A stretch of 64,000 bases of DNA from a virus, in IMG/VR virus record IMGVR_UViG_3300050019_000089, positions 1 through 64,000 of that record; one strand, 5' to 3'. Position numbers and translations under genes: made by a program. The notes beneath the pieces were generated by a model. That model was not told the DNA's origin. It worked only from the letters and a program-made list of their open reading frames with translations, and made no database searches. Each line of letters starts with the position of its first letter. Position 1 is the stretch's first letter. Positions 1 through 64,000 of this stretch are shown here, piece after piece.

Positions 1-1
1 T

Positions 2-1354
2 GGGATCAGCGGCGTGACTGGCCCAACCGGCAATACCGGCGCGGCTAGCACTATCACTGGGCCAACCGGGGTCAGTGGCGCTGGTCCGACCGGCAACACT
101 GGGCCAACCGGTGCGGTGAGTACAGTTACTGGCCCGACTGGGATCAGCGGCGTGACTGGCCCAACCGGCAATACCGGCGCGGTAGGCGCGGCGAGCACAG
201 TTACTGGCCCAACTGGCAATACCGGCAATACTGGCGCGGTAGGCGCGGCGAGCACAGTTACTGGCCCAACTGGCAATACCGGCAATACTGGCGCGGTAGG
301 CGCTGCGAGCGTCGTGACTGGCCCAACCGGCAATACTGGCGCGGTAGGCGCGGCGAGCGTCGTGACTGGCCCGACCGGCAATACTGGCGCGGTAGGCGCG
401 GCGAGCGTCGTGACTGGCCCGACCGGGGTCAGTGGCGCTGGCCCGACTGGCAACACTGGGCCAACCGGTGCGGTGAGTACAGTTACTGGCCCGACTGGGA
501 TCAGCGGCGTGACTGGCCCAACCGGCAATACCGGCGCGGTAGGCGCGGCGAGCACAGTTACTGGCCCAACTGGCAATACCGGCAATACTGGCGCGGTAGG
601 CGCGGCGAGCACAGTTACTGGCCCAACTGGCAATACCGGCAATACTGGCGCGGTAGGCGCTGCGAGCGTCGTGACTGGCCCAACCGGCAATACTGGCGCG
701 GTAGGCGCGGCGAGCGTCGTGACTGGCCCGACCGGCAATACTGGCGCGGTAGGCGCGGCGAGCGTCGTGACTGGCCCGACCGGCAATACCGGCGCGGTCG
801 GTGCGGCAAGCACAGTTACTGGGCCAACCGGGGTCAGTGGCGCTGGCCCGACTGGCAACACTGGGCCAACCGGTGCGGTGAGTACAGTTACTGGCCCGAC
901 TGGGATCAGCGGCGTGACTGGCCCAACCGGCAATACCGGCGCGGCTAGCACTATCACTGGGCCAACCGGGGTCAGTGGCGCTGGTCCGACCGGCAACACC
1001 GGTCCAACGGGAATTACCGGGCCTACTGGTGCTGGCCAAATTCCAATCAATAGCCAAACTGGCACTTATACCCTGGTAGCCGGCGATGCCGGCTGCGCGG
1101 TTGTGAACCCAACTGGTGCGACAGGTTGTACGTTTACGATCCCAGCAAACGGTAGCGTGCCGTATGTAAATGGAACAGTGTTGACATTTGTTAACATGGG
1201 AAACACCGGTGGACAGATTGCAATCACAACGGATCAGATGAACCTGTCTACGTCAGGTGCAACAGGAACCCGGGCTCTAGCGCGCTACGGCATCGCGTCT
1301 GCGGTCAAGCTGAATTCCACCGGCTGGTTGATTTCTGGGAACGGCGTGACATGA
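2..1354 (+). CDS. Collagen-like virion appendage protein (5' truncated by window)
   Basis: The reading frame is open from base 2, and the repeat pattern already runs there, so the true start lies outside the window. The first about 340 residues are uninterrupted Gly-X-Y collagen-like repeats dominated by GPTG, GNTG and GAVGAAS. The last about 110 residues form a non-repetitive, probably beta-rich C-terminal domain ending in WLISGNGVT. Such architecture, a triple-helical shaft with a globular tip, is typical of phage tail fibres and head fibres (known family behaviour). The stop overlaps the start of the next gene (ATGA), so the two are translationally coupled. The many Thr in the Y position are potential glycosylation sites, as in bacterial collagen-like BclA (inference). 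Which virion part carries it cannot be told. Confidence 0.85.
55..1020 (+). repeat. Higher-order tandem repeats in collagen-like gene
   Basis: Besides the 9-nt Gly-X-Y periodicity, long blocks recur almost identically. The block beginning ggggtcagtggcgctgg occurs at about 68, 425, 830 and 968, and each is followed by the same succession of modules ([14 protein letters not shown], then several [10 protein letters not shown] units). Two nearly full copies (about 68-424 and 425-830) and partial copies are visible. Such near-identical DNA favours recombination, so shaft length is likely variable between isolates. The assembled length should be treated with caution. Confidence 0.85.
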
Positions 1355-2067
1355 AGTCGATATTGCACATGTTGCTGGCTACTTCGGCACCGATCCTCGC
1401 GATGGCTGCTCCGTTGCACCAAGCACTTTTTATGGATTGGGGCGCGGCTGCGCCACCACAGTTTGTTAACGCGGGTACATTCACTAGCGGCGTTTTAAAT
1501 AATCAAGTGCCGCCGCTCCCTGCATCAATCGTTCCTGGCAATTTGCTTTTATCCTATTGTAATAATACCGGCACCGGCACTGGTGCCGCGCTAACCGTTT
1601 CAACCGGTTGGACTATAGTAAATTCAAATTCGTCTAAAGCAAACGCCCGTGCTTGGGCTTGGCGGGTTGCTACTGGCTCAGATGTGGCTCCTACATGGTC
1701 CACCACTGAAACTGTAGTCACTATTATAAGTCAAGTTCTCCAATACTCAGGCACTCATCCAACGACCCCTATAGATGTAAGTTCAGCGGCGGGAAGCACT
1801 ATAGTAGGAACCGCATTATTAGGCACAACTATAACAACGGGCTTTAACAATGAACTGATAGTCGCTATTTTAGGAGTGATCAGTAGTAATCAAACTATTC
1901 CAACTCCCACCGGGTATACCTTAGAAGGGTCCACTAATAATTCCGTTAACGGGTCATCAACGGTTTGTGATAAAGTTCAACCTACCGCTGGCGCAACGGG
2001 TGGCTTTTCTGTGACTATTACTGCGGCGCAATGGATGTCGTTCCAAATTGGTATCCGAACTCCATAA
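1351..2067 (+). CDS. Beta-rich appendage/receptor-binding-like protein
   Basis: 238 aa protein whose start overlaps the stop of the collagen-like gene. It is rich in Thr, Ser, Asn and Val and alternates polar and hydrophobic residues through most of its length, as in beta-sandwich or beta-helix tail proteins. The first about 20 residues are hydrophobic ([19 protein letters not shown]) and resemble a signal peptide, which is unusual for a virion protein. Its position after the collagen-like fibre suggests a fibre tip, adhesin or partner. I do not recognise a specific family. Confidence 0.6.
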
Positions 2068-2081
2068 TATAGGGGATTAAA

Positions 2082-2363
2082 ATGCTACTGGCTAAAAAGA
2101 ACCACACGGTAGGGAATGTGAGGCAGTACTACGTTGAGTACTGCGACGCGCTGCGCGAGGGCGACTGGCTCACCGCGGCCACGGTCACGTCGAGTTCCGG
2201 GGATGCTACGATATCCGGGACAGCCATCATAGAGGGGCACAAAATCACGTTTTTCCTGTCCGGCGGAGTTATTAATGAAGACTTTACCGTTACCGTTGTA
2301 GCCACTAGCAATACAACGGAAGTCACCAACGACACCATCAACTTCCACGTAGTTGCGCCATAA
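2082..2363 (+). CDS. Small beta-sandwich-like virion protein
   Basis: 93 aa protein preceded by a good ribosome site (ataggggattaaaATG). The sequence is mostly short beta-type strands (ITFFLSGGVINEDFTVTVVA), and the style resembles small Ig-like or head/tail decoration proteins that accompany collagen-like fibres. It ends just before the next gene. A role in the virion is inferred only from position. Confidence 0.55.
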   Translation: MLLAKKNHTVGNVRQYYVEYCDALREGDWLTAATVTSSSGDATISGTAIIEGHKITFFLSGGVINEDFTVTVVATSNTTEVTNDTINFHVVAP

Positions 2364-2376
2364 CCGGAGAACTAGC

Positions 2377-2775
2377 ATGACCCCGATTGAGGAATTGACC
2401 GCCCGCGAAATGGCCGAAGCGGCTACCGTTGCGAAGGAAGTGGAAGCCAAGGCCAAGGCTGTCCTAAAGGACTTGACGGACACTTCAACTCAGCCCCCGG
2501 AAGTTTTTCAGGCTGCTGTATTGGACCCAACGTCTGTGACGCCGAACGCGTTTAAGCTCCCGATTGTCGCGGAACTGGCGGAAGTCACGCGCGCTGCCGA
2601 CGCCCAACAGGCGGTGTCAAATCAACCTGTAGTAGTTCCGCCAGCTACTGTGATTGTCGCCACGTCCGCGGTGCCGGTCGCAAAGCCGTCTTTCGGTAGC
2701 CGGGTGGAGGCCGAACTGCGAGTGGTCGAGGACGAGGTTAAGCATATCGCCACTGAGATCGAAGACGCGGTGTAG
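2377..2775 (+). CDS. Hypothetical Ala/Val-rich helical protein
   Basis: 132 aa from the ATG at 2377, chosen because ggaga lies 6-10 nt upstream; a longer in-frame start at 2353 would overlap the previous gene. The N-terminal half is strongly helical and rich in Glu, Ala and Lys, the middle is Pro/Val-rich, and the C-terminus is acidic. No recognised domain. It sits immediately before the lysis genes. Confidence 0.5.
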   Translation: MTPIEELTAREMAEAATVAKEVEAKAKAVLKDLTDTSTQPPEVFQAAVLDPTSVTPNAFKLPIVAELAEVTRAADAQQAVSNQPVVVPPATVIVATSAVPVAKPSFGSRVEAELRVVEDEVKHIATEIEDAV

Positions 2776-2777
2776 CG

Positions 2778-3056
2778 GTGGATGATCCAAAACCCACCCC
2801 CATTGCCGATGCTGTTTTAGCCGTTAAGACAACTGCGGTTCAGGCAGCTGATGCCCATTTGGACCCAGGCTGGCGCACGTCGTACAAATGGCATTCCCTC
2901 TGGGCGGCCGCGTTCTGGGGCTCTTTTGGTTGTATCCTGACCATTCTGCCGGTGTTCGTTACCTATGATAATCTTTTGTGGTTTGGCCCGCTCATGTTGC
3001 TCATGTCGGTCACATTTGCAATCGCGCGGTTCACTAACCAACCAGGGGTAGCGTAA
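2778..3056 (+). CDS. Putative holin
   Basis: 92 aa, GTG start two bases after the preceding stop. A short soluble N-terminus leads into HLDPGWRTSYKWHSLWAAAF followed by two hydrophobic segments (about residues 43-62 and 67-84). The W-(K/R)-x-S-Y-K-W lead-in before two transmembrane helices is typical of a small phage holin family, and the stop overlaps the endolysin start. By family knowledge it would permeabilise the inner membrane and time lysis. Confidence 0.7.
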   Translation: MDDPKPTPIADAVLAVKTTAVQAADAHLDPGWRTSYKWHSLWAAAFWGSFGCILTILPVFVTYDNLLWFGPLMLLMSVTFAIARFTNQPGVA

Positions 3057-3598
3057 TGGCCCAGCAAAGGAACCCGCTCACCCCGGTCGTCGTTGCCGCG
3101 GCATTTACCTTCCTGTGTACCTGGGAAGGTGTCAGCTATACAGCAAAACACGAGCGAATTGACCCCCCAGGGGTCATTACGGTCTGTAATGGGATCACCA
3201 ATTATGACCAGAAAAACCTGAAAGCAGGGGACCGGTTTACCCCGGTCCAGTGTCAAAAGCTGCTCTCGGGCGCCCTCCCCAAATATGACACTTGCATTCA
3301 GCGGTACGTTAAGGTAGATTTACCAGCTCACAGGCACGTTGCTCTGTTGAGCTATATCTACAACGTTGGCTGCGGTAACTTCCAGAAGTCGGCCACCTTA
3401 CTCGATTTGAACGCCGGCCGCAGTGAACAAGCCTGCGAGGATTTTGTCCCTTCAAGAGAAACGCTGGATCACGTTGCGGACTTAAAGGAACAGGGCCACG
3501 ATGTGAGACCAGGGATTACGACAGCTAACCACAAGTTCTTACCGGGCTTGATGAACCGACGCCGCGCCGAGCGCGTACTCTGTTTACGGGAGGATTAA
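3056..3598 (+). CDS. Endolysin, GH24 lysozyme-like (SAR type)
   Basis: 180 aa. A hydrophobic N-terminal stretch (PVVVAAAFTFLCTW) resembles a signal-arrest-release anchor. It is followed by WEG with the presumed catalytic Glu24, then Asp36 and a Thr at about 42, in the spacing of the T4-lysozyme E-D-T triad. The helical segment AHRHVALLSYIYNVGCGNF and the C-terminal GLMNRRRAERVLC are also classical for GH24 enzymes. It hydrolyses peptidoglycan beta-1,4 bonds during lysis. Holin upstream and spanin-like genes downstream complete the cassette. Several Cys residues could support SAR-type activation (inference). Confidence 0.9.
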   Translation: MAQQRNPLTPVVVAAAFTFLCTWEGVSYTAKHERIDPPGVITVCNGITNYDQKNLKAGDRFTPVQCQKLLSGALPKYDTCIQRYVKVDLPAHRHVALLSYIYNVGCGNFQKSATLLDLNAGRSEQACEDFVPSRETLDHVADLKEQGHDVRPGITTANHKFLPGLMNRRRAERVLCLRED

Positions 3599-3940
3599 AT
3601 GTTCTGGTTACCCTTTGAAATCTTCTGGGCCGCGGCCAAGCACTTCATCCTGCCATATGGCATCGGCGGTGTCATCATTGCCGCCTGCATCGTGCTCTAC
3701 TTCTTCACCGACATTCTTGGTGTCACGGTTGCAAATTGGCTCAGGCCGCTCCGAAATGACCTGATCTGGATAGCCTTAGTCACCGCCGGCGTGATGGTGT
3801 TCATGAGCTACATCGTGCATTTGAGCAACCAAGCCTGCGTGGACAAGCAAGTGGTCATCACCAATACCGTCCACAAGAAAGTCAATAAGGCCATACAGCC
3901 TTCAACGGCTCCTGACCCTTTCGACAACCCGGAGAACTGA
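3599..3940 (+). CDS. Membrane protein of lysis cassette (possible inner-membrane spanin or second holin)
   Basis: 113 aa starting directly after the endolysin stop. At least two hydrophobic segments are visible (about residues 18-36 and 55-73), followed by a charged tail CVDKQVVITNTVHKKVNKAI. Its place between endolysin and a lipoprotein suggests a spanin/holin role, but the topology is not that of a simple i-spanin. Function inferred from context only. Confidence 0.6.
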   Translation: MFWLPFEIFWAAAKHFILPYGIGGVIIAACIVLYFFTDILGVTVANWLRPLRNDLIWIALVTAGVMVFMSYIVHLSNQACVDKQVVITNTVHKKVNKAIQPSTAPDPFDNPEN

Positions 3941-3941
3941 T

Positions 3942-4205
3942 ATGAAGCGGTATTTCCTCCTAGCAGCGTCCGTGCTGCTCATGGGCGCGGCTAACCCTGG
4001 CGGGTGCGTGACCACGAGTGGCACCCAGGGCGACATATCCAACGTGTGCGAAGCTCTTGGAGCTAATGCCCTGCCCACCGCGCCCGGCGCTATCCGTTAC
4101 AACACCACCAGCAACAAGCACGGCCGAATAGCCGGCAACGTGCTGGGCCGTGATCTGGCCGCACGCAACAGGCTGGGGATCAGCCTGCACTGTCCGGGGT
4201 TCTGA
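3942..4205 (+). CDS. Secreted lipoprotein, spanin-like (Rz1-type)
   Basis: 87 aa with a clear signal peptide (MKRYFLLAASVLLMGA) followed by a Gly-Gly-Cys lipobox-like site around Cys22. The mature part carries CEALGANALPTAPGAIRY and ends DLAARNRLGISLHCPGF. The pattern of a Cys-Glu start and an NR(x)G(x)xLxC end is seen in small phage lysis lipoproteins, where it links to the outer membrane. Located directly after the lysis membrane protein. Confident it is exported; moderately confident of spanin function. Confidence 0.65.
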   Translation: MKRYFLLAASVLLMGAANPGGCVTTSGTQGDISNVCEALGANALPTAPGAIRYNTTSNKHGRIAGNVLGRDLAARNRLGISLHCPGF

Positions 4206-4206
4206 C

Positions 4207-4434
4207 ATGTTTGAAATGGTCGTGTATCTGGCAATATCTGCCACCGCAGCAACGCACCGGTATGAGCGAAAAGGCCTGGCTTTTCAGACCAAAGAGGTCT
4301 GCGAAACCTATGTTGCTAACAACGGGAAGCTAGATATTCTGACTTTGTTGATCCAGCTGGGCAAGGATGACCCTACCTTTGATCAATTTGAGGCGCGGGT
4401 AAAACCCGCTTGTGAGCTGATAAACAGGGCCTAA
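4207..4434 (+). CDS. Small hypothetical protein
   Basis: 75 aa from the ATG two bases after the preceding stop. A modestly hydrophobic N-terminus (MFEMVVYLAISATAA) is followed by a soluble, two-cysteine domain (VCETYV and PACELI), a layout common in small exported phage proteins. No family recognised. Confidence 0.55.
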   Translation: MFEMVVYLAISATAATHRYERKGLAFQTKEVCETYVANNGKLDILTLLIQLGKDDPTFDQFEARVKPACELINRA

Positions 4435-4435
4435 A

Positions 4436-4687
4436 ATGCCCCGTAAACAAAAGCTTAAGGCTCCTCACGCTACCTTGGCCGCGGCGATAGCAGTATCGTC
4501 CGCTCGGCCGCGTATTCTCTTTTCCCAGGGCCGGGCTGAACACAAGGACCACGGAGCCCGCGAAGCCGCTACTGGGGGCGCATTCAATGCTTCCGCTATA
4601 AAACCCACCAACGTAGGAGATACCGATGCCAACGGACCGACCGAAACTGCATCTGCCAGCGGATCAGCCAACGCAGGCAAGTCCTGA
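4436..4687 (+). CDS. Hypothetical basic, low-complexity protein
   Basis: 83 aa, start immediately after the previous stop. Basic N-terminus (MPRKQKLKAPH), Ala-rich middle, then a Gly/Ala/Ser-rich disordered tail. Its 3' end overlaps the following gene by 62 nt in another frame, which lowers confidence. No function assigned. Confidence 0.4.
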   Translation: MPRKQKLKAPHATLAAAIAVSSARPRILFSQGRAEHKDHGAREAATGGAFNASAIKPTNVGDTDANGPTETASASGSANAGKS

Positions 4688-4994
4688 GCCCGAGATCGCT
4701 ACCCGCGACGCGGCCACGATCCGGCGCGACGACTTCGTTACCAAGGTTCTGGCTAACCGGAACAAGGTAGAGCCGCCGTATATTCCCCCTCCCGTGCCGG
4801 CGGCCATTGCGACCCAGACCCAACTGGAAATGGCGGAAGGCGCCAAGCGTGTTGCACTAGCCGCCGAGGCCCAGAAGAACCGGCCAGTGCCCAAGCGCGA
4901 CCCCTCACAGGGTACGAGCACACCGGTCTATCGCCCGAAAGATTATGTCCCCAACATGAAACAAGGCACGAAGCTGAACGCAAAGACGTTATAA
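4626..4994 (+). CDS. Hypothetical protein, probably virion-associated
   Basis: 122 aa preceded by a good ribosome site (gtaggagataccATG). Pro/Ala-rich with a helical centre (QTQLEMAEGAKRVALAAEAQ) and a basic C-terminus (KDYVPNMKQGTKLNAKTL). It resembles short linker-like structural proteins, but no family is recognised. Followed by a homing endonuclease gene after 3 nt. Confidence 0.55.
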   Translation: MPTDRPKLHLPADQPTQASPEPEIATRDAATIRRDDFVTKVLANRNKVEPPYIPPPVPAAIATQTQLEMAEGAKRVALAAEAQKNRPVPKRDPSQGTSTPVYRPKDYVPNMKQGTKLNAKTL

Positions 4995-4997
4995 CCA

Positions 4998-5417
4998 ATG
5001 ACGACCGCTGTGTACCGAAAAGCTAGGGGAAAATGGGCACGCTCCGAAAAGGGTCGGGCTTATAGAAAGCGTTGGCGGTTGGCACACCCGGATAAAGAAC
5101 GGGCGCAAAAGAAACGTAGCTATGTCAACAACCGTACAGCGAGGCTGCGATATGCATTTGAACACGCATATGGCATAACCGTTGAGCAGCGTGATGAACT
5201 ATTAGCTGCACAAGGGGGGCGATGTAAAATATGTCGTACTAGCGAGCATGGCGCGAAATCGCGCGGGTGGCACACAGATCATAATCCGCGCAAATCTAAG
5301 GGGAGTATAGGTTTCGTTCGGGGTATTCTTTGTCTTAACTGCAATACAGGTTTAGGCCGCTTCCTCGATAATCCTGATCTGTTGCACGCGGCAGCGAACT
5401 ATATCGAGGAGAATTAA
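4998..5417 (+). CDS. Recombination endonuclease VII-like HNH endonuclease
   Basis: 139 aa. Basic N-terminal helix (residues 1-60) followed by the zinc/HNH core: CKIC, then HTDHNPR, then GILCLNCNTGLG. That Cys-x2-Cys ... Asp-His ... Leu-Cys-x2-Cys-Asn signature is that of the T4 endonuclease VII/HNH group. Free-standing copies in phages usually act as homing endonucleases or junction resolvases. It sits neatly between two structural genes, and its last codons supply the ribosome site (cgaggag) for the next gene, as expected of a mobile insert that settled without harm. Confidence 0.85.
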   Translation: MTTAVYRKARGKWARSEKGRAYRKRWRLAHPDKERAQKKRSYVNNRTARLRYAFEHAYGITVEQRDELLAAQGGRCKICRTSEHGAKSRGWHTDHNPRKSKGSIGFVRGILCLNCNTGLGRFLDNPDLLHAAANYIEEN

Positions 5418-5418
5418 A

Positions 5419-8169
5419 TTGGCCCCGATTAAAATTCAACAGTTCGGAGGAATGCTACCGGCCTGGGACACAACGTTGTTGCCCGAGGGTCAGGCCGCGC
5501 AATCTACCAATGGTTATCTGTTCTCCGGTAGCTGTACTGGATGGCGGCTCCCCAAACTGTTGCGTGCCCTGACAAACTCCGCGGCCAAATTTGCCTATCG
5601 CGTGCCGGTGATAACCAGTGCTGTGGCCGGCAACACGTTGTCTATCAACGTCCTCCCACTAGCCGGTGACACGGTAAAAATCGGGGAGGTGACCTACAAG
5701 TTCGTTGCCGCCTTGGTGAACCCATTTGATGTATTAATTGGTGTTGATGGAAACGCTTGCGCGATAAATTTATTTGCTGCAATCACTTTGTCCGCCGGCG
5801 CTGGTACTCTTTATGGCACTGGTACATATGCCAACATGGCGGTTGACCGGACCACACCCACCACGAAGAACTCTTTCGCGATTAGTAGCGGCGGCGGCGG
5901 TTTCCCTGGCGGTATTAACGTGGTAGCCGATGATCCTGGTGCCGCATACAATGGTACTACGACAACCGAGAGCACTGGCGGTGCTCGTATGAGTTGGGTA
6001 CACCCTTCGTATGTTGGAGGCGTGAATAAGTCATTTGACAGCACGATCACCGGACCAGCTACCTGGTTGGAGTTCCTGGACCAGGAAACCGAGGTAATGC
6101 GGTCACCGGTGGTCGATGACAAATTCAACCGCTATTATTTCTCTAGCCCTTCATTGGCACCGCAGTACAACACCTATGACCGCATTGTCGCGGGCTTGCC
6201 CGCTTGGGCGCTAGGGCTATACCCCCCTGGTGTTGCTCCGGCTGTCTCCGTTGCGGGGGGCGGCAACCAGACATTGCTAGGTTTGCCTACGTCCACGTCG
6301 ATCAATGATAATGTGCCCGGCGCCAATACAATATGGGTTGCACCAATTACCACTACCGGGGCTATGTCTTTGGATAGTATAGAGATTATGCCCGCCTCAC
6401 CCACCACGACTGGCAAATTTGCTGCCGTGCTCTACTCAGATAATCTAGGGGCTCCGGGCACTTTGGTCTCATTTGGTGGCATTATTACTGGCTGCATGAC
6501 CGGCGTGCCGATCATAAGTCAGTTCTCCCAGCCGCCAGGGCTGTTGAATGCCACGAAATACTGGATCGGTTTCATGACCGACACAGCCGTTGGTTTTCAG
6601 AAGGCTAATGACGTTGGGGCCGGCGGCGGCTTACAGCAATCGAACACTTGGACCAACGGGCCCCCGGGTATTTTCTCTGGCTCTACCGCTACTCCCGATT
6701 TCCAAATGTGGGCGAACTGTACTACGTCTTCAATCTTGGACGTGCGAGCCTATGTGTACACCTGGTTGTCTGCATATGGGGAGGAGAGCCCGCCTAGCCC
6801 GCCGACGCTCACTACCGGCTGGTCCAATGGTACTTGGACGATTAAGATGACGCCCCCCGTGCCGGATGACATGGGGGTAGTACGAAATATAACCACGATT
6901 AGAATTTATCGAACGGTGTCCGCTCTCACTGGATCAACAGTATTTTTCTGGGTGGGCGATATTGATATTGCCTCTAACTCGGTTACAACGGCCATTGACG
7001 CTCAAGCTACTGATGGCACTTTAGTGTCTACGGGTACCTTGCAGGTTGACGATACCTGGTCTGGTGCAATCATCGCGCAGAATTTTCAACTGCCCAGCAC
7101 AACCTGGTTCCCACCGGAGCAAGGTGTCAACGGTATTGTCGCTATGCCGAATGGCATGTCCGTCGGGTTCCGTGACAACGAGATATGGTTCTCCGAGCCG
7201 TATCGACCGCATGCATGGCCGCCGGGGTATGTCATCACCACGGAATTCCCTATTGTAGGTCTCGGGATAATTGGTACGTCCGTAGTAGCCGCGACGAACG
7301 GTGCCCCTTACGCTGCCTCCGGTGTCAACCCAGGTAGCATGACCTTACTCAAGTTCCCGGAGAGCGCCCCGTGTACGTCGCGTGGGTCCATCCTGGCTAC
7401 CAGTGAAGGCGTGTATTATTCCAGCACGAAGGGCCTGATCAAAATCGTGACTACCGGCCCGATGGTGAACACCACTGAAATGTGGATCACGCGGGATAAA
7501 TGGGCCCAGTTGACCCCGCAGAAAAACTTGCTTGCCGTCATGCAGTCATCGTGCTATTTTGCCTTCGGGACTATCGGCGCCGACGGTGATGCATCACAGG
7601 CCCAGAACGGGTTCACGATTGAATTGAACGCGGCAGATAGCTCGTCATTCACTATTTGGCCACAGCCTGGCGGCCATCGCATCGGGTTTAGCCAGCTGAC
7701 GGCGCCAAACGGCCAAGATATAGCCAATATAATTAATGATCCGTGGACCGGTATTACTATGTTGCTCCAGCAGGGCAACATTAACTACTATGACTTTACA
7801 GACGCGGTTCCTACTATACAGCCGTATATCTGGACCAGTAAGGTATATCAGCAGAAATTCAAGGACAACCTGGCGGCCATGCGGGTCTTCTTTAGCATCC
7901 CACCCGGGACGCCCGCACAGAATGCCAAGCGTAACGAGGCAGCCGCGGACGATGGAAGTTGGAGTACCCTCGACCCCGGGCAGTATGGGATTATCAGCGT
8001 GTACGGCGATGGCAACCTGGTCACGACCCGGGAGCTGGTATCGTCAGGCGAGCTGCTGCGGATCAACTCTGGCCAGAAATACGAGTTCTGGCAAGTGAGA
8101 GTAAATGCCAGGGTGGATATCTCCAATATCCAAATGGCGCCTACGGTTAAAGAATTGAGGGGGGTCTAA
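5419..8169 (+). CDS. Large tail (nozzle/tubular) protein
   Basis: 916 aa with a TTG start, supported by a strong Shine-Dalgarno sequence (cgaggagaatt) inside the end of the previous gene. The N-terminus IKIQQFGGMLPAWDTTLLPE, followed by AAQSTNGYLFSGSCTGW, matches the opening motif of large short-tail proteins in podoviruses (I.I..F.G..P....LLP...A..S.N). The middle (about 430-560) reads as fibronectin-like beta domains (DVRAYVYTWLSAYGEESPPS). No enzyme motif seen. Proposed role: tail tube/nozzle to which fibres attach. Confidence 0.7.
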   Translation: MAPIKIQQFGGMLPAWDTTLLPEGQAAQSTNGYLFSGSCTGWRLPKLLRALTNSAAKFAYRVPVITSAVAGNTLSINVLPLAGDTVKIGEVTYKFVAALVNPFDVLIGVDGNACAINLFAAITLSAGAGTLYGTGTYANMAVDRTTPTTKNSFAISSGGGGFPGGINVVADDPGAAYNGTTTTESTGGARMSWVHPSYVGGVNKSFDSTITGPATWLEFLDQETEVMRSPVVDDKFNRYYFSSPSLAPQYNTYDRIVAGLPAWALGLYPPGVAPAVSVAGGGNQTLLGLPTSTSINDNVPGANTIWVAPITTTGAMSLDSIEIMPASPTTTGKFAAVLYSDNLGAPGTLVSFGGIITGCMTGVPIISQFSQPPGLLNATKYWIGFMTDTAVGFQKANDVGAGGGLQQSNTWTNGPPGIFSGSTATPDFQMWANCTTSSILDVRAYVYTWLSAYGEESPPSPPTLTTGWSNGTWTIKMTPPVPDDMGVVRNITTIRIYRTVSALTGSTVFFWVGDIDIASNSVTTAIDAQATDGTLVSTGTLQVDDTWSGAIIAQNFQLPSTTWFPPEQGVNGIVAMPNGMSVGFRDNEIWFSEPYRPHAWPPGYVITTEFPIVGLGIIGTSVVAATNGAPYAASGVNPGSMTLLKFPESAPCTSRGSILATSEGVYYSSTKGLIKIVTTGPMVNTTEMWITRDKWAQLTPQKNLLAVMQSSCYFAFGTIGADGDASQAQNGFTIELNAADSSSFTIWPQPGGHRIGFSQLTAPNGQDIANIINDPWTGITMLLQQGNINYYDFTDAVPTIQPYIWTSKVYQQKFKDNLAAMRVFFSIPPGTPAQNAKRNEAAADDGSWSTLDPGQYGIISVYGDGNLVTTRELVSSGELLRINSGQKYEFWQVRVNARVDISNIQMAPTVKELRGV

Positions 8170-8312
8170 TGGCTGCACCGCAGTTCACTCCAACACCGGT
8201 ATACCCGGCTATTCCGACGGCTACAGACCTAGCGTCTTGTATTGCCGCAATTAATGCCCTGGCCCAGGCTTTCCGAATTCTAACAAAAACAGGGCCCGGT
8301 CGCTCCAATTAA
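8169..8312 (+). CDS. Small hypothetical protein
   Basis: 47 aa reading frame whose ATG overlaps the preceding stop (TAATG), indicating translational coupling. Composition is Ala/Thr/Pro-rich, beginning MAAPQFTPTPVYPAIP. Short, but position and overlap are those of a real phage gene. Function unknown. Confidence 0.5.
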   Translation: MAAPQFTPTPVYPAIPTATDLASCIAAINALAQAFRILTKTGPGRSN

Positions 8313-8370
8313 TGAATTATAAAGGCGTTCCAGGTACTTGTAGGGGCGCCATTTGTCTCTGGGGGCATCT

Positions 8371-10362
8371 ATGTCTAGTTCATTTTCAACTTCTACCCCG
8401 GTTACGTCACCGAACAATCTGGCAACCCAGGACATTTTAAACCAGATTTCTGGTATTGCACAGGCTCTTTCCGGCCAGTTGTTACAGTGGGGCACCAACG
8501 TCTTTGCTGGTGTGAACTCGGTTACCAGCAGCAATATTGCACAGTATCTGTCAAGCGCAGCTACGTCAGGTATCCTGGCCAATGCCAGCGTCAGCGACTA
8601 CTTGTCGAAATATGTCCCTCAGCAAGACCAGCTGATCCAAGACGCCAATAGTTTTAACAGTAAGGAACGCGCCGATAGTGAAGCAGCGACGGCCGGGAGC
8701 GGCACCGCTCAGGCTATGGACCAGGGTCGCTTAGCTGCCGAGAAAAACCTGGAAGGTTATGGTATTGATCCTTCTTCTGGGCGATATGCGGCACTCGAAC
8801 AGGCTCAAGAAGCCGGCAAGGCCGCCGCCGTTGCCGGATCTGAACAACAGTCCAGATTAGCCACCGCAGCCACGGGGCGCCAGTTACGCTCGCAGGCCAT
8901 TGCGGTCGGACAGCAGCTGCCCGGGCAGGCGGTCAACGCCCTGAACTCGGAAGTACAGAGCCTGACAGGTGCTGAGAATTCAGCTCTGGGCGCGGCGAAC
9001 ACTGGCGTCAATCTAACCACTCCGGCTATCGCAGCGCTCAATACAGCCGCTTCTGCTCCGAAATTCACGCCAACTGGTCAGAACACACAATCTTCCACTG
9101 TAGCTGGCGGTGGTGGTGGCGGCAGTAAAGGCGGCGGTAATGACCCATTCGGGAACTTTGGCAAGGGTTCAGCCGACCAAGGCGCTAACAGTCAGGCTTA
9201 TGATCCCGTTGCTCGCCCTGTTCCGGGAGCGCCAATGCTCAATCAGCCTTTCACTGGTAATCCGACTAGCAAACCCGCGGGCCCGGCTGAGGGCACGCAG
9301 CAATATGATGAAAATGGAAATCCAATTGCCCCGGCGATGGGCCCGGTTGATCCCAATTTAATGCAGACCAGCGGCGGCGTAGGTGGTCCTACTGATGTTA
9401 TAAATGGGGGTGTTGACCCAAATCTATTAGGGCCGAGCGCGGACCTAAGCGGTTCCCAAGGCGTTCAGGGTTCTTCGACCAATCCGTTTGCAGGAAGTGA
9501 TCCTAACGCTCCGTCTATGGACCCAGGTATAAACAATACCGGGTTCATTCCTGGTGGGTTTGACCAGCAAAATTCTCCAATACAGGGCATTCCTACTGGC
9601 GGAGACATACCCGGCGCAGCAACGCAAACAGGGTTCACTCCACCGGATGCTTCCAATGGTCCATTACCGGGCGTGCCAGACCAGAGCGGTTTCGGTAATA
9701 ATCAGAATTTTAGCGGGGGATATGGTCCACCGGCAGGAAGTCCAGGAACTGGTGGTTACGGCGCGAGCGGCGGCTATGGCGCCCCGGCTGGTGGTTACGG
9801 CGCGAGCGGCGGCTATGGCGCCCCGGCTGGTGGTTACGGCGCGAGCGGCGGCTATGGTGCCCCGGCGGCTGGTGGCTATAGCCCTGGCGTTAGTGGACAA
9901 TATAGCCCTGGCGCTGGTGGACAAGGAGGCGGCAACTCCGGCGGCGCTTATGGCAGCGGCTACACGCCCGGTTATTCGCCCGGTTCACAAACTAGCAGTG
10001 GTTATGGCGGTGGCGGATATGGTGGTGGCGGATATGCCCGCGGTGGAGCAATTCCCGATCCGTCGCAACGCCAGCAAATGCAGCGGCCAATGGGGCGCGG
10101 CGGTTTCCAAATGGCTGGTGGTGGCAGGGTGCCAGCAAGTGCGAGCCCGAGCGGCGGCGCCCGCACCGATGACGTACAAGCCAGCTTGAACGGGCGGCGC
10201 CCTGGCGTCAACGTGAATGTCGGTGAGTTCGTGATCCCGAAAGACGTTGCTGCGTGGAAGGGTCAAGAGTTCTTCCAGAAGCTAATCGCACAGTCTCGCA
10301 AGATGCGAGTGACTGCACCGGCTCAAGGCGGGCAACAGCCACAGCCGCAGGCTATGGGGTAA
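8371..10362 (+). CDS. Internal virion/tail protein with Gly-rich repeats
   Basis: 663 aa from the ATG at 8371 (gggg 8 nt upstream; a TTG at 8353 is a weaker alternative). Residues 1-240 are Ala/Gln/Ser-rich and helical. The middle is a long Gly/Pro/Asn-rich disordered region with silk-like GGYGASGGYGAPA repeats. The C-terminus holds YARGGAIPDP and a compact motif NVNVGEFVIPKDVAAWKGQE, a C-terminal element often seen in ejection-type phage proteins. Together with the two following genes it forms a trio of large late proteins, probably core/ejection proteins. Exact role unknown. Confidence 0.65.
   Translation: MSSSFSTSTPVTSPNNLATQDILNQISGIAQALSGQLLQWGTNVFAGVNSVTSSNIAQYLSSAATSGILANASVSDYLSKYVPQQDQLIQDANSFNSKERADSEAATAGSGTAQAMDQGRLAAEKNLEGYGIDPSSGRYAALEQAQEAGKAAAVAGSEQQSRLATAATGRQLRSQAIAVGQQLPGQAVNALNSEVQSLTGAENSALGAANTGVNLTTPAIAALNTAASAPKFTPTGQNTQSSTVAGGGGGGSKGGGNDPFGNFGKGSADQGANSQAYDPVARPVPGAPMLNQPFTGNPTSKPAGPAEGTQQYDENGNPIAPAMGPVDPNLMQTSGGVGGPTDVINGGVDPNLLGPSADLSGSQGVQGSSTNPFAGSDPNAPSMDPGINNTGFIPGGFDQQNSPIQGIPTGGDIPGAATQTGFTPPDASNGPLPGVPDQSGFGNNQNFSGGYGPPAGSPGTGGYGASGGYGAPAGGYGASGGYGAPAGGYGASGGYGAPAAGGYSPGVSGQYSPGAGGQGGGNSGGAYGSGYTPGYSPGSQTSSGYGGGGYGGGGYARGGAIPDPSQRQQMQRPMGRGGFQMAGGGRVPASASPSGGARTDDVQASLNGRRPGVNVNVGEFVIPKDVAAWKGQEFFQKLIAQSRKMRVTAPAQGGQQPQPQAMG
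9751..9867 (+). repeat. Three 39-bp tandem repeats
   Basis: Three consecutive 39-nt units starting ggtggttacggcgcgagcgg at 9751, 9790 and 9829. The first two are identical and the third differs near its end. They encode the GGYGASGGYGAPA unit of the internal virion protein. Confidence 0.9.
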
Positions 10363-10365
10363 AAA

Positions 10366-12945
10366 ATGGCATTCAATAATTTAGCAACCACAATGAAAGC
10401 TGCCCCTACTTTTGCGCAGCAACATTCGGCGTTTGCGAACCAAGTTTCAGCTTTTAACACCCCGCGACCTGCTGCACGGGCAGCCGCGCCTTTGCAATCT
10501 CATAGTGCAGCGTATCACGCCATAAGCCCTACTGGTATCGGTGCTGGGTTTCGCGGCGGTGTTTCAACTTATCAGGCCCCGGGTACAGCTAATTTTCATC
10601 CCGCAGCCACACCAGCGGCGCCGGCACGCGCCTTTGGCCAGCCGTTTGCGTCGCAAGCCGTTGGGGCCGGGGCGCGCCCTTCCCCGGGCGGGAATAATTA
10701 CGGCGGGATAGGAGCTATCACTGGCGGGCTAGGAACTAGCACGGGTGCTCCTGGAATGCATTTTGCCAGAGGCGGCGCTATTCCTGACCCCAACGATGAC
10801 GATACCCAATCTGGAGATCAGCAAGCAGATAACAGTAGCGCCCCCCGACCAATAGGCCCGAAGCCATCACGGCAAGGGGATCAACCAGTAAAGCCATTTG
10901 ATCCACGCGATTATCTGCCTGGTAAGCAGGCGAGTAGCGGGGCCATTCCCGAGAATGGCAGCGGACAGGGTACTGATATTAATGAAGCCATGGCTACCGT
11001 TGACCATGTACTACAGTTTGGACGTAGTCAAAGCGGACTAGGCGCACCTCCGTCTGCGATCCCCCAACCTAGTAATGATACACAGGGGTACGCGGCGGGC
11101 GGACCTGTACATAAGGGTGGACCTGGACGTAAAGGTAACAAGTTCAAAGGCTCGGAAGATGGTAGCGCTGGCGAAGGTGGACCGGATTTAAATTCCGATT
11201 TTCACTTTGGCGAGCAGGGTGCTGATGCAGAAGATGTACCACAGCCAGGTGCCGCTCCTGGTTCGCCGCAAACGTCTCCCCAGTATTCGCCTATGGGACT
11301 ACAGACACAGCCTAGCTATGCCGATGGTGGCGACATAGAAGACCCGGCCGATAGCAGCTTGGCGCCCCAGCAGGAAGCAATCCCGACAGGGGATACTCTT
11401 GAGCCGCCGCCCGATAGCGGTACTATGGGAAGCGCACAGGGTGCAACGGGCGAGGCCACTATGGCCGGCGGCGCGCAAGGCGCACAAGGTGTGGCTCAAA
11501 GTGATCCAAAGAAGATTGTCGGCTATCTGCAAGGCGCCGGGGCAGCTTCTGCCAAGGCAGTGCAAGCGGCGGAAGACGCCACGGGCGAAGATCAACCCGC
11601 TATGAAAGCGTTGGCCGTTATCAACGATGCATACAAGCACGGTGGCCCCGAAGCCGCGTGGCCGATCATGCAGTCTTATCGCCAGCAGCACGAGCTACAG
11701 ACCACACTGGCCAAGGTGAAACTCCAGGAAGGTAACGTGGCCGCCGCGGCGCAGGCCGCGACGGAAGCCGATGCTAATGTGCTCGATGGAACGCAGACCC
11801 ACTTTTCCCCGACTGTCGGGGGCCAGGGTGTCACCGCTACCACCGCGAAACTCGGCAACGATCAACCGTTCCAGCATATTAAACTGGGCCTCCAGCAATT
11901 TGGGCAATTCTTGGGTACCTTATATGACCAGAAAATGGACGAAAGCACGGCGGTCGCGCTCCAGAAAGCTAATAAGTCCGCAGGCGCTGCGGCTATGGGA
12001 AATATTGGTCCCACCGATGGTCCGAGTGACATAGGCAAGCAACTAGGTACCGCTGGCGCGGTAATCAGTAAAGGCGCGCAGGCTCTAGCGGAGCCTGTCC
12101 CAGACGCCCCTGCCGCTGGTGGTGAAGATGCTACGCCGGGTTCGCAAGCCGCTGGGCCGGGTCCTGATGCCGGTACTGAAACCAGTACTCCAACGGCGAA
12201 CCAGCCGATGATGATGCCGCCGCGTGGTGCTAGCCCGGTGGCTGCACCGCAGCCTGGTCAAGCGCAGCCGGCTCAACAGCAGCGCCCGCGAGTTGCGACT
12301 ACAATGGAGCAGGATCGCCGGGCAGCCGCCGAAGCTAGCTTCGGTAAGGAAAACGTTGACGCCGCATACCAGCAGTTCCCGGGCATTAATGAAAACCGAG
12401 CCCGCGCTAAATTCTTGAACGAAGGTCGCGCGACTGGTATTGAACAGACCAGCAGGGAAAAACAGGCCACAGCCAAACAAGAAGGGGAAACTGAACGCGC
12501 CAAAATGCATTATGGTCCTCAGGGGTCTGTTGATCGTACCAATGATGCAAGAGGACAGCAAAATCAAGCCCGTATTGATGGCCGAGCAGCCGAAACCAAT
12601 GCAAAACTTGTAGCCGCTGGCGGCCGAGAGCTAACCAAGGAACAGAACGATGTTCTGAAAAGCGCGATAGCTCAGAACCCGCGCTTGTCGCAGGACCCGA
12701 TGGCTGCGATAGCCTTCGCTAAACGGTTACAAGAGAATTGGGCGGCGCCTGCAAACACGTCAGTAGGAACCTCGGGAGTGAATAGCGGCGTACGAACACC
12801 CGGGTCCCAGGTGGCCGCACCTACTTATCCTACACCAACGGCGGACCATATACGGGGTCTACAACAGAACCCAAAAATGGCGGCCGCATATGACGCGAAA
12901 TTTGGTCCAGGGGCATCGGCTAAAGTTCTACGCGGCGGGCAGTAA
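10366..12945 (+). CDS. Large internal virion protein (859 aa)
   Basis: Starts 3 nt after the preceding gene. It is Ala/Gln/Gly/Pro-rich throughout, with long helical Ala-Gln tracts (LQEGNVAAAAQAATEADANV) and little sequence complexity. The short motif aromatic-Ala-x-Gly-Gly appears three times (FARGGAIPDP, YAAGGPVHKG, YADGGDIEDP), linking it to its neighbours. The stop overlaps the next start (TAATG). Size, composition and position suggest an ejection/core protein; no catalytic motif is visible. Confidence 0.65.
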   Translation: MAFNNLATTMKAAPTFAQQHSAFANQVSAFNTPRPAARAAAPLQSHSAAYHAISPTGIGAGFRGGVSTYQAPGTANFHPAATPAAPARAFGQPFASQAVGAGARPSPGGNNYGGIGAITGGLGTSTGAPGMHFARGGAIPDPNDDDTQSGDQQADNSSAPRPIGPKPSRQGDQPVKPFDPRDYLPGKQASSGAIPENGSGQGTDINEAMATVDHVLQFGRSQSGLGAPPSAIPQPSNDTQGYAAGGPVHKGGPGRKGNKFKGSEDGSAGEGGPDLNSDFHFGEQGADAEDVPQPGAAPGSPQTSPQYSPMGLQTQPSYADGGDIEDPADSSLAPQQEAIPTGDTLEPPPDSGTMGSAQGATGEATMAGGAQGAQGVAQSDPKKIVGYLQGAGAASAKAVQAAEDATGEDQPAMKALAVINDAYKHGGPEAAWPIMQSYRQQHELQTTLAKVKLQEGNVAAAAQAATEADANVLDGTQTHFSPTVGGQGVTATTAKLGNDQPFQHIKLGLQQFGQFLGTLYDQKMDESTAVALQKANKSAGAAAMGNIGPTDGPSDIGKQLGTAGAVISKGAQALAEPVPDAPAAGGEDATPGSQAAGPGPDAGTETSTPTANQPMMMPPRGASPVAAPQPGQAQPAQQQRPRVATTMEQDRRAAAEASFGKENVDAAYQQFPGINENRARAKFLNEGRATGIEQTSREKQATAKQEGETERAKMHYGPQGSVDRTNDARGQQNQARIDGRAAETNAKLVAAGGRELTKEQNDVLKSAIAQNPRLSQDPMAAIAFAKRLQENWAAPANTSVGTSGVNSGVRTPGSQVAAPTYPTPTADHIRGLQQNPKMAAAYDAKFGPGASAKVLRGGQ

Positions 12946-15900
12946 TGTCTAACTATTTCGACCAGTTTGATGCTGCTCCAGAGCAGCCTCCTGAGCCCGC
13001 ACCTGCGGATAGCCAACCCGCGCCGGAACCCCAAAATTTCTTTGACCGGTTTGATGACGCGCCGCCAGCAGTAGTACCGCCAGCAGCTGCACAGCAGCAG
13101 CCCGCTCCCACTCAACCTGCAACAGAGCCACAAAACTACTTTGACCAGTTTGACAAAGAACAGGAAACCCAAGGCCCAGAAGCCGAAGGCCTCGCTGCTA
13201 CCGTTGCACGTAGAGCCGCTCATAGCGCTGTACCAACAATTGGCAGCGTGCTAACCGCCGGCGCAGTAGGGGCGACCATAGGTGGTCCAATTGGCTTTGC
13301 AGCTGGTATTGGCACAGCTATGGCTTCCGGGTATGTTTTGGACAGCTTCCAAGAGCGTGCATTGAAAGCCTTGGGTGTAGACGACAGTGCCCAGTTGCGA
13401 GCCAATGCTGAGGAAAATCCGAAATCAGACGTTGTCGGTGGACTGGTCCCGTTGGTGGTTTCTTTTGGCGCCAGCTTAACCGAGAAATTGGCCTCGTACC
13501 TGTTACGTGGCGGCATAATGGGCGGGATAAACATAGGGCAGCAGCTAGCCGAGAAGGGTGAAGTAGACCCATTCGAAGCAGGTATGAACACCGCCGCGGG
13601 CGCATTGCTAGCCAAGCCACGAGGGTTTTTTCAACCATATAAGGCCGGCGCTGAAAAGGCCGGCGCTGCTGTAGGTACAGCTGTAGGCAAAGCATTCCGC
13701 CCTGGGCACCCTGGCGATGCTGCGCCTGGCGCTGTCGATGATAGAGCCGCGGCAGACGCCAATGATGTTACAACTAACGCAGCTGGCATTGCCGCAGAGA
13801 ACGGCCCCGTAGTCACACCTAAGCCCGGTACTGTCGGGCAGCCGGTCAACCAGTGGGATTATGACCAGATACTGGCTGGCTCGCGGCGGGAATTCCATAA
13901 AGATGAAAACGTAATTAGCTCAACAGATATTGAAAAACCCGGGCCACCTAAGTCGGGTAAAACTGGTTTCACCACGGGAGATATTGATCCGGCCACCGCT
14001 TCGGTGCTCAACCCTGACTACGTTGCACCGTCTGACCAGCCTAACGTGGACCAGCCACGGCAGCCACCAATTTCTGACACGCTGCCTGACCTCCAGGGTG
14101 AACACGCTAAAGCCGTTCTGGACGCTACCCACGAAGGTATGCAGAACGTTGGGCAAGGAAGCCGCGGCGAACTGCCAGCAGATGCATTTGACCCGCCGGC
14201 CAACAAGACGTTGCCTAAGCAACCATATCCCGGGGCAGAAGAAGCCAGTATTCCGCCTAACGCCAAGCCTACTATGCAGGAAGGTCCCGCTCAATCGAAT
14301 TTTGATGCACAGTTGAAGGCGGCGCAATCGCTCTCCGAGGCTCGCCCGCAGGCGCAAGCTGCTCCCGTTCAGGAGCAATCTGCTGCACAGCAGCCCCCTG
14401 TAGCACGGCCCCGAGCACGCCCGACGACTGACCAGGCCATAAGCGCGTTGCCCAAGCTCGATATGAAGGGCGGTACTCCGCTGCCGGACAACAGCCCGTT
14501 CAAGGAAGCTTTGGGTACGATAGAGAACCTGAAAGCCGGCATTGACAAAGCCCGCGAGAACCCCGGCGACCAGACCATGCGTGAGGCCGCAGATCATGCC
14601 CAGAAACACTATGACAATATAACTAAGGCTAATTTAGTAGCTGAAACGGTGGCACGGTTGCGCGCGGCTGGGGGTAAATATACCAAGGTGGCAGACGACA
14701 TAGCAGCTATGGCGCCGGGCCCAAAACAAATACAAGCCGCGGCTAAAATGAACGCAGGGATGCACAACCAGAGTGGTGGTGTAAAGAACCCGACCGCGGA
14801 AATTAAGAACCCGCGCATACGTAACGACCAGCCTAGGCTGAATATTGCTGACCTAAAAAACGCTGCCGGCAAGCCTATCAAGGGGAATGATCTAGAGGAC
14901 GCCAGAATAAAGACCCAAGCAATCAGAGCTACGGAGGCCGTGGTTAATGCGCCGCCCGAGCATTGGTTTCCAAAGTTCGAGCCCCGGGCAGGGGAAAGCC
15001 GCACGGATGCCTGGACGAGAGCTACTGCCGGTGAAACCGATGCAGAGTTGCGGACACGCGCCAAGAATATGCTGGTAGAAGCCGCTAATCATAACGGGGG
15101 TGAAAACCCGCTCAAGACATATACCTTGAACGGCGTAGACAAACCTAGAGAATGGTCGTTGCTGCGGGAAGCTCAAAAGCTGATACGCGGAAAAGGGCAT
15201 ACGACACCGGAGAAGTTTCGTACCAATGAGCTGCTCCATCGGGGCACCGATGAGCAATATGAAAGCTTCAAAGCCAGCAACAAGGCAGAGGCCGACCGCG
15301 CACTGAACCCGCGCAAGGGCGACGAAGCTGTTGCTGGAGCTGAGGCCCAGCAGGCCAAGATTAAGGCGAGCGCACCAGAGGAAGAACAGGAAAGCCTCCG
15401 CGACCGACGCTTACGGGAGGAAAAGGAAGACCGTGAAAGCGATGTAAACAACGCATTTAAGGGTGATCTTTCTGGAAGCGCACCAGATAAAACCACCGAA
15501 AAATACCTCGCCGCAGCTGAGGAGAAGCCGGCTATCGAGAAATCGGCCAAGCAGATAACTGACGAGGCTACAGCGGCTACACGCGCAAAAATGGCTGCCT
15601 TGAAAGCCAAGCGCCTGGCAAAAGCTAATTGGGACGCAATGAGCGAGGCTGAGAAAATTGCGGCGCCGCAGAAGAACCCAGAAACGATGACCCGCGACCA
15701 GATGCCGAAGACGGATTTGGAAACCGCGACCGAAAAATTAAAAGCCGGGATCGACAAGCAGATTAAAGATAATCCCGCGGGAAGCGCCGCACCTGGTGAG
15801 CGCCAAACCTTGGCCATGAGGCGGCCAAAAAAGAACTTAGGGGACACTCTAAAAGACCAGCAGGCAGAACGGGCGGCCAAGGCTAACGAGGCCGTGCAGG

Positions 15901-18131
15901 AACGGTTAAAGGGTGGCGTCGGCGCGCCGGCGGAAGTGCCCGCGGCTGTAAACAAGAGCCTGGAACCAAAGGGTGGTCTATTCAAGAAAATATTTGCCCC
16001 GGAAACAGTATCAAAAGACGCCGAAGGCGCCGCGGGCTTGATCCGCAGTAAGGGCGGCGTACGGGCCCGAGACCTGGCTATCGCTTCTAATCGCATTGAG
16101 CCCTTCCGTAAGCAGATCAACCAGGCTCCGGAAGCGGATAAAGTAGAGTTCATGAAGGCAATGGACACCGGCAAGGACGCGGGTAGGTTCCAGCCGCTGG
16201 CCAAGGTTCTGAACGATGCCTTCGGGAATGTTAAATCAAAACTAGAAGCGCTGCCTTCTATGGCCAAGCAGGAATTTGTTACAAATTACTTCCCGCATAT
16301 GTTTGAAAATGCCAAAGCGGCCAAGGAATTTGTCAATAGCTACTATGACAAGCAGGGCTCAGCCGCCAGCCTCCATGAACGTACGATGCCAACGATCCAA
16401 GACGGTTTGAACGCTGGATTAAAGCTGGCTACCACGGACCCCCTGGAAGTGTCGTCACGCTACCTGGCCAGTATGCACAGTTTTATCGAGGCCACCGATA
16501 TTCTGGACACCGCCAAAGACGCCGGCATCGTAAAGTTTTTTGACAACAAGACAGTGGGTGCCTCCGGGTCTGGTACCAGCCTGATACCAGAAGGCTATGC
16601 GCCCTTGCTCGGGCGCGGCGGTCCTACTAGCGGGCATGGCCAGGGATACGCGCCTGAGGACTGGGCGCGGGTGTACAACAACTACATCAGCCAGGGCTTC
16701 CACGGGAATGCTGAAAGTGGCAAAGTTTTTGACGCCCTCCAGCATACGTCCAATTCGGTTACTGCTCTGGAACTAGGTTTGTCCGGCTACCACGCTTTTA
16801 CGATGGCCAAAGAAGCCATCATCAGTGATTTTGCCAAGGGAATATCTCAAGTTATGAGCGGTGACATAAGCAAAGGGGCAAAATCTATTGCCAAGTCTAT
16901 AGCCGCACCGGTCACGTCATACAAACAGGGCTATCTACCGCAACAACAATATTTGGGGCTGCACGAAGGCACCCCTGAAATGCAAAAAGTGGTGGACCTG
17001 ATGACCCGGTCTGGCGCTCGCATGATCGGGGCTCGACATGACCCGACGTACAAATTCTCTGCCGAGGGATCGTTCTTTACCGCATGGAAGCGCGGCGCCC
17101 TGAAACTGCAACTGGACGAAGCCATCAACCGAGTGAAAGACGCGGGTGAAGGAGATGCAGTTACCGTGCAAGGGGTTGCCAATCAAGGAATACAAGCCGG
17201 TAAAGAGCTATTCCGTGTTGTTGGCCGCACGCTGGAGACAGTTGCCCAGCCTCTGTTCCAAAAATATATTCCGCAGCTCAAGAACGGCGCGTTCTATGAC
17301 ACGTTATCTGAATGGGTTAGCGCCAACCCTCATGCTACTGATGAACAGTCCGTGGCTATGGCGCGTAAGATCGGTGACAGCATAGACAACCGCTTCGGTG
17401 AAATGGTCCAAGATAATATTTTCTGGAATAAGGCTATGAAGCAGTCCGCGCAGCTAGCCATGCGGTCGTACTCGTGGAACCTGGGCACCGTGCGCGAGAT
17501 CGGCGGCGGCGCTCTGTCTCTGCTCACCGACCCATCGCGCCTGAAATTGTCACACCCTGACTACGATCCGCGCGCGGCCTATACGGTGGCCATGCCGGTT
17601 GTCATGGCGTTGACCTCTATGGCATATCAATATCTAAAGACCGGAGAAGGCCCGCACGACAGTACCGATTTAATGGCCGGTCGTACCGGGGGCAAGACAA
17701 TACGGGGAAACCCGGAACGCGCCATGCTGCCAGGGTATGAGAAAGACGTATATGGCTGGTTCCATGATCCATCATCAGAGGCCCGTAATAAATTGTCCAC
17801 GGCACCGCGGTTGGTCTGGGAAACGCTGGCCAATAAAGACTATAAGAACGACCCAATCGCTAACGCTAACGATCCCTTTGTTGGACGGATGGGGCAATAT
17901 CTCGGACATGTCATAGACAGTCTGGGTCCGATTTCCTACAAGCAAATAACTAAGGGCGAAAAATTCGGTTCTAATATAACGCTGCCAGAACGGGCCACAG
18001 CCATTCGGCCAGCGCCAACGTGGATGACAGACCCGGATACCGTGAATAACTCCATTAGAAAATCCAACAGTAGGCAGTGGAAACTCAAGGAATATCACGA
18101 TAAACGCGAAAATGCTGCCTACGGACAGTAA
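12945..18131 (+). CDS. Giant internal virion/ejection protein (1728 aa)
   Basis: The N-terminus has three copies of an N-[YF]-F-D-[QR]-F-D motif (residues 3-9, 31-37, 64-70) separated by Pro/Ala/Gln linkers, which look like docking peptides. A Gly/Ala-rich hydrophobic region follows (about 95-135, AVGATIGGPIGFAAGIGTAM), possibly membrane-interacting. A very long charged helical region runs to about 1000. The C-terminal 600 residues form a better structured domain (KQEFVTNYFPHMFENA; YHAFTMAKEAIISDF) reminiscent of large polyvalent phage proteins. No lytic transglycosylase motif is seen. By analogy with T7 gp16 or P22 ejection proteins it may enter the host with the DNA (inference). Confidence 0.7.
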   Translation: MSNYFDQFDAAPEQPPEPAPADSQPAPEPQNFFDRFDDAPPAVVPPAAAQQQPAPTQPATEPQNYFDQFDKEQETQGPEAEGLAATVARRAAHSAVPTIGSVLTAGAVGATIGGPIGFAAGIGTAMASGYVLDSFQERALKALGVDDSAQLRANAEENPKSDVVGGLVPLVVSFGASLTEKLASYLLRGGIMGGINIGQQLAEKGEVDPFEAGMNTAAGALLAKPRGFFQPYKAGAEKAGAAVGTAVGKAFRPGHPGDAAPGAVDDRAAADANDVTTNAAGIAAENGPVVTPKPGTVGQPVNQWDYDQILAGSRREFHKDENVISSTDIEKPGPPKSGKTGFTTGDIDPATASVLNPDYVAPSDQPNVDQPRQPPISDTLPDLQGEHAKAVLDATHEGMQNVGQGSRGELPADAFDPPANKTLPKQPYPGAEEASIPPNAKPTMQEGPAQSNFDAQLKAAQSLSEARPQAQAAPVQEQSAAQQPPVARPRARPTTDQAISALPKLDMKGGTPLPDNSPFKEALGTIENLKAGIDKARENPGDQTMREAADHAQKHYDNITKANLVAETVARLRAAGGKYTKVADDIAAMAPGPKQIQAAAKMNAGMHNQSGGVKNPTAEIKNPRIRNDQPRLNIADLKNAAGKPIKGNDLEDARIKTQAIRATEAVVNAPPEHWFPKFEPRAGESRTDAWTRATAGETDAELRTRAKNMLVEAANHNGGENPLKTYTLNGVDKPREWSLLREAQKLIRGKGHTTPEKFRTNELLHRGTDEQYESFKASNKAEADRALNPRKGDEAVAGAEAQQAKIKASAPEEEQESLRDRRLREEKEDRESDVNNAFKGDLSGSAPDKTTEKYLAAAEEKPAIEKSAKQITDEATAATRAKMAALKAKRLAKANWDAMSEAEKIAAPQKNPETMTRDQMPKTDLETATEKLKAGIDKQIKDNPAGSAAPGERQTLAMRRPKKNLGDTLKDQQAERAAKANEAVQERLKGGVGAPAEVPAAVNKSLEPKGGLFKKIFAPETVSKDAEGAAGLIRSKGGVRARDLAIASNRIEPFRKQINQAPEADKVEFMKAMDTGKDAGRFQPLAKVLNDAFGNVKSKLEALPSMAKQEFVTNYFPHMFENAKAAKEFVNSYYDKQGSAASLHERTMPTIQDGLNAGLKLATTDPLEVSSRYLASMHSFIEATDILDTAKDAGIVKFFDNKTVGASGSGTSLIPEGYAPLLGRGGPTSGHGQGYAPEDWARVYNNYISQGFHGNAESGKVFDALQHTSNSVTALELGLSGYHAFTMAKEAIISDFAKGISQVMSGDISKGAKSIAKSIAAPVTSYKQGYLPQQQYLGLHEGTPEMQKVVDLMTRSGARMIGARHDPTYKFSAEGSFFTAWKRGALKLQLDEAINRVKDAGEGDAVTVQGVANQGIQAGKELFRVVGRTLETVAQPLFQKYIPQLKNGAFYDTLSEWVSANPHATDEQSVAMARKIGDSIDNRFGEMVQDNIFWNKAMKQSAQLAMRSYSWNLGTVREIGGGALSLLTDPSRLKLSHPDYDPRAAYTVAMPVVMALTSMAYQYLKTGEGPHDSTDLMAGRTGGKTIRGNPERAMLPGYEKDVYGWFHDPSSEARNKLSTAPRLVWETLANKDYKNDPIANANDPFVGRMGQYLGHVIDSLGPISYKQITKGEKFGSNITLPERATAIRPAPTWMTDPDTVNNSIRKSNSRQWKLKEYHDKRENAAYGQ

Positions 18132-18154
18132 CCAAGACTTAAGGGTGGTCTGAT

Positions 18155-18502
18155 ATGCCTAGTACGACACCTAAAGAAGCCCGCCTGATGGCCGCCGTGG
18201 CCCACGGTTGGCATAAACCCGGGGGCGGCGGCCCCTCTGTGAAGGTCGCCAAAGAGTTTAACAAAGCAGATAAAGGCACAACCATGTTGAGCAAAGGGAT
18301 GAAACCTCAAACTGCGTCCTACGCCGCCGGCGGCCCCGTCTTGGGCAAGGAAAGCTCATTTATGAAGGTCAAGGACGAGTTCCGTGACGCCGACGAAGGG
18401 GACGCATCAGCAGACGAAGACCAGAACTATGCCAAGTCCGGCGCCGGTGCTGGCAAGGGCTTCGTGAAGCCGCCTGGGAATACGAAGAAAGTAATCAAGT
18501 AG
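18155..18502 (+). CDS. Small virion-associated protein with AAGG motif
   Basis: 115 aa. Contains YAAGGPVLGK, the same aromatic-Ala-x-Gly-Gly motif found in the large internal proteins upstream. Otherwise charged and probably disordered, ending in basic residues (KPPGNTKKVIK). The N-terminal SVKVAKEFNKADKG is partly echoed by SFMKVKDEFRDADEG, suggesting an internal duplication. Likely a minor virion component. Confidence 0.6.
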   Translation: MPSTTPKEARLMAAVAHGWHKPGGGGPSVKVAKEFNKADKGTTMLSKGMKPQTASYAAGGPVLGKESSFMKVKDEFRDADEGDASADEDQNYAKSGAGAGKGFVKPPGNTKKVIK

Positions 18503-18508
18503 CGTAAA

Positions 18509-18700
18509 ATGCGTGACTATCCTAAATCAGGTAGGCGGTACGAAGACGGCGGGGACATTGTACCCTCTAATCAACCGTATGATAATCCTTTCACGATTGA
18601 GGGCCAAAACACGCTGCCTTCTGATAAGGAAATGGGCGCCGCAAAGCGTGATCTAACAACGCTGTTAAAAGCGCGAGCAAAATCTCAGTCAAATAAGTAA
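18509..18700 (+). CDS. Small virion-associated protein with EDGG motif
   Basis: 63 aa beginning 6 nt after the previous gene. Carries RRYEDGGDIVPSNQP near its N-terminus, close to YADGGDIEDP in the 859 aa protein, and a helical basic C-terminus. Probably a further minor member of the same internal-protein set. Confidence 0.55.
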   Translation: MRDYPKSGRRYEDGGDIVPSNQPYDNPFTIEGQNTLPSDKEMGAAKRDLTTLLKARAKSQSNK

Positions 18701-18717
18701 GATATCGGAGCATCCCC

Positions 18718-18957
18718 GTGCGGCCTGTCTACATCATTGCCATTCTGGCATTGCTCCAGCTTACCAGCCCTGACGGAGCCACTCTCTGGATTTCACCAGA
18801 CGACATTGGCCCATTCCGTTCTGGTAAGGGAGCCGGGCATGCGTGTGAAAAAGGTACAATCCTATATGGTGGCGCGGAACAAACATTTTGCGTCAAAGAG
18901 ACACCCGAGGAAATAAATAAAAAAATAGACGAACACGGGAAAAAAGAAGATGAATAG
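18718..18957 (+). CDS. Small secreted or membrane-anchored protein
   Basis: 79 aa, GTG start with ggag 9-12 nt upstream. Hydrophobic leader MRPVYIIAILALLQLTSPDGA looks like a signal peptide; the mature part has two Cys and a highly charged Lys/Glu C-terminus. Overlaps the start of the SPFH-like gene by 8 nt, implying coupled expression. Function unknown. Confidence 0.55.
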   Translation: MRPVYIIAILALLQLTSPDGATLWISPDDIGPFRSGKGAGHACEKGTILYGGAEQTFCVKETPEEINKKIDEHGKKEDE

Positions 18958-19513
18958 CACCCTCATTGAAATGATCCTGAACAACTTAATGTCGTTGTTC
19001 CCGTTTGTGATCTTCCGCAGCTACCAGCGCGGGGTGCGTTGGACGCTTGGTAAAAATCCCCAGGAACTCGGACCTGGCCCGCACTGGAAGATTTGGCTGT
19101 GGCACGGCTGCGAAGTCTACGATGTAGTTGACGAGGTTCTCGATTTACCCGTGCAGTCCGTTATTACAAAAGACAAGAAGCTGGTTTGCTTTTCGGTCAA
19201 CATTGGCTACCGCATTAACGACGTAATTTCTCATTGCTGCAACGTGCAAGATTTCACTGAGAGCACCGCTGGTATTGCCATGACGCATCTGGCCCAGCGG
19301 GTCCGTGAAATGACATTGGAAGAACTGGAAGCTGACCTGAAAAAGCTGGAGGTGTCGTTGGAAGGCACCCTGACTACCCGCATGAAGAAATGGGGAACCG
19401 AAGTTTACAGCGTTGGCTTCACCAACTTTGCAGAGGTCCCCCGGCAGATGCGAATATTCCTGGGCGGTCACGAAAGCGCCCATTCACTGGCTGCTCTAGC
19501 CGCCGCCCGTTAG
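18950..19513 (+). CDS. SPFH/Band-7 (stomatin-like) domain protein
   Basis: 187 aa. An N-terminal hydrophobic segment (LIEMILNNLMSLFPFVIF) is followed by RSYQRGVRWTLGKNPQELGP and a beta-rich stretch ending in VQSVITKDKKLVCFSVNIGY, then a helical region and GTEVYSVGFTNFAEVPRQMR. This order matches the stomatin/prohibitin (SPFH) fold, which organises membrane microdomains and protease complexes. It is the last late gene on this strand, and its stop overlaps the convergent primase stop. In a phage it could protect or remodel the host membrane before lysis or interfere with FtsH-type proteases (inference). Confidence 0.75.
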   Translation: MNSTLIEMILNNLMSLFPFVIFRSYQRGVRWTLGKNPQELGPGPHWKIWLWHGCEVYDVVDEVLDLPVQSVITKDKKLVCFSVNIGYRINDVISHCCNVQDFTESTAGIAMTHLAQRVREMTLEELEADLKKLEVSLEGTLTTRMKKWGTEVYSVGFTNFAEVPRQMRIFLGGHESAHSLAALAAAR

Positions 19514-22488
19514 AGTTTAGTTTCCTCTTTTACTATTTGTTTGTAAATGTTCATCACGTCTTCCAGTGGAGAACCTTCTGGAACAGGAATAATCATAACA
19601 AATTCCTGTGTCTGCACATAGCGCGTGCCGGCGGCCATCTTAATAAACACTTCCGCCATATCATAATGATCTTTCAATCCACGTTTTAACGTCGCACCGG
19701 GGGTCTTCGATACCGCCAGGTAATCATAGAACGCCTTGCGCGAGATTAGCAAGCGCCGGTCGTTGATCGCCCAGTGAACGTTGATAGGCTTGGGTATGTC
19801 AACGCGGGGTCCATGCAGAACTTGCAAGGCGGCTGGCTTACCCCGCCCTTGGTTGAATGTATCTGTCCACAAGCTCTCGCCAATATGAGCCTTGAGGAAC
19901 CCAGTTAGTGTTTCTTCGGTGTTCATTTGTGAACCGCCCTTTGTGTTAGCCTGCTTGCAACGTTCGCGGTTGACAAAGTAGGTCTTCAACAGGAACGCAC
20001 GGAGCGCCGGTATGTCAATTTCGGCACCCAACTGATTGGCAAAGGTAGCCCCCGCCAACAGAATACCACACGTAGCTGGCCAGTACCGTTCCGGCTGCTC
20101 GGACTTGGTTTCGGCCTCAAAGTCGTCGCACATTTTCTTTGTTATGCGGTCAATTTCAGCCGGATTGGACCCCAGCATCTTGGCATATTCAGCGCCGACC
20201 ATCCCATAATTATACTCCAGCACCTGCATGATACGGTCCACGTCTGATGTACTGGACAAGACGCCCGGTGCCCCAGCAGGGCTCTTGATAAACTCATACT
20301 CGTACACCCGATATATACCGGCGTCGGTCTGGGTCTGCCTTTTTGACAGATAGTCAACAAAACTGGTGTTAGAGCAAAAGATAATCAGTGTCTGCCAATG
20401 TGCCCGTTTCTTTTGTGTCGAGTTAGCATTCAAGCGTCCCTTGTTCACACCTTCCGATGCCATGAACAAGTTGTCGTAGGCTTTCTTTTGATCCTCGTCT
20501 TCGCGTATTTCATCCCGGTATACCGGCAAGTTGTTAACCTCTCCCAGTTTCTCCACCATAGAGTTGGTCGTGGTAGACCCAACTTCCTTGGTCAGCTTCG
20601 GGTTACCCCAGACAGCCGCGGCCACCTTGGCAGCAGTGGACTTACCGCCGCCGCTCTCACCGAAAACGCTCAACACGCATCCATATTTTGCCGGCACAAC
20701 CAGCAGCGGGGCCGCGAACGACGACGCAATAACGGCGTCCAGCTCCGGACGCTTCATATCGGTGATCACCTTAGCCGCCTTCAACCAGGGAGCAATAGAA
20801 CCGGTCGGAGTATAGTACTCGCGCAATTCCAGATCACCTACGCCGGCCGGGGACGTAGTGTTGTCGTCATGGTAGATAACTCCACCATATACGAAGCCGT
20901 GCCGTTCGGTGCTCTCGTCGTCTTTCGTATAGAGCCACCCAAACGGGCGTGATATTAGCGCTGTTTCGGCGTCTTGTATTTGTGCTATCCAAGCGTGCAT
21001 GAAACCCTCCGCTAAAGCCTTATATCTGTGGACCGGGATAACGTCCTGCTTGTACAGACTTATCCACATGACGGTACTGCTAGCTAGCAGTTCCAGCTGT
21101 ATGCTGACTTTCCTGGTAATACCTTTATCAGCGGTCGTGATAAAGTTCAGTGCTTTGGGCCCAGCTTGAACCCAAGGTTTAAAGAACTTGTTGTAAAACA
21201 ACTGGAGATAATGGTCTGGTGCCCCAGGCTTTTTAGACGGTACCACCGCACAGATATAGCCGTCCGGATTGAGGACGTACCCTGGCGGTAATTTCAAATC
21301 GTCTGGAGCCTTAATTAATGTAACGGTGCCCTCTACCGCCGTGGCAACAACTGGAGCGCCGAGATTGAGTGGCGACTTACCTTTTGCAAAATTCGGACAA
21401 ATCGCGCACGCCTTGCAGCCGGCAGCTTGAATTGCAGCACAAGAGGGGTACCCAAGACCCTTATCCTTACGTTCTTTACTTTTTCGATCCCAGAGCTTGT
21501 CAGTGCTCTCAACAGTATATCCGCTGTGTCCTTTACCCATTCTGTGGGCCAACGCATGTCCGTGCTCCATGAATGTTGCCGCTAACGTGGTCAAGTTCCA
21601 CATTGGCTGGTCATAGTCCTTGCCCTCGGTCTTCAACGCGTCCCGTATGAACGCGCAGCCGTTGACAATATTATCAAAGTCCAATGACTGATCGCTGTAA
21701 GTCGTCAGACCAGCGGCCAGGCTATCTTTCGGTAGCGCAGCCAGCAACGGCGAAGGTGTCGATGGCTGGTCAGCGTTAATGAAAAACGTCTTGTTGGCAA
21801 CGGTTGTCGCCATGGGCGATATCACTGCCAGGAAACCGAGGCTGCGGGCAAAGTCGTAGTCGAGTGACTGTTCCCGCAGCCCCAGCAGCCTCACGGGCCG
21901 AGGCGGTGTAGTCTTGTAGTTGAACGTATCCGGGACACGCAAGATGCGAGCAGCATCCGTGGTCAATCCAGCGTCACAACGCAGTTCATGCTTGACCGCC
22001 AGTGCCTTGAGCCCTTGAGCATAAGGCTCCCACTCGGCCTTGGACAGAGCACGGTCTGAAATCCAGTAGACATGTAGACCCCCGCCCGAATGCACTATTG
22101 CCGACGGGGGTGGTAGATCGGCGGCAATGCGAAACGCCTGGAGGGCGTCTAGTGCTTCGGCTAAATCCTTATACCCCTTTGGGGGGTCTTTAACGTCAAT
22201 GTCCAGCCAGATGGACTTGAGTGACAACGCCAGCGACGCGTGGCGCTTGGCGACCAGACCTCCACGGTGATTTTTGGCAGCTTCTGCCTGTAGGCTGAGG
22301 CAATAGTATAAATCCTTGATCGTTTCCTTGCGGTTGGCCCAGTCGGCCATCTTCATGAACTCGTCCAACGACTTGAATGGTTTCCCGCTAAATGCCGGCG
22401 CCCATACAAGATCGACGTAGCCGGGTGCTGTTGCACCCGGCCACGGAACTACTCTGCTCATAAACTCGCGAGTTTGGTCAGATAGCAT
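19510..22488 (-). CDS. Primase-helicase (AEP-type primase plus P-loop helicase)
   Basis: 992 aa. The N-terminal third carries archaeo-eukaryotic primase signatures: LDIDVK with Asp96 and Asp98, SAIVHSGGGLHVYW with His133, and ARILRVPDTFNYK. A Cys-rich segment (about 355-375, GCKACAICPNF) may bind zinc. The C-terminal half has a Walker A, FGESGGGKSTAA, and a Walker B-like VYRDEIREDE, as in DUF927/viral SF3-like helicases. It should prime and unwind DNA at the phage fork. It is the promoter-distal gene of the leftward operon, its stop overlapping the convergent SPFH gene. Confidence 0.88.
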   Translation of the reverse strand: MLSDQTREFMSRVVPWPGATAPGYVDLVWAPAFSGKPFKSLDEFMKMADWANRKETIKDLYYCLSLQAEAAKNHRGGLVAKRHASLALSLKSIWLDIDVKDPPKGYKDLAEALDALQAFRIAADLPPPSAIVHSGGGLHVYWISDRALSKAEWEPYAQGLKALAVKHELRCDAGLTTDAARILRVPDTFNYKTTPPRPVRLLGLREQSLDYDFARSLGFLAVISPMATTVANKTFFINADQPSTPSPLLAALPKDSLAAGLTTYSDQSLDFDNIVNGCAFIRDALKTEGKDYDQPMWNLTTLAATFMEHGHALAHRMGKGHSGYTVESTDKLWDRKSKERKDKGLGYPSCAAIQAAGCKACAICPNFAKGKSPLNLGAPVVATAVEGTVTLIKAPDDLKLPPGYVLNPDGYICAVVPSKKPGAPDHYLQLFYNKFFKPWVQAGPKALNFITTADKGITRKVSIQLELLASSTVMWISLYKQDVIPVHRYKALAEGFMHAWIAQIQDAETALISRPFGWLYTKDDESTERHGFVYGGVIYHDDNTTSPAGVGDLELREYYTPTGSIAPWLKAAKVITDMKRPELDAVIASSFAAPLLVVPAKYGCVLSVFGESGGGKSTAAKVAAAVWGNPKLTKEVGSTTTNSMVEKLGEVNNLPVYRDEIREDEDQKKAYDNLFMASEGVNKGRLNANSTQKKRAHWQTLIIFCSNTSFVDYLSKRQTQTDAGIYRVYEYEFIKSPAGAPGVLSSTSDVDRIMQVLEYNYGMVGAEYAKMLGSNPAEIDRITKKMCDDFEAETKSEQPERYWPATCGILLAGATFANQLGAEIDIPALRAFLLKTYFVNRERCKQANTKGGSQMNTEETLTGFLKAHIGESLWTDTFNQGRGKPAALQVLHGPRVDIPKPINVHWAINDRRLLISRKAFYDYLAVSKTPGATLKRGLKDHYDMAEVFIKMAAGTRYVQTQEFVMIIPVPEGSPLEDVMNIYKQIVKEETKL

Positions 22489-22495
22489 GAAGCAC

Positions 22496-23572
22496 TTACG
22501 GGTTTAAGAGACCTTTGATCCTAGCGTCCAGTGCAGCATCACTGGCTGTCACTTCACCTGTATCAGCCACAGCAGCTGGACCACCACCGGGGGCGCCAGG
22601 GGCTACAGCCGTTGCTGTCAATTCCAATAATCCCCCGGGCTTAGAAGGGGATATCGTCGTCGCAGTCTGTGGGACGGCCGCGGCGGGTACTATAGCTGTC
22701 AACCCTAAATCTGTGGCCTGCGGTACCGAGGGGGCCGTGGCGGCTTTCGGCAAGTCCACAGAAGGCGCAGCTAGCTGCTGGGCCGGCTGGGCCTGCCCAG
22801 TCACTTGCAAAGGGCCTGTATGGGCCGCCATTTGGTCTTCCCCGGTGATCCGCAGAGACTGGGGGTCTTCCCGCATGGGGAGAACCACCGGCGCTTCGGC
22901 ATCGGTCAAGGCTTGCAAGCCCGCAAAGACCATCTTGGGATGCGGCTCATTCGGGTCGAAGGTGATGCGCGTAGCCACCGAAGAATAATGGAAGCCCTGC
23001 ATATTCAACTGCTCACCGTAGGTAGCCAGAGGCTGCAACGATGCCGGCGGGATACGCAGGAACACAGGTTCCATTAAAGCGGCGCCCAGCAACCGCTGGG
23101 TCTGGTTTGGCAAGAGCAAAACGGCCAGGCGTTTATAGTCAGTGCATTCACGGCTTTTCTTACCATCCGTGCCTGCCTTCCACACGTTGCGGGGGCAGAT
23201 CGCACACACGTCAGACTGCTTCTGCTGCACGTCAGCGTCGGGCTTGATACCGTCCAGAGACGCACAGATTGGCCGCACGCCTTCGCTGGCGTTCGGATCA
23301 TATTTGCCGTAGTAGCTCTTGGACTTGACACTCGCCGCCCGCAAGATGATGACATCGATATGCGCGGTTGGCGAGTTGTCGTCCGGGCGGGTAAAAACGT
23401 GCTTCTCTCCGTGATATCGGAGCGACCACACCTTACCTTTGTAGCCAATAATTCCATAAGAGGAGCCGATACCATCGGCCAGGCTCTCATGGTCCGCGGT
23501 ATTGAGCGCTGCCGCGAACGCAGCTGACGGCTTGGCGCCGGCAGCGAATGGTACAAGATTATTCTGGGACAT
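22496..23572 (-). CDS. Putative ssDNA-binding/replication accessory protein
   Basis: 358 aa from the ATG at 23572, supported by aggag 8-12 nt upstream. The N-terminal domain (about 20-230) contains YKGKVWSLRYHGEKHVFT and a Cys cluster VCAICPRN ... SRECTDYKR suggesting a zinc site; the C-terminal 100 residues are Pro/Ala/Gln-rich and disordered. Similar Cys-containing proteins accompany primase-helicases in other phages, often proposed as ssDNA-binding proteins. An acidic C-terminal tip as in typical SSB is not evident, so the name is tentative. Confidence 0.55.
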   Translation of the reverse strand: MSQNNLVPFAAGAKPSAAFAAALNTADHESLADGIGSSYGIIGYKGKVWSLRYHGEKHVFTRPDDNSPTAHIDVIILRAASVKSKSYYGKYDPNASEGVRPICASLDGIKPDADVQQKQSDVCAICPRNVWKAGTDGKKSRECTDYKRLAVLLLPNQTQRLLGAALMEPVFLRIPPASLQPLATYGEQLNMQGFHYSSVATRITFDPNEPHPKMVFAGLQALTDAEAPVVLPMREDPQSLRITGEDQMAAHTGPLQVTGQAQPAQQLAAPSVDLPKAATAPSVPQATDLGLTAIVPAAAVPQTATTISPSKPGGLLELTATAVAPGAPGGGPAAVADTGEVTASDAALDARIKGLLNP

Positions 23573-23588
23573 GTTTGTTCTCCTGGGG

Positions 23589-23984
23589 TTAGGCGCGGCG
23601 TACGCCAACGGTTTTCATCGAGGTGAGGTTCACGCCGGGAGGGAGTGAACCGTCGTGGCTCTTTACGAATTCCTTGACCGCGGTAGCATTAGCGCGACGA
23701 TCAAGCAAGTCATATTCGTTGTTGTCGATCACAAATCGCATGAACAAATCGGCGTCAGCGAGTGATGCACTACTACGGGTGGTAGTGTGGACTGTACCGT
23801 GAACAGTTTTGGCATTGTCCAGTCCATTCGTATCCAAGAAGTTAAGCAACCACCCGGAAAGTTTCTCTTTTTTCTCCACCCACTCTTTCCGTAGGAGTTC
23901 GTGGGCGTCGTCCATTGCTTTAAGCTTATCGCGGACTGCGATAAACACTTCAACAATGGCATCTACTTGGGGAGTTTCAGTCAT
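23589..23984 (-). CDS. Conserved phage replication-region protein, unknown function
   Basis: 131 aa; its ATG overlaps the stop of the helicase gene (ATGA). The N-terminal half is a coiled-coil-like helix (AVRDKLKAMDDAHELLRKEW). The C-terminal half is conserved-looking: NEYDLLDRRANATAVKEFV and LPPGVNLTSMKTVGVRRA. The helical pattern loosely recalls Gam-like nuclease inhibitors, but this is not firm. Confidence 0.6.
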   Translation of the reverse strand: MTETPQVDAIVEVFIAVRDKLKAMDDAHELLRKEWVEKKEKLSGWLLNFLDTNGLDNAKTVHGTVHTTTRSSASLADADLFMRFVIDNNEYDLLDRRANATAVKEFVKSHDGSLPPGVNLTSMKTVGVRRA

Positions 23985-25522
23985 GACAGCTTCCTTTCTG
24001 TGGCTTCCTCGAACAGTTCGAGCAACTTGTCTTGCACATGCTGCTTGTTGCGGAGCAGCGCATAAATCCGTTTCTCAACTGGCGTAGCTTGTAGATGCAA
24101 TATCTGCTGCTTGTGCATCTGGCCTACACGCCGGATGCGGGCATTTGCCTGCTCATAGATTTCCAACGATGCCGTGGGGCACGTCCAAATGATCGTATCG
24201 GCAGCGGTCAACGTCAGGCCGTGCGCCAAACATTGCGGGTGGGCCAGCAGCACCTTGTATTTGTTGGTGTTCTGGAACAGGTTGAATATCGTATCCCGAT
24301 CTGTCACGTCGCCATGCACTACAGCATGTTCAATATCCTGCCCTGTCAGCAACTTGCTCATGCCGGCCAACGCGTGGCGATACGGCACGAAGACCAACAC
24401 CTTGCGGGCGGCCGAGTTGATTATGTCCAGCATGGCGTCGGTGCGCGGCTTGCTATCCAGCACCACATACTCCGGGGACTTGGTGTACACCCACCCCAGG
24501 GCCACTTGCAGCAGCTTATTCATCGCCGCGGCAGCGTTGACCGCGGTAATTTGTTTCTCCTGGACCATAGCCTGGAACAGCTTGGACATTTTCTCGTAGG
24601 TCTTTTTTTGCTCGTCGCTCAGGTCAACGTCGATCACGCGTGATATCGTTTCGGGCAGTTCCACCACGTCATCCAATGCGTAGCGCACAGATGGCTGCAT
24701 CATCCTAAATGCGTTCTCCACCGCGTCCGCTTTCGGGCGGTAGGTGAACTGGTCCACCTTTATCATCAGCATTTCACGGGCTTGCTTGAAGAACTTGGGC
24801 ACTGTGTTAGGGGTGACAATCTTGGCCTGGGCCCACACGTCCGTGGGCTGGTTAGGCATAGGAGCCCCTGTCATACCCCACACCCAGTTGAACCGCTCGG
24901 CCAATTTGCGCATGATCTTGGAGCGATCAGAGTTGTTGCGGTATACCGCTAGCTCGTCCAGGATCAGCGTGTCGATATCGGCCCGCTCCATCAGCTCTTT
25001 CAGTATCACCTTGACACCGTCATGGTTGATGATGAAAATCTCTATGCTGGGATCGGCCAGCCGCTCTAACCGTCGCGCCTTGCTACCGTGCAACACCGCC
25101 ACCTTGCGCTTGGGTAGTGTGGCAAAGCACTCCCGCCCCCACACAAAGTTGAGAGTAGACAACGGGGCCACAACCAGCAGCTTGCCGGCATACCCCCCGG
25201 TACGCAGGAAGTCCCAGGACCACAGCGCCCCCTTGGTCTTACCGGTGCCCATGTCATTAAGCACGTAGGCGCGTGGGTTCGACGTGAGCATCGTACATGT
25301 ATGCAGCTGCACCTTAAACGGCGTCTTGCTGCCCCAGTTGTAGTAACACAGCATGGGGTGCGGCACCGCGTAGCCCAGGTGCTTTAACAGCAGGTACTCG
25401 CGCAGGCCGTGCGGGATAATCAGGTTGTCGTCCAGACGGGGCGCGTTCGCGTATAGGTTCACCACCGCGGGGTGCGGGGGAACCACTAGCGACTGGGTAG
25501 CTCGGGATACTTGAATGCCCAT
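23981..25522 (-). CDS. SNF2-family DNA helicase/ATPase
   Basis: About 513 aa from the ATG at 25522, which overlaps the VRR-NUC stop (TAATG); a GTG five codons upstream is possible. Motif I is LNDMGTGKTKG (residues 88-98), motif II LILDELAVY (a DEAH-box variant, 187-195). Later motifs include VFVPYRHALAGMSKLL and the arginine-finger region YEQANARIRRVGQ near the C-terminus. SF2 SNF2-like enzymes translocate on dsDNA and, in phages, help replication or recombination. Its neighbour encodes a VRR-NUC nuclease, a pairing often seen in phage replication operons. Confidence 0.88.
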   Translation of the reverse strand: MGIQVSRATQSLVVPPHPAVVNLYANAPRLDDNLIIPHGLREYLLLKHLGYAVPHPMLCYYNWGSKTPFKVQLHTCTMLTSNPRAYVLNDMGTGKTKGALWSWDFLRTGGYAGKLLVVAPLSTLNFVWGRECFATLPKRKVAVLHGSKARRLERLADPSIEIFIINHDGVKVILKELMERADIDTLILDELAVYRNNSDRSKIMRKLAERFNWVWGMTGAPMPNQPTDVWAQAKIVTPNTVPKFFKQAREMLMIKVDQFTYRPKADAVENAFRMMQPSVRYALDDVVELPETISRVIDVDLSDEQKKTYEKMSKLFQAMVQEKQITAVNAAAAMNKLLQVALGWVYTKSPEYVVLDSKPRTDAMLDIINSAARKVLVFVPYRHALAGMSKLLTGQDIEHAVVHGDVTDRDTIFNLFQNTNKYKVLLAHPQCLAHGLTLTAADTIIWTCPTASLEIYEQANARIRRVGQMHKQQILHLQATPVEKRIYALLRNKQHVQDKLLELFEEATERKLS

Positions 25523-25827
25523 TATTTTTTCTCGCACCCTAGAAACTCTAGCAGATTACAGAGAATATCTAGGCTCTCGTCGCCGTCCACCACACGCACA
25601 TAGGCACCTGCGGCCCGCATCGCGGCAGCAGTAGCGTGTTGGCGAGGCGTCAAGGTTTTTCCCAATACCTTAGTCTCCACAGCCACGAACCTACTATTGC
25701 AGCACAACAAGTAGTCGAGCGAAGGCGCACCCATACCATTTGATACTGGCATATACCGGTACACCTTAGTATATTTAGCCAACCGCTTGTTGAGCTTGGC
25801 CTTCACTTTTGCTTCGGGGGTTGTCAT
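25522..25827 (-). CDS. VRR-NUC domain nuclease
   Basis: 101 aa. The PD-(D/E)XK-type core reads SLDYLLCCNSRFVAVETKVL followed by LTPRQHATAAAMRAAGAYV and VRVVDGDE, the pattern of stand-alone VRR-NUC nucleases. In this family the catalytic residues are the Asp of the SLDY strand and the Glu and Lys of VETK. These enzymes process branched DNA and are usually encoded beside SNF2 helicases, as here. The upstream homing endonuclease gene overlaps its 5' end by 53 nt. Confidence 0.85.
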   Translation of the reverse strand: MTTPEAKVKAKLNKRLAKYTKVYRYMPVSNGMGAPSLDYLLCCNSRFVAVETKVLGKTLTPRQHATAAAMRAAGAYVRVVDGDESLDILCNLLEFLGCEKK

Positions 25828-26263
25828 GACGTACTTCCATTTGTTTTAGCCGATAGAAAGCTAACTGCTTGCTTATACCTGCTCGCCTAGACCATTCCTC
25901 TAAGCACACGTTTTCTTCTTCCCACGCATGTAAACGAGTGCTTCGTTTGTTTCGTTGCTGTTCGCTATGAGTAGCCCATCGACAGTTGCCAGGTTCATAG
26001 TCTCCCCAAGTATCTGGGTATCTATCTAACTCTAATCCTTCCGGACGTTCCCCCATATCTGCTAAGAACAAATCAAACGCCCGCCACCTAGCGCACACCT
26101 GTACGCCTAATCCGCCGTACCGGGGATAGTCTTTTGCGTTTTTATTACAACAACGGGCAACCATACCGCGCCATATCGCGTGCGTAGATGTTTCCTTACC
26201 ATTTGCGTAGGCGCCGTGCGTGGTTCTACCAGCTAGCCACTTTTGCCGTTGTTCTGGGGTCAT
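25775..26263 (-). CDS. HNH homing endonuclease
   Basis: 162 aa from the ATG at 26263, which overlaps the upstream stop as ATGA. Core: HAIWRGMVARCCNKNAKDYP, VCARWRAFDLFLADMG, LELDRYPDTWGDYEPGNCRW. That is the HNH family of phage homing endonucleases (the D-R-x(4)-YxPxNCRWA signature). The C-terminus WSRRAGISKQLAFYRLKQME reads as a helix-turn-helix. The gene overlaps both neighbours, as expected of an insert that preserved operon translation. Confidence 0.85.
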   Translation of the reverse strand: MTPEQRQKWLAGRTTHGAYANGKETSTHAIWRGMVARCCNKNAKDYPRYGGLGVQVCARWRAFDLFLADMGERPEGLELDRYPDTWGDYEPGNCRWATHSEQQRNKRSTRLHAWEEENVCLEEWSRRAGISKQLAFYRLKQMEVRHDNPRSKSEGQAQQAVG

Positions 26264-26517
26264 GCTGGCACCCATATCTTGTGCTTACGGTCCCAGCGTT
26301 CTCCTGGGTGAGCCTGCTTTATCTTGGCCAACCCGCGCGCGTTCTTTAACTTGCGGCCTTCCGCGATTTCCGCGACGCGCGTTTTTTCGAGCGCCCGTCG
26401 TTCATCGGTCAGGCCCCCGGCGAAGGGGTCTGTGTAAGGTCGATCTTTCCAAGCCGCCTTACGTTCCTCGGCGCTAATTTTAAGGAACTCGGGAATTTCG
26501 AGGGTATTGTTTTTCAT
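26260..26517 (-). CDS. Small basic hypothetical protein
   Basis: 85 aa from the ATG at 26517, supported by aggag 5-9 nt upstream. Sequence is highly charged and helical with basic clusters (GRKLKNARGLAKIKQ) and ends PGERWDRKHKIWVPA. The Lys/Arg content suggests nucleic-acid binding, but no domain is recognised. Confidence 0.55.
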   Translation of the reverse strand: MKNNTLEIPEFLKISAEERKAAWKDRPYTDPFAGGLTDERRALEKTRVAEIAEGRKLKNARGLAKIKQAHPGERWDRKHKIWVPA

Positions 26518-26556
26518 TTTTCTCCTAGCGCCCATGCCGCGTTGGGCAAACTCCTG

Positions 26557-26892
26557 CTATAGTCGGAACACTGCACCGGCAACGGATCGGGCACGAGTGC
26601 GTACTGCATTGCCGTCGTTACCGCTGGTTACCACGCATACTGACCCGTTGCACGGTCCAGTTATCTTGCCGACGTGGTGGTGATGCCCGCTGCACCAGAC
26701 CACGATTGCCCCTTCGTGGGCATAGGATGGTGAACCGTATCCCCGCCAATTACAGGCGAGGTTGTACTTGGTTCCTGGGTCTTGCCCGACCAAATGGGTA
26801 CGAGCATAGCTCCCGCACCACTGCCCTTTAGCCTCGGCAGTTGTGGCAATTGCCGCCACGCACAGTACCGCAACGAGTAGTCGTTTCATCAT
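26557..26892 (-). CDS. Secreted CHAP-like small protein
   Basis: 111 aa with a signal peptide (MMKRLLVAVLCVAAIATTAEA). The mature part has WCGSYAR with a Cys-Gly near the start, GAIVVWCSGHHHHVGKITG with candidate catalytic His, and SGNDGNAVRTRARS. The Cys...His arrangement and VGKITG/SGNDGN phrases fit NlpC/P60-CHAP-type papain-fold proteins common in Alphaproteobacteria. It might act on peptidoglycan in the periplasm. Its place in the early replication operon, not in the lysis cassette, is odd. Confidence 0.6.
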   Translation of the reverse strand: MMKRLLVAVLCVAAIATTAEAKGQWCGSYARTHLVGQDPGTKYNLACNWRGYGSPSYAHEGAIVVWCSGHHHHVGKITGPCNGSVCVVTSGNDGNAVRTRARSVAGAVFRL

Positions 26893-26907
26893 CGTATTAA
26901 TCCCTTT

Positions 26908-27126
26908 TTATTTGTGCAGCGGTCGCCAGTCCGTATCAATATCACAGTACCCCGGTTGCGGTAGGCATTGCCCCTCCGGTTGCGCTTTTTTAACCGGGCA
27001 ATCCGCATGCATATCCTGCCAAACACAACTCTTGTCCATGTATTTGGTGTGCAAGTCCCAGCGGGCCAACACAGCCATTAGCAAGACTATAGCAAATATC
27101 GAGACACACACCACTTTTTCAATCAT
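26908..27126 (-). CDS. Small membrane-anchored Cys-containing protein
   Basis: 72 aa; good ribosome site (cgaggtgatctATG). One N-terminal transmembrane segment (VVCVSIFAIVLLMAVLA) followed by a short domain with four Cys (SCVWQDMHADCP, GQCLPQPGYCD) that would sit in the periplasm and may form disulfides. Function unknown. Confidence 0.6.
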   Translation of the reverse strand: MIEKVVCVSIFAIVLLMAVLARWDLHTKYMDKSCVWQDMHADCPVKKAQPEGQCLPQPGYCDIDTDWRPLHK

Positions 27127-27350
27127 AGATCACCTCGCAACATGTTGCGGAGATACGTGCGGTTGCGTAGCCGGGCATTGCAATCCAGGGAGCCCCCAAT
27201 TGTCAGGGACTTGGGTTTGCCGTTCACCGTGAAACTAAGGATAACATGGCCAGTGTTCACCTTGCGAGCGTCGTAGGTCACACCAGCTTTGTCAAACTCT
27301 ACCCCAAGGAAGGCAAGTTGTTCTTTGATAAGTTTGGCCTTACTCTCCAT
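27123..27350 (-). CDS. Small hypothetical protein
   Basis: 75 aa; start at 27350 overlaps the upstream stop (TGATG) and has ggagg upstream. Mixed alpha/beta: a helix KAKLIKEQLAFLGVEFDKAG then strands GHVILSFTVNGKPKSLTIGG and a basic end. Resembles small nucleic-acid-binding domains, but unproven. Confidence 0.55.
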   Translation of the reverse strand: MESKAKLIKEQLAFLGVEFDKAGVTYDARKVNTGHVILSFTVNGKPKSLTIGGSLDCNARLRNRTYLRNMLRGDL

Positions 27351-28021
27351 CAGAAGCCTCCCTTGCCGTGGTACTGGCATGACGTGACCGGGCACCACTT
27401 GCGACACAGCCCACTTGGCTTCGGCGGGAACGCCCCAGTCTTGAGGGCGTCTTCCAACTCGGTAACGCGGCCGAGCAGCCCAGCCCAGCAATCTCCTATA
27501 TCCTCGCGGTCATATTCTTCCATCGTGACCGCATCTTCCGCGAGCCATATGAAGCCCGTATGGACTTTCTGTACGACAGGAAAATGCGCGAATATGCAGA
27601 GCGCCATCAACATCAGCTGCACGCTGTCCACCTTAACGGCGCCGGTCTTCCAGTCCAGGATTGCGCCGCGTGTACGCTCAATCTTCACCACGTCGCCAAT
27701 GCCCCGATACCAGCAGTTCGGCGCGAAATAAGTCGTGGGCCCAAAGTCCTTGGTGATGGCATATTTCTGCTCGACATACAGCTTACCGGGCAACTTAGCC
27801 ACCATATCCACGTATTTCTGATAGGCCTCCATTTCCGGCGGCAGAGCTGGCAGCAAGCCGGTCAACACCTTTGCCAGGGTTTGATGTACCTGGTTGCCCC
27901 AGATCAGCTGTTCGCTTTGCCCCTCATGGAAGTTCTTGAGCACGTCCTGCTCATGGAATTTCCTGGGGCAAGTCTCGAACGCCTTGAGCTTGCTGAATGA
28001 CCACGCGAATTGTTTAGCCAC
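27350..28021 (-). CDS. Cas4/RecB-like PD-(D/E)XK nuclease
   Basis: 223 aa from the GTG at 28021 (aagga upstream; overlaps the preceding stop). N-terminal FSKLKAFETCPRKF with Cys18 is the classic RecB/Cas4 opening. The catalytic core shows GIGDVV (Asp110), ILDWKTG (Asp123, Lys125) and SVQLMLMAL (Gln135). Near the end CRKWCPVTSC supplies three more Cys, so a 4Fe-4S cluster as in Cas4 is likely. Such proteins act as 5'-3' exonucleases in phage recombination/replication. No CRISPR array or cas genes accompany it. Confidence 0.85.
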   Translation of the reverse strand: MAKQFAWSFSKLKAFETCPRKFHEQDVLKNFHEGQSEQLIWGNQVHQTLAKVLTGLLPALPPEMEAYQKYVDMVAKLPGKLYVEQKYAITKDFGPTTYFAPNCWYRGIGDVVKIERTRGAILDWKTGAVKVDSVQLMLMALCIFAHFPVVQKVHTGFIWLAEDAVTMEEYDREDIGDCWAGLLGRVTELEDALKTGAFPPKPSGLCRKWCPVTSCQYHGKGGF

Positions 28022-28451
28022 TTGCGTTTTCCTTTGCCATGCGGTCAAACATCTTACCGATGTACGGGTTAGCCTTGTGGCGCGGGTGCCGGTCGTCAAC
28101 CAGGACACCAGCCTCCATACACTCCAAGTAGATGCCCAGCATTGCGCGGGCGTGCCCCGCATGGTGGGCGCCATTTGCTTCGGGGGCCTTGTCCTCGCCG
28201 GCCAACAGCCGTTCGATATGGCGCTTGGCAGCGGCAAGACAGTGCCGGGCTGTCATTTCCACCCCGTCGTTCAGATACGAGGCATACCCATACTTGATGA
28301 ACCCATCCCGCATGGCCTGGGCTTCATGAGCCACCCCGGCAGGACAGACAAGATCGAGCGGAACCCGCTGGGTCTTTTTCTTCAACTCGGCTTGGGTGGT
28401 GGGCCGCTGCTCAGCAGCCAGCTTAGCGCTTTTTCGCACGGTCTTATTCAT
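28014..28451 (-). CDS. Putative dATP/dGTP diphosphohydrolase-like protein (DUF5664 type)
   Basis: 145 aa. Residues 50-135 contain FIKYGYASYLNDGV, AAAKRHIERLLAGED and GAHHAGHARAMLGIYLECME. The K-Y-G ... R-H-(x)n-G-E-D ... H-H-x-G-H-A order matches phage proteins annotated as dATP/dGTP diphosphohydrolase N-terminal domain. It overlaps an HD-domain hydrolase gene (ATGA), suggesting joint control of purine deoxynucleotide pools. MazG-like proteins of this sort take part in modified-base (2-aminoadenine) phages, but I find no purZ here. Assignment is by pattern only. Confidence 0.6.
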   Translation of the reverse strand: MNKTVRKSAKLAAEQRPTTQAELKKKTQRVPLDLVCPAGVAHEAQAMRDGFIKYGYASYLNDGVEMTARHCLAAAKRHIERLLAGEDKAPEANGAHHAGHARAMLGIYLECMEAGVLVDDRHPRHKANPYIGKMFDRMAKENASG

Positions 28452-29017
28452 GTTTGTTGTCCTGTTAGGTGGCGAAATCGGTCAAGAAATTGTCTCTCAG
28501 CTATCTCTGGACAAGCTGGATGGATACGCCACGGGTAAGGCTCAATCATGTGAATGCGTTCCTCACCAGGCGGCATCAGGTCGCGGCTCTCCGTGGACAA
28601 CAACCTTAGATCAATATCTTTAATTCGTGGGTCCCGCGGGTACGGCAGCTTGAACCTGTCATAGATTGCTCGGTCCACCGTGTGCTCCAGGTCAGAGAAT
28701 GCGGTGAAGTCATGGTCCGCCAGATACCACTTTAACGGGGATGGCGTATCATGCACATATGCCTCAGATGCATCGTGCAGCAGGGCCGACAGCTCCAACC
28801 CCGGCGGCGCTTCAAATGAAGCATACAAACAATGCTGGGCCACGGAGTAGAACTTTCGTACGTGCCCTGTCCACCGGCAGTTATTAGCAAGGGCGTGGGC
28901 TATGTCATGAATGTCAATGTCATTGGCATCTACGTTATCCCAGTAGAATTTCTTCCCTGTGAACGTGCGAATGTAGAAGCCTTTGCCATCGTTACCTGTG
29001 CGTTTATCTGGGGTCAT
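28448..29017 (-). CDS. HD-domain phosphohydrolase (YfbR/DatZ-like)
   Basis: 189 aa from the ATG at 29017 (ATGA overlap with the upstream gene). It contains IDIHDIAHALANNCRWTGHV, FYSVAQHCLYAS and LSALLHDASEAYVHDTP, the His...His-Asp...Asp constellation of HD deoxynucleotidases such as YfbR. Expected activity is removal of phosphate from deoxynucleotides. In phages this can shape the dNTP pool, and in 2-aminoadenine phages the related DatZ removes dATP. The adjacent DUF5664-like gene supports a nucleotide-pool role. Confidence 0.8.
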   Translation of the reverse strand: MTPDKRTGNDGKGFYIRTFTGKKFYWDNVDANDIDIHDIAHALANNCRWTGHVRKFYSVAQHCLYASFEAPPGLELSALLHDASEAYVHDTPSPLKWYLADHDFTAFSDLEHTVDRAIYDRFKLPYPRDPRIKDIDLRLLSTESRDLMPPGEERIHMIEPYPWRIHPACPEIAERQFLDRFRHLTGQQT

Positions 29018-29298
29018 GTGAGGTCTTTCATTAGCGACGGGTGCCGTGCGTAGTACCAAACATGGCCCAGCCATGTCAGGTTGACAGCCACGACAACCAA
29101 GCCCCCCGTGAATGACAGCCACTGATCCAGGTGTGGATAGTAGTACAGGTTCCACAGTCCCCACGCGGTAGTCCAAGCAACCGTGGGCCAGTAAAACCCT
29201 TCCACCTTCCTATCAATGCGTAATTTGAGCACGCCCTTCCATAGGAACGGCGCAAGGCCAAGCTCGAATATGCCATTAAATAGGTCAGGGAGCGTCAT
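29014..29298 (-). CDS. Small polytopic membrane protein
   Basis: 94 aa starting at 29298 with ATGA overlap to the upstream micro-gene. Several hydrophobic/aromatic stretches (FNGIFELGLAPFLW; PTVAWTTAWGLWNLYYYP; FTGGLVVVAVNLTWLGHVWY) predict two or three membrane helices. No family recognised. Confidence 0.6.
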   Translation of the reverse strand: MTLPDLFNGIFELGLAPFLWKGVLKLRIDRKVEGFYWPTVAWTTAWGLWNLYYYPHLDQWLSFTGGLVVVAVNLTWLGHVWYYARHPSLMKDLT

Positions 29299-29393
29299 TT
29301 GAACGCCAGCAGTAGCAGCGCGCCGATACCACATAGCACAATAATCGCATGGGACCAGACAAGTGCGTAGATAACCTCTGGGGGTATAGTCAT
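29295..29393 (-). CDS. Micro-protein with one membrane segment
   Basis: 32 aa, MTIPPEVIYALVWSHAIIVL followed by CGIGALLLLAFK. Its ATG overlaps the polymerase stop and its stop overlaps the next start, both as ATGA, strong evidence for a coupled gene despite its length. One transmembrane helix; function unknown. Confidence 0.6.
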   Translation of the reverse strand: MTIPPEVIYALVWSHAIIVLCGIGALLLLAFK

Positions 29394-30346
29394 TTGGCTT
29401 CTCCGTAGTTGACACCAACACCGATGGAGGCGGTTAGGGGTAGATCGGGTGCCCATGAGGGGGGTCTCACCATTTCTTCATGGATGATTTTCTTGGCTAT
29501 GTCAACCTCTGAATTTGGCACCACAAACACCAGTTCATCATGGGCTTGCAGCGCGAACTTGTAGCCCCGGTCGGCTATCCGCAAGGCGGCGTTCATCACC
29601 ACAATACGGGCAAGCGCTTGCACTATGTTTTCCAACAGCTTAGCACCATATATCTTGTGCTTGAACTTACCGTAGTAGAACGTGTGCTCACCGGTCTCGA
29701 AATCAAACGCCGGTCGGTCATACTTGAGGGACAAGCCACTCGGCAGCTTCACCTCGCCATACTCGATTGTGCATGGCAAGAACTGGACCGGACCACCTTT
29801 GCCCAGCCAGGCAGTCCTGATAGCCTGGTCCAGCTTACGCCAGCTGTACTGGATAGGAGCGTTCACCGTGCGGTATGTGTCCACCGACTGCTGCGCCAGC
29901 TCCATAGTCCACATGGTCCCTAGGTCTATGCCCAGCGTCCGTGCCAACATGATAACCATGTTGTAAAACTTGGTTGCCCCGCAGCCGTAGCCTAGCCCCA
30001 AGATCGCGGTTTTTCCAATGAACCGCTCCAGCAGATGCACCTTGGGGTCTACCGGGTATCCAAAGATCAGACTTCCCATGATTGCATAAGGATCGAGCCT
30101 GGCCCGAAATTGCTGCAATAGTGGCAGGGCACCGCATATCCATGCCACCAGCCTAGCTTCAATCTGGCCCAGGTCAGCTGCGATAACGCTGTAGCCTTCC
30201 GGGGCACAAAGCCCCTGCCGTAGTTTGCTCTTACCTTTGCTGCCGCGCACGGTCGGCAGGTTTTGGAGATTGATCCCCCACTCCCCGCTTAGGCGGTGCG
30301 TATGGGCACCGCCGTAGCGCAGTGGAACTGGCATGTTGGCTCCCAT
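29390..30346 (-). CDS. A-family DNA polymerase, C-terminal polymerase part (split gene)
   Basis: 318 aa from the ATG at 30346, which overlaps the HNH gene's stop (TGATG). Motif A AADLGQIEAR (Asp58), motif B RFIGKTAILGLGYG (Arg108, Lys112, Tyr120) and motif C QAHDELVF (His269-Asp270-Glu271) are all present and look intact. It opens with VPLRYGGAHTHRLSGEWGIN, normally an internal segment of PolA-type enzymes, so the missing N-terminal half is the gene at 30789-31748. The HNH gene lies exactly between the halves. The halves probably assemble in trans, unless an intron removes the insert. Confidence 0.85.
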   Translation of the reverse strand: MGANMPVPLRYGGAHTHRLSGEWGINLQNLPTVRGSKGKSKLRQGLCAPEGYSVIAADLGQIEARLVAWICGALPLLQQFRARLDPYAIMGSLIFGYPVDPKVHLLERFIGKTAILGLGYGCGATKFYNMVIMLARTLGIDLGTMWTMELAQQSVDTYRTVNAPIQYSWRKLDQAIRTAWLGKGGPVQFLPCTIEYGEVKLPSGLSLKYDRPAFDFETGEHTFYYGKFKHKIYGAKLLENIVQALARIVVMNAALRIADRGYKFALQAHDELVFVVPNSEVDIAKKIIHEEMVRPPSWAPDLPLTASIGVGVNYGEAK

Positions 30347-30792
30347 CATGCCCAATGCTCCCCACGAACGACGTAAGAAATCATGCTCCAATGAACGCCA
30401 AACTCTTTGGCTAGGGCTTTTGAGTTACCACGATGTACGCGCCCGGTTCCACGAATATACCGGCGCCTAATTTCAACCACGTCGTCCATTGTGAGTTTGT
30501 TATTGCTACGGTTGCGCTGCTGCATTTTAGGCGTAGCCCACCGACAGTTAAGCTTGGTGTAGTTGCCATCGTTATCTTTTCGGTCCAACCACCACCCCTT
30601 TCCTGGGTGTGGACCCATATCTTTAGCGAACACCTCGAAGTCATTCCAGCTACTACAAGGATGGATGCAGCGGTCATAGTAACAGTGGTGATCCCGGTAT
30701 TTGGGGTTACATCGCCACCGCATACCAACCCAAGCCGCGTACAGGCGCTTGGTTTTTGGGTTCATCCCGGCTACGTTCCTATTTGGCCTCAT
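30346..30792 (-). CDS. HNH homing endonuclease inserted in DNA polymerase gene
   Basis: 148 aa. HNH core: RWRCNPKYRDHHCYYDRCIH, WNDFEVFAKDMGPHPGKGWW, then LDRKDNDGNYTKLNCRWATP. The C-terminal KLTMDDVVEIRRRYI ... SKALAKEFGVHWSMISYVV is a helix-turn-helix of the type that grips target DNA. Its start overlaps the stop of the polymerase exonuclease half (ATGA) and its stop overlaps the start of the polymerase half (TGATG). The insert hardly exceeds the open reading frame, leaving little room for a group I intron. Confidence 0.88.
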   Translation of the reverse strand: MRPNRNVAGMNPKTKRLYAAWVGMRWRCNPKYRDHHCYYDRCIHPCSSWNDFEVFAKDMGPHPGKGWWLDRKDNDGNYTKLNCRWATPKMQQRNRSNNKLTMDDVVEIRRRYIRGTGRVHRGNSKALAKEFGVHWSMISYVVRGEHWA

Positions 30793-31748
30793 TTTAAAAA
30801 ACTCCAGTCCAGGCGCGCGATTGAGAGCATTTTCTCAGTTCGGGCCTCCTCCAGGGTAGACTTGAACCCCAGCCTTGCAGCGGCTAGCGCCTGCACCGCA
30901 GGGTTCTCATGGTCCAGTAGCCCCGCCATGAACTCGTCGGTCTTAGCGAACGCCGGCGTCCGCACAGGCGGTTCACCTGTTGCGTCTGCTTTAGTTTGCG
31001 CGCCTACCGTTACTTTGGTTTCAACCTCGACGCCCAACGCTTCCAGGGCTTCCTTAAATTTCTGGGCCGACATTAACTGGGTCAGTTCGACACCAGCCCC
31101 CGCAAGTAGTTCAGCCTTAGCCACACGAACGTCCGCCAGGTGCTGCGTGAGCATCCCTATGTCCATGCGGAAGCGTGGCTCAATGGCGCATCGGAGCGTC
31201 AAGTCCATCAGCCGGCGTTCGGATACAGGAAAGTGCGGGATCAGCCGCAGGAATATATCGCGGTTCAGCACGTTGTCCTGCAACGCATAGGCGCTGAACT
31301 CTCGCCACAAGCCCCGCGATTTGATTTCGGGGGCGTGCATACCCAGCACCTTGACCAGCGCGTTGCCCTTTGCGCCTAGCCCCAAGGCTTCCGCAACGGC
31401 TCCCAATGAGAACCGCACCAGCTTGTGGCCCATCAACGCCCGCGCCATGCCCATCGTATCCAGAGTGCGGACTGGCACAAAGCCATAGCGCCACGCCAAT
31501 ATCGACGCATCGAAAAGCGCGTTGAAAGATACCGTGATTGTTTTGCGGGGGTCAAATTGTTTCAAGTAATGCGGGAAATCTGGCCCATCAATTATCTGGG
31601 CACCTACGCCAAATTCTTCGACAGCGACCATCTGACACTCGAACCTAGGGTCCAGAATGTAATTGGGTGTCGGCATTTTACGCAACGAGTATTCGTTGTC
31701 ATAATAAGTTTCAAAGTCCAGAAACAATAGTTTGATATCAGAGGGCAC
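30789..31748 (-). CDS. A-family DNA polymerase, N-terminal 3'-5' exonuclease part (split gene)
   Basis: 319 aa, GTG start at 31748 (an in-frame stop lies just upstream, and later ATGs would delete the Exo I motif). Exo I LLFLDFETYYD (Asp11, Glu13), Exo II SFNALFDAS (Asp80) and Exo III YALQDNVLNRD (Tyr154, Asp158) are present. The C-terminus EARTEKMLSIARLDW is where PolA-like enzymes normally continue into the palm, but here it stops at an HNH gene. It is preceded by two small GAGG-loop hairpins 18 nt and more from the start. Confidence 0.85.
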   Translation of the reverse strand: MPSDIKLLFLDFETYYDNEYSLRKMPTPNYILDPRFECQMVAVEEFGVGAQIIDGPDFPHYLKQFDPRKTITVSFNALFDASILAWRYGFVPVRTLDTMGMARALMGHKLVRFSLGAVAEALGLGAKGNALVKVLGMHAPEIKSRGLWREFSAYALQDNVLNRDIFLRLIPHFPVSERRLMDLTLRCAIEPRFRMDIGMLTQHLADVRVAKAELLAGAGVELTQLMSAQKFKEALEALGVEVETKVTVGAQTKADATGEPPVRTPAFAKTDEFMAGLLDHENPAVQALAAARLGFKSTLEEARTEKMLSIARLDWSFLK

Positions 31749-31761
31749 TTATTTTTCTTAT

Positions 31762-31775
31762 CCGCTCCTCAGCGG
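31762..31775 (-). promoter_or_regulatory. GAGG-loop RNA hairpin upstream of polymerase exonuclease gene
   Basis: On the minus strand CCGCT-GAGG-AGCGG: five base pairs closing a GAGG loop. The stem differs from its siblings (CTGCT/AGCAG at 31781, GTGCT/AGCAC at 39383 and 40112) with compensating changes, so the fold appears selected. It is 13 nt from the GTG start, so its GAGG is too far to be a simple ribosome site. Confidence 0.6.
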
Positions 31776-31780
31776 GGGTA

Positions 31781-31794
31781 CTGCTCCTCAGCAG
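31781..31794 (-). promoter_or_regulatory. Second GAGG-loop RNA hairpin
   Basis: On the minus strand CTGCT-GAGG-AGCAG, five pairs around a GAGG loop, just upstream of the hairpin at 31762. The 12 bases CTGAGGAGCAGT here (31780-31791) are the exact complement of the loop of the larger hairpin at 32088-32123 in the same transcript, so a loop-loop contact is possible. Confidence 0.55.
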
Positions 31795-31803
31795 CCGGAT
31801 AGA

Positions 31804-32055
31804 TTATAGCCTTACGCCGTCAAGGGCAGCGCGTTCCTCGTGAGTGAATATACGCTTGCCCCCATGTTTGTCAACAAATTCATCGCGGTCAGCCATAGTC
31901 GTGAACGCCCATTTGCGGGTGCCCCTGTTCATTACAATTTGAATATAGTCACCCTTGATCTTTTTGTTGGGGCGTTTGTAGCTGTCACTCGTAGCCAGAT
32001 ATGGCCGCGTTCTAATGCCGTCTTGCCATACTCTAACCTTTTCCCAGAAGCGCAT
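31804..32055 (-). CDS. Small hypothetical protein
   Basis: 83 aa with two upstream Shine-Dalgarno-like sequences (gaggag 16 nt and gagagg 4 nt before ATG). Basic, mixed alpha/beta, with KGDYIQIVMNRGTRKWAFTT and HGGKRIFTHEERAALDG. No family recognised. Lies directly downstream of a strong structured element that may control its translation. Confidence 0.6.
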   Translation of the reverse strand: MRFWEKVRVWQDGIRTRPYLATSDSYKRPNKKIKGDYIQIVMNRGTRKWAFTTMADRDEFVDKHGGKRIFTHEERAALDGVRL

Positions 32056-32123
32056 ATAGCCTCTCTTTGCTCCTCAGATAAGAAGGTGGTGGCACGGTGC
32101 TGAGGAGCAGTCACCGTGCCACC
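32055..32123 (-). promoter_or_regulatory. Structured leader: 12-bp hairpin with anti-SD loop (possible pseudoknot)
   Basis: On the minus strand, 32123-32112 (GGTGGCACGGTG) pairs perfectly with 32099-32088 (CACCGTGCCACC), leaving a 12-nt loop ACTGCTCCTCAG. Ten nt 3' of the stem lies CTGAGGAGCA (32072-32063), the exact complement of ten loop bases and containing the distal Shine-Dalgarno of the following gene. Loop-flank pairing would form an H-type pseudoknot hiding that site. A run of T does not follow, so it is not a standard terminator. Confidence 0.65.
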
Positions 32124-32174
32124 TTCACAGGCATGGAGTAGACCCAACCTTATGGCGCTGGGCACACCTGTAAC

Positions 32175-32321
32175 TCAGTACAAGGTGACGTGAGCCACCC
32201 AGAAAGCATATAGACCCACGACAATCCACGCTGTGCAGATTGCCATTAAGACCACACAGACAACCCAGGGAATGAACGAGAATGAGTAATCCTTGTGGGG
32301 CTTCGTTTTGTTATGGTTCAC
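32175..32321 (-). CDS. Micro membrane protein
   Basis: 48 aa, GTG start inside the end of the upstream gene, gagagg 8 nt upstream. Short basic N-terminus (MNHNKTKPHKDYSF) and a single long hydrophobic helix (IPWVVCVVLMAICTAWIVVG). Coupling and ribosome site support it; function unknown. Confidence 0.5.
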   Translation of the reverse strand: MNHNKTKPHKDYSFSFIPWVVCVVLMAICTAWIVVGLYAFWVAHVTLY

Positions 32322-33015
32322 GGGTGCGTCCTCTCGTCAAGTTCGCTATGTACCGATCCATCATTGATCGTTCGGCTTGCTGTGCAATATCCGATACGGA
32401 TGGCATTGGTACATGCATCGCGGCAATCCGTGCAGCCACGTCGGTAGCAAACATTTGCGGACCTTCCACAGTCAGGGCAGGTGGCTGCATCAGAGCGTCT
32501 GCTGCCTGCTGTATCAAGCGAGGGTAATTCCAATCGGGACTGGGCCATCGGGAGCCGCTGCCACCACTGGCGCTACTATGATCACCACCGCTGCCACCGT
32601 GACACCAATGAATGAAATCAGCGCCGACCTTACCATTACGCATGAAACGGTCTGCCAATTCACCCACGATGTAATTCCATAACTCTTTTTGGGCGCCAAA
32701 ATCACACTTGCCCTGGGCACGGGCCATAACATCGGCAACATCATACATTGGGTCATAGGCCTTGGTTTCCACCATTCCACCGGGCATAGCGCTACCAGAT
32801 AGGGGCGCGCTGCCAGTATTAATAATCCAGCGCGGTAGTCGCCCGTGATTTACACTTACCTCGGATCGCATAACTTCATCACGATTTATTTGGCTCAACT
32901 CGTGCCAACATGAACTGCAAGCAAAAGAGGTTCCGCCAATTTGTGGCCTAAAACACGCTACGCACAGTTTATGGCCTTCCTGATCGTAAGGTACACCGCG
33001 GGTAAAGTCTGGCAT
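32311..33015 (-). CDS. Zinc-ribbon-like hypothetical protein
   Basis: 234 aa. Near the N-terminus are two Cys pairs, CVACFRP and CSSCWHEL, forming a likely zinc ribbon. The rest is Ser/Gly/Ala-rich with a disordered stretch (HGGSGGDHSSASGGSGSRWP) and a helical C-terminus. May bind nucleic acid or a host protein; no recognised family. Confidence 0.6.
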   Translation of the reverse strand: MPDFTRGVPYDQEGHKLCVACFRPQIGGTSFACSSCWHELSQINRDEVMRSEVSVNHGRLPRWIINTGSAPLSGSAMPGGMVETKAYDPMYDVADVMARAQGKCDFGAQKELWNYIVGELADRFMRNGKVGADFIHWCHGGSGGDHSSASGGSGSRWPSPDWNYPRLIQQAADALMQPPALTVEGPQMFATDVAARIAAMHVPMPSVSDIAQQAERSMMDRYIANLTRGRTREP

Positions 33016-33019
33016 GGTT

Positions 33020-33199
33020 TTAATCCTTCTTGGCTAGCTTGCGGAACGGCTCCATAGCCGGCATCTTGGCTCGTATCAAGGCGCTGCACACCTTAGGCAG
33101 CACGCCACCGTTCTCTAGGAACGGGAACTCGTCGCACTCGCAAGGCACGCCCGACCACGGACAAGCGTTGATATGCGTATAAAGGGGAATGTCAGTCAT
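33020..33199 (-). CDS. Small Cys-containing protein
   Basis: 59 aa from the ATG at 33199 (ggaggaa 10-16 nt upstream). N-terminus has CPWSGVPCECDEFPF, a tight Cys cluster that may bind metal; C-terminus is basic and helical. Follows the tRNA pair on the same strand. Function unknown. Confidence 0.5.
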   Translation of the reverse strand: MTDIPLYTHINACPWSGVPCECDEFPFLENGGVLPKVCSALIRAKMPAMEPFRKLAKKD

Positions 33200-33392
33200 T
33201 GCGACAAGTTCCTCCACAATCCTCACGACATTCATTGCACGGATAGGTATTGGCGCTCCCTGATGGATTTGAACCACCGTTTCCTGCCTGAGGGGGCCGG
33301 CGTCCTGGGCCGCTAGACGAAGGGAGCATGGGTGTAGGTATCCCTAAAATAGAGCGCATGAAGTCTGAGCTTGGCATCTTGTCAACCATATC
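33192..33392 (-). other. Open reading frame reading through the first tRNA gene
   Basis: An ATG at 33392 with a good ribosome site (aggag, 6-10 nt upstream) opens 66 codons that pass straight through the downstream tRNA sequence and end in a Cys-rich tail, CNECREDCGGTCRND. The stop overlaps the start region of the next gene. Either it is a fortuitous frame through a tRNA, or coding and tRNA functions overlap. The part inside the tRNA has the composition typical of tRNA translations, so I lean to fortuitous. Confidence 0.25.
33251..33327 (-). tRNA. tRNA, Glu-like body, 8-nt anticodon loop (isotype uncertain)
   Basis: Reads GCTCCCT...AGGGAGC (perfect 7-bp acceptor), D-arm GTCTAGCGGCCCAGGAC as in bacterial tRNA-Glu, T-arm GGTGG-TTCAAAT-CCATC, discriminator G and encoded CCA. 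The anticodon stem CCGGC/GCAGG has one central mismatch and closes an 8-nt loop CCCCTCAG. One reading gives CTC (Glu, GAG codons); a four-base anticodon CCTC is also possible. Position 33 is C, not the near-universal U. A second copy lies 80 nt upstream on the same strand. Confidence 0.7.
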
Positions 33393-33406
33393 AAACTCCT
33401 GCGAAT

Positions 33407-33483
33407 TGGCGCTGCCGGCTGGATTTGAACCAACGTTTCCTGCCTGAGGGGGCTGGCGTCCTAGGCCGCTAGACGAAGGCAGC
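33407..33483 (-). tRNA. tRNA, second Glu-like copy with 8-nt anticodon loop
   Basis: Reads GCTGCCT...CGGCAGC (6 of 7 acceptor pairs), D-arm GTCTAGCGGCCTAGGAC, anticodon arm CCAGC-CCCCTCAG-GCAGG with a central A-A mismatch, T-arm GTTGG-TTCAAAT-CCAGC, discriminator G and CCA. Compared with the other copy, acceptor pair 4-69 and T-stem pair 50-64 have changed on both sides, which indicates selection for pairing. The anticodon loop and flanks are identical between copies. A 10-bp hairpin precedes its 5' end. Confidence 0.7.
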
Positions 33484-33488
33484 TTGGT

Positions 33489-33511
33489 CACCGGGGGATT
33501 GTCCCCCGGTG
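33489..33511 (-). promoter_or_regulatory. GC-rich hairpin 5' of the tRNA pair
   Basis: CACCGGGGGA pairs with TCCCCCGGTG around a 3-nt loop: ten perfect, mostly GC pairs. It lies between the stop of the gene ending at 33526 and the 5' end of the tRNA at 33483. No T run follows on the transcribed strand, so it may be a processing or stability element rather than an intrinsic terminator. Confidence 0.6.
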
Positions 33512-33525
33512 TAGTATGTTATCGC

Positions 33526-33834
33526 CTAGACGCGGTTCTGCGTCAGGTAGTCCACGCCGTTGGTATTCACGATACCGTGGCGGCGCGTAGCCTTGAGCGC
33601 CTTGATGCTCTTACGCATCACATTGCGCTCCTTGGCGGTCAGGTCCGTGCCCTCTTCGCTCTTGCGAATGGCGCGGCGCAGACAATCCACCACGTCCTGC
33701 ACCGGATTGGAACCGGCGCGATAGTTGGTGACAGCCGTTGTCCGATTGCCCGTCGGCGCAGCAGCCGCAGGGGTATCGGCCTTCAACGCAGCAAGCAACG
33801 CTTCCGCTGCCGCGATAACCTTGGCACTAGCCAT
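33526..33834 (-). CDS. Hypothetical helical basic protein
   Basis: 102 aa from the ATG at 33834 with an excellent ribosome site (aaaggaggctacaaATG). Ala-rich helical N-terminus, then a basic helical segment (DCLRRAIRKSEEGTDLTAKE; MRKSIKALKATRRHG). The strong ribosome site suggests high expression. Possibly DNA/RNA-binding, but unrecognised. Confidence 0.65.
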   Translation of the reverse strand: MASAKVIAAAEALLAALKADTPAAAAPTGNRTTAVTNYRAGSNPVQDVVDCLRRAIRKSEEGTDLTAKERNVMRKSIKALKATRRHGIVNTNGVDYLTQNRV

Positions 33835-33847
33835 TTGTAGCCTCCTT

Positions 33848-33923
33848 TGCTTGTACAAGCATGGAACGTGTGAACCGGGGTGGTTCACAATGCGCTCCGT
33901 ACTGCCCCCCGCTACAGGGGCAG
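33848..33923 (-). promoter_or_regulatory. Three consecutive hairpins in the leader of the 102 aa gene
   Basis: Within 76 nt: a 14-nt perfect palindrome tgcttgtacaagca (33848-33861); a 7-bp hairpin GTGAACC-GGGGT-GGTTCAC (33870-33888); and a 7-bp hairpin CTGCCCC/GGGGCAG with an 8-nt loop (33902-33923). They fill nearly the whole gap between two genes and may terminate, process or regulate the transcript. No clear T run is seen. Confidence 0.5.
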
Positions 33924-33935
33924 GGTCGGAAAGCA

Positions 33936-35357
33936 TTAAGATATATTAGCCACACCAACTGCTTCGATTATTTCGTCGCTTAGTCCAGAGTAGTCGTAGC
34001 CCATTTGCTCCAGTATGTCTGCAACAACGTCTGGGTTACAACGCACCAACTCAACCATCTTCTTAAACACATCGCTTGTCATCGGTTCTTCGTCATCGTC
34101 GTCAACAACGACAGGGGGAGCATCTAGCTTAATACCAGGACGACCGGCAATCTTGCCGCGTAATACATCAGCAAGTTTCTTTCGTTCCTCGGCATCGTCA
34201 TGGCTGGCAGCAGCCACAGACCCGTGGTTGATGATAGCAGCATCATCAGCACCCGGCGTTGCACCTGTACCCACTTGCTTGCCAGTGGCGGTGCCACTGA
34301 TCAAGACCATAGACCGGCCTGTACCATTATGCTTTGGCGGAGTATAGCCGGCTTCTCCGCCATAGTTAAAACCCCATTCATCGTCGGCATCGGTAGGATC
34401 GAGAACGGCGTAATACTTTTGTCCACCCCGATAGAAATACTCTCTACCGGTGCCATCCGTTTCCTTATACAGCAGCACACGATCTTTGTCATAGTTGTAA
34501 TTCGTGCCGCCGCTATAGACGTAGCTCTTGTATGCCTTCTCACCGGGCTTGCGAATGTCGTCCAGCTTGGACGCATCCAATGTCATAAGCGCATCACGCA
34601 ACTTGAAGATGAAATCAATGTCCAGTCGTTCCAGGCGAGTATGGGCGCCGGTGTAACCAACCGACAGATTGGTACATTCACCAATCAGATCGACGTAGCT
34701 CGCCGTATCCGTGTACGAGCCAGTGTCGTCCGATTTGTAACCCATATTCAGCTGCGCGGCCAATGACTTAGAGAACGCTTCGGAACAGCACCGGGCACTC
34801 TGTTGGTGGGTGATGATGCTGTCCTTGCCCTTGCGATCCAGCGCAATGGCAAACTTGATGCCAGTTAAGTCCTTGGCATAGTTCTTGGCAATATGGGATG
34901 AACCCTTCCTGCCAATCTCCTCGGCACGATGGAACAGATACAGACCAGGACGCTCGGCCAGTATCATCTGCTGCATGAGCCACACGCCGGCACCGTCGTC
35001 AGCACCTAAGCAGTTTGCGTCGTCCTTTTCCGCCACGCCAATCTCATTCTTGTCGAACCCGATCCTGAGCATACCCTTGTTGCTATGAACCGTGTCGGTG
35101 TGGCAGGACCACATGAGTGGGCTTTCACCAATTTGCTTCCAGTAGTTGCCAAACCCATCCACCTTCATACCAAGGGGGAAGATAAAGCGATTGATAAACC
35201 GCTTCTCGGTTCGGCAACCATGCGGGCGCTTGTAGGTGTGCATACCCAGCAGCGTTTCATATGCCGCTCGGCTCTCAAGGCTGCGTTCGAGCGTTACTCG
35301 CCGCAAGTCGTCCGCGGTTTTCTGCTCCTGCTGGTTCATTTGAAATTGTTCGGTCAC
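33936..35357 (-). CDS. M20/M28-like metallopeptidase
   Basis: 473 aa, GTG start with gaggag 7-12 nt upstream. Metal-site motifs of M20-type co-catalytic zinc peptidases are in order: SCHTDTV (His86, Asp88), CLGADDGAGVWL (Asp120/121), HRAEEIGRKGS (Glu146/147), IALDRKG and YTGAHTRLE (His about 243). Closest in style to peptidase T/glutamate carboxypeptidase groups that trim peptides. The C-terminal about 200 residues are Gly/Asp-rich, phage-specific and partly acidic (VVVDDDDEEP). Substrate unknown; such an enzyme in an early phage operon is unusual. Confidence 0.75.
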   Translation of the reverse strand: MTEQFQMNQQEQKTADDLRRVTLERSLESRAAYETLLGMHTYKRPHGCRTEKRFINRFIFPLGMKVDGFGNYWKQIGESPLMWSCHTDTVHSNKGMLRIGFDKNEIGVAEKDDANCLGADDGAGVWLMQQMILAERPGLYLFHRAEEIGRKGSSHIAKNYAKDLTGIKFAIALDRKGKDSIITHQQSARCCSEAFSKSLAAQLNMGYKSDDTGSYTDTASYVDLIGECTNLSVGYTGAHTRLERLDIDFIFKLRDALMTLDASKLDDIRKPGEKAYKSYVYSGGTNYNYDKDRVLLYKETDGTGREYFYRGGQKYYAVLDPTDADDEWGFNYGGEAGYTPPKHNGTGRSMVLISGTATGKQVGTGATPGADDAAIINHGSVAAASHDDAEERKKLADVLRGKIAGRPGIKLDAPPVVVDDDDEEPMTSDVFKKMVELVRCNPDVVADILEQMGYDYSGLSDEIIEAVGVANIS

Positions 35358-36997
35358 GGGTGCTCCTCAGGGGTTGAGAGTGAAGCTATTAGCATATCAA
35401 TCGCTTCGTCTGCCGCTGCATCTGTTACAGTAGCGGGCGCTTTCCTAGTTCGTTTAGCTGGCTTGGCCGGCTCCGCAGCCCTGGCACACTCCAAGCAGAT
35501 CGTCTGGCCCACAGCTTTATTATAAGCCGAATGGGTCTTATGGCACGTGGTACACTCGAAACCAGCGTGCCTAACAGCCTGTTTGCTCCAGAACGCTCCA
35601 TCAGCCATGACCACCTTCTGGCTTGGAATATATCGATCGCCGGTATATTGGCAGACGAAAGTATTTGCAAGCGCCCAATTTTGGGAATAATACGTCAATT
35701 TTCCCTTATCGTCTATGCGAACTGGCACTCGCGCTTGGTGCGGGTATCGCTTGCCATTACCTGGACAGGTAAATCCGTTTTGTCGGAACGCACGGTCAGA
35801 CCATATAGCGCCATCGGCCAGCACAACCCTGGGCATGCGTTCATTGTCATAATAGCGACGGTCCAGAGCACACATGAACGCACGTTCTTCAATACAATCA
35901 TCGCACCAATGCTGGTAGTCACCTGATGCACCACCGCTATAAACCCGCATAGTTGGGTGTTCTTCCTCGCAACGGGAACATGTACCAGACCCGTCGTCTT
36001 GTGAACCGTCAGGCATATAACGACCGCCAGACAATCCGCTGGTGGCATTGGCAGGATATGTGCCGACCTCTTGTCGCACGATCATTAGGTGAGTTTTCAT
36101 ATCCTTGATCGCTAGCGCGCCCTGACCACTACGGTCGCCTTGATCAATATAGGGCACGATGAACTGCTTTTTGAATGGCTTACGAAGCAGCTTGGCGCCA
36201 GCAGGTGCCTTGAATGTATAGCCTTGCTGCATCAACATGGTCTTGAGGCGTACCTCGTCACCGTAACACCGTGAATGGGTTTTATGTGCAGGCCACACCA
36301 CGGAACGGGCTATAACTTTGGACTTAGGGTTATCGTCATCGGTAAGCAGATACGCAATCTGCAAATCACCAGCGGCATAGGTGCGGCAGGCGTGATAGTC
36401 GTCAGGCCACAAGCCTTTGTTCGGATACCCCCAGCCATTGTCGCGTCGGTAAGCCGCAGACGACATACAGCTAGCCGGACCACGCTCATAGACCGACTGT
36501 ATTTCGTCCTCGGTGGCGGCGAAGAACACCTTTTTGGGTTCATAGCTGCTGGCATATTCCTTCGCCAGCTTAGAGCCGCGCACTCCATATGTGCTTAAGA
36601 TTTCGGAGAAGTATTTCTCCAGATACCGGCCAGGCTTGATCCAGGTACGAATGTTGTCCATACCCTTTTCTACGCTTTCGGTATAGGCAATCATGCCCGG
36701 CTCTTTCTTTGAGATATGCGGGTAGTGCTTTTCATGGATAGCGCGAGCGGATATACACCTCCACCAGTCGTGCGAGGTCCAGGGAAGCGGCTGATACCTG
36801 CCGCTGATAAATTTGTTGCTCTCACGCTCTTGCCAATGCGTGTCTGTGACCCGCTTGACCCGATACTTACGGCCACTGGCAGCCAATTCCTTGGCCGCTG
36901 CTGATGCTTCGGCACCAGTGTCAAAGGCTACAGGAGCTTCATCATGGCTATTCACCACAAACGCACCCGTTTCAACGTCAATTATATGATAAGCCAT
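35354..36997 (-). CDS. Large multi-zinc-finger early protein, unknown function
   Basis: 547 aa, ribosome site cgaggagcatgaaATG. The N-terminal 300 residues are aromatic and basic. The C-terminal part has repeated Cys pairs: CSRCEEEHP, WCDDCIEE, CTTCHKTH, ICLECARA, plus the twice-used phrase VLADGAIWSDRAFRQNGFTC and VMADGAFWSKQAVRHAGFEC, showing an internal duplicated zinc-binding module. Related multi-Cys proteins occur in some phages without known role. It overlaps the peptidase gene by 4 nt. Perhaps a host-takeover factor (inference). Confidence 0.6.
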   Translation of the reverse strand: MAYHIIDVETGAFVVNSHDEAPVAFDTGAEASAAAKELAASGRKYRVKRVTDTHWQERESNKFISGRYQPLPWTSHDWWRCISARAIHEKHYPHISKKEPGMIAYTESVEKGMDNIRTWIKPGRYLEKYFSEILSTYGVRGSKLAKEYASSYEPKKVFFAATEDEIQSVYERGPASCMSSAAYRRDNGWGYPNKGLWPDDYHACRTYAAGDLQIAYLLTDDDNPKSKVIARSVVWPAHKTHSRCYGDEVRLKTMLMQQGYTFKAPAGAKLLRKPFKKQFIVPYIDQGDRSGQGALAIKDMKTHLMIVRQEVGTYPANATSGLSGGRYMPDGSQDDGSGTCSRCEEEHPTMRVYSGGASGDYQHWCDDCIEERAFMCALDRRYYDNERMPRVVLADGAIWSDRAFRQNGFTCPGNGKRYPHQARVPVRIDDKGKLTYYSQNWALANTFVCQYTGDRYIPSQKVVMADGAFWSKQAVRHAGFECTTCHKTHSAYNKAVGQTICLECARAAEPAKPAKRTRKAPATVTDAAADEAIDMLIASLSTPEEHP

Positions 36998-36998
36998 T

Positions 36999-37403
36999 TC
37001 ATGCTCCTCGTTGATCTGGTAGAGTGGTTATGACAATATCGCCCCAGTCCACTTTGCCATATCTGCCTACAGCCGGTGGGACCGTGCGAACATAGATGCT
37101 TTCTTCTGGATCGACGTCATGGCCATCTATTGCAACTTTGTCCTTCCAGAACCCATATGCAGCCTCTGGGCTGGTGGCGCGTAAAAACATGGTGTGGTCG
37201 TTGCCATCGTCACCGTTGTGATAGATGTAGTACAGCTTGAGCAACTCGGGTGGCGCTGCACCTTTGGTCATGTTTCTTACATGATCAATGGCGATCTTGT
37301 ATTCATCCACAATCCGTTGAGGCTGCATTATGCCAACATCAGGCAACGCGGCGACCATAGCCAATATTTGCTCATACCGTTTCACCTTGTCAGCGTCAGT
37401 CAT
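36999..37403 (-). CDS. Hypothetical early protein
   Basis: 134 aa; start overlaps the end of the upstream small gene. N-terminal helical part (KRYEQILAMVAALPDVG) and a beta-rich C-terminal part (LYYIYHNGDDGNDHTMFLRA; FWKDKVAIDGHDVDPEESIY). No recognised family. Confidence 0.6.
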   Translation of the reverse strand: MTDADKVKRYEQILAMVAALPDVGIMQPQRIVDEYKIAIDHVRNMTKGAAPPELLKLYYIYHNGDDGNDHTMFLRATSPEAAYGFWKDKVAIDGHDVDPEESIYVRTVPPAVGRYGKVDWGDIVITTLPDQRGA

Positions 37404-37563
37404 TTATGAACTCCAGCAATTTGGCCTTTAACAACTCAAGCCGATTATTATACGCGGTACCCTCTGGGAACGAACCATCGCCGCTCCAATCCACGCACAA
37501 CTCCCCTTGGGCTGTGTCAATGGCTTCTCGAAGGTCTGCGATTTCTTGCATCGTGAAGGTCAT
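37396..37563 (-). CDS. Small acidic hypothetical protein
   Basis: 55 aa with an excellent ribosome site (ccggaggaagccATG) and overlaps at both ends (ATGA with the upstream stop, 8 nt with the downstream start). MTFTMQEIADLREAIDTAQG then ELCVDWSGDGSFPEGTAY. Likely real; function unknown. Confidence 0.6.
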   Translation of the reverse strand: MTFTMQEIADLREAIDTAQGELCVDWSGDGSFPEGTAYNNRLELLKAKLLEFIND

Positions 37564-37958
37564 GGCTTCCTCCGGCCTAGTACCGCTTCCAAATCATCCA
37601 GTATGCGGCCGACCTTAGCGCGTGTCTCAGGCGATGCCAAGATCATAGCATCAGCGAAAGCCACTCGCGCTTTCGGTGCCTGTGGGACATAGGCTGCATT
37701 GCGTATCTGCAACCGTTTTTCCTTCTCACCGAATATGAACCGGAACTCGTCCAGCTCGGCATCGCTAAGGGCGCTGAATTTCTCCAGGTCATGCTCAAGC
37801 TGTACCTCTTTGAGCATCTGCTCGGCATGTGCCGTTGTCGGTGGAAGCCGGACTGGCTTGCGCCTGTCCTTGAGCATGATGATTTCTGCTGTCATAGTGG
37901 CACCATTGTCCATAGTGAAAACCACACGTCTGCCGTAAATCCAAGGGCAAAATACCAT
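37560..37958 (-). CDS. Hypothetical early protein
   Basis: 132 aa from the ATG at 37958, which lies 8 nt after the upstream stop; later in-frame ATGs at MDNG or MTAE are alternatives. Charged, largely helical (HAEQMLKEVQLEHDLEKFSA; GEKEKRLQIRNAAYVP). No family recognised. Confidence 0.5.
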   Translation of the reverse strand: MVFCPWIYGRRVVFTMDNGATMTAEIIMLKDRRKPVRLPPTTAHAEQMLKEVQLEHDLEKFSALSDAELDEFRFIFGEKEKRLQIRNAAYVPQAPKARVAFADAMILASPETRAKVGRILDDLEAVLGRRKP

Positions 37959-37965
37959 GCCGCTG

Positions 37966-38349
37966 TCATGGCAGTTCGTCCTCGTAAACGTCCACCAGCG
38001 CGATGGAAACAACATCAGAAGTCAACCAACCACGGCTTGAATTGCTGTCAATAGCTTGTATGCTGCTCGTATAGAGCATTGGCACCCTTTGAAGTGCTGG
38101 GTTTATTGCGTAAGTGACACGCCACCGTTTCACCTTCGCGCGGGCATTGATTAAATCAAATGACCTATTTACAGTGGCCGTTCCATAAGCACCAGCGCAT
38201 TCCCCCGTTATAGGATATGACCGAAGCAGCTCACGCACGCCATCGGTTATCAGCACAGCCAGTGGGCCTGATCTGGCCCGGCTATCTGTGCATATAACGC
38301 GAACCGCGGCGCCAGAGCGAGTGGTGATTGGCCTGGTAAGGTCTAGCAT
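37966..38349 (-). CDS. Hypothetical early protein
   Basis: 127 aa from the ATG at 38349 with ggaggg upstream. Beta-rich: VRVICTDSRARSGPLAVLIT and KVKRWRVTYAINPALQRVP, ending VALVDVYEDELP-like acidic tail. Overlaps the upstream gene by 7 nt. Function unknown. Confidence 0.55.
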   Translation of the reverse strand: MLDLTRPITTRSGAAVRVICTDSRARSGPLAVLITDGVRELLRSYPITGECAGAYGTATVNRSFDLINARAKVKRWRVTYAINPALQRVPMLYTSSIQAIDSNSSRGWLTSDVVSIALVDVYEDELP

Positions 38350-38591
38350 ACGTCCCTCCAATTCCCATGTTCATCAAACTTAGTGCAGCCACGCTCCCAC
38401 GACGGCACACTCGGTGGACCATTCCACTCAATGTGGTCGCCTGTGGGCTGCGAAATGGTGGCACCAGCCCCATTACTCTGTCGAAGCTGGTGCCTGTGGT
38501 CAGTTGCAACGTGGCGGCCCGTTAGTCCGCCTGCATGGCCAAATGGCCCTGTCGCAACCAAAACCACAAATGCTATTGTTAACCGTTTCAT
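38343..38591 (-). CDS. Small exported protein
   Basis: 82 aa with signal peptide MKRLTIAFVVLVATGPFGHA and gaggttgaagcc before the ATG. The mature part is hydrophilic, rich in His/Gly, with two C-terminal Cys (GCTKFDEHGNWRDVC). Probably periplasmic; function unknown. Confidence 0.6.
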   Translation of the reverse strand: MKRLTIAFVVLVATGPFGHAGGLTGRHVATDHRHQLRQSNGAGATISQPTGDHIEWNGPPSVPSWERGCTKFDEHGNWRDVC

Positions 38592-38683
38592 GGCTTCAAC
38601 CTCGGGCCAAGGAACAGGCCAACTGCGATGGACAGAAAGATTGCTATGCCCACCAGTTCAAACACGAAGAATGCGTTTCTCAT
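38588..38683 (-). CDS. Micro membrane protein
   Basis: 31 aa: MRNAFFVFELVGIAIFLSIA followed by VGLFLGPRLKP. One membrane helix; overlaps both neighbours as ATGA, so it is probably translated as part of the chain. Function unknown. Confidence 0.55.
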   Translation of the reverse strand: MRNAFFVFELVGIAIFLSIAVGLFLGPRLKP

Positions 38684-38892
38684 GACAACTCCCATGAACT
38701 TTCTTCGTCACCGTTGCACTCAGTATCGCCTAAACGTATGCCACGGTTTCGGACCAATCTTTCTAACGATACCCGGTGTGTCGTATCCAGCAGTTTCTCG
38801 ATGCGCTTTTCAGCAGCATCAACGCTTTTGGCCTCAACAATCAGCTGTGCCGTTTCTACTCCTGAACGGCTAATGCAGACTGACACCTTCAT
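38680..38892 (-). CDS. Small hypothetical protein
   Basis: 70 aa between two ATGA overlaps. A beta-alpha-beta-like start (VSVCISRSGVETAQLIVEAK, AAEKRIEKLLDTTHRVSL) and acidic C-terminus. Could be a small ferredoxin-fold domain; no family recognised. Confidence 0.55.
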   Translation of the reverse strand: MKVSVCISRSGVETAQLIVEAKSVDAAEKRIEKLLDTTHRVSLERLVRNRGIRLGDTECNGDEESSWELS

Positions 38893-39068
38893 GACGCCAC
38901 CGCACGCATGTGGCGCGTGTCCCAGTCTGGAAGGGTCATGCGGCTGTTACCGCGCTTGACCTCGACAGTGGCCCTGGCGCCATTCTTTGACAGCCACTTG
39001 ACCACGCCCATTATTGTCTTGTTGGAGAGCGTGAGTACCACCGTGTCACCTTCTTGGATAGCAATCAT
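38889..39068 (-). CDS. Small beta-barrel-like protein
   Basis: 59 aa, MIAIQEGDTVVLTLSNKTIM then GVVKWLSKNGARATVEVKRG. The pattern of short strands with a turn at GDTVVLT resembles SH3/KOW-like small barrels that bind nucleic acid or protein (inference). ATGA overlaps at both ends support it. Confidence 0.55.
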   Translation of the reverse strand: MIAIQEGDTVVLTLSNKTIMGVVKWLSKNGARATVEVKRGNSRMTLPDWDTRHMRAVAS

Positions 39069-39379
39069 GACTTGGCCCTTTTTAGACGGTTTCGAGTCTG
39101 TGCATTATGGTCTAGGTGCTTACGACCAAAATGCATTCTATGAAGCCCATGTCGGCTTTTCGCAAAGCAGGGCCGTTCGGCTCGTTTAATTAGGGCGAGC
39201 GCGGCAGGTTTACGACGCCTGCGACTACGGCCAAGCGCAGGGCACTCCAGTATGCGACGCTCTAACCTGCTGATGTAAGCAATGATCTTCTTGTCATTGT
39301 CCGAGAGCCTCTTGATGCTCTTGGTGTTCAGGCTAGTTGCTTCACTCAGCATGCCGATCATGTCTTGTATCGTCGTCAT
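39065..39379 (-). CDS. Small basic protein with GAGG-hairpin leader
   Basis: 104 aa from the ATG at 39379, chosen because a GAGG-loop hairpin sits 3 nt upstream, giving an ideal ribosome-site spacing of 8 nt. N-terminus is helical (TKSIKRLSDNDKKIIAYISR), C-terminus very basic (LGRSRRRRKPAALALIKRAE). Probably nucleic-acid binding. A longer frame from 39475 lacks a ribosome site. Confidence 0.6.
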   Translation of the reverse strand: MTTIQDMIGMLSEATSLNTKSIKRLSDNDKKIIAYISRLERRILECPALGRSRRRRKPAALALIKRAERPCFAKSRHGLHRMHFGRKHLDHNAQTRNRLKRAKS

Positions 39380-39382
39380 TTT

Positions 39383-39396
39383 GTGCTCCTCAGCAC
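39383..39396 (-). promoter_or_regulatory. GAGG-loop SD hairpin
   Basis: Minus strand GTGCT-GAGG-AGCAC, five perfect pairs exposing GAGG, 3 nt before the ATG at 39379. Nearly identical in sequence and spacing to the element at 40112. The GAGG is the Shine-Dalgarno core, so the hairpin should govern ribosome access. Confidence 0.7.
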
Positions 39397-39566
39397 TGGG
39401 TTCAGCTTCTCGAATAACGCTCCCCAACTGATCAGTCCGGATATGATGCCTCGGGGACTGCAACGCCAAGCTCATTGGTATAACAGTGGCGTAGCTACCT
39501 GTATTCCAGCTTATCGAACTAACGGTCCAGACGCAACTAACCGGTTAAACCGTTAGGGCTATAAGC

Positions 39567-39773
39567 CTACGAGTACGTTACCTCGATTGGCTGGCGAGGA
39601 ACGTAGTTGTCCTCGGCGTCCAGCGTGTCACCGTTATACCGTCCATTGTATGGACGATCAGTGAGCAGCCCAGCTGAGGACAGCTCATTGCGGGAATATG
39701 TGGCGATAAGGCCACCTGTGGTGAATTTGACTGGTCTGCGGTGGCTGCGCCAACCGCTGTTATGTTGTGTCAT
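39567..39773 (-). CDS. Small hypothetical protein
   Basis: 68 aa from the ATG at 39773 (gagg upstream, ATGA overlap with the upstream gene). Sequence RRPVKFTTGGLIATYSRNEL and RPYNGRYNGDTLDAEDNYVP; beta-type, Arg/Tyr-rich. Followed by about 170 nt without a gene before the next hairpin-led gene. Function unknown. Confidence 0.5.
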   Translation of the reverse strand: MTQHNSGWRSHRRPVKFTTGGLIATYSRNELSSAGLLTDRPYNGRYNGDTLDAEDNYVPRQPIEVTYS

Positions 39774-40108
39774 AGTGGCCTCGCCGGCTTGAGGAAGCTG
39801 GGGGCAACCGTTGGGGCATAACGGGTGAGCAGCCACTTGCTGCCTGTGACAGCCAGCAAAGTCTTATAGCTGCTCTCGCTCTCAAGGCCATTCTTGATGA
39901 AGTCCCGAATGGCCTTGATGTACTGGTTGGTCAGGTCACGCGGATCAATGCCCAGAAGCTCCAGCATCGACGGATCGTGCGGGGCAACGGCATCAGAGGC
40001 CAGATTGACCACTGGAAGGTGCTCCAGCGTGCGCTGGCGCTTGGTGCTCTCTGCCTGTCCCACTATGGGACGTGGCTGACTATAACGTGGAAGCTGTGAA
40101 CCGATCAT
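39770..40108 (-). CDS. Hypothetical early protein with GAGG-hairpin leader
   Basis: 112 aa, ATG at 40108 three nt after a GAGG-loop hairpin. Central segment MLELLGIDPRDLTNQYIKAI then RDFIKNGLESESSYKTLLAV looks like a compact helical domain; the ends are Pro-rich. Second gene of the leftward unit after the origin-like region. Function unknown. Confidence 0.6.
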   Translation of the reverse strand: MIGSQLPRYSQPRPIVGQAESTKRQRTLEHLPVVNLASDAVAPHDPSMLELLGIDPRDLTNQYIKAIRDFIKNGLESESSYKTLLAVTGSKWLLTRYAPTVAPSFLKPARPL

Positions 40109-40111
40109 TGT

Positions 40112-40125
40112 GTGCTCCTCAGCAC
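40112..40125 (-). promoter_or_regulatory. GAGG-loop SD hairpin
   Basis: Minus strand GTGCT-GAGG-AGCAC, followed by ACA and the ATG at 40108. Same stem as the element at 39383, and covarying with CCGCT/AGCGG at 31762 and CTGCT/AGCAG at 31781. Confidence 0.7.
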
Positions 40126-40171
40126 TGGGGTTTAACGATCTAGCGCACCGTAATGCGCTAGGGCTTCAAAC

Positions 40172-40348
40172 TCAATGGCTTTCGTAGTCATTGGAGCGTG
40201 GGAAATTATAAGGATATTCCCGATAGTGCTCCAAGATGACGCAATGAGCGTGGAAAGCAGCGCAACCCACTGTTCCTGCGTGGGAATTGCTGATTTCAGC
40301 TAACCACTGACCGAAGCTCAGTAGAAGGGACTTCAAAAGGGATTTCAT
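40172..40348 (-). CDS. First gene of the leftward unit, small protein
   Basis: 58 aa, MKSLLKSLLLSFGQWLAEIS then NSHAGTVGCAAFHAHCVILE. Good ribosome site (caggagacgaccATG). An amphipathic/hydrophobic N-terminal helix and Cys/His residues in the middle. As the first gene after the origin-like region it is probably among the earliest expressed. No family recognised. Confidence 0.6.
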   Translation of the reverse strand: MKSLLKSLLLSFGQWLAEISNSHAGTVGCAAFHAHCVILEHYREYPYNFPRSNDYESH

Positions 40349-40481
40349 GGTCGTCTCCTGTGGCCATACGCGGCGCGCCGCCGTTTTTCGGCCTCGCCCC
40401 TGCCGCGTCGGGCGCGCTCCTGCCTGGGAATGGCTCGATATCCTGGTTTATCCTACCTTATGAAACAGATTAGGGGTCAAA

Positions 40482-40500
40482 ATGGTGGGGAAAATGGTGG
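40482..40500 (+). repeat. Iteron group 1 (two units)
   Basis: ATGGTGGGGAAAATGGTGG: one full and one partial copy of the 12-bp unit, in the same orientation as group 3. Isolated from the two long arrays by 160 bp. Confidence 0.85.
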
Positions 40501-40532
40501 ATTTTGGACGGGGTTTGAGGGTGGAATGGTGT

Positions 40533-40549
40533 AATACTTACATATTAAG
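40533..40549 (+). repeat. Left arm of 17-bp inverted repeat
   Basis: AATACTTACATATTAAG, exactly complementary to 40618-40634; arms are 68 bp apart. Distinct in sequence from the iterons. Candidate site for a dimeric initiator or regulator, or a cruciform. Confidence 0.85.
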
Positions 40550-40617
40550 AGCACAACCAAATATGTCCTTTTAAGATATATACCGTCACACCGTGCAACC
40601 TTCAGTAGGTAATAAAG

Positions 40618-40634
40618 CTTAATATGTAAGTATT
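40618..40634 (-). repeat. Right arm of 17-bp inverted repeat
   Basis: CTTAATATGTAAGTATT on the plus strand, the perfect reverse complement of 40533-40549. Confidence 0.85.
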
Positions 40635-40661
40635 TGCCTTTTCAAACGATGGGGCTACTAA

Positions 40662-40707
40662 AACCCACCATTTTCCCCACCATTTTCCCCACCATTTTCC
40701 CCACCAT
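40662..40707 (-). repeat. Iteron group 2, left arm of 46-bp inverted repeat
   Basis: Four 12-bp iteron units in minus orientation (AACCCACCATTTTCCCC and onward, ending CCACCAT). The entire 46-bp stretch is the exact reverse complement of 40798-40843. The arms flank 90 bp of AT-rich DNA. Confidence 0.92.
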
Positions 40708-40797
40708 TATTGTAATCATGTAATGACTGGTATTATTGAATATATAATATTTGATCATGTTTTGTTCTCCTTCCAACTTGATGCCTCCTAGAGCAAC

Positions 40798-40843
40798 ATG
40801 GTGGGGAAAATGGTGGGGAAAATGGTGGGGAAAATGGTGGGTT
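40798..40843 (+). repeat. Iteron group 3, right arm of 46-bp inverted repeat
   Basis: Four 12-bp units in plus orientation, beginning ATGGTGGGGAAA and ending ATGGTGGGTT. Perfect 46-bp inverted match to 40662-40707, so the region could extrude a large cruciform or bind initiator symmetrically. Confidence 0.92.
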
Positions 40844-41143
40844 CAAACGGCTGTGTCTTTTCCGATTTTCGTGATATTAACATACTAAGGACTTTTCCTT
40901 AATGGTATCAAGGTGTTAAATTATTAGAGGCCAATTAATATTATCGTATAAATATACAATATTAACGGTACAACCTGATTACCAATATACCAATGAAATC
41001 AATGAGTTAATCTTCCGGTGGGGAGTTCAATGATATCAAGGGGTTACACGGAGGTATAATCGCTCGACGGTATCAGGGTAACACCTTCACACCTTACCAT
41101 CGCGCGATGGCTGGGGCGTTGCCCGATGCGGCATGGGTGCGAC

Positions 41144-41161
41144 GGCCGGCGCTTTCCGGCC
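41144..41161 (+). promoter_or_regulatory. GC hairpin in leader of first rightward gene
   Basis: GGCCGG-CGCTTT-CCGGCC, six GC pairs, ending 4 nt before the ribosome site (aggag) of the gene at 41177. May stabilise the leader or tune translation; no T run for termination. Confidence 0.5.
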
Positions 41162-41176
41162 ACATAGGAGAATAAA

Positions 41177-41371
41177 ATGGCGAAACCCCTTCAAATTGAT
41201 ATCAAGGGCGATGTAATGACCGTCACCATCGACGTTTCAAAGGCGGCATACGATGAAGCGCTTGCCTCTACATCGGGCAAGACTAAACTGGTCAGTTCCA
41301 CGCATGGGTTCACTGGTGTTCAGACCCCCGGCGGCATCTGCCAATTGGCGCTGAACCTCACCCACAAGTAA
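41177..41371 (+). CDS. First rightward early protein
   Basis: 64 aa with a good ribosome site (taggagaataaaATG). Beta-type start (KPLQIDIKGDVMTVTIDVSK) and KTKLVSSTHGFTGVQTPGG; no known domain. It is a monocistronic unit: a terminator follows 18 nt downstream. Strong signals suggest abundant early expression, perhaps a host-interacting factor (inference). Confidence 0.7.
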   Translation: MAKPLQIDIKGDVMTVTIDVSKAAYDEALASTSGKTKLVSSTHGFTGVQTPGGICQLALNLTHK

Positions 41372-41388
41372 CACTAGGCGTTGCCCGA

Positions 41389-41424
41389 GGCCGCTAGGGA
41401 AACCGTTTTTCCTAGCGGCCTTTT
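41389..41424 (+). terminator. Rho-independent terminator
   Basis: GGCCGCTAGG...CCTAGCGGCC stem, extended by an A/T-rich GAAA...TTTT inner part, followed by TTTTC. Located directly after the 64 aa gene on the same strand. Confidence 0.85.
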
Positions 41425-41570
41425 CATTGGCTTATTGTTGCGAATGCGACGCAATAGCACCTCCCCCCACGCTGGACAGGCCGCCCGCCCTAATCTACAA
41501 ATAGACCCCTTTGGAAATACCTCGGGGTCAAAAACCGAACCTTTAACTACTCGTTAACACTTGGCGAGGT

Positions 41571-41921
41571 ATGAAGGTGACACGGAAGCGCGCTACCCAG
41601 GCCCGCCCAAGTGAAGGTGAAACGGTGTCACCACTAGAGATTACCCCGCCGCCTACAGTGGAATTCCCCAAGGGGATCAAGCTGATACGCGCCGAAGTTA
41701 CACAGGCACCGACAAAGGATTATCAGATTTTGTGCTGTGTGTGGGAAGTCCACGGACGGCCTAAGTATAGTCATGTCCGCGCCCCGGCGATGATTGTGCT
41801 CAACGATCCTCACTATTGGGAAGACGTTCTGCACCAATTAGCGGCGGCTATACAGAACCCACCGGTGTGGCCGCACCAGACCGAAGTACTCAAGGACTAT
41901 GTCAGCGCCCCTAAAGTATGA
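41571..41921 (+). CDS. Hypothetical early protein
   Basis: 116 aa after a 146 bp gap in which I see nothing else of note. N-terminus basic (MKVTRKRATQARPSEGE); core with KLIRAEVTQAPTKDYQILCC and ALVEV-like beta strands, then SHVRAPAMIVLNDPHYWEDV. No family recognised. Confidence 0.6.
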   Translation: MKVTRKRATQARPSEGETVSPLEITPPPTVEFPKGIKLIRAEVTQAPTKDYQILCCVWEVHGRPKYSHVRAPAMIVLNDPHYWEDVLHQLAAAIQNPPVWPHQTEVLKDYVSAPKV

Positions 41922-41945
41922 CGGCTTCAAAAGAAAGTCCTGCCT

Positions 41946-42206
41946 ATGCCTCAAGCATTTGACGATAATGGCAAGCGAACCCCGTACGGCTACGCGGCCA
42001 TAGCGGTCATGGCCTGCATCTGGTTCGGCGTGTCAGTCTGGTTGCCGGGCCTCGGCATCCTGGTTGCCGGCATCCACGCAGTGTGCATCGTCGGTGACCT
42101 CTTGATGAACGGCAATCCAAACTCGGACCTGCTCGGGCCTAACCTGGGTGGAGCGTTGCTCGCTGGCGCCGGCGCCTGGTATGGGCTCGCGCTCCATGCC
42201 GCTTGA
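41946..42206 (+). CDS. Small membrane protein
   Basis: 86 aa with two or three hydrophobic segments (GYAAIAVMACIWFGVSVWLP, GILVAGIHAVCIVGDLLM, LGGALLAGAGAWYGLAL). Unknown function; part of the accessory rightward operon. Confidence 0.6.
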   Translation: MPQAFDDNGKRTPYGYAAIAVMACIWFGVSVWLPGLGILVAGIHAVCIVGDLLMNGNPNSDLLGPNLGGALLAGAGAWYGLALHAA

Positions 42207-42238
42207 CACATAAGCGGCTGCGATGTTAAGGAAAAGCT

Positions 42239-42520
42239 ATGGAACTCATTCTGAAACTGCGAACCGCAGCCATTAGGGCCACGTCGCCGGAAGGTCGGGA
42301 CACCTTCCACCTGTTCGCGTCCAACTTGGAGCGCGCGGTCACGGACTTTGCCATGGCCCCCACCGAAAACAACCTGATCGCCTTGAATGGCGCCTGGTCC
42401 ATAGCCGAGCGCGTCGCCAAGACCATTCCGCCTGAGGGCGGCCCGGCCCCGCTCAGTGGGAGCCCTGATGCTCCTACTTGGGACACGGGTCGGGTTGAGC
42501 TAGAACGAAAGGCAGCCTGA
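42239..42520 (+). CDS. Hypothetical helical protein
   Basis: 93 aa, ribosome site ttaaggaaaagctATG. All-helical pattern (LILKLRTAAIRATSPEGRDT; FHLFASNLERAVTDFAMAPT) with a Pro/Gly-rich tail. The TGATG overlap with the next gene couples them. Such small helical phage proteins are often annotated unknown. Confidence 0.6.
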   Translation: MELILKLRTAAIRATSPEGRDTFHLFASNLERAVTDFAMAPTENNLIALNGAWSIAERVAKTIPPEGGPAPLSGSPDAPTWDTGRVELERKAA

Positions 42521-42774
42521 TGGCCAACGCCCGCATAGTTGCCGGGACTGGGTTCACTGGGGCAGCCGTGGCCGGCCTCAAAACGATTAACGTGGTGTCG
42601 TCGCATCCGACTGGCACGACGGGCATCGGTGCGGCAGGACAGCAGCTCAAGGGGCTCTCGCAGGTGGGGCCGACCGGCCACAAGCCAAACATCGAGCCGA
42701 TGTACTTGCTGGCGCCGACCGGCACCAAAGGGATACCAACCATCGTTATCGCAGGGTTCACGGGGGCGGCATGA
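42520..42774 (+). CDS. Hypothetical Gly/Thr-rich protein
   Basis: 84 aa beginning at the TGATG overlap. Gly/Thr/Ala-rich with repeated GFTGAA near both ends and SHPTGTTGIGAAGQQLKGLS in the middle; perhaps a small structural or decoration-type protein. It lies in the early/accessory cluster, so the role is open. Confidence 0.5.
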   Translation: MANARIVAGTGFTGAAVAGLKTINVVSSHPTGTTGIGAAGQQLKGLSQVGPTGHKPNIEPMYLLAPTGTKGIPTIVIAGFTGAA

Positions 42775-42872
42775 GGTCCACGGTACCGCATGACGTGAGC
42801 TGGTCTGTCATGATCTCGTTCAGCATTGGACTGTTTGTTCTTGGCTTGATACTGGGGGTTTTATGGCTGTGA
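42771..42872 (+). CDS. Micro membrane protein
   Basis: 33 aa: MRSTVPHDVSWSVMISFSIG then LFVLGLILGVLWL. One transmembrane helix. Its ATG overlaps the upstream stop and its end overlaps the downstream start by 10 nt, which supports translation within the chain. Confidence 0.55.
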   Translation: MRSTVPHDVSWSVMISFSIGLFVLGLILGVLWL

Positions 42873-43087
42873 TGCACGCGTCAACATTCGAATATCTTAA
42901 ACCGACGCAAGAGCAGATTGACCACATGTCACAACTGCGGCAGGCGGCCAAGGCTTATGCTGAATGTCTAGATACCTTTTTGATAGACGGACCTGATAAG
43001 TCGTTTATCATGCGAAACCACCGGACGAATGCCATGTGGGCAAACGTCGCCGTCACCCGTAAAGCAGATGGAACCCCCAGAGGATAA
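42863..43087 (+). CDS. Acb2-like protein (anti-CBASS cyclic-nucleotide sponge candidate)
   Basis: 74 aa. The pattern FEYLKPTQEQIDHMSQLRQA ... DGPDKSF ... RTNAMWANVAVTRKADG follows the helical-hairpin layout of the Acb2/Tad1 hairpin family, where a Q/E-x-(I/L)R-x-(K/Q)A helix, a P-x-S turn and an A-(V/M)-M-W-A-N-x-(A/S)-(I/V)-x-R helix are the hallmarks. Acb2 proteins bind the cyclic nucleotides that activate CBASS immunity and so protect the phage. Length and order fit; assignment rests on reading by eye. Lies among small accessory genes, a usual home for anti-defence genes. Confidence 0.6.
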   Translation: MAVMHASTFEYLKPTQEQIDHMSQLRQAAKAYAECLDTFLIDGPDKSFIMRNHRTNAMWANVAVTRKADGTPRG

Positions 43088-43088
43088 T

Positions 43089-43274
43089 ATGGCCAAACCC
43101 CAAGGCTTCCCTAATGAAATGCTAGTTCACCGCGAGGACGCCGGCGACGGCACCAAGTACTTCGTAGCCGACCCAGAGCTACGCGCACACGCGGACCTGG
43201 ATGACGAAGTCGAGGTCGCCATCTATACTCTGCACCGGGTGGACAAGTTGTCCGCCAAACTGGTGATGAAGTAA
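43089..43274 (+). CDS. Small acidic hypothetical protein
   Basis: 61 aa from the ATG 1 nt after the previous stop (agaggat upstream). NEMLVHREDAGDGTKYFVAD then DDEVEVAIYTLHRVDKLSAK; mainly beta strands, acidic. This style is seen in small phage proteins of unknown role beside Acb2-like genes. Confidence 0.55.
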   Translation: MAKPQGFPNEMLVHREDAGDGTKYFVADPELRAHADLDDEVEVAIYTLHRVDKLSAKLVMK

Positions 43275-43277
43275 CCA

Positions 43278-43397
43278 ATGAATAAGACATGCACCTTATT
43301 GTGTGGCCGGGCCCGGTGGGGCATAGGTGCATGTAAGTCGTTCGCGCGTTGCGCCGCAGGGGGTACAGCTCCACTGGGCCTACATTATGGCATATAA
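43278..43397 (+). CDS. Possible micro-gene disrupted or displaced by HNH insertion
   Basis: 39 aa open frame MNKTCTLLCGRARWGIGACK then SFARCAAGGTAPLGLHYGI, three bases after the previous stop and overlapping the HNH start by 11 nt. No ribosome site is clear. It could be a real Cys-rich micro-protein or a remnant of the gene into which the endonuclease moved. Confidence 0.25.
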   Translation: MNKTCTLLCGRARWGIGACKSFARCAAGGTAPLGLHYGI

Positions 43398-43818
43398 AAA
43401 CCCCGAAGAAGGAAAGGCTTATCACGCGGCGTGGTATCAGCGTAACCGTGAAAAAAGATTGGCCCAGGGGTTAGCTTGGCGTCTTGCTAACAAGGAGAGA
43501 ATAAAAGATACTGATAAAAAATGGCGAGCAGCTAACCCCCTAAAAGTGCGTGCCTGGTGGCGTCAAAAAGTCTACAATCTAACTCCGGAAGATTTTAATG
43601 AACTATTGGCAGCCCAGAATGGCTGCTGTGCTGCGTGTTTATCCCCCGATCCAGGCCACAAATATGGGTGGCAAATAGATCACAATCACAAGACAGGAAA
43701 AGTCCGAGCTATTTTGTGTCGGCCGTGCAACCTAGCTCTTGGCCATGCGGGCGAACTACCGTCCCGATTACGTGCGCTTGCCTCGTATATTGAAATTCAC
43801 ACCCCCGGTGCCCCATGA
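43387..43818 (+). CDS. Recombination endonuclease VII-like HNH endonuclease
   Basis: 143 aa from the ATG at 43387 (a longer frame starts at 43327). N-terminal Trp/Arg/Lys-rich helix (AWYQRNREKRLAQGLAWRLA), then CCAACLSPDPGHKYGWQIDH, NHKTGKVRAILCRPCNLALG: the Cys-x2-Cys, Asp-His, Cys-x2-Cys-Asn core of the endonuclease VII family. Third such copy in the window by type. Its stop overlaps the start of the wHTH regulator gene. Confidence 0.85.
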   Translation: MAYKNPEEGKAYHAAWYQRNREKRLAQGLAWRLANKERIKDTDKKWRAANPLKVRAWWRQKVYNLTPEDFNELLAAQNGCCAACLSPDPGHKYGWQIDHNHKTGKVRAILCRPCNLALGHAGELPSRLRALASYIEIHTPGAP

Positions 43819-44438
43819 CTGACCTGTTGCCATCCGAAGAAATTCCAAAAGTTCTCGTGCCATACTGCGTGCGGCTCGCGGACGAAGGCGTGCCATATCG
43901 GGCGATTGCCCGGGCTATGAGGCAGACGGCCGACGCCGTGCGGGATGCGGTTCGCACCGCGGTGCTCACCGGGTCCATCGCCTACTACCCAAAGGAAGAC
44001 TGGCCGCCCGGCGCCCACCGCGACACGCGGACCCCGCTCTGGGTGAAGGACAATTACGTGCAGGAGCAGGAGCTGGTATTCTCCTGCGTGCGCCTGTTCA
44101 AGGTGACAAAGTTGCAAGGTGCCCTCCTGGCTGTGTTGATCAATCGAACCGAGGTCACCAAGGACACGATGCACCAGGTGATCGAGAGCCGGCGATCTTC
44201 GCTCAAGGAAGAGACCGACCCCAAGATGGTCGACGTGGTTATCTGCCACTTGCGTAAGCGCCTCAAGCCATTTAACCTGACCATCCACACTCTGTGGGCC
44301 CGCGGGTACTACATGGAGCCGGCCCAGCGCCAGCATATGTTGAACCTGTTGACGCTGTATATTTCCGGCGAGAAACACCCGGACGAGTTGAAAAAAATGC
44401 CAATGGATATAACCAATGCCCACACCGCTGTTAAATGA
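43815..44438 (+). CDS. OmpR/PhoB-type winged-helix regulator
   Basis: 207 aa. The N-terminal third has an Ala-rich helix-turn-helix-like segment (LADEGVPYRAIARAMRQTAD). The C-terminal half ends with VDVVICHLRKRLKPFNLTIH then TLWARGYYM, which reproduces the recognition helix and wing of response-regulator DNA-binding domains (VDVHI..LR+KL.......I.T.RG.GY). No receiver domain is present. A phage transcription switch controlling middle/late genes is a reasonable inference, and it is the only recognisable transcription factor in the window. Confidence 0.75.
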   Translation: MTDLLPSEEIPKVLVPYCVRLADEGVPYRAIARAMRQTADAVRDAVRTAVLTGSIAYYPKEDWPPGAHRDTRTPLWVKDNYVQEQELVFSCVRLFKVTKLQGALLAVLINRTEVTKDTMHQVIESRRSSLKEETDPKMVDVVICHLRKRLKPFNLTIHTLWARGYYMEPAQRQHMLNLLTLYISGEKHPDELKKMPMDITNAHTAVK

Positions 44439-44781
44439 AATGATGATCATCGACGCTCTCCAGGCGCCGGTAAACATCACGACTATAGGGCAGCTGCAAG
44501 CCCAGGCCATCCTGGCCACCGTTGACAGCTATGATCGGCACCTGGAGCGGCAGCCGTTTGTCGATGGCATGTCTACGGCGTTCGCGCTGCACTCCGCGGC
44601 CGGCCGGCTCCAGACCCTGATCTCGATCCAGAACCTGATTAAAATTGGCGCCCAGGTGCCCGAGAAGCTGGAAAGTGCAATAAAAGAGTTGACAGACCTG
44701 GCGGCAAAACACCGGGACATGTTGAAAAAACACATGGAATTAGTGGTCCAGTGCCCTTGGGAAGACGATAAAATTCACTAA
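44416..44781 (+). CDS. Hypothetical helical protein
   Basis: 121 aa overlapping the regulator gene by 23 nt. Mostly helices: QLQAQAILATVDSYDRHLER, AAGRLQTLISIQNLIKIGAQ, then ELTDLAAKHRDMLKKHMELV. No known family; possible partner of the regulator by position. Confidence 0.55.
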   Translation: MPTPLLNEMMIIDALQAPVNITTIGQLQAQAILATVDSYDRHLERQPFVDGMSTAFALHSAAGRLQTLISIQNLIKIGAQVPEKLESAIKELTDLAAKHRDMLKKHMELVVQCPWEDDKIH

Positions 44782-44829
44782 TTATTCATGGTTCCTCTTT
44801 ACCTTATGTAAATCAGACACGGGGCACTT

Positions 44830-45213
44830 ATGCCATTTGTAGCAGCACGGGGTAGCGAAGTGGAAGAGGGCCAGGGGATTATTAGCTGGATAGGCCATAC
44901 TCTATCCGGTGCTGCCCTCTTAGGTTCTATTGTCGGATGGTTTCCGGGGGTAGCGGCCGTGGTCGCGTTGCTCTGGTACGGCATTCAAATCTACGAAAGC
45001 AAGACATATCAGGGTTGGAAAAGAGGGCGCCTCCTCCGCAAGATTGCAAAAGCCAAAATAGAGTTTGACCGGTTGATCGCTTTGGAGCTGGTGGCACACC
45101 CGGTAAATGTGGGGCAAGTTCAACTGGCACAGGCCACAGCAGAAAGCGTGGTCGTCCGTGCGGCGAAAGTTGCACAGCAAGTTGTTGAGGCGGCTAAACC
45201 AGAGGATAAATAG
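44830..45213 (+). CDS. Membrane protein with cytoplasmic helical tail
   Basis: 127 aa. One or two hydrophobic stretches (IGHTLSGAALLGSIVGWFPG, VAAVVALLWYGIQIY) followed by a basic helical tail (GWKRGRLLRKIAKAKIEFDR). The arrangement is compatible with a holin-like or membrane-adaptor protein, but the lysis cassette is elsewhere. TAGTG overlap with the next gene. Confidence 0.6.
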   Translation: MPFVAARGSEVEEGQGIISWIGHTLSGAALLGSIVGWFPGVAAVVALLWYGIQIYESKTYQGWKRGRLLRKIAKAKIEFDRLIALELVAHPVNVGQVQLAQATAESVVVRAAKVAQQVVEAAKPEDK

Positions 45214-45344
45214 TGCGTCACTTTCTTTTCGGAAACGAGACCGCGCTGGAGTTGATCGGCTGGCACATTGCCGTGTTTCTCTCGTTTGCCGCGGGCTACT
45301 CGTTATCGTACTTTATCGGACACCACTTTAAGAGGCCATTATGA
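45213..45344 (+). CDS. Micro membrane protein
   Basis: 43 aa, GTG start overlapping the upstream stop: MRHFLFGNETALELIGWHIA then VFLSFAAGYSLSYFIGHHFK. One membrane helix; stop overlaps the next start. Function unknown. Confidence 0.55.
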   Translation: MRHFLFGNETALELIGWHIAVFLSFAAGYSLSYFIGHHFKRPL

Positions 45345-45466
45345 CTGTGTGTGCAACTGCTAAGCGGCGCCGGCGCCAGGCCCGGCTGTTGAACGGTCGC
45401 AAGGTGAACCGGTTGGACTTCAAGCGGAAACTAATGGCTCAGTCGCGCGTTAATAGGAAAGCGTAG
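45341..45466 (+). CDS. Small highly basic protein
   Basis: 41 aa, ATGA overlap with the previous gene. Arg/Lys-rich (CATAKRRRRQARLLNGRKVN; KRKLMAQSRVNRKA) and likely to bind nucleic acid. Function unknown. Confidence 0.5.
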   Translation: MTVCATAKRRRRQARLLNGRKVNRLDFKRKLMAQSRVNRKA

Positions 45467-45488
45467 CAACAAACTGGGGAGTATTCTT

Positions 45489-45788
45489 ATGACCGTTACT
45501 GTAAAGCCTGTTCTCGATCTATCTCAACCAAAAGACCCCGCGGGGCCGCAAGTCATTACGACTGATCCGGGTTCGCAGGCACCAGTGTTTAGGCCGGCGC
45601 CCGAGCATCCGGAAACGCCTGTGGTTATGAACCCACAGCACCCGCCGCAGAATATTCGCGGTGACGCGCATGGCGCCGCCGGCAATGACCCGGGCACGCA
45701 AGCGCCCAGGGTAGATGACAGTGGCTTGGACAAGTCGGATCACGCAGGGCCGACAGTCGAGCCAAAGGTCCAAACCCAACGGAGGTAA
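45489..45788 (+). CDS. Pro-rich hypothetical protein
   Basis: 99 aa, gggg 12 nt upstream. Pro/Asp/His-rich, with a duplicated TDPGSQAPVF / NDPGTQAPRV phrase. Probably disordered. No function assigned. Confidence 0.5.
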   Translation: MTVTVKPVLDLSQPKDPAGPQVITTDPGSQAPVFRPAPEHPETPVVMNPQHPPQNIRGDAHGAAGNDPGTQAPRVDDSGLDKSDHAGPTVEPKVQTQRR

Positions 45789-45792
45789 AGCT

Positions 45793-45933
45793 ATGGGCTT
45801 AATTCTGTTGATCCTGATCCTGATCCTCTTGTTCGGAGGTGGCGGGTTCTACGCTGGCGGACCTTACCGGTACGGCGGCGGCGGGATTGGCTTCATCCTG
45901 GTGATCGTCCTGATCGTGATGCTATTACGATGA
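45793..45933 (+). CDS. DUF3309-like micro-protein
   Basis: 46 aa: MGLILLILILILLFGGGGFY, then AGGPYRYGGGGIGFILVIVL. Two hydrophobic helices around a Gly/Tyr-rich turn, the exact plan of the DUF3309 family of proteobacterial micro-proteins. Ribosome site ggaggtaaagctATG is strong. Function unknown; presence suggests gene exchange with alphaproteobacterial hosts (inference). Confidence 0.75.
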   Translation: MGLILLILILILLFGGGGFYAGGPYRYGGGGIGFILVIVLIVMLLR

Positions 45934-46061
45934 TCATCTGGCAAACAATGCGCGATGCCGCTGTCATGCGGCATCGCCTAGTCAACATTATCTTTGAAGG
46001 TTCAAACCCGGACAAGTGGCCTCTACACGAGTTCATAATCAAGTGCGTGTACGGGCGCTAA
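45930..46061 (+). CDS. Small hypothetical protein
   Basis: 43 aa, ATGA overlap with the DUF3309-like gene: MIIWQTMRDAAVMRHRLVNI then IFEGSNPDKWPLHEFIIKCV. Last gene of the rightward accessory unit, ending 2 nt before the convergent terminase stop. Confidence 0.5.
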   Translation: MIIWQTMRDAAVMRHRLVNIIFEGSNPDKWPLHEFIIKCVYGR

Positions 46062-46063
46062 CG

Positions 46064-47536
46064 CTATGTCCAAGCTGCGGCTGAAATTGTGGGGCCTGCT
46101 GGTCGAGTTCGACCCCGCAACCTTCTGGCGATTTCACCCATTAGCCCGCCTCCAACGACGAGAGAAGCGTATTGCAAGCAGTCGGCTACGTGGGAATATC
46201 CCTCTTTATCGTTCTTCTCGGGCACGACCCGGAGCGCCCCGGCCTTCGTCTTGGTGAAGCGATAGCCACCTGACATAGCGCGTATCAACATTGGGCAGCC
46301 TTGGCGGTTCACCATGAGGGTCGGACCGCCGTTTGTCTGTCTTCCCAATAAGGCTTCAACCGCGCGCAGCCTTGGTTCAATATCGTTCGTAACCGCGGGG
46401 AACGCTGGTAATCCCAGGCGCTTGAGGGCGTCGAAGCAGCTTTCCTCGGAAATGTTTCCTTTGGCCACCCCGGCCGGGTCTCCAACCATGGCGACCTTAT
46501 AGCCGACGTACTTGTTCGATAGCAGTCGAGGGCGCAGGCTTTGGTTGACATGTTTTTCCAAACCTATGTTTGTGCCGGGAACTTCCTCATGAACGATCAG
46601 CCGGCCCATGTGATCGGCTTGACAAATCAATGACCACGGGTTGCGGCCAAAATCTTGTGCTACCACAATGGGGTAGCCCGGGATCAGCATCGTGTCGTTC
46701 ACAACGTGGAAGTCTGAACGCCAGCTTTCCTTGAAGACGGCCATGCCGGACGGGTCATCGCCGTACTGCGCGTGGACATAGCGCTTAACCCAGTCGCTGT
46801 CCTCGCCGTACATTTCAACGAAGCGTTCGTAGTATTTGCGGCCCTGCGCCAAGCGATCTGGATGATCAATAGGCAGCAGGATAGTTCGTTCATTCTGCAC
46901 GAGATAGTTTAAATTCTCGGCGTTGGGCGACAATCCCGAAGGCTGAATGTAGACCTGCCAATCCGCATTCGGGTTCTCCATGAATGTATGCCAAGGAGAC
47001 ATTTCCGTAGGCATGTTCGTATCCGCGATCAGACCATGCCACGTAGGCGTACCTTGAGCGCCCGATGGATATCGGCCTAGGCGGCCAGTAATTGGCGCGA
47101 CAACGTCCAGGTTCATTTCGATGCATTCGGACAACCAGGCTCCTGTCAGTTGCATGGACAGCAAACGCGCTTGATCCGCGGCGTCTTCGAGAGGAATGAA
47201 TATCCACTCGGAGCGTACGTCGCCAAAGTTCAGGTGGAAGGTATTCTCGGAAACTTTCCATTCGCCCAGGCCGCCCAGCCACGAGCGGCAGTCCTTGAGC
47301 ACGGTGTCCTTCAACTGTTTGAGGGTTTGACGGACAATGGCGTGGCGGGTGTACCGCAGGCCATCGCCGGCCTGAGCCTGCTGCATGGACCGGCGCGCTA
47401 GCTCCATCACACAGGAAGTCGTCTTACCAGAGCCCACGGGCCCAGCAATTAGCCGTCCGAAGGCTTCGGACTTCTGGAAGGCCGCGCAGGTAGGCGGTGC
47501 TGTGTACTCAATGCCCATTTGGATGCCGCTGTCCAT
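46064..47536 (-). CDS. terL: Terminase large subunit
   Basis: 490 aa. ATPase: Walker A AGPVGSGKTT (residues 31-40), Walker B region AWLSECIE (133-140). Nuclease: VVAQDFGRNP with Asp295, and a late SHVADCLQYAS providing a second Asp at about 455. These are the packaging motor and RNase H-like cutting domains of phage terminases. A start at 47518 is also possible. It is transcribed opposite to the portal and capsid genes, converging on the accessory unit. The small subunit candidate lies at the head of the same minus-strand unit. Confidence 0.9.
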   Translation of the reverse strand: MDSGIQMGIEYTAPPTCAAFQKSEAFGRLIAGPVGSGKTTSCVMELARRSMQQAQAGDGLRYTRHAIVRQTLKQLKDTVLKDCRSWLGGLGEWKVSENTFHLNFGDVRSEWIFIPLEDAADQARLLSMQLTGAWLSECIEMNLDVVAPITGRLGRYPSGAQGTPTWHGLIADTNMPTEMSPWHTFMENPNADWQVYIQPSGLSPNAENLNYLVQNERTILLPIDHPDRLAQGRKYYERFVEMYGEDSDWVKRYVHAQYGDDPSGMAVFKESWRSDFHVVNDTMLIPGYPIVVAQDFGRNPWSLICQADHMGRLIVHEEVPGTNIGLEKHVNQSLRPRLLSNKYVGYKVAMVGDPAGVAKGNISEESCFDALKRLGLPAFPAVTNDIEPRLRAVEALLGRQTNGGPTLMVNRQGCPMLIRAMSGGYRFTKTKAGALRVVPEKNDKEGYSHVADCLQYASLVVGGGLMGEIARRLRGRTRPAGPTISAAAWT

Positions 47537-47618
47537 CTGTATAGCCTGCCCGATAAGTCAGCCATACGCAGAACCAGAAGCTGGCTTGTAGACCCAGAGC
47601 CCAAAGCATATCGCGCAT
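47508..47618 (-). CDS. Micro membrane protein overlapping terL
   Basis: 36 aa: MRDMLWALGLQASFWFCVWL then TYRAGYTDGQRHPNGH. One membrane helix; begins directly after the exonuclease stop and overlaps the terminase start by up to 29 nt. Probably real, function unknown. Confidence 0.45.
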   Translation of the reverse strand: MRDMLWALGLQASFWFCVWLTYRAGYTDGQRHPNGH

Positions 47619-47619
47619 A

Positions 47620-48390
47620 TTATTTTCCGTGTTTGTCGGGGACTTTCTCACCCAGCTTGATGACGGCTCCTTGGAACCAGGAGCCGCAGTTACCGCAATG
47701 ATAGCGGCGATACTTGCGCTTCCTGCTGACCGCAAACCCGCGGCGATGAATATGAGTGGACCGGCATGTTGGGCACCCTACTGCATCTTCGTAGATAGTA
47801 AGATCGGGGTGATTTGTCATGTAGGGTTTCAGCTTTTCGTAGACCCGTTCGAGTAGCACGATATCGCGGGCGTTGTATTCTTTCATCGTCTTCCATGCAG
47901 ACTTTTCTCCACGCATACAGCGGGACCACAGATCGAACCCAGTGTGCGGCAGCTTGCGCCCGACCCCGAGGTATTGGCCCAGGTCGTTCAGCTTGTTGCT
48001 GTCAAACTGGAAGAACCGGCGTGCGGCTTTAAGAGTATCAATCGACTTGTAAGGAGACGGCGGTCGCAGGCCCTGGGTGATGAAGCGAGCATTGCTCTTA
48101 CGGATATCAAATCTGTCACCATTGTGGGCGATGAGAACGTCCGCTTCATCAAAGAGATCGTGGAGGTCTTCGATGAGGTGCTTGTCATTCTCCTTGTCCT
48201 TTTTGAACAGCGGATAGTCGGGCAGCGCGTGAATGTGAATTTTGTCGCTCCCTTGCCACTTGTATGCAAAAGACAACATGTACCACGGGGTCTTCACGTC
48301 GATGATTGATGTTTCCCATAGCTTGCCCCAGAACCAGCCTAGGGATGGGGCAGTCTCGATATCGAAGAACGCGACTTTAGGCTGGCTCAT
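47620..48390 (-). CDS. DEDD-family 3'-5' exonuclease with zinc ribbon
   Basis: 256 aa. RNase H-fold exonuclease motifs: AFFDIETAPS (Asp, Glu), LIAHNGDRFDI (Asp), EYNARDIVLLERVY (Tyr-x3-Asp). The C-terminal 50 residues form a zinc ribbon, GCPTCRSTHIHRRGF ... YHCGNCGSWF. Similar stand-alone PolB-like exonucleases occur in phages for DNA processing. Position between terminase subunits is curious; it may trim DNA during packaging or repair (inference). Confidence 0.85.
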   Translation of the reverse strand: MSQPKVAFFDIETAPSLGWFWGKLWETSIIDVKTPWYMLSFAYKWQGSDKIHIHALPDYPLFKKDKENDKHLIEDLHDLFDEADVLIAHNGDRFDIRKSNARFITQGLRPPSPYKSIDTLKAARRFFQFDSNKLNDLGQYLGVGRKLPHTGFDLWSRCMRGEKSAWKTMKEYNARDIVLLERVYEKLKPYMTNHPDLTIYEDAVGCPTCRSTHIHRRGFAVSRKRKYRRYHCGNCGSWFQGAVIKLGEKVPDKHGK

Positions 48391-48925
48391 TGGTTTTTTC
48401 TTTCAATAAGAGTGGCACCGCGGGGGTTACGTCTTTTTCAAACTTGAGCTTCGTATCTTCTCCTAGGTTAATAACAATAGAAAATTTCTCGCCGGGGTTT
48501 GAGGCTGCCTGGGCTTCGCTGCTATCCACGCCGGCCACTTTAGCGAGCAGCTTGCCAGCTTCAACTACTTTGCCGAGGTCTTCATCGTTCTTTACCATTC
48601 TCGCGGTTATGGTTGGCATGGCGTATTCAAACGACGCCGCGGCTTGGATTTTCAACCGGTCAGTAGTTGACTTGGCTGAATGCCATTCAATGGTGAGCTG
48701 TTCTAGGGCGCGCTTGAAAAATTCGTTCTCTTTAATCCTGCCATATTGCTCTTGGGTGATTTTGTGCGCGGCAAGCGTGGCCGGCAGTTCTCTGAGATTG
48801 AGGATCAGGTCGCGGGCAAGCGCGGCTAGGTCGGAAAGGTTTAGGCCATTGGACGATAACGTGGCCGGGAGCGCCGCCCGTATAACTTCGTCCAGGCGCT
48901 CGCTTTCGTCAATATGATCGATCAT
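48377..48925 (-). CDS. Terminase small subunit candidate
   Basis: 182 aa from the ATG at 48925 (another at 48964 is possible). Helical protein with HKITQEQYGRIKENEFFKRA then LEQLTIEWHSAKSTTDRLKI and AKVAGVDSSEAQAASNPGEK. A Q-Y/W-x3-K/R-x-N-x-F-F-x-R-A-L-E phrase followed by W-x-S-A-x-(N/S)-T-x-(E/D)-R-L is characteristic of a family encoded just ahead of terL in many phages, presumed to recognise DNA for packaging. 14 nt overlap with the exonuclease gene. Confidence 0.6.
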   Translation of the reverse strand: MIDHIDESERLDEVIRAALPATLSSNGLNLSDLAALARDLILNLRELPATLAAHKITQEQYGRIKENEFFKRALEQLTIEWHSAKSTTDRLKIQAAASFEYAMPTITARMVKNDEDLGKVVEAGKLLAKVAGVDSSEAQAASNPGEKFSIVINLGEDTKLKFEKDVTPAVPLLLKEKTNEPA

Positions 48926-49008
48926 GGCCAAATCCGTACACCAGGTCGGTATTAAATGCAACATCGCAATTGTTAAGGCATTATTAGCGCGTTCCGGTTA
49001 GGTTCACG

Positions 49009-51324
49009 GTGCAATCCTTTTCAGCCGGACAAGGCATGAGCGACCTCGGACAAAGCGGCGTACTCCAAGTTATCCCACCGGCTGCGCTGGAGCAACAGCT
49101 CCAGGAGCGGGCTACGGCGTCCGCGCAGGACAATGCCCCTCCAGAGCCAGAAATACCCCAGTTAGCTGGCTATATCAAGGGTCAATTCGAGATAATGCGG
49201 AACCACCGGAACACGGCGTCCGGGTGGTCTGAGCGCCTATTGGTTGCCCTCCGCACGTTCAATGGCCAGTACGATGCCTCCAAATTGGCCGAAATTGCCA
49301 AGTTCGGCGGGTCACAGGTGTACGCCCGCCTGATCGCCCAAAAATGCCGTGCCGCCAGTTCGCTGCTCCGGGATATTTATTTAGGCCAGGACCAGCCCTG
49401 GTCTGTCAAGCCGCCGTCCGATCCCGTCGTGCCGCCGCAAATCATCCAGAGTATTGACCAGATGATGCAGTCCGAGCAGCAGCTCGTGCAGCAGCATAAG
49501 GGGCAGCCCCCGAACCCGGCCGACGTTAAGCAGCGCCGTGACGCGTTGGTAGAGGCGGCCAAGGACGCGGCCAAGAAAAAAGCGACCCAGCAGGCCCGAG
49601 ATAGCGACGAAAAAATTGAAGGGCTGCTGCGCGATGGTGGCTTCTATCATGCTCTCGCGGAGTTCCTGGTAGACCTGCCGATATTCCCGTTCGCGTGCAT
49701 AAAAGGCCCGGTTGTAAAGGTCGTTCCTGAGGTCGTGTGGCCGCCCAACGGAGGCGCTCCCACAGTCCAACAGAAGCCAAAGCTGACCTGGAACCGCGTG
49801 TCGCCGTTCGATTTGTGGTGGACACCGGGTGTCGCGGACATTGAAAATGCAAACACCATCGAAAAGCTACGTATCACCCGAGCCGAGATTAATGATCTGC
49901 TCGATTTGCCAGGGTATAATGAGGATGAAATCCGAGCTGTCTTGGATGAATATGGGCGTGGAGGCCTATACGATAACTGGGACACGACCGATGCAGAACG
50001 GGCAACTTTAGAGAGCCGCGAGAACCCGGCCTGGAACCGGTCCGGCATGCTCTCCATGATGGAGTTCAACGGCAATGTTCAGGGACGCGTTTTGCAAGAG
50101 TATGGTTTGGCTGTCCCGGACGAGTTACGGGACTACAATGTTCAAGCGTGGGTCATTGGCACGCATGTCATTAAGGCGCATTTGTCGCCATCCCCGCGAC
50201 AGCGCCATCCGTACTTTATTACATCATTCGAGAAGGTGCCGGGTACCCCCATTGGTAACGGATTGACCGATTTGCTGACCGATCTACAGGAGGTGGCAAA
50301 CGCCACTTTACGTAGTCTTGTCAATAACTTAAGCATAGCCTCGGGCCCGCAAGTCGTGATCAACGACGACCGCGTGTCGCCGGACGAGAACACTGATGAT
50401 CTATATCCGTGGAAGCGCTGGCACGCGCGCAACGACCCGGTGGGTAATAATGCCCAGGTTCCTGTTTCGTTCTTTATGCCAACCTCGAACGCACAGCAGC
50501 TCCAGTCTGTGTTCGAGTTCTGCGTTGGCCTGGCCGATGACGTTTCGGCCATTCCGAAGTATGTTGGTGGGCAGGGTGCCGCCGGCGGCGCCGGCCGAAC
50601 CGCATCCGGGCTGGCTATGCTCATGGGCAATGCCTCGAAGATTTTGCAGAGCGTGAGCGCTAATATTGACCGGGACGTGCTGGAGCCCGCGCTCCTGCAA
50701 CTGTCCGACTTGATCATGTTGACCGATACAACCGGATTGCTGACCGGCGAGGAGAAGATTAGTGTCCAGGGCGTCAATGTTGCGATCCAACGCGAGACTT
50801 TGCGACAGCGCCAGATTGAGTTCTTGTCTGCCACGATCAACCCAGTTGATCAGAAGATCGTCGGGCTCAAGGGCCGCGCCAGTGTGCTGCGGTCAGTCTC
50901 TAGTACCATCGGATTGGACGGCGAGCAGATCGTGCCGAGTGAGCAAGAGATTGAGCAGATGGACGCTGCTGAGAAGCAGCAACAGGCCAGCGGCGGCGAT
51001 ATGACCCAACAGGTCGAGCAAGGTGTCCATAAGGGCGTCGAATTGGGCGTGCAGCGTATTGCGACCGAATTGACCGCCGGCGCGCTGGCCGCCCGCGCCC
51101 AGATGCCAGAAGGGCCGCCCGTGCATATTGGTACGCCTGAGGGCAACGGTGGCCAGGATGGGCAAACGAATAACCCAGGAATGGACTTGAACCGCGCCGC
51201 CGCGCAGGGCCAGGGAAATAGACCTGGACAGCCGGCCGGCCATGGGCTAGGCCCTCAATCGGCAACCTTGGTTGGCAACCAGCCCGGGCCCGGAGCTAAA
51301 CCTATTTCCCCAGGTGTAGGGTAA
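49009..51324 (+). CDS. Portal protein
   Basis: 771 aa from a GTG at 49009 (ATG at 49036 is an alternative). The N-terminal RTFNGQYDASKLAEIAKFGG and SQVYARLIAQKCRAASSLLR are typical of large podovirus portals; the middle has TSFEKVPGTPIGNGLTDLLT and a long wing. The C-terminal 150 residues are Gln/Gly-rich and disordered. It forms the dodecameric DNA gate at the capsid vertex. Starts 84 bp from the divergent terminase unit, so that gap must hold both promoters. First gene of the head/decoration operon. Confidence 0.85.
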   Translation: MQSFSAGQGMSDLGQSGVLQVIPPAALEQQLQERATASAQDNAPPEPEIPQLAGYIKGQFEIMRNHRNTASGWSERLLVALRTFNGQYDASKLAEIAKFGGSQVYARLIAQKCRAASSLLRDIYLGQDQPWSVKPPSDPVVPPQIIQSIDQMMQSEQQLVQQHKGQPPNPADVKQRRDALVEAAKDAAKKKATQQARDSDEKIEGLLRDGGFYHALAEFLVDLPIFPFACIKGPVVKVVPEVVWPPNGGAPTVQQKPKLTWNRVSPFDLWWTPGVADIENANTIEKLRITRAEINDLLDLPGYNEDEIRAVLDEYGRGGLYDNWDTTDAERATLESRENPAWNRSGMLSMMEFNGNVQGRVLQEYGLAVPDELRDYNVQAWVIGTHVIKAHLSPSPRQRHPYFITSFEKVPGTPIGNGLTDLLTDLQEVANATLRSLVNNLSIASGPQVVINDDRVSPDENTDDLYPWKRWHARNDPVGNNAQVPVSFFMPTSNAQQLQSVFEFCVGLADDVSAIPKYVGGQGAAGGAGRTASGLAMLMGNASKILQSVSANIDRDVLEPALLQLSDLIMLTDTTGLLTGEEKISVQGVNVAIQRETLRQRQIEFLSATINPVDQKIVGLKGRASVLRSVSSTIGLDGEQIVPSEQEIEQMDAAEKQQQASGGDMTQQVEQGVHKGVELGVQRIATELTAGALAARAQMPEGPPVHIGTPEGNGGQDGQTNNPGMDLNRAAAQGQGNRPGQPAGHGLGPQSATLVGNQPGPGAKPISPGVG

Positions 51325-51330
51325 GTCCTT

Positions 51331-52140
51331 ATGAATGCTCACTTTTTAAGCGGGCTCCCGCGTAGCGGCAGCACGCTACTCGCTGCGATCCTCCAGCAGA
51401 ACCCGTTTTTGCAAACGTCAATAATTTCGCCCATATATGGGATTGTCAATGCCGTGCAACGTGCGACCGCGGCTAACCAGGAAACGTCCGTGTTTGTAAC
51501 CGATGCGGACCGCGCGAACATGATTACCGGTTTATTTTCTGCGTACTACCCGGAAGACCCAAGAATTACTGCGATAGACAGCAATCGCGCCTGGACCGGA
51601 AAATTGCCATTACTAGTCCAGTTGTTTCCAGATTGCCGCTTGATCTGTTGTGTGCGGCAGCCGGCGTGGATTATGGACAGCGTTGAAAAACTGTTACGTA
51701 AATATCCGTTACAAGTGAGCGGGTTGTTCAAATTTGACGCCAATATGAACGTATTTGATCGTGCTGATATGTTGGCGGCTTCTAACGGGATGATCGGGTA
51801 TCCACTGAATTCATTGAAAGAGGCATACTACGGGCCCTATGCGGACCGTTTAATGTTGGTGGATTATGATGGGCTCGCTGCTAATCCCGCGCGTGTTATT
51901 AGCGCTATTTACGAATGGTTATCCCTCCCCGCGCTAAAACATGACTTCGACAACGTGCAGCCGATACCCGGGGCGTCTGAGTTCGACGCTAGACTTGGTA
52001 CTCCTGGTCTCCACGCAGTAGGCAAGCGAGTTCGTAAAATCCCTCGGGAAACTTCCTTGCCGCCCGAACTATTTGCCCGGTTTGCTCCTCCCTTCTGGTT
52101 TAAGCCAAATGGCCGGTCGAAAGTTATCCTAGAGAATTAA
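51331..52140 (+). CDS. Sulfotransferase
   Basis: 269 aa. HFLSGLPRSGSTLLAAIL (residues 4-21) is the 5'-phosphosulfate-binding loop, and LICCVRQPAWIMDSVEK (about 104-120) the 3'-phosphate-binding motif of PAPS-dependent sulfotransferases. YDGLAANPARVISAIYEWL and the C-terminal Arg/Lys-rich segment are also family-like. It would transfer sulfate from PAPS to a hydroxyl, usually of a carbohydrate. It lies between portal and collagen-like genes, ahead of glycosyltransferase and epimerase genes, pointing to virion glycan decoration (inference). Base composition is somewhat lower in GC than its neighbours. Confidence 0.85.
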   Translation: MNAHFLSGLPRSGSTLLAAILQQNPFLQTSIISPIYGIVNAVQRATAANQETSVFVTDADRANMITGLFSAYYPEDPRITAIDSNRAWTGKLPLLVQLFPDCRLICCVRQPAWIMDSVEKLLRKYPLQVSGLFKFDANMNVFDRADMLAASNGMIGYPLNSLKEAYYGPYADRLMLVDYDGLAANPARVISAIYEWLSLPALKHDFDNVQPIPGASEFDARLGTPGLHAVGKRVRKIPRETSLPPELFARFAPPFWFKPNGRSKVILEN

Positions 52141-52200
52141 GGAACGATCAACGAATTCTAGCGTACCGATATCACGCAGGCAGCCTCGAAGGGGTCATCT

Positions 52201-52770
52201 ATGTCAACTATTCCCGCGGTCACCAATCCGGATCGAAACCAGATTGGCAATATTCTCGCCCAGGTCGTTGCCGCAGTTAATGCCGGTAACATTGGTGGCC
52301 CAACCGGTTTGACCGGTCCGACTGGCCCAACTGGTTCAGCAACAGGTTTTACGGGCCCGACAGGCCCTACCGGCGTCACTGGTCCAACCGGTTCGTTTGG
52401 CGGCCCGCAAGGTCCGGCCGGCGCGCAGGGTGCGACTGGTAACACTGGTCCGACGGGTCCGACGGGTGCAAACCCGGCTGGTCCGGCTGGCCCCGCCGGT
52501 GCCACTGGTCAGGCTGGTGGCCCGACTGGTCCGACTGGCACGACTGGCGCTACCGGCCCCGCCGGTAGCTCTGGCCCCACGGGCACCACGGGCACCACGA
52601 CAGGGCCTACCGGTGCAACTGGTCAAGGTGTAACTGGTGCCACGGGTGCGACCGGTAACACTGGTCCGACCGGGACCACGGTGACATTGTTCATCCCGCC
52701 GCTCGCGGACCCGTATGTGGTCAACCAGGTGTGGAACAACAGTGGCGTACTGACTATCTCGAACGGGTAA
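52201..52770 (+). CDS. Collagen-like protein
   Basis: 189 aa. An N-terminal helical piece ([20 protein letters not shown]) is followed by about 110 residues of Gly-X-Y repeats rich in GPTG and GPAG, then a short C-terminal cap, [20 protein letters not shown]. Ends in LxISNG, like its neighbour. Probably a trimeric fibre on head or tail. Thr in Y position may carry glycans made by the enzymes encoded nearby (inference). Confidence 0.85.
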
Positions 52771-52779
52771 AGGTTGAGC

Positions 52780-53466
52780 ATGGCCAAGTATGTAAATCCG
52801 CTGACCCCGGCACCTAAGCCGCCGCAGTCGTATGATGACAACGAAATTCCAGCGGTGCTGGAGGAAGTCGTTGAGCTGATCAACAATGCCAACGTTTATG
52901 GCCCGGCCGGCGCAACCGGTTTGAAGGGTCCTACGGCAGCGGCCGCGGGTAGCTCGACAGGTCCAACTGGGATAATTGGTGCCGGCGCTCATGGCCCTTC
53001 ACAGGGTCAAACTGGTCCGACGGGTTGTACAGGCCCACAGGGTCCCGGTCTCACTATTAATGCAAGCACTGGTGTTTCTGGTACCTCTCCTACAGGTCCA
53101 TCAGGTACCACCCATACCGGCGCGACTGGTCCGACTGGCACGACAGGTCCATTTGTCGGATTGCCCGGTCTTTCACCAACTGGCTTTACCGGCCCTACTG
53201 GCATCACCGGCGCGACGGGCATTGGGCCGTTTGGTAAGACTGGTCCGACTTCGGCCACAGGCTCCACGGGCATCACCGGCGTCACCGGTCCCGCGGGCTA
53301 CAACAAAAATCCGGCCACGTTTACAAAGTTCGTTGTGCTCAAGGTGGACCCGCATATTCTCGGTGCGGTATATCGCGTTCATGATCCTGGACCAACGGGC
53401 ACGACCGGCGCTACTGGCTTCGGTTATGCCGGCATGACTGGCCCGCTCCGAATTTCCAACGGATAA
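52780..53466 (+). CDS. Second collagen-like protein
   Basis: 228 aa from the ATG at 52780. N-terminal [20 protein letters not shown] helix, interrupted Gly-X-Y repeats to about residue 180, a beta-type insert ([20 protein letters not shown]), then [12 protein letters not shown]. Shares its C-terminal ISNG ending and N-terminal helix layout with the gene before it, so the two are paralogous fibres. Confidence 0.85.
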
Positions 53467-53480
53467 CAGTTGACACGAAA

Positions 53481-53509
53481 TGAGCTATAGGCTAAAAACC
53501 TATAGCTCA
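53481..53509 (+). promoter_or_regulatory. Hairpin after collagen-like genes
   Basis: TGAGCTATAGG-CTAAAAA-CCTATAGCTCA, 11 perfect pairs. Followed by A and C rather than T, so a weak or Rho-assisted terminator, or a mark of mRNA processing. Immediately precedes an HNH gene. Confidence 0.6.
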
Positions 53510-53534
53510 AACCCCGATCCCCTTCGGAGTGTCA

Positions 53535-53915
53535 ATGCCGTCTAGTCCAGAATATTCAAAGGCGTGGCGTAAACGTAATAAGGCACGTTGCGCGGAGTAT
53601 TCACGCAAAAATCGTCCGCGGTACCAGCAATGGCGCGACGACAATAAGCTACGCATAAAAAATCTCAATCAGATTAGGTTATATGGCATCACGCTAGAAC
53701 AGCGGGATGCTATTTTTATGTCCCAAAATTACAAATGCGCTGCGTGTGGTAGTGATGCGGCGGGCACGCGAAAGGGCTGGACTACAGATCACGACCACGA
53801 TACCGGAAAAGTTAGGGGAATTTTATGCCAACCTTGTAATTTGATCGCTGGTCATGCGGTAGACAGCCCTAAGCACCTGCGGCTCGTTGCAGATTATCTG
53901 GAGAAGTACAAGTGA
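53535..53915 (+). CDS. Recombination endonuclease VII-like HNH endonuclease
   Basis: 126 aa from the ATG at 53535 (ggag upstream). Basic N-terminus (AWRKRNKARCAEYSRKNRPR), then CAACGSDAAGTRKGWTTDHD and HDTGKVRGILCQPCNLIAGH, the canonical endonuclease VII HNH core. Its stop overlaps the glycosyltransferase start. Paralogous to the copies at 4998 and 43387. Confidence 0.85.
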   Translation: MPSSPEYSKAWRKRNKARCAEYSRKNRPRYQQWRDDNKLRIKNLNQIRLYGITLEQRDAIFMSQNYKCAACGSDAAGTRKGWTTDHDHDTGKVRGILCQPCNLIAGHAVDSPKHLRLVADYLEKYK

Positions 53916-55915
53916 AATTAATGCTCAATTGTATTGTTAAGAACGAAGCTGACCGAATTGAGCGAATGCTCAAGAGTGTGGCCCCCCATATTGATAGCTA
54001 TGCCATTGTTGACACAGGAAGCACCGATGACACCATACAAAAGATTGAAGGGTTCTTCGCCGCGGCATCAATTCCCGGCGAGATCACGCACGCTCCATTC
54101 GTTAACTTTGAGCAGGCCCGGAATGCCGCTCTCGCTCTCGCGCGAAAATCGCCGCTTTCTTGGGACTATCTGCTCCTGTGTGACGCGGATATGGAGCTGG
54201 TTGTCGAGGACAAAAATTTCAAAAAACAACTAGGCAGCGGCATGGCCTATAACGTCGTGCAGAAGGGTGGCACGCTGTCCTACCACAATGCGCGCTTCGT
54301 CAGCCGTGCTGCCACTGGAAACTATGTAGGTGTGACGCACGAATATCTTGACGTGACCACGGCTGGCGAGGTGCATGGAATTTACTTTCAAGATCATGCA
54401 GATGGCTCTAATCGCAAGAATAAGTCCGTACGAGATATTCGACTGTTGAAGGAAGCAATAAAGACGGACCCAAACAATGGTAGATCGTGGTTCTATCTTG
54501 CTCAGTCTTATAAGGATGCGGGCCAACCGGAGAAGGCTGCGAAGGCTTATCGCAAAAGGATTGAACTCGGGGGATGGGACGAGGAAATCTGGAATGCTAG
54601 CTTTAACCTCGCTAATACGCTCCGCGAGAGTGGAAATGATAGTGGCTTTGTGGCCGAAATGTTGGGGGCATACAATTTTCGTCCCAGTCGTGCGGAAACC
54701 CTCTATGCACTAGCTAACTACTACAGAACTAAAGGTATGAATTATGCCGCGCTCCTAGTTGCCGAAGAGGGGTTACGCATCAAGCGTCCCGGCGATCTGT
54801 TGTTTGTGAATGACTATGTCTACACCATTGGGCTGCGCGAAGAGTTCGCTATCGTAGCGTACTACGATAAGGCTCGCCGCGAGCGTGGGTTTGATATGTG
54901 CAACTATGTTGCACTGTCTAAGGACGCCAGCGATTTCTCCCGAGAGCAAGCGCGCGGCAATCTGTTTCATTATATCCGGCCCCTGTCTGAGAGAATGTCG
55001 TCATTCTCCACCCGCCGGATTGCGTTCACCCCGCCGGATGGATACACCGCGATGAACCCGTCTATAGCGGTGGCTAATGGACAAATTTGTGTGCTGGTGC
55101 GAACTGTCAACTACACGATGGACGAGCAAGGGCGGTACCTGATCAAAAGCACAAACGGCGAAGCGAACTCAACCAACCCGATCAACACCCGTAATTTTTT
55201 GGTATCATTGAAAGATAACTTTGAGGTCAATCAACACGCAGAGGTTAAGGCCCATTTGCCGAAGCCGGCATATGATCTGGTAACCGGGTTTGAAGACATG
55301 CGGTTGTTCAGCTGGAATAACAGCTGGTGGATTAACGCTTGTGTGCGGGAACAGAACCACGAGGGCTGGTGTGAGCAATGGTTGGCCAGGATTGACGTTG
55401 GCAAAACAAATGCCCCCGGAACGTTTGTTACCTGCGCCACACTCACCGATGCTCGGGCCATGCTGCCGGCGCACCGCCAGCACGAGAAGAACTGGATGCC
55501 GTGGGTTGACGGCAATGATTTAGAGTTTGCTTATCGTCTGGGTGTCACTGTGCGCCCTAACGGTGTTGAAAAATCGCGCACGCCCATCAACATTGCGGCT
55601 GACGCGATCAGTGGAAGTTCACAGGTGATCCCATTTAAGTGCGGCTTCCTGTCAGTCGTGCATGAGGCCCGCGTGCATCCACACAACGGCAAGCGCTACT
55701 ATCAGCACCGGTTCGTGTGGTACGACAAGTCAAAGACAGTTCAGCGGATCACCAAGCCGTTCTACTTTCACGATAAAGTGATCGAGTTTGTGGCCGGGCT
55801 CGCGTGGCACCCGAACGGTCAGAGCATCATGATTTCGTACGGCCGCGAGGACAAGGAAGCCTGGATTGCGACCGTGGACGCCAACGAGCTATCGGAGTTT
55901 ATCTGGCATGACTAG
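53912..55915 (+). CDS. GT2 glycosyltransferase fused to TPR and beta-propeller-like domain
   Basis: 667 aa. Residues 1-165: GT-A family 2 glycosyltransferase, LNCIVKNEADRIERML, IVDTGSTDDT and LLCDADMEL (the DxD metal site). Residues about 175-330: TPR-like helical repeats (NGRSWFYLAQSYKDAGQPEK). Residues about 365-667: beta-propeller-like domain with YTAMNPSIAVANGQICVLVR and TGFEDMRLFSWNNSWWINAC, recalling GH130-type five-blade propellers that act on or bind mannosides. Such a three-part fusion could build and recognise a glycan. Part of a run of overlapping genes to 58879. Confidence 0.8.
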   Translation: MKLMLNCIVKNEADRIERMLKSVAPHIDSYAIVDTGSTDDTIQKIEGFFAAASIPGEITHAPFVNFEQARNAALALARKSPLSWDYLLLCDADMELVVEDKNFKKQLGSGMAYNVVQKGGTLSYHNARFVSRAATGNYVGVTHEYLDVTTAGEVHGIYFQDHADGSNRKNKSVRDIRLLKEAIKTDPNNGRSWFYLAQSYKDAGQPEKAAKAYRKRIELGGWDEEIWNASFNLANTLRESGNDSGFVAEMLGAYNFRPSRAETLYALANYYRTKGMNYAALLVAEEGLRIKRPGDLLFVNDYVYTIGLREEFAIVAYYDKARRERGFDMCNYVALSKDASDFSREQARGNLFHYIRPLSERMSSFSTRRIAFTPPDGYTAMNPSIAVANGQICVLVRTVNYTMDEQGRYLIKSTNGEANSTNPINTRNFLVSLKDNFEVNQHAEVKAHLPKPAYDLVTGFEDMRLFSWNNSWWINACVREQNHEGWCEQWLARIDVGKTNAPGTFVTCATLTDARAMLPAHRQHEKNWMPWVDGNDLEFAYRLGVTVRPNGVEKSRTPINIAADAISGSSQVIPFKCGFLSVVHEARVHPHNGKRYYQHRFVWYDKSKTVQRITKPFYFHDKVIEFVAGLAWHPNGQSIMISYGREDKEAWIATVDANELSEFIWHD

Positions 55916-56570
55916 AATTCGCGTCGTCACCGGCTTTGTACCCATCGAAGGGCATCCCCGCCCAATGTCCGAGTACAGTGAGTTGGGTAAGGGGCTGCGC
56001 GCTATCCGCGCGCCGTTCAAGGCGTTCTACAACACGGTTGAAGACTGTTGGCTGTACAAGGACTTGCAGAAGGCCGGCGCTTTTCATTTGACGCACTCTA
56101 TGGGGGACAACCCGGCCAAGAACACACTTGCCTACCATATCGTTCAGCACCAGAAGACGGCGTGGCTGGGCGCGGCGTCCCTCGTAGACCCGAGCGCCAC
56201 AACCTTCGTGTGGATTGACTACGGCATCCTGCACGTACCGGGCGTGACCGTGGACGTGATCAACAACTTCCTCGGGCAGGTGAAAGACGACGATTTTGCC
56301 ATCCCGGGATGCTGGGGTCCTGATCGGCCGTCCGACGACAGCAATCCGTCCTGGCGGTTCTGCGGGGGCTTGATGGTCGTGCCCCGCAAGTACCTGCGCC
56401 GGTTCTCCAACGAGTTCATGGACCGCACTATGCGGAACATCAACCTCAAGCGAAACGTGACCTGGGAAGTGAACGACCTGGCGCGCGTGGAGAAGTATGG
56501 CAGCCTGCCGATCCGCTGGTACCAGGCGGACCACAATGAAACGATGTTCACCAACTACGCGAGGGCATGA
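55908..56570 (+). CDS. Glycan-cassette protein, paralogue A (possible glycosyltransferase)
   Basis: 220 aa from the ATG at 55908 (8 nt overlap). Motifs shared with the next gene: VTGFVPIEG, EDCWLYKDL, YHIVQHQKTAWLGAAS, FVWIDYGILHVPG, WRFCGGL. The hydrophobic strand ending in W-(I/L)-D-Y-G resembles the metal-binding strand of GT-A enzymes, and WRF(C/V)G may be a later catalytic element, but the family is not one I can name. Context argues for sugar transfer. Confidence 0.55.
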   Translation: MTRIRVVTGFVPIEGHPRPMSEYSELGKGLRAIRAPFKAFYNTVEDCWLYKDLQKAGAFHLTHSMGDNPAKNTLAYHIVQHQKTAWLGAASLVDPSATTFVWIDYGILHVPGVTVDVINNFLGQVKDDDFAIPGCWGPDRPSDDSNPSWRFCGGLMVVPRKYLRRFSNEFMDRTMRNINLKRNVTWEVNDLARVEKYGSLPIRWYQADHNETMFTNYARA

Positions 56571-57271
56571 TGATCGTCAAAGCCGTCACGGCCTACGTGC
56601 CGCTCGAAGTGAAGCACCTGACGCGCCAGCAATACACGGCGCTCGGGAATGGTCTTGTTTCGGCGCTCGGGGACAAGATCAAGGTGTTCTACGATTATCC
56701 GCTAGAGGATTGCTGGCTGTATAGGTACATGAAAGAGCATGTTATGCCTGACTTGCCGCCGGCAACGGAGGTACCGTCTGACAGGTACGCCACGCCGCGG
56801 CATATGGTCTTGTCCAACATTGTGCAACACCAGCGCACCGCGTGGGCCATGATAGCCGCCGCTGCGGACCCGCGGGTAGACGTATGGGTGTGGCTCGACT
56901 ACGGCGTGCTCAAGCAGGGCGCGTGGACTGGTAAGCCGGTGACCGAGGAGATCATTGCCACATTCATAAGCCGCATCGAAGCCATGGAGAGAATGAACTA
57001 CATTCCGTTCCCCGGTATCTGGGAGAAAGGTGTGCCATCCGACACCGGTGCAAACTGGCGGTTTGTTGGATCGACCCACATATGGCCGTCAAGATACCTG
57101 CCGGCCATTGATCGTTCATACAATTGGGAGTGCAGGAGATTTATTCAACGTACCAGCACGGTTCCTATTGACTTGCCAATCTGGGCCTATACAGAGTTGA
57201 ACTCTGGTCTCCCGTTTAGGCAATATGCCGCCAACCACGATGCCACTCAATTCACAGGATTTGTCCCATGA
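56567..57271 (+). CDS. Glycan-cassette protein, paralogue B (possible glycosyltransferase)
   Basis: 234 aa, ATGA overlap with paralogue A. Corresponding motifs: VTAYVPLEV, EDCWLYRYM, LSNIVQHQRTAWAMIAAA, WVWLDYGVLKQG, NWRFVGSTHIWP. Order and spacing match paralogue A, so the pair arose by tandem duplication followed by divergence, perhaps towards different donors or acceptors. Confidence 0.55.
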   Translation: MMIVKAVTAYVPLEVKHLTRQQYTALGNGLVSALGDKIKVFYDYPLEDCWLYRYMKEHVMPDLPPATEVPSDRYATPRHMVLSNIVQHQRTAWAMIAAAADPRVDVWVWLDYGVLKQGAWTGKPVTEEIIATFISRIEAMERMNYIPFPGIWEKGVPSDTGANWRFVGSTHIWPSRYLPAIDRSYNWECRRFIQRTSTVPIDLPIWAYTELNSGLPFRQYAANHDATQFTGFVP

Positions 57272-57879
57272 CCCCACTGTGCGAGCTAGCTAAGAAACAC
57301 GCTACGGATAAAGGCGGCGATCATTATCTCGCCGGCGACACCTGCCACACATACACGGTGGCGTACTGGGACCTGTTCAAGGATAAGCAGGAGAGCATTT
57401 TGCGCCTGCTGGAGATTGGAATTAACTACGGCTCCAGCCTGCGAATGTGGGAGGAGTTCTTTCCGAACGCTGACGTGTACGGGTTGGACAGCAACTATTC
57501 CTGCCTGGTTAACGCGGGTCGCATTCATAGTCTGGGATGCGACCAGAACAATCCGGCCCAGTTGCGCCAGTCCCTGGAGAAGTGGGAGAACCCGCTGTTC
57601 GACGTTATCATTGACGACGGCTCGCACGAACTGGAGCATCAGATCACGTCTGCAAAGACCCTCCTGCCGTTTCTCAAGACTGGTGGGGTCTACATCATTG
57701 AAGACGTGACGCTGGACTGTCAGCCCGAGAGCGTGATGGATCACGTCCCCATGCCGCCGGGCTATCGGTGGGAAGCCATCGCGTGCCCGAATGGCCTGGG
57801 CAAGGCTCATTGCTGGGACGAGTGTGACAAGTGCCACGGTACGATGCCCGAATTCTTGATCGTGATCCATCGTGAGTAG
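57268..57879 (+). CDS. SAM-dependent methyltransferase (sugar O-methyltransferase-like)
   Basis: 203 aa. Motif I LLRLLEIGINYGSSLRMW, an acidic residue at the end of the next strand (VYGLDSN), then FDVIIDDGSHELEHQI and GGVYIIEDVTLD. The IDDGSH and IIED phrases are typical of the MycE/macrocin O-methyltransferase and cephalosporin hydroxylase-like group that modify sugars. It overlaps both neighbours. Likely caps a virion or surface glycan (inference). Confidence 0.75.
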   Translation: MTPLCELAKKHATDKGGDHYLAGDTCHTYTVAYWDLFKDKQESILRLLEIGINYGSSLRMWEEFFPNADVYGLDSNYSCLVNAGRIHSLGCDQNNPAQLRQSLEKWENPLFDVIIDDGSHELEHQITSAKTLLPFLKTGGVYIIEDVTLDCQPESVMDHVPMPPGYRWEAIACPNGLGKAHCWDECDKCHGTMPEFLIVIHRE

Positions 57880-58879
57880 GATATTCATCACTGGGGTGGC
57901 TGGGTTTTTAGGCAGCCACCTCGCAGACGTAATGCTGGCTGACGGACACGAGGTTGTCGGGATCGACAACATGATCGGCGGTGAGTTGGATAATGTCCCG
58001 GCTGGTGTAGAGTTTCACCAGATCGACTGCAACGACTTCTCCGACGTGAAGGAAAGGATACGAGGATGCGACATAGTGTATCATTGCGCGGCGACAGCGT
58101 ACGAAGGCTTGAGCGTGTTCTCACCGCATGTTGTGACACAGAATATAGTCGGGGCGAGTGTATCCGTAATTTCCGCCGCCATATCGAATTCTGTGAAGCG
58201 TATAGTGATCTGTTCGTCTATGGCGCGTTACGGGGGAACCCAAATGCCGCCGTTTATCGAGAGCATGCGGTGCAGGCCGCAAGACCCGTACGGGATCGGA
58301 AAGCTGGCCGTAGAGCAGTTTTTAAGAAACCTGTGCGAAACGCACGGCGTTGAGTATGTCATTGCGGTACCCCACAACATAATTGGGCCCCGCCAAAAGT
58401 ATGATGACCCGTACCGCAACGTAGCCTCGATTATGATGAACCTCATGATGCAGGGGCGGCAGCCTGTAATCTATGGCGATGGCACCCAAGAGCGATGCTT
58501 CTCCTACATTGACGATTGCTTGTTCTGTCTCAAGGCAATGGCGTTCCAGGAAAACGTGGTTGGCGAGGTGATCAATATTGGGCCCGACGAGGGTGTGGTG
58601 ACAATCAACGAGTTGGCCCAGACGATTGCAAATCTAGTCCGGTTCAAGTTGGTTCCTGTCTACATGCCAGGTCGCCCGCAAGAAGTTAAATACGCGCACT
58701 GTTCGTCGTATAAGGCCCGCCGGCTCCTGGGCTATGAAACCAAGACTTCCTTAACCAAGGGTCTTTTGAACATGGTGGAAGCAATTGACGTGCGCGGGTA
58801 TCGACCATTCAAGTATCACTTGGACTTAGAGATTATCTCGGACAAGACCCCCCGGACGTGGAAAGACCGCCTCTTTTAA
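57872..58879 (+). CDS. NAD-dependent sugar-nucleotide epimerase/dehydratase
   Basis: 335 aa, GTG start overlapping the methyltransferase stop. Rossmann motif ITGVAGFLGSHLAD (6-19), catalytic Ser116 (CSSMARYG) with Tyr140-x3-Lys144 (PYGIGK), and CFSYIDDCLFCLKAM in the substrate domain. This is the extended SDR family that includes UDP-glucose 4-epimerase. It supplies a modified sugar donor for the nearby glycosyltransferases. Last of the overlapping chain from the HNH gene onward. Confidence 0.88.
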   Translation: MSRIFITGVAGFLGSHLADVMLADGHEVVGIDNMIGGELDNVPAGVEFHQIDCNDFSDVKERIRGCDIVYHCAATAYEGLSVFSPHVVTQNIVGASVSVISAAISNSVKRIVICSSMARYGGTQMPPFIESMRCRPQDPYGIGKLAVEQFLRNLCETHGVEYVIAVPHNIIGPRQKYDDPYRNVASIMMNLMMQGRQPVIYGDGTQERCFSYIDDCLFCLKAMAFQENVVGEVINIGPDEGVVTINELAQTIANLVRFKLVPVYMPGRPQEVKYAHCSSYKARRLLGYETKTSLTKGLLNMVEAIDVRGYRPFKYHLDLEIISDKTPRTWKDRLF

Positions 58880-58942
58880 CAGCTTATTAGTTTTTCAGGG
58901 GTTATCCTCTCGGAGACAGTTTCATCCAGCGGGAGAGATACC

Positions 58943-59170
58943 ATGTCCGTCGATACCCAGAAGAAAGAGAAGCAGCATAACGTCGAGTTCGCCAAGGGTG
59001 GCAACACCCATATGTTTGGCGCGCAGAAGGTTGGCGCCCAAAAGTCGGGCGTGACCGAGACCGACGCCGGCGCTGGCTCTGGCGAGAAGTTTGCCAGCGG
59101 CGGCAAGACCAAGATGCACGGCTTTGCCGGCGCGCAGGCGGCTACGGCGGGCATTACGGGAGCCCGCTAA
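58943..59170 (+). CDS. Small protein with two (F)AxGG motifs
   Basis: 75 aa, ribosome site gggagagataccATG. Contains VEFAKGGNTHMFG and EKFASGGKTKMHGFAG, a duplicated F-A-x-G-G-x-T-x-M-x-G unit also echoed in the internal virion proteins. Probably a minor head component. TAATG overlap with the next gene. Confidence 0.6.
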   Translation: MSVDTQKKEKQHNVEFAKGGNTHMFGAQKVGAQKSGVTETDAGAGSGEKFASGGKTKMHGFAGAQAATAGITGAR

Positions 59171-59412
59171 TGCCGAGCGTTCGTATGGGGAAAACGGCGG
59201 TACGGGGCCCAACGGCCCAGTCCCGACCCTCTTTTGTTCTGGGGTCTCGCCCGCCCAGTTTACGGGCCCAGCCCCCGGGATCGTTAACCATTAAGCCCCA
59301 GCCGGGCAGCACGACCCAGTACGGCAAGCAGGCAGGACAGCCCAACTTCGGTAAACAGCCAACGCCGCCTCCTTTCGGCTTCGGCAATACCGCGCTAACG
59401 GGAGAGAGCTGA
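59170..59412 (+). CDS. Small Pro/Gly-rich structural protein
   Basis: 80 aa, low complexity: RGPTAQSRPSFVLGSRPPSL, then GSTTQYGKQAGQPNFGKQPT. Disordered; overlaps the preceding and following genes. Lies ahead of the scaffold gene in a set of four small proteins. Function unknown. Confidence 0.5.
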   Translation: MPSVRMGKTAVRGPTAQSRPSFVLGSRPPSLRAQPPGSLTIKPQPGSTTQYGKQAGQPNFGKQPTPPPFGFGNTALTGES

Positions 59413-59642
59413 TGTTCAAGAAACACATGACCCCGCTAGGTAAGGGTGGCCAGATGGTCAAGAACGCTGGCAAAGGTGCCAGCGAGCAGCAACTGCCGTC
59501 GCGCAGCGCTATGCAGACCTTAACTTCTGGCGACCCAGCCGCGCGCACCATGCAAGACTACGCCAAAGCGACGCCGACCATCGGCGCCCCGACGGCTCCC
59601 GGTGATTATGGTGGTGGCGGCAGTTACGGAGGCGGCAACTAA
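59412..59642 (+). CDS. Small Gly-rich structural protein
   Basis: 76 aa, MFKKHMTPLGKGGQMVKNAG, ending GDYGGGGSYGGGN. The GKGGQMVK phrase resembles the xGG motif of neighbours. Probably a minor virion protein. Confidence 0.5.
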   Translation: MFKKHMTPLGKGGQMVKNAGKGASEQQLPSRSAMQTLTSGDPAARTMQDYAKATPTIGAPTAPGDYGGGGSYGGGN

Positions 59643-59645
59643 CAA

Positions 59646-59888
59646 ATGTCCTTACCCCCCAAGGACTTAACAGAAACAGCACTACGGCTACGAAATTCCA
59701 ACCCCGAGGGGTGGGACAATTTTGTGGCTTCATTTGCTGCCTATACCGACCATGTCGTTCTCGATGTAACCGCGGCCGGGTCGGACAACGTCTTGGTTTT
59801 GCAGGGGCAAGCGCGGCAATGCCTGCACCTGCTGCGTGTTTTTAGAGAGTGCGACAAACAGAAGCCCAAACCGCCCGTACCGCAATAG
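59646..59888 (+). CDS. Small conserved-type pre-scaffold protein
   Basis: 80 aa: TETALRLRNSNPEGWDNFVA, SFAAYTDHVVLDVTAAGSDN, VLVLQGQARQCLHLLRVFRE. A small helical protein with an L-x-Q-G-(x)2-R-x-C/L-xx-L-L end, often encoded right before scaffold genes in podoviruses. Function unknown. Confidence 0.55.
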   Translation: MSLPPKDLTETALRLRNSNPEGWDNFVASFAAYTDHVVLDVTAAGSDNVLVLQGQARQCLHLLRVFRECDKQKPKPPVPQ

Positions 59889-59911
59889 CCGTACGCGCCT
59901 AGGAGAATGTC

Positions 59912-61036
59912 ATGCCTATCGAAGTCGAACGTAACGCCACGCCTGCCCCCATCGCCCCCGAAGATACCAGCGTTTTAATCCCAAAATCGGTCAAAGAGGC
60001 TGCCGCTAAGGCGGAAGCTTATTACAAGACCGAGCCGACCGCGGAGGAAGTGGCCGCGGCCGCTGCCGAAGCCGCGCGCACCGCGGAGGCCGAAGCGGCC
60101 GCCGACGAGGTTAAACCCAAGCCTATTCGGGCTAAAAAGCCAGCAAAACCAGAGGGTTCCGCGTCTGTGGAACCGGTCAAACAACCGGACATTCAGGCTG
60201 ACCAGCAGCTAGCTGAGGGTGATAACTGGGAGCACCGGTATCGGTCCATGAAGGGCCGTTATGATGCAGCGCAGCAAACCATTGGCTCCATGCAGGAGCA
60301 AATGTCCCAGCTCGGGGACGAGCTGATGCGGACCCAGACGCTCTTACAGGGTCGTCAACCGCAGCAACAGCAGCGCCAGCAGTCGCCGGCGCCGGCCGCC
60401 AAGCTGATCACCCAGGAGGACGAGCAGGCTTTTGGGTCAGAACTCATTGACCTCGCGCGCCGCGCGGCCCAGGAAACCGTGGGTCCTGAGCTGGATGCGC
60501 TCAAGAACCAGAACGCCAGGCTAACCCAGCAAGCCCGCCAAGACGCCAAAATGCGGGTTGGACAGCTGTTGGATAGGGATATTCCTAACTGGCGAGAAAT
60601 AAATGCTGATCCTCGCTTTTTAAATTGGCTCCGTTTACGGGACGTTTACTCGGGTCAGGTTAGAAAGGCGATGTTGGATGCAGCGTACCAGGCGGCGAAC
60701 GGCCCCCAGGTCAAAGCATTCTTCGATGGCTTCATCAGAGATGAAGCAGTCACGGGCAATGAGGATTTAGCCCCGCAGCCAGAGCGGCAGTCGGAAACAC
60801 CGGCCGCCCCTCAGAGACAAGCAGCGGTCCCGCTATCATCACTCGCAGCTCCTGGCAGGGCGAAGCCGGCCCCTGGTGCTACACTGGGACCCGCGGACAA
60901 GCCAACTTTCACTCGCGCCCAAATTGCGAAGTTCTATTCCCAGCCGGTACGACAATCTTATGTCGGACGTGAGAAAGAACGTACAGCAGATGAAGCACTC
61001 ATTTTTGCTGCACAACGAGAAGGGCGTGTCCGCTAA
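59912..61036 (+). CDS. Scaffold protein
   Basis: 374 aa, ribosome site taggagaatgtcATG. Glu/Ala/Lys-rich N-terminus, coiled-coil centre (EHRYRSMKGRYDAAQQTIGS; EQMSQLGDELMRTQTLLQGR), Gln-rich linker and a basic C-terminus. The W-E-x-R-Y-x-x-M-K/x-G-(R/K)-Y phrase is characteristic of podovirus scaffolds. It directs capsid assembly and is usually lost on maturation. Directly upstream of the major capsid gene. Confidence 0.8.
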   Translation: MPIEVERNATPAPIAPEDTSVLIPKSVKEAAAKAEAYYKTEPTAEEVAAAAAEAARTAEAEAAADEVKPKPIRAKKPAKPEGSASVEPVKQPDIQADQQLAEGDNWEHRYRSMKGRYDAAQQTIGSMQEQMSQLGDELMRTQTLLQGRQPQQQQRQQSPAPAAKLITQEDEQAFGSELIDLARRAAQETVGPELDALKNQNARLTQQARQDAKMRVGQLLDRDIPNWREINADPRFLNWLRLRDVYSGQVRKAMLDAAYQAANGPQVKAFFDGFIRDEAVTGNEDLAPQPERQSETPAAPQRQAAVPLSSLAAPGRAKPAPGATLGPADKPTFTRAQIAKFYSQPVRQSYVGREKERTADEALIFAAQREGRVR

Positions 61037-61068
61037 TCCGGGGGCATAAGTCACGTTAAGGACGTGCT

Positions 61069-61089
61069 GGCCCCTACCAACAGGGGGCC
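61069..61089 (+). promoter_or_regulatory. Hairpin over the major capsid ribosome site
   Basis: GGCCCC (61069-61074) pairs with GGGGCC (61084-61089). The 3' arm contains the AGGGGG Shine-Dalgarno of the capsid gene, 4-9 nt before its ATG, so translation could be tempered by this fold. Confidence 0.45.
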
Positions 61090-61092
61090 TCT

Positions 61093-62103
61093 ATGCCTAT
61101 TCCGAGTTCAGGTTTTCCCGGCGCAACCGCAGGCACTACGCCCGCGATTTATCCGGTAGGTTCTTCGGGCAACAACCTCCAGGCTACGGGATTTATCCCG
61201 GAAATCTGGTCGGGTAAGCTCATCGAAAAGTTCTATGCCAGCACCGTGCTGGCCGCGATCTCGAACACCGATTACGAGGGCGAGATCAAGAACAAGGGCG
61301 ACCGCGTCAAAATCCGCACGAAGCCCACGATCTCGATCCACAACTACGATGCTGACGGCTTGCTGGGCCTCGACCGCCCGACTGCCGGCACTGTCGAGTT
61401 GTATATCGGCAACGGCAAGTACTTCTCGCTGATCCTGGACGACGTGATGGAAATTCAGAGCGATCTGAACGTTCTGTCAATGTGGTCCGACGACGCAGCG
61501 CAGCAGCTGAAAATCACCGTGGACCAGGACGTTCTCGGTGGCATCTATGGCGGCATGGCTGCTCAAAACCAGGGTACTACGGCCGGTGTCATCACCGCGT
61601 CGCTGAACCTGGGCATCCAAGGCTCTCCGCTCACCGTGGTTTCCAAGAACCCGACGGGCGGCCAGATCGAACTCTTGGACGTTCTGATGCGTATGGGACA
61701 GGTCCTGGACGAGCAGAATATCCCGGAAGTCGGCCGCTGGGTCGTGTTGCCGGCTTGGGCCGGTCGCCAGATCAAGCAGTCGGAACTGCGCCAGGCTTAT
61801 CTGTCTGGTGACAGCGTCTCGATGCTGCGAAATGGCCGGTTGGGCATGATCGACCGGTTCACGTTGTACATCAGCAACTTGCTGCCGAACAACACCAGTC
61901 AGCCGGCGAACTTCAACTCTGGCGAATGGCCGATCTACGCGGGCCACGCGCACGGACTGACTTTTGCCAGCCAGATCAGCAAGGTCGAAACCTTGCGGTC
62001 CGAGCTGACCTTCGGTCAAATCTTGCGCGGCTTGCAGGTCTACGGTTATCAGATCGTGGACGGCAAAGCGCTGGTTCAGGCTCAGGTCACTCCGGGCAAC
62101 TAA
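61093..62103 (+). CDS. Major capsid protein
   Basis: 336 aa. PEIWSGKLIEKFYASTVLAA and the strands KGDRVKIRTKPTISIHNYDA, KYFSLILDDVMEIQSDLNVL followed by RWVVLPAWAGRQIKQSELRQ are typical of podovirus HK97-fold coat proteins. C-terminal LRGLQVYGYQIVDGKALVQA completes the fold. High-frequency codons and a following strong terminator fit heavy expression. It builds the icosahedral shell. Confidence 0.88.
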   Translation: MPIPSSGFPGATAGTTPAIYPVGSSGNNLQATGFIPEIWSGKLIEKFYASTVLAAISNTDYEGEIKNKGDRVKIRTKPTISIHNYDADGLLGLDRPTAGTVELYIGNGKYFSLILDDVMEIQSDLNVLSMWSDDAAQQLKITVDQDVLGGIYGGMAAQNQGTTAGVITASLNLGIQGSPLTVVSKNPTGGQIELLDVLMRMGQVLDEQNIPEVGRWVVLPAWAGRQIKQSELRQAYLSGDSVSMLRNGRLGMIDRFTLYISNLLPNNTSQPANFNSGEWPIYAGHAHGLTFASQISKVETLRSELTFGQILRGLQVYGYQIVDGKALVQAQVTPGN

Positions 62104-62126
62104 TAGCCCTGAGTAAGCACTAAATA

Positions 62127-62156
62127 AGGGCCCGGGGTAATTCCCGGGCCTTTCGT
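62127..62156 (+). terminator. Rho-independent terminator after the capsid gene
   Basis: GGCCCGGG-GTAATT-CCCGGGCC, eight GC-rich pairs followed by TTTCGTT, 24 nt after the major capsid stop. Confidence 0.88.
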
Positions 62157-62212
62157 TATTCAATCGTTAACTCAAAAACAGTATGGTGCGGAGACAACCT
62201 TGGGGGTTTTCC

Positions 62213-62638
62213 GTGGCTGACAGAGATAGCAATCAATCCCAGGCGCTGGATACGGTTCAGGACTATATCACAGAAGCGCGGATACTCCTGCAAGATATTA
62301 TAAGTCCGCCTCGATATGAGGACACGTCGCTATTGTCGGCGCTCAATCTCATGTTGTTGGAAGCGCGCCGCATTCGTGCTGACCTGTTTATAGGGAAGCA
62401 CGGTACGAGGGTTCCATACTTCGCCACCGTAGACGACACGCAAGTGGACATTGAGCCGGCGTTTCGGCTCGCTTTCTTGTATGGCATGGTAGGCCACGCG
62501 CTCCAGCGCGATCAGGAAGATATCGAGGATCAACGGGCATCTGCGTTTTTGGGCGCGTTCAATTCAATTTTGAACGGACAAGCCGCTTCGACCATGATCA
62601 CGCCCCCGGCCGGCGGCGCTCCTAGGAGGGCTGCGTAA
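62213..62638 (+). CDS. Head-tail adaptor/connector-like protein
   Basis: 141 aa from the GTG at 62213 (gggggt upstream; an ATG at 62183 is possible). LDTVQDYITEARILLQDIIS, LLSALNLMLLEARRIRADLF and EPAFRLAFLYGMVGHALQRD: a helical protein like the first neck ring of podoviruses. Stop overlaps the next start (TAATG). Role by position and fold. Confidence 0.7.
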   Translation: MADRDSNQSQALDTVQDYITEARILLQDIISPPRYEDTSLLSALNLMLLEARRIRADLFIGKHGTRVPYFATVDDTQVDIEPAFRLAFLYGMVGHALQRDQEDIEDQRASAFLGAFNSILNGQAASTMITPPAGGAPRRAA

Positions 62639-63333
62639 TGGCTATTAACAACGAGGATATGACCCGACTGATGAACCAGGCGCGTATCAAGTTGATTGGC
62701 GCGTCTGATGCCGGCATCAAGAATGAACTGTTTGAAGTCTTCACCGAGTTCTTCGATATTTCGTCTTGCTGGACTGAGCAAGTTGATATTGATGCGTTGG
62801 CCAATCAAGCGGACTATGACATATCGGTTAGCGAAGGACAGGTTATTCGCCTGGGCGGCGCTGCGGCCAGCTCGCTGTATTCTACTTCGGCTGCACTCGA
62901 AGCAGCCGAGGCGCTCAACAACGGACAGTCATTGGGCTTTCACCCGCAGACTGCCTTCATGCCGGACTTTGGCACGTTGCATCTGATCAATCCGCCTAGT
63001 TCTCCGCAGGCCATGCGCGTCACGGTAATCAAGAACGTTGTCTTACCGACCACGCGCGACGCGGTGCCTATTGCTCCGGTCTGGGTCTTGCCGGTTTACA
63101 GCCGATACATCTTGGCTGGTGTTTTGGGGAATATGATGAACCACCCCCAAAAGAGTTATTCAAGTGACACTTTGGGTACATATAATTTGAAACGGTTCCA
63201 GGAAGGTATCTCGCGCGCCCGTGTTGCGGCTATGCGGGGCAACACGTTTGGCGCCCAGGCTTGGTCGTTTCCGCAAGGGTTCAAAACGCGAAGCCAAAAG
63301 AGTTTCACGAGTATGGGTAGCGGTGGGGCATAA
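62638..63333 (+). CDS. Neck/tail-completion protein
   Basis: 231 aa beginning MAINNEDMTRLMNQARIKLI, then KNELFEVFTEFFDISSCWTE, a central beta region and PVWVLPVYSRYILAGVLGNM. This design (helical N-term with F-F-x-x-S-x-x-W-x-E) is common for a podovirus neck protein encoded after the adaptor. No enzyme motif. Confidence 0.7.
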   Translation: MAINNEDMTRLMNQARIKLIGASDAGIKNELFEVFTEFFDISSCWTEQVDIDALANQADYDISVSEGQVIRLGGAAASSLYSTSAALEAAEALNNGQSLGFHPQTAFMPDFGTLHLINPPSSPQAMRVTVIKNVVLPTTRDAVPIAPVWVLPVYSRYILAGVLGNMMNHPQKSYSSDTLGTYNLKRFQEGISRARVAAMRGNTFGAQAWSFPQGFKTRSQKSFTSMGSGGA

Positions 63334-63335
63334 AC

Positions 63336-63707
63336 ATGGCACAGACTTCTGCGCGCGTTGATATGGAAATTACGAACAATGCTACCTGGAATGATGCGAT
63401 CATTTTCGGTGTAGCGGGTGATACGTCGTGGAATTTTTCCGGACAGAACTTTCGCCTAGATGTAAAGGGAAATAAGGATCAGCCGGCGGCGCTGCTCACA
63501 ATATCGACAGGCCTCGCCACTATCGTCGTTGACGATATCAATCAACGTATTCTCCACTTCAATGTGCAGGATACCGTGATAGCCGCGGCGCTCGTGCCGG
63601 GGGATTATGTCTATGATCTTGTCATGTATGACTTTTCCGCTCCACCTATTCGAGTTCAGCTCATGAGTGGAAAACTCAAGGTTATCCAGGGCATAACGGG
63701 GAATTAA
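63336..63707 (+). CDS. Small beta-sandwich structural protein
   Basis: 123 aa: ITNNATWNDAIIFGVAGDTS, WNFSGQNFRLDVKGNKDQPA, LVPGDYVYDLVMYDFSAPPI. An alternating beta pattern of the kind seen in phage head/tail decoration or fibre-attachment proteins, here directly before a collagen-like fibre gene to which it may attach. Confidence 0.65.
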   Translation: MAQTSARVDMEITNNATWNDAIIFGVAGDTSWNFSGQNFRLDVKGNKDQPAALLTISTGLATIVVDDINQRILHFNVQDTVIAAALVPGDYVYDLVMYDFSAPPIRVQLMSGKLKVIQGITGN

Positions 63708-63710
63708 GCC

Positions 63711-64000
63711 ATGACGGTTACTCGCATTGGCATCGGAGCCCCGGCCGACGTTATCCCCGTTGCCGTGGTTACGCATAATGTACCTTCGCCGGTATCCGCG
63801 ATGCCTGTTGTTGTGGTGAATGGTCCTTCTGGTGCAACAGGACCCGCGGGCGGCCCAACTGGTTCAACAGGTCCAACCGGACGTACTGGGCCGACTGGAA
63901 TATCGCCTACTGGCGCTACAGGGCCGACGGGTGTAACTGGTTATGCTGATACGGGCCCAACTGGTCCCACGGGGAAAACCGGTCCTCCTGGTAATGTGGG
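63711..64000 (+). CDS. Collagen-like protein, 5' part (cut by window end)
   Basis: At least 96 aa, still open at base 64000. N-terminus [20 protein letters not shown] is beta-like; from about residue 40 it becomes Gly-X-Y repeats ([20 protein letters not shown]). It is the fourth collagen-like gene in the window. The first fragment at 2-1354 could belong to the same region if the genome is circular, but the window cannot show this. Confidence 0.8.

Follow-up and report, generated by a model that had tools for sequence, protein, structure and literature searches.

What use would a bacteriophage have for a stomatin-like protein? The question is raised by an open reading frame at 18950..19513 (plus strand, ATG start, 187 residues) in a 64,000-nucleotide stretch of viral DNA, positions 1 to 64,000 of IMG/VR record IMGVR_UViG_3300050019_000089 (hereafter the window), in which an earlier note had recognized an SPFH pattern. 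That recognition is borne out. The Band_7 profile search proposed there as a check, in which a lack of any SPFH match was to count against the reading, returned a match over residues 23-159 (Pfam PF01145, E 3.4e-17; 63.5 bits, cut-off 23.6), and the same cut-off is exceeded by the other seven members of the family described below. With this protein as query, phmmer recovers archaeal and human stomatins from the PDB (best E 2.9e-9). An AlphaFold2 model built from seven phage sequences has pLDDT of about 82-90 over residues ~60-160, the SPFH2 part, with a dip at 91-100, and is poor before residue 58 (the SPFH1 half and the N-terminus) and after 165; Foldseek matches it to stomatin at E 8.8e-9, and VIA-align superposes residues 52-168 on stomatin 4fvf_B with Z 16.9 and rmsd 2.5 over 117 aligned residues. 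The product is thus a genuine but minimal SPFH-domain protein, a hydrophobic N-terminus (~3-22) followed by SPFH1 (~23-57) and SPFH2 (~57-165) alone, with a 20-residue tail and no coiled coil; we refer to it as mini-SPFH. An NfeD gene of the QmcA-YbbJ type was not matched by Pfam in mini-SPFH or the four neighboring upstream proteins, and PADLOC returned no match.

What is missing is the part that makes a cage. In ordinary SPFH proteins the cage is closed by wall helices, cap helices and a strand at the C-terminus, according to PMC12344292. Mini-SPFH ends about 20 residues past SPFH2, its AlphaFold2 model shows no long C-terminal helix, and neither a C-terminal coiled coil nor the wall and cap helices of cage-forming SPFH proteins were found in it. 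In each of the eight phage members the Band_7 alignment breaks off at position 110-145 of the 176-position profile, while the 284-residue prohibitin of phage RHEph10 covers positions 2-176. No hidden C-terminus can follow, because the stop codon of a convergent gene for a 992-residue primase/helicase-like protein (19510..22488, minus strand) overlaps that of mini-SPFH; in the relatives L003 and L011, as in the window, the downstream gene is convergent or abutting. As a cellular yardstick we took 40 genomes from a single phylum, which the title of contig L041 gives as Acidobacteriota and which is not the likely host group, and by reading the 150 Band_7 frames listed of the 184 found we counted one shorter than 250 residues, a partial match. 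A good many of the SPFH proteins of phages are full-length: the RHEph10 prohibitin as query matched 99 of 50,697 phage records, including records of 37-48 kb, so a missing coiled coil is not the rule among them. These matches and published cases also qualify the idea that such proteins are rare in small phages, which is only partly right.

The N-terminus, MNSTLIEMILNNLMSLFPFVIF, had been called a clear membrane anchor. A short hydrophobic stretch containing a proline is indeed there, but it is hydrophobic over only ~11-19 residues, its best 19-residue Kyte-Doolittle mean is 1.66 (starting at residue 4, with Pro18 inside; 1.04-1.78 across the seven members scanned), and model confidence is below 50 from residue 14, so "clear" overstates it. 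Pro18 is conserved in the four close members. In human stomatin a proline links two short hydrophobic helices that enter the bilayer half-way (PMC12344292), and by analogy the N-terminus of mini-SPFH is probably half-inserted, or monotopic, rather than transmembrane. Positive charges follow the stretch (R23, R27, R30 and K35) and none precedes it, which by the positive-inside rule suggests that the SPFH domain faces the cytoplasm.

Mini-SPFH belongs to a family of short phage proteins. Seven more distinct versions came from scans of IMG/VR: L003, L005 and L011 make up a close clade, with 66-76% identity to the window protein, and L009, L027, L029 and L046 a distant one, at 18-21%, and across this whole range of 18-76% identity all eight are 184-190 residues long. 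One sequence stands for each group of near-identical contigs: L005 for L004 to L007 (L004 and L007 at least 97% to L005, L006 seen only with the same neighboring ORFs), L003 for the identical L002, L009 for L010, L027 for the fragment L028, and L029 for L045. In the G+C-rich relatives, where greedy longest-ORF calling favored antisense ORFs over the SPFH gene, frames were confirmed by tblastn. Judged from dN/dS of 0.05 against L003 and 0.09 against L011, purifying selection on the gene is strong, although synonymous sites approach saturation; the gene is old and constrained rather than a recent copy.

The gene also moves. Between the window and G001 it encodes the most similar shared protein (79.8%), ahead of an SNF2-type helicase at 65.6% and the primase-like protein at 46%, in a ranking that leaves aside a 71% match to an antisense frame over 21 residues. 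Only mini-SPFH (69%) and a 35% lysozyme match are common to G002 and the window, and G008 shares mini-SPFH (67%), a small partner protein (34%) and five matches of 21-38%; the gene therefore travels between otherwise different phages. The window protein found nothing by tblastn at E 0.01 among the 50,697 phage records, so at that sensitivity none of those records is an isolate of the close clade. A first scan of genome contigs found no mini-SPFH, and the sole match of a second, L041, was rejected as a prophage relative, being an ordinary bacterial SPFH protein of 263 residues. A plasmid search gave three weak matches of 28-33%, one annotated hflK.

In the window the gene lies at a junction between late and early genes. 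On the plus strand, a gene for a 1728-residue protein (12945..18131), the last large one of the late region and, by its position, probably a virion gene, is followed by one for a 115-residue phrog_16759-like protein (18155..18502) at the late-side edge of the junction, a 63-residue ORF with no family match (18509..18700) in the same operon, and a partner-SPFH gene pair that closes the late strand. Both L003 and Rhizobium phage RHph_TM27A, the latter with a replication region in common with the window phage (primase 33%, helicase 54%), have a homolog of the 115-residue protein at this junction. In L003 the two-gene cassette (5759-6558, against 18700-19513 in the window) is inverted at this convergent junction and follows the primase-like gene, and RHph_TM27A carries other small genes there, membrane proteins among them; the junction looks like a cargo site. 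The RHph_TM27A homolog of the window primase/helicase-like protein, EVB29_077 (L008 11974-15057, 33%), is annotated 'putative integrase', probably a misnomer. Elsewhere in the window, two tandem tRNA genes on the minus strand (33254-33327 and 33410-33483) score 39.5 and 33.1 bits with Rfam RF00005, both above the gathering score; ARAGORN reports only one of them, with its anticodon undetermined, and a 99-residue ORF at 33192-33491 is a translation of these genes and not a protein gene. In the structural gene region, the N-terminal half of a 667-residue protein (53912-55915) resembles the beta-1,4-glycosyltransferase family phrog_13126 (E 8e-28).

Location at the end of the late region, as described in the earlier note, holds for the window but not for the family. 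In L005 the gene is flanked by exonuclease and ssDNA-binding protein genes, in L011 it lies between portal and head-morphogenesis genes, in L009 and L027 it is upstream of a 625-636-residue ORF read by eye as a terminase, and in L029 it adjoins a DNA methyltransferase gene. In L046 it stands beside small membrane ORFs and ORFs with weak spanin-like matches: it is followed by an ORF with a transmembrane segment and coiled coil (3766-4047) that weakly matches Rz spanins and by a small hydrophobic ORF (3998-4246), possibly a lysis neighborhood. With operon contexts differing so much among phages, the time of expression is not conserved, and the varied positions argue against a stage-specific assembly role.

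That a gene common to unrelated viruses is so strongly conserved suggests that mini-SPFH acts on the host membrane during infection. We tentatively favor a reading in which it would be an accessory oligomer of the inner membrane, facing the cytoplasm, that alters the organization of the host membrane or its proteolysis. The N-terminus would dip into the cytoplasmic leaflet in the manner of stomatin's hairpin, leaving the SPFH domain in the cytoplasm, and the retained last strand of SPFH2 would pair molecules into dimers, arcs or low open rings that could not close the walled cage of full-length SPFH proteins. Isolated stomatin SPFH domains dimerize through residues 162-168 of PhStom (PMC9663324). 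By the VIA-align ranges this segment corresponds to residues ~156-162 of the window protein and is present in mini-SPFH. Mapped onto the alignment, the acid of the E59-R70 intersubunit contact of stomatin would fall at Ser24 of mini-SPFH, so that the ability to form stomatin-type rings may not be retained. Such an oligomer might insert into and spoil host cytoplasm-facing SPFH assemblies of the stomatin, QmcA or flotillin type, or might fence off a membrane patch of its own; either way, it would change how host membrane proteins are organized or degraded. Used through the whole infection as an accessory factor of host takeover, it would have a role tied to no single stage, which the variable operon context fits.

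An unlikely alternative is that mini-SPFH serves as a scaffold for the export or placement of its small partner, and that the pair acts at the envelope in superinfection exclusion or the timing of lysis. The partner gene (18718..18957, plus strand, GTG start) encodes 79 residues with two cysteines and a short hydrophobic N-terminus, from which the protein is probably exported. The coupling of the two genes asserted in the earlier note is sound (they overlap by 8 bases, and their counterparts in L003 by 4), but "secreted" holds only in part for a protein whose sign of export is a short hydrophobic N-terminus. Profile scans, superseding a single-sequence scan that found none, detected relatives of the partner in three contigs of two lineages, all beside an SPFH gene. 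In three of the four close-clade phages, those of the window, L003 and L011, it adjoins that gene, lying upstream in L003 and downstream in L011 (where its start at 6576, an ATG inside a longer ORF, was picked from the alignment and a GGAGG ahead of it); counted by genome, the two are adjacent in the window, in G001 and, with the order swapped, in G008. The same scaffold idea has been put forward for the SPFH protein MbpS of Kayvirus and the secreted Tgl (PMC7150955). Against it, no partner was seen beside the SPFH gene in L005 or the four distant members, and the partner diverges much faster than mini-SPFH; the pattern-seeded scan for relatives is of low sensitivity for a 79-residue protein. 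The partner found no match among phage records and only noise in the PDB (best E 0.4), and its predicted structure (pLDDT 45.7) is too poor to use; an identity with FlbD (PF06289) was rejected as below cut-off (E 0.14, 12.2 of 24.7 bits, over 19 residues).

A little less probable still is that mini-SPFH modulates FtsH, by joining or mimicking HflK/HflC and so protecting phage proteins from the protease or redirecting it. The complex is a known node of phage decisions (PMC1838920, PMC3053222), and all seven members scanned weakly match the HflK profile TIGR01933 and six of the seven that of HflC, but the scores lie far under the equivalog cut-offs (32.3 of 159.4 bits for TIGR01933, 21.9 of 134.4 for TIGR01932). 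L009 and L027, two distant relatives, have a 4-base overlap between the SPFH gene and a gene (L009 1435-1863, L027 4320-4745) whose 141-142-residue product carries a conserved HEXXH motif, HELVH; Pfam gives no match to this protein up to E 10, and it may possibly be a phage zinc metalloprotease coupled to the SPFH protein. The SPFH domain of HflK and HflC is periplasmic, whereas mini-SPFH lacks a full transmembrane helix and its charges imply a cytoplasmic domain. Inhibition of FtsH through HflKC, as the earlier note had it, is thus possible but disfavored by topology, and no known FtsH substrate was identified in the window.

We regard a late function in virion assembly or lysis as improbable. 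The SPFH pair does provide the last late-strand genes in the window, the L011 gene lies among head genes, and the L046 gene has its spanin-like neighbors, but the L003 gene is on the primase strand, the L005 gene is among recombination genes (the exonuclease and ssDNA-binding genes), and RHph_TM27A, close kin of the window phage, has no Band_7 match. The window moreover has a separate lysis-like cluster (2778..4205, plus strand) with a 92-residue holin-like protein and a 180-residue endolysin encoded at 2778-3598, followed by a 113-residue membrane protein and an 87-residue protein with a lipoprotein-like start, which makes lysis unlikely as the sole role. That mini-SPFH is a functionless truncated relic of a host stomatin, as its lack of the final third to half of an ordinary SPFH protein might suggest, is scarcely credible given strong purifying selection, constant length in eight versions and spread among unrelated phages.

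Returning to mini-SPFH as an accessory membrane oligomer, it is tempting to speculate more broadly, if with considerable doubt, that cage-less SPFH proteins of ~187 residues are a family passed around among phages, working either as a membrane ring left open or by poisoning the SPFH cages of the host, and coupled in different phages to different effectors, an exported two-cysteine protein in one clade and an HEXXH-motif protein in another. If true, phages would have a membrane-proteostasis module of their own, one that resembles HflKC-FtsH by analogy and not by descent. Should mini-SPFH spoil or replace host SPFH assemblies, it would also offer a genetic tool for bacterial membrane microdomains.

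Among known systems, mini-SPFH is most readily set beside stomatin (human, and P. horikoshii PH1511/PH0470; PDB 4fvf, 3bk6, 9z7u), with which it shares the SPFH2 fold, a proline-bearing hydrophobic N-terminus and the SPFH1 signature G-R-G-PG-H; it differs in being only ~19-27% identical, in its much shorter hydrophobic stretch, and in lacking the wall helix, cap helix and C-terminal beta-strand. With HflK and HflC it has the SPFH domain and the weak profile match in common, but it has neither their clear transmembrane helix nor their coiled coil and likely sits on the opposite side of the membrane. The periplasmic domain of FliL (PDB 7sgn, Z 12.0) likewise combines one membrane segment, a probable one in mini-SPFH, with an SPFH-like domain and no coiled coil, but FliL is flagellar and 12% identical. 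FliL has a role in rings. Closer in size is BFVD A0A6J7WFI0, the 173-residue 'HflK' of an uncultured Caudovirales phage (Foldseek E 2.5e-7, 15% identity).

SPFH genes have been reported from T4-like phages (PMC1524935), Stenotrophomonas phage DLP3 (PMC7326821), Alteromonas phage V22 (PMC7289586), Kayvirus, where MbpS was linked to Tgl secretion (PMC7150955), satellite phage AH14b, where a connection with lysis-lysogeny was proposed (PMC4936722), and GIB1, for which the reason for phage carriage is called unclear (PMC13239085); a Caulobacter phage paper was discarded, its 'band 7' being a gel band. The full-length proteins (RHEph10, DLP3 ORF 69, MbpS, and those of T4-like 44RR, Aeh1 and RB43) are also phage-borne, and membrane roles have been proposed for them, but the RHEph10 'prohibitin' has 284 residues and DLP3 ORF 69 has 264, and none of the RHEph10, DLP3, MbpS or T4-like proteins was found by tblastn with the window protein at E 0.01. 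In the available text of open-licence accounts of phage SPFH proteins, we found no description of a short cage-less one. Phage SPFH genes, small ones included, are therefore already in print, and it is the short cage-less anatomy that looks less ordinary: minimal, conserved, mobile and accompanied by small partners, mini-SPFH may be an easier handle on what phages want with SPFH proteins than the 260-280-residue versions of large phages.
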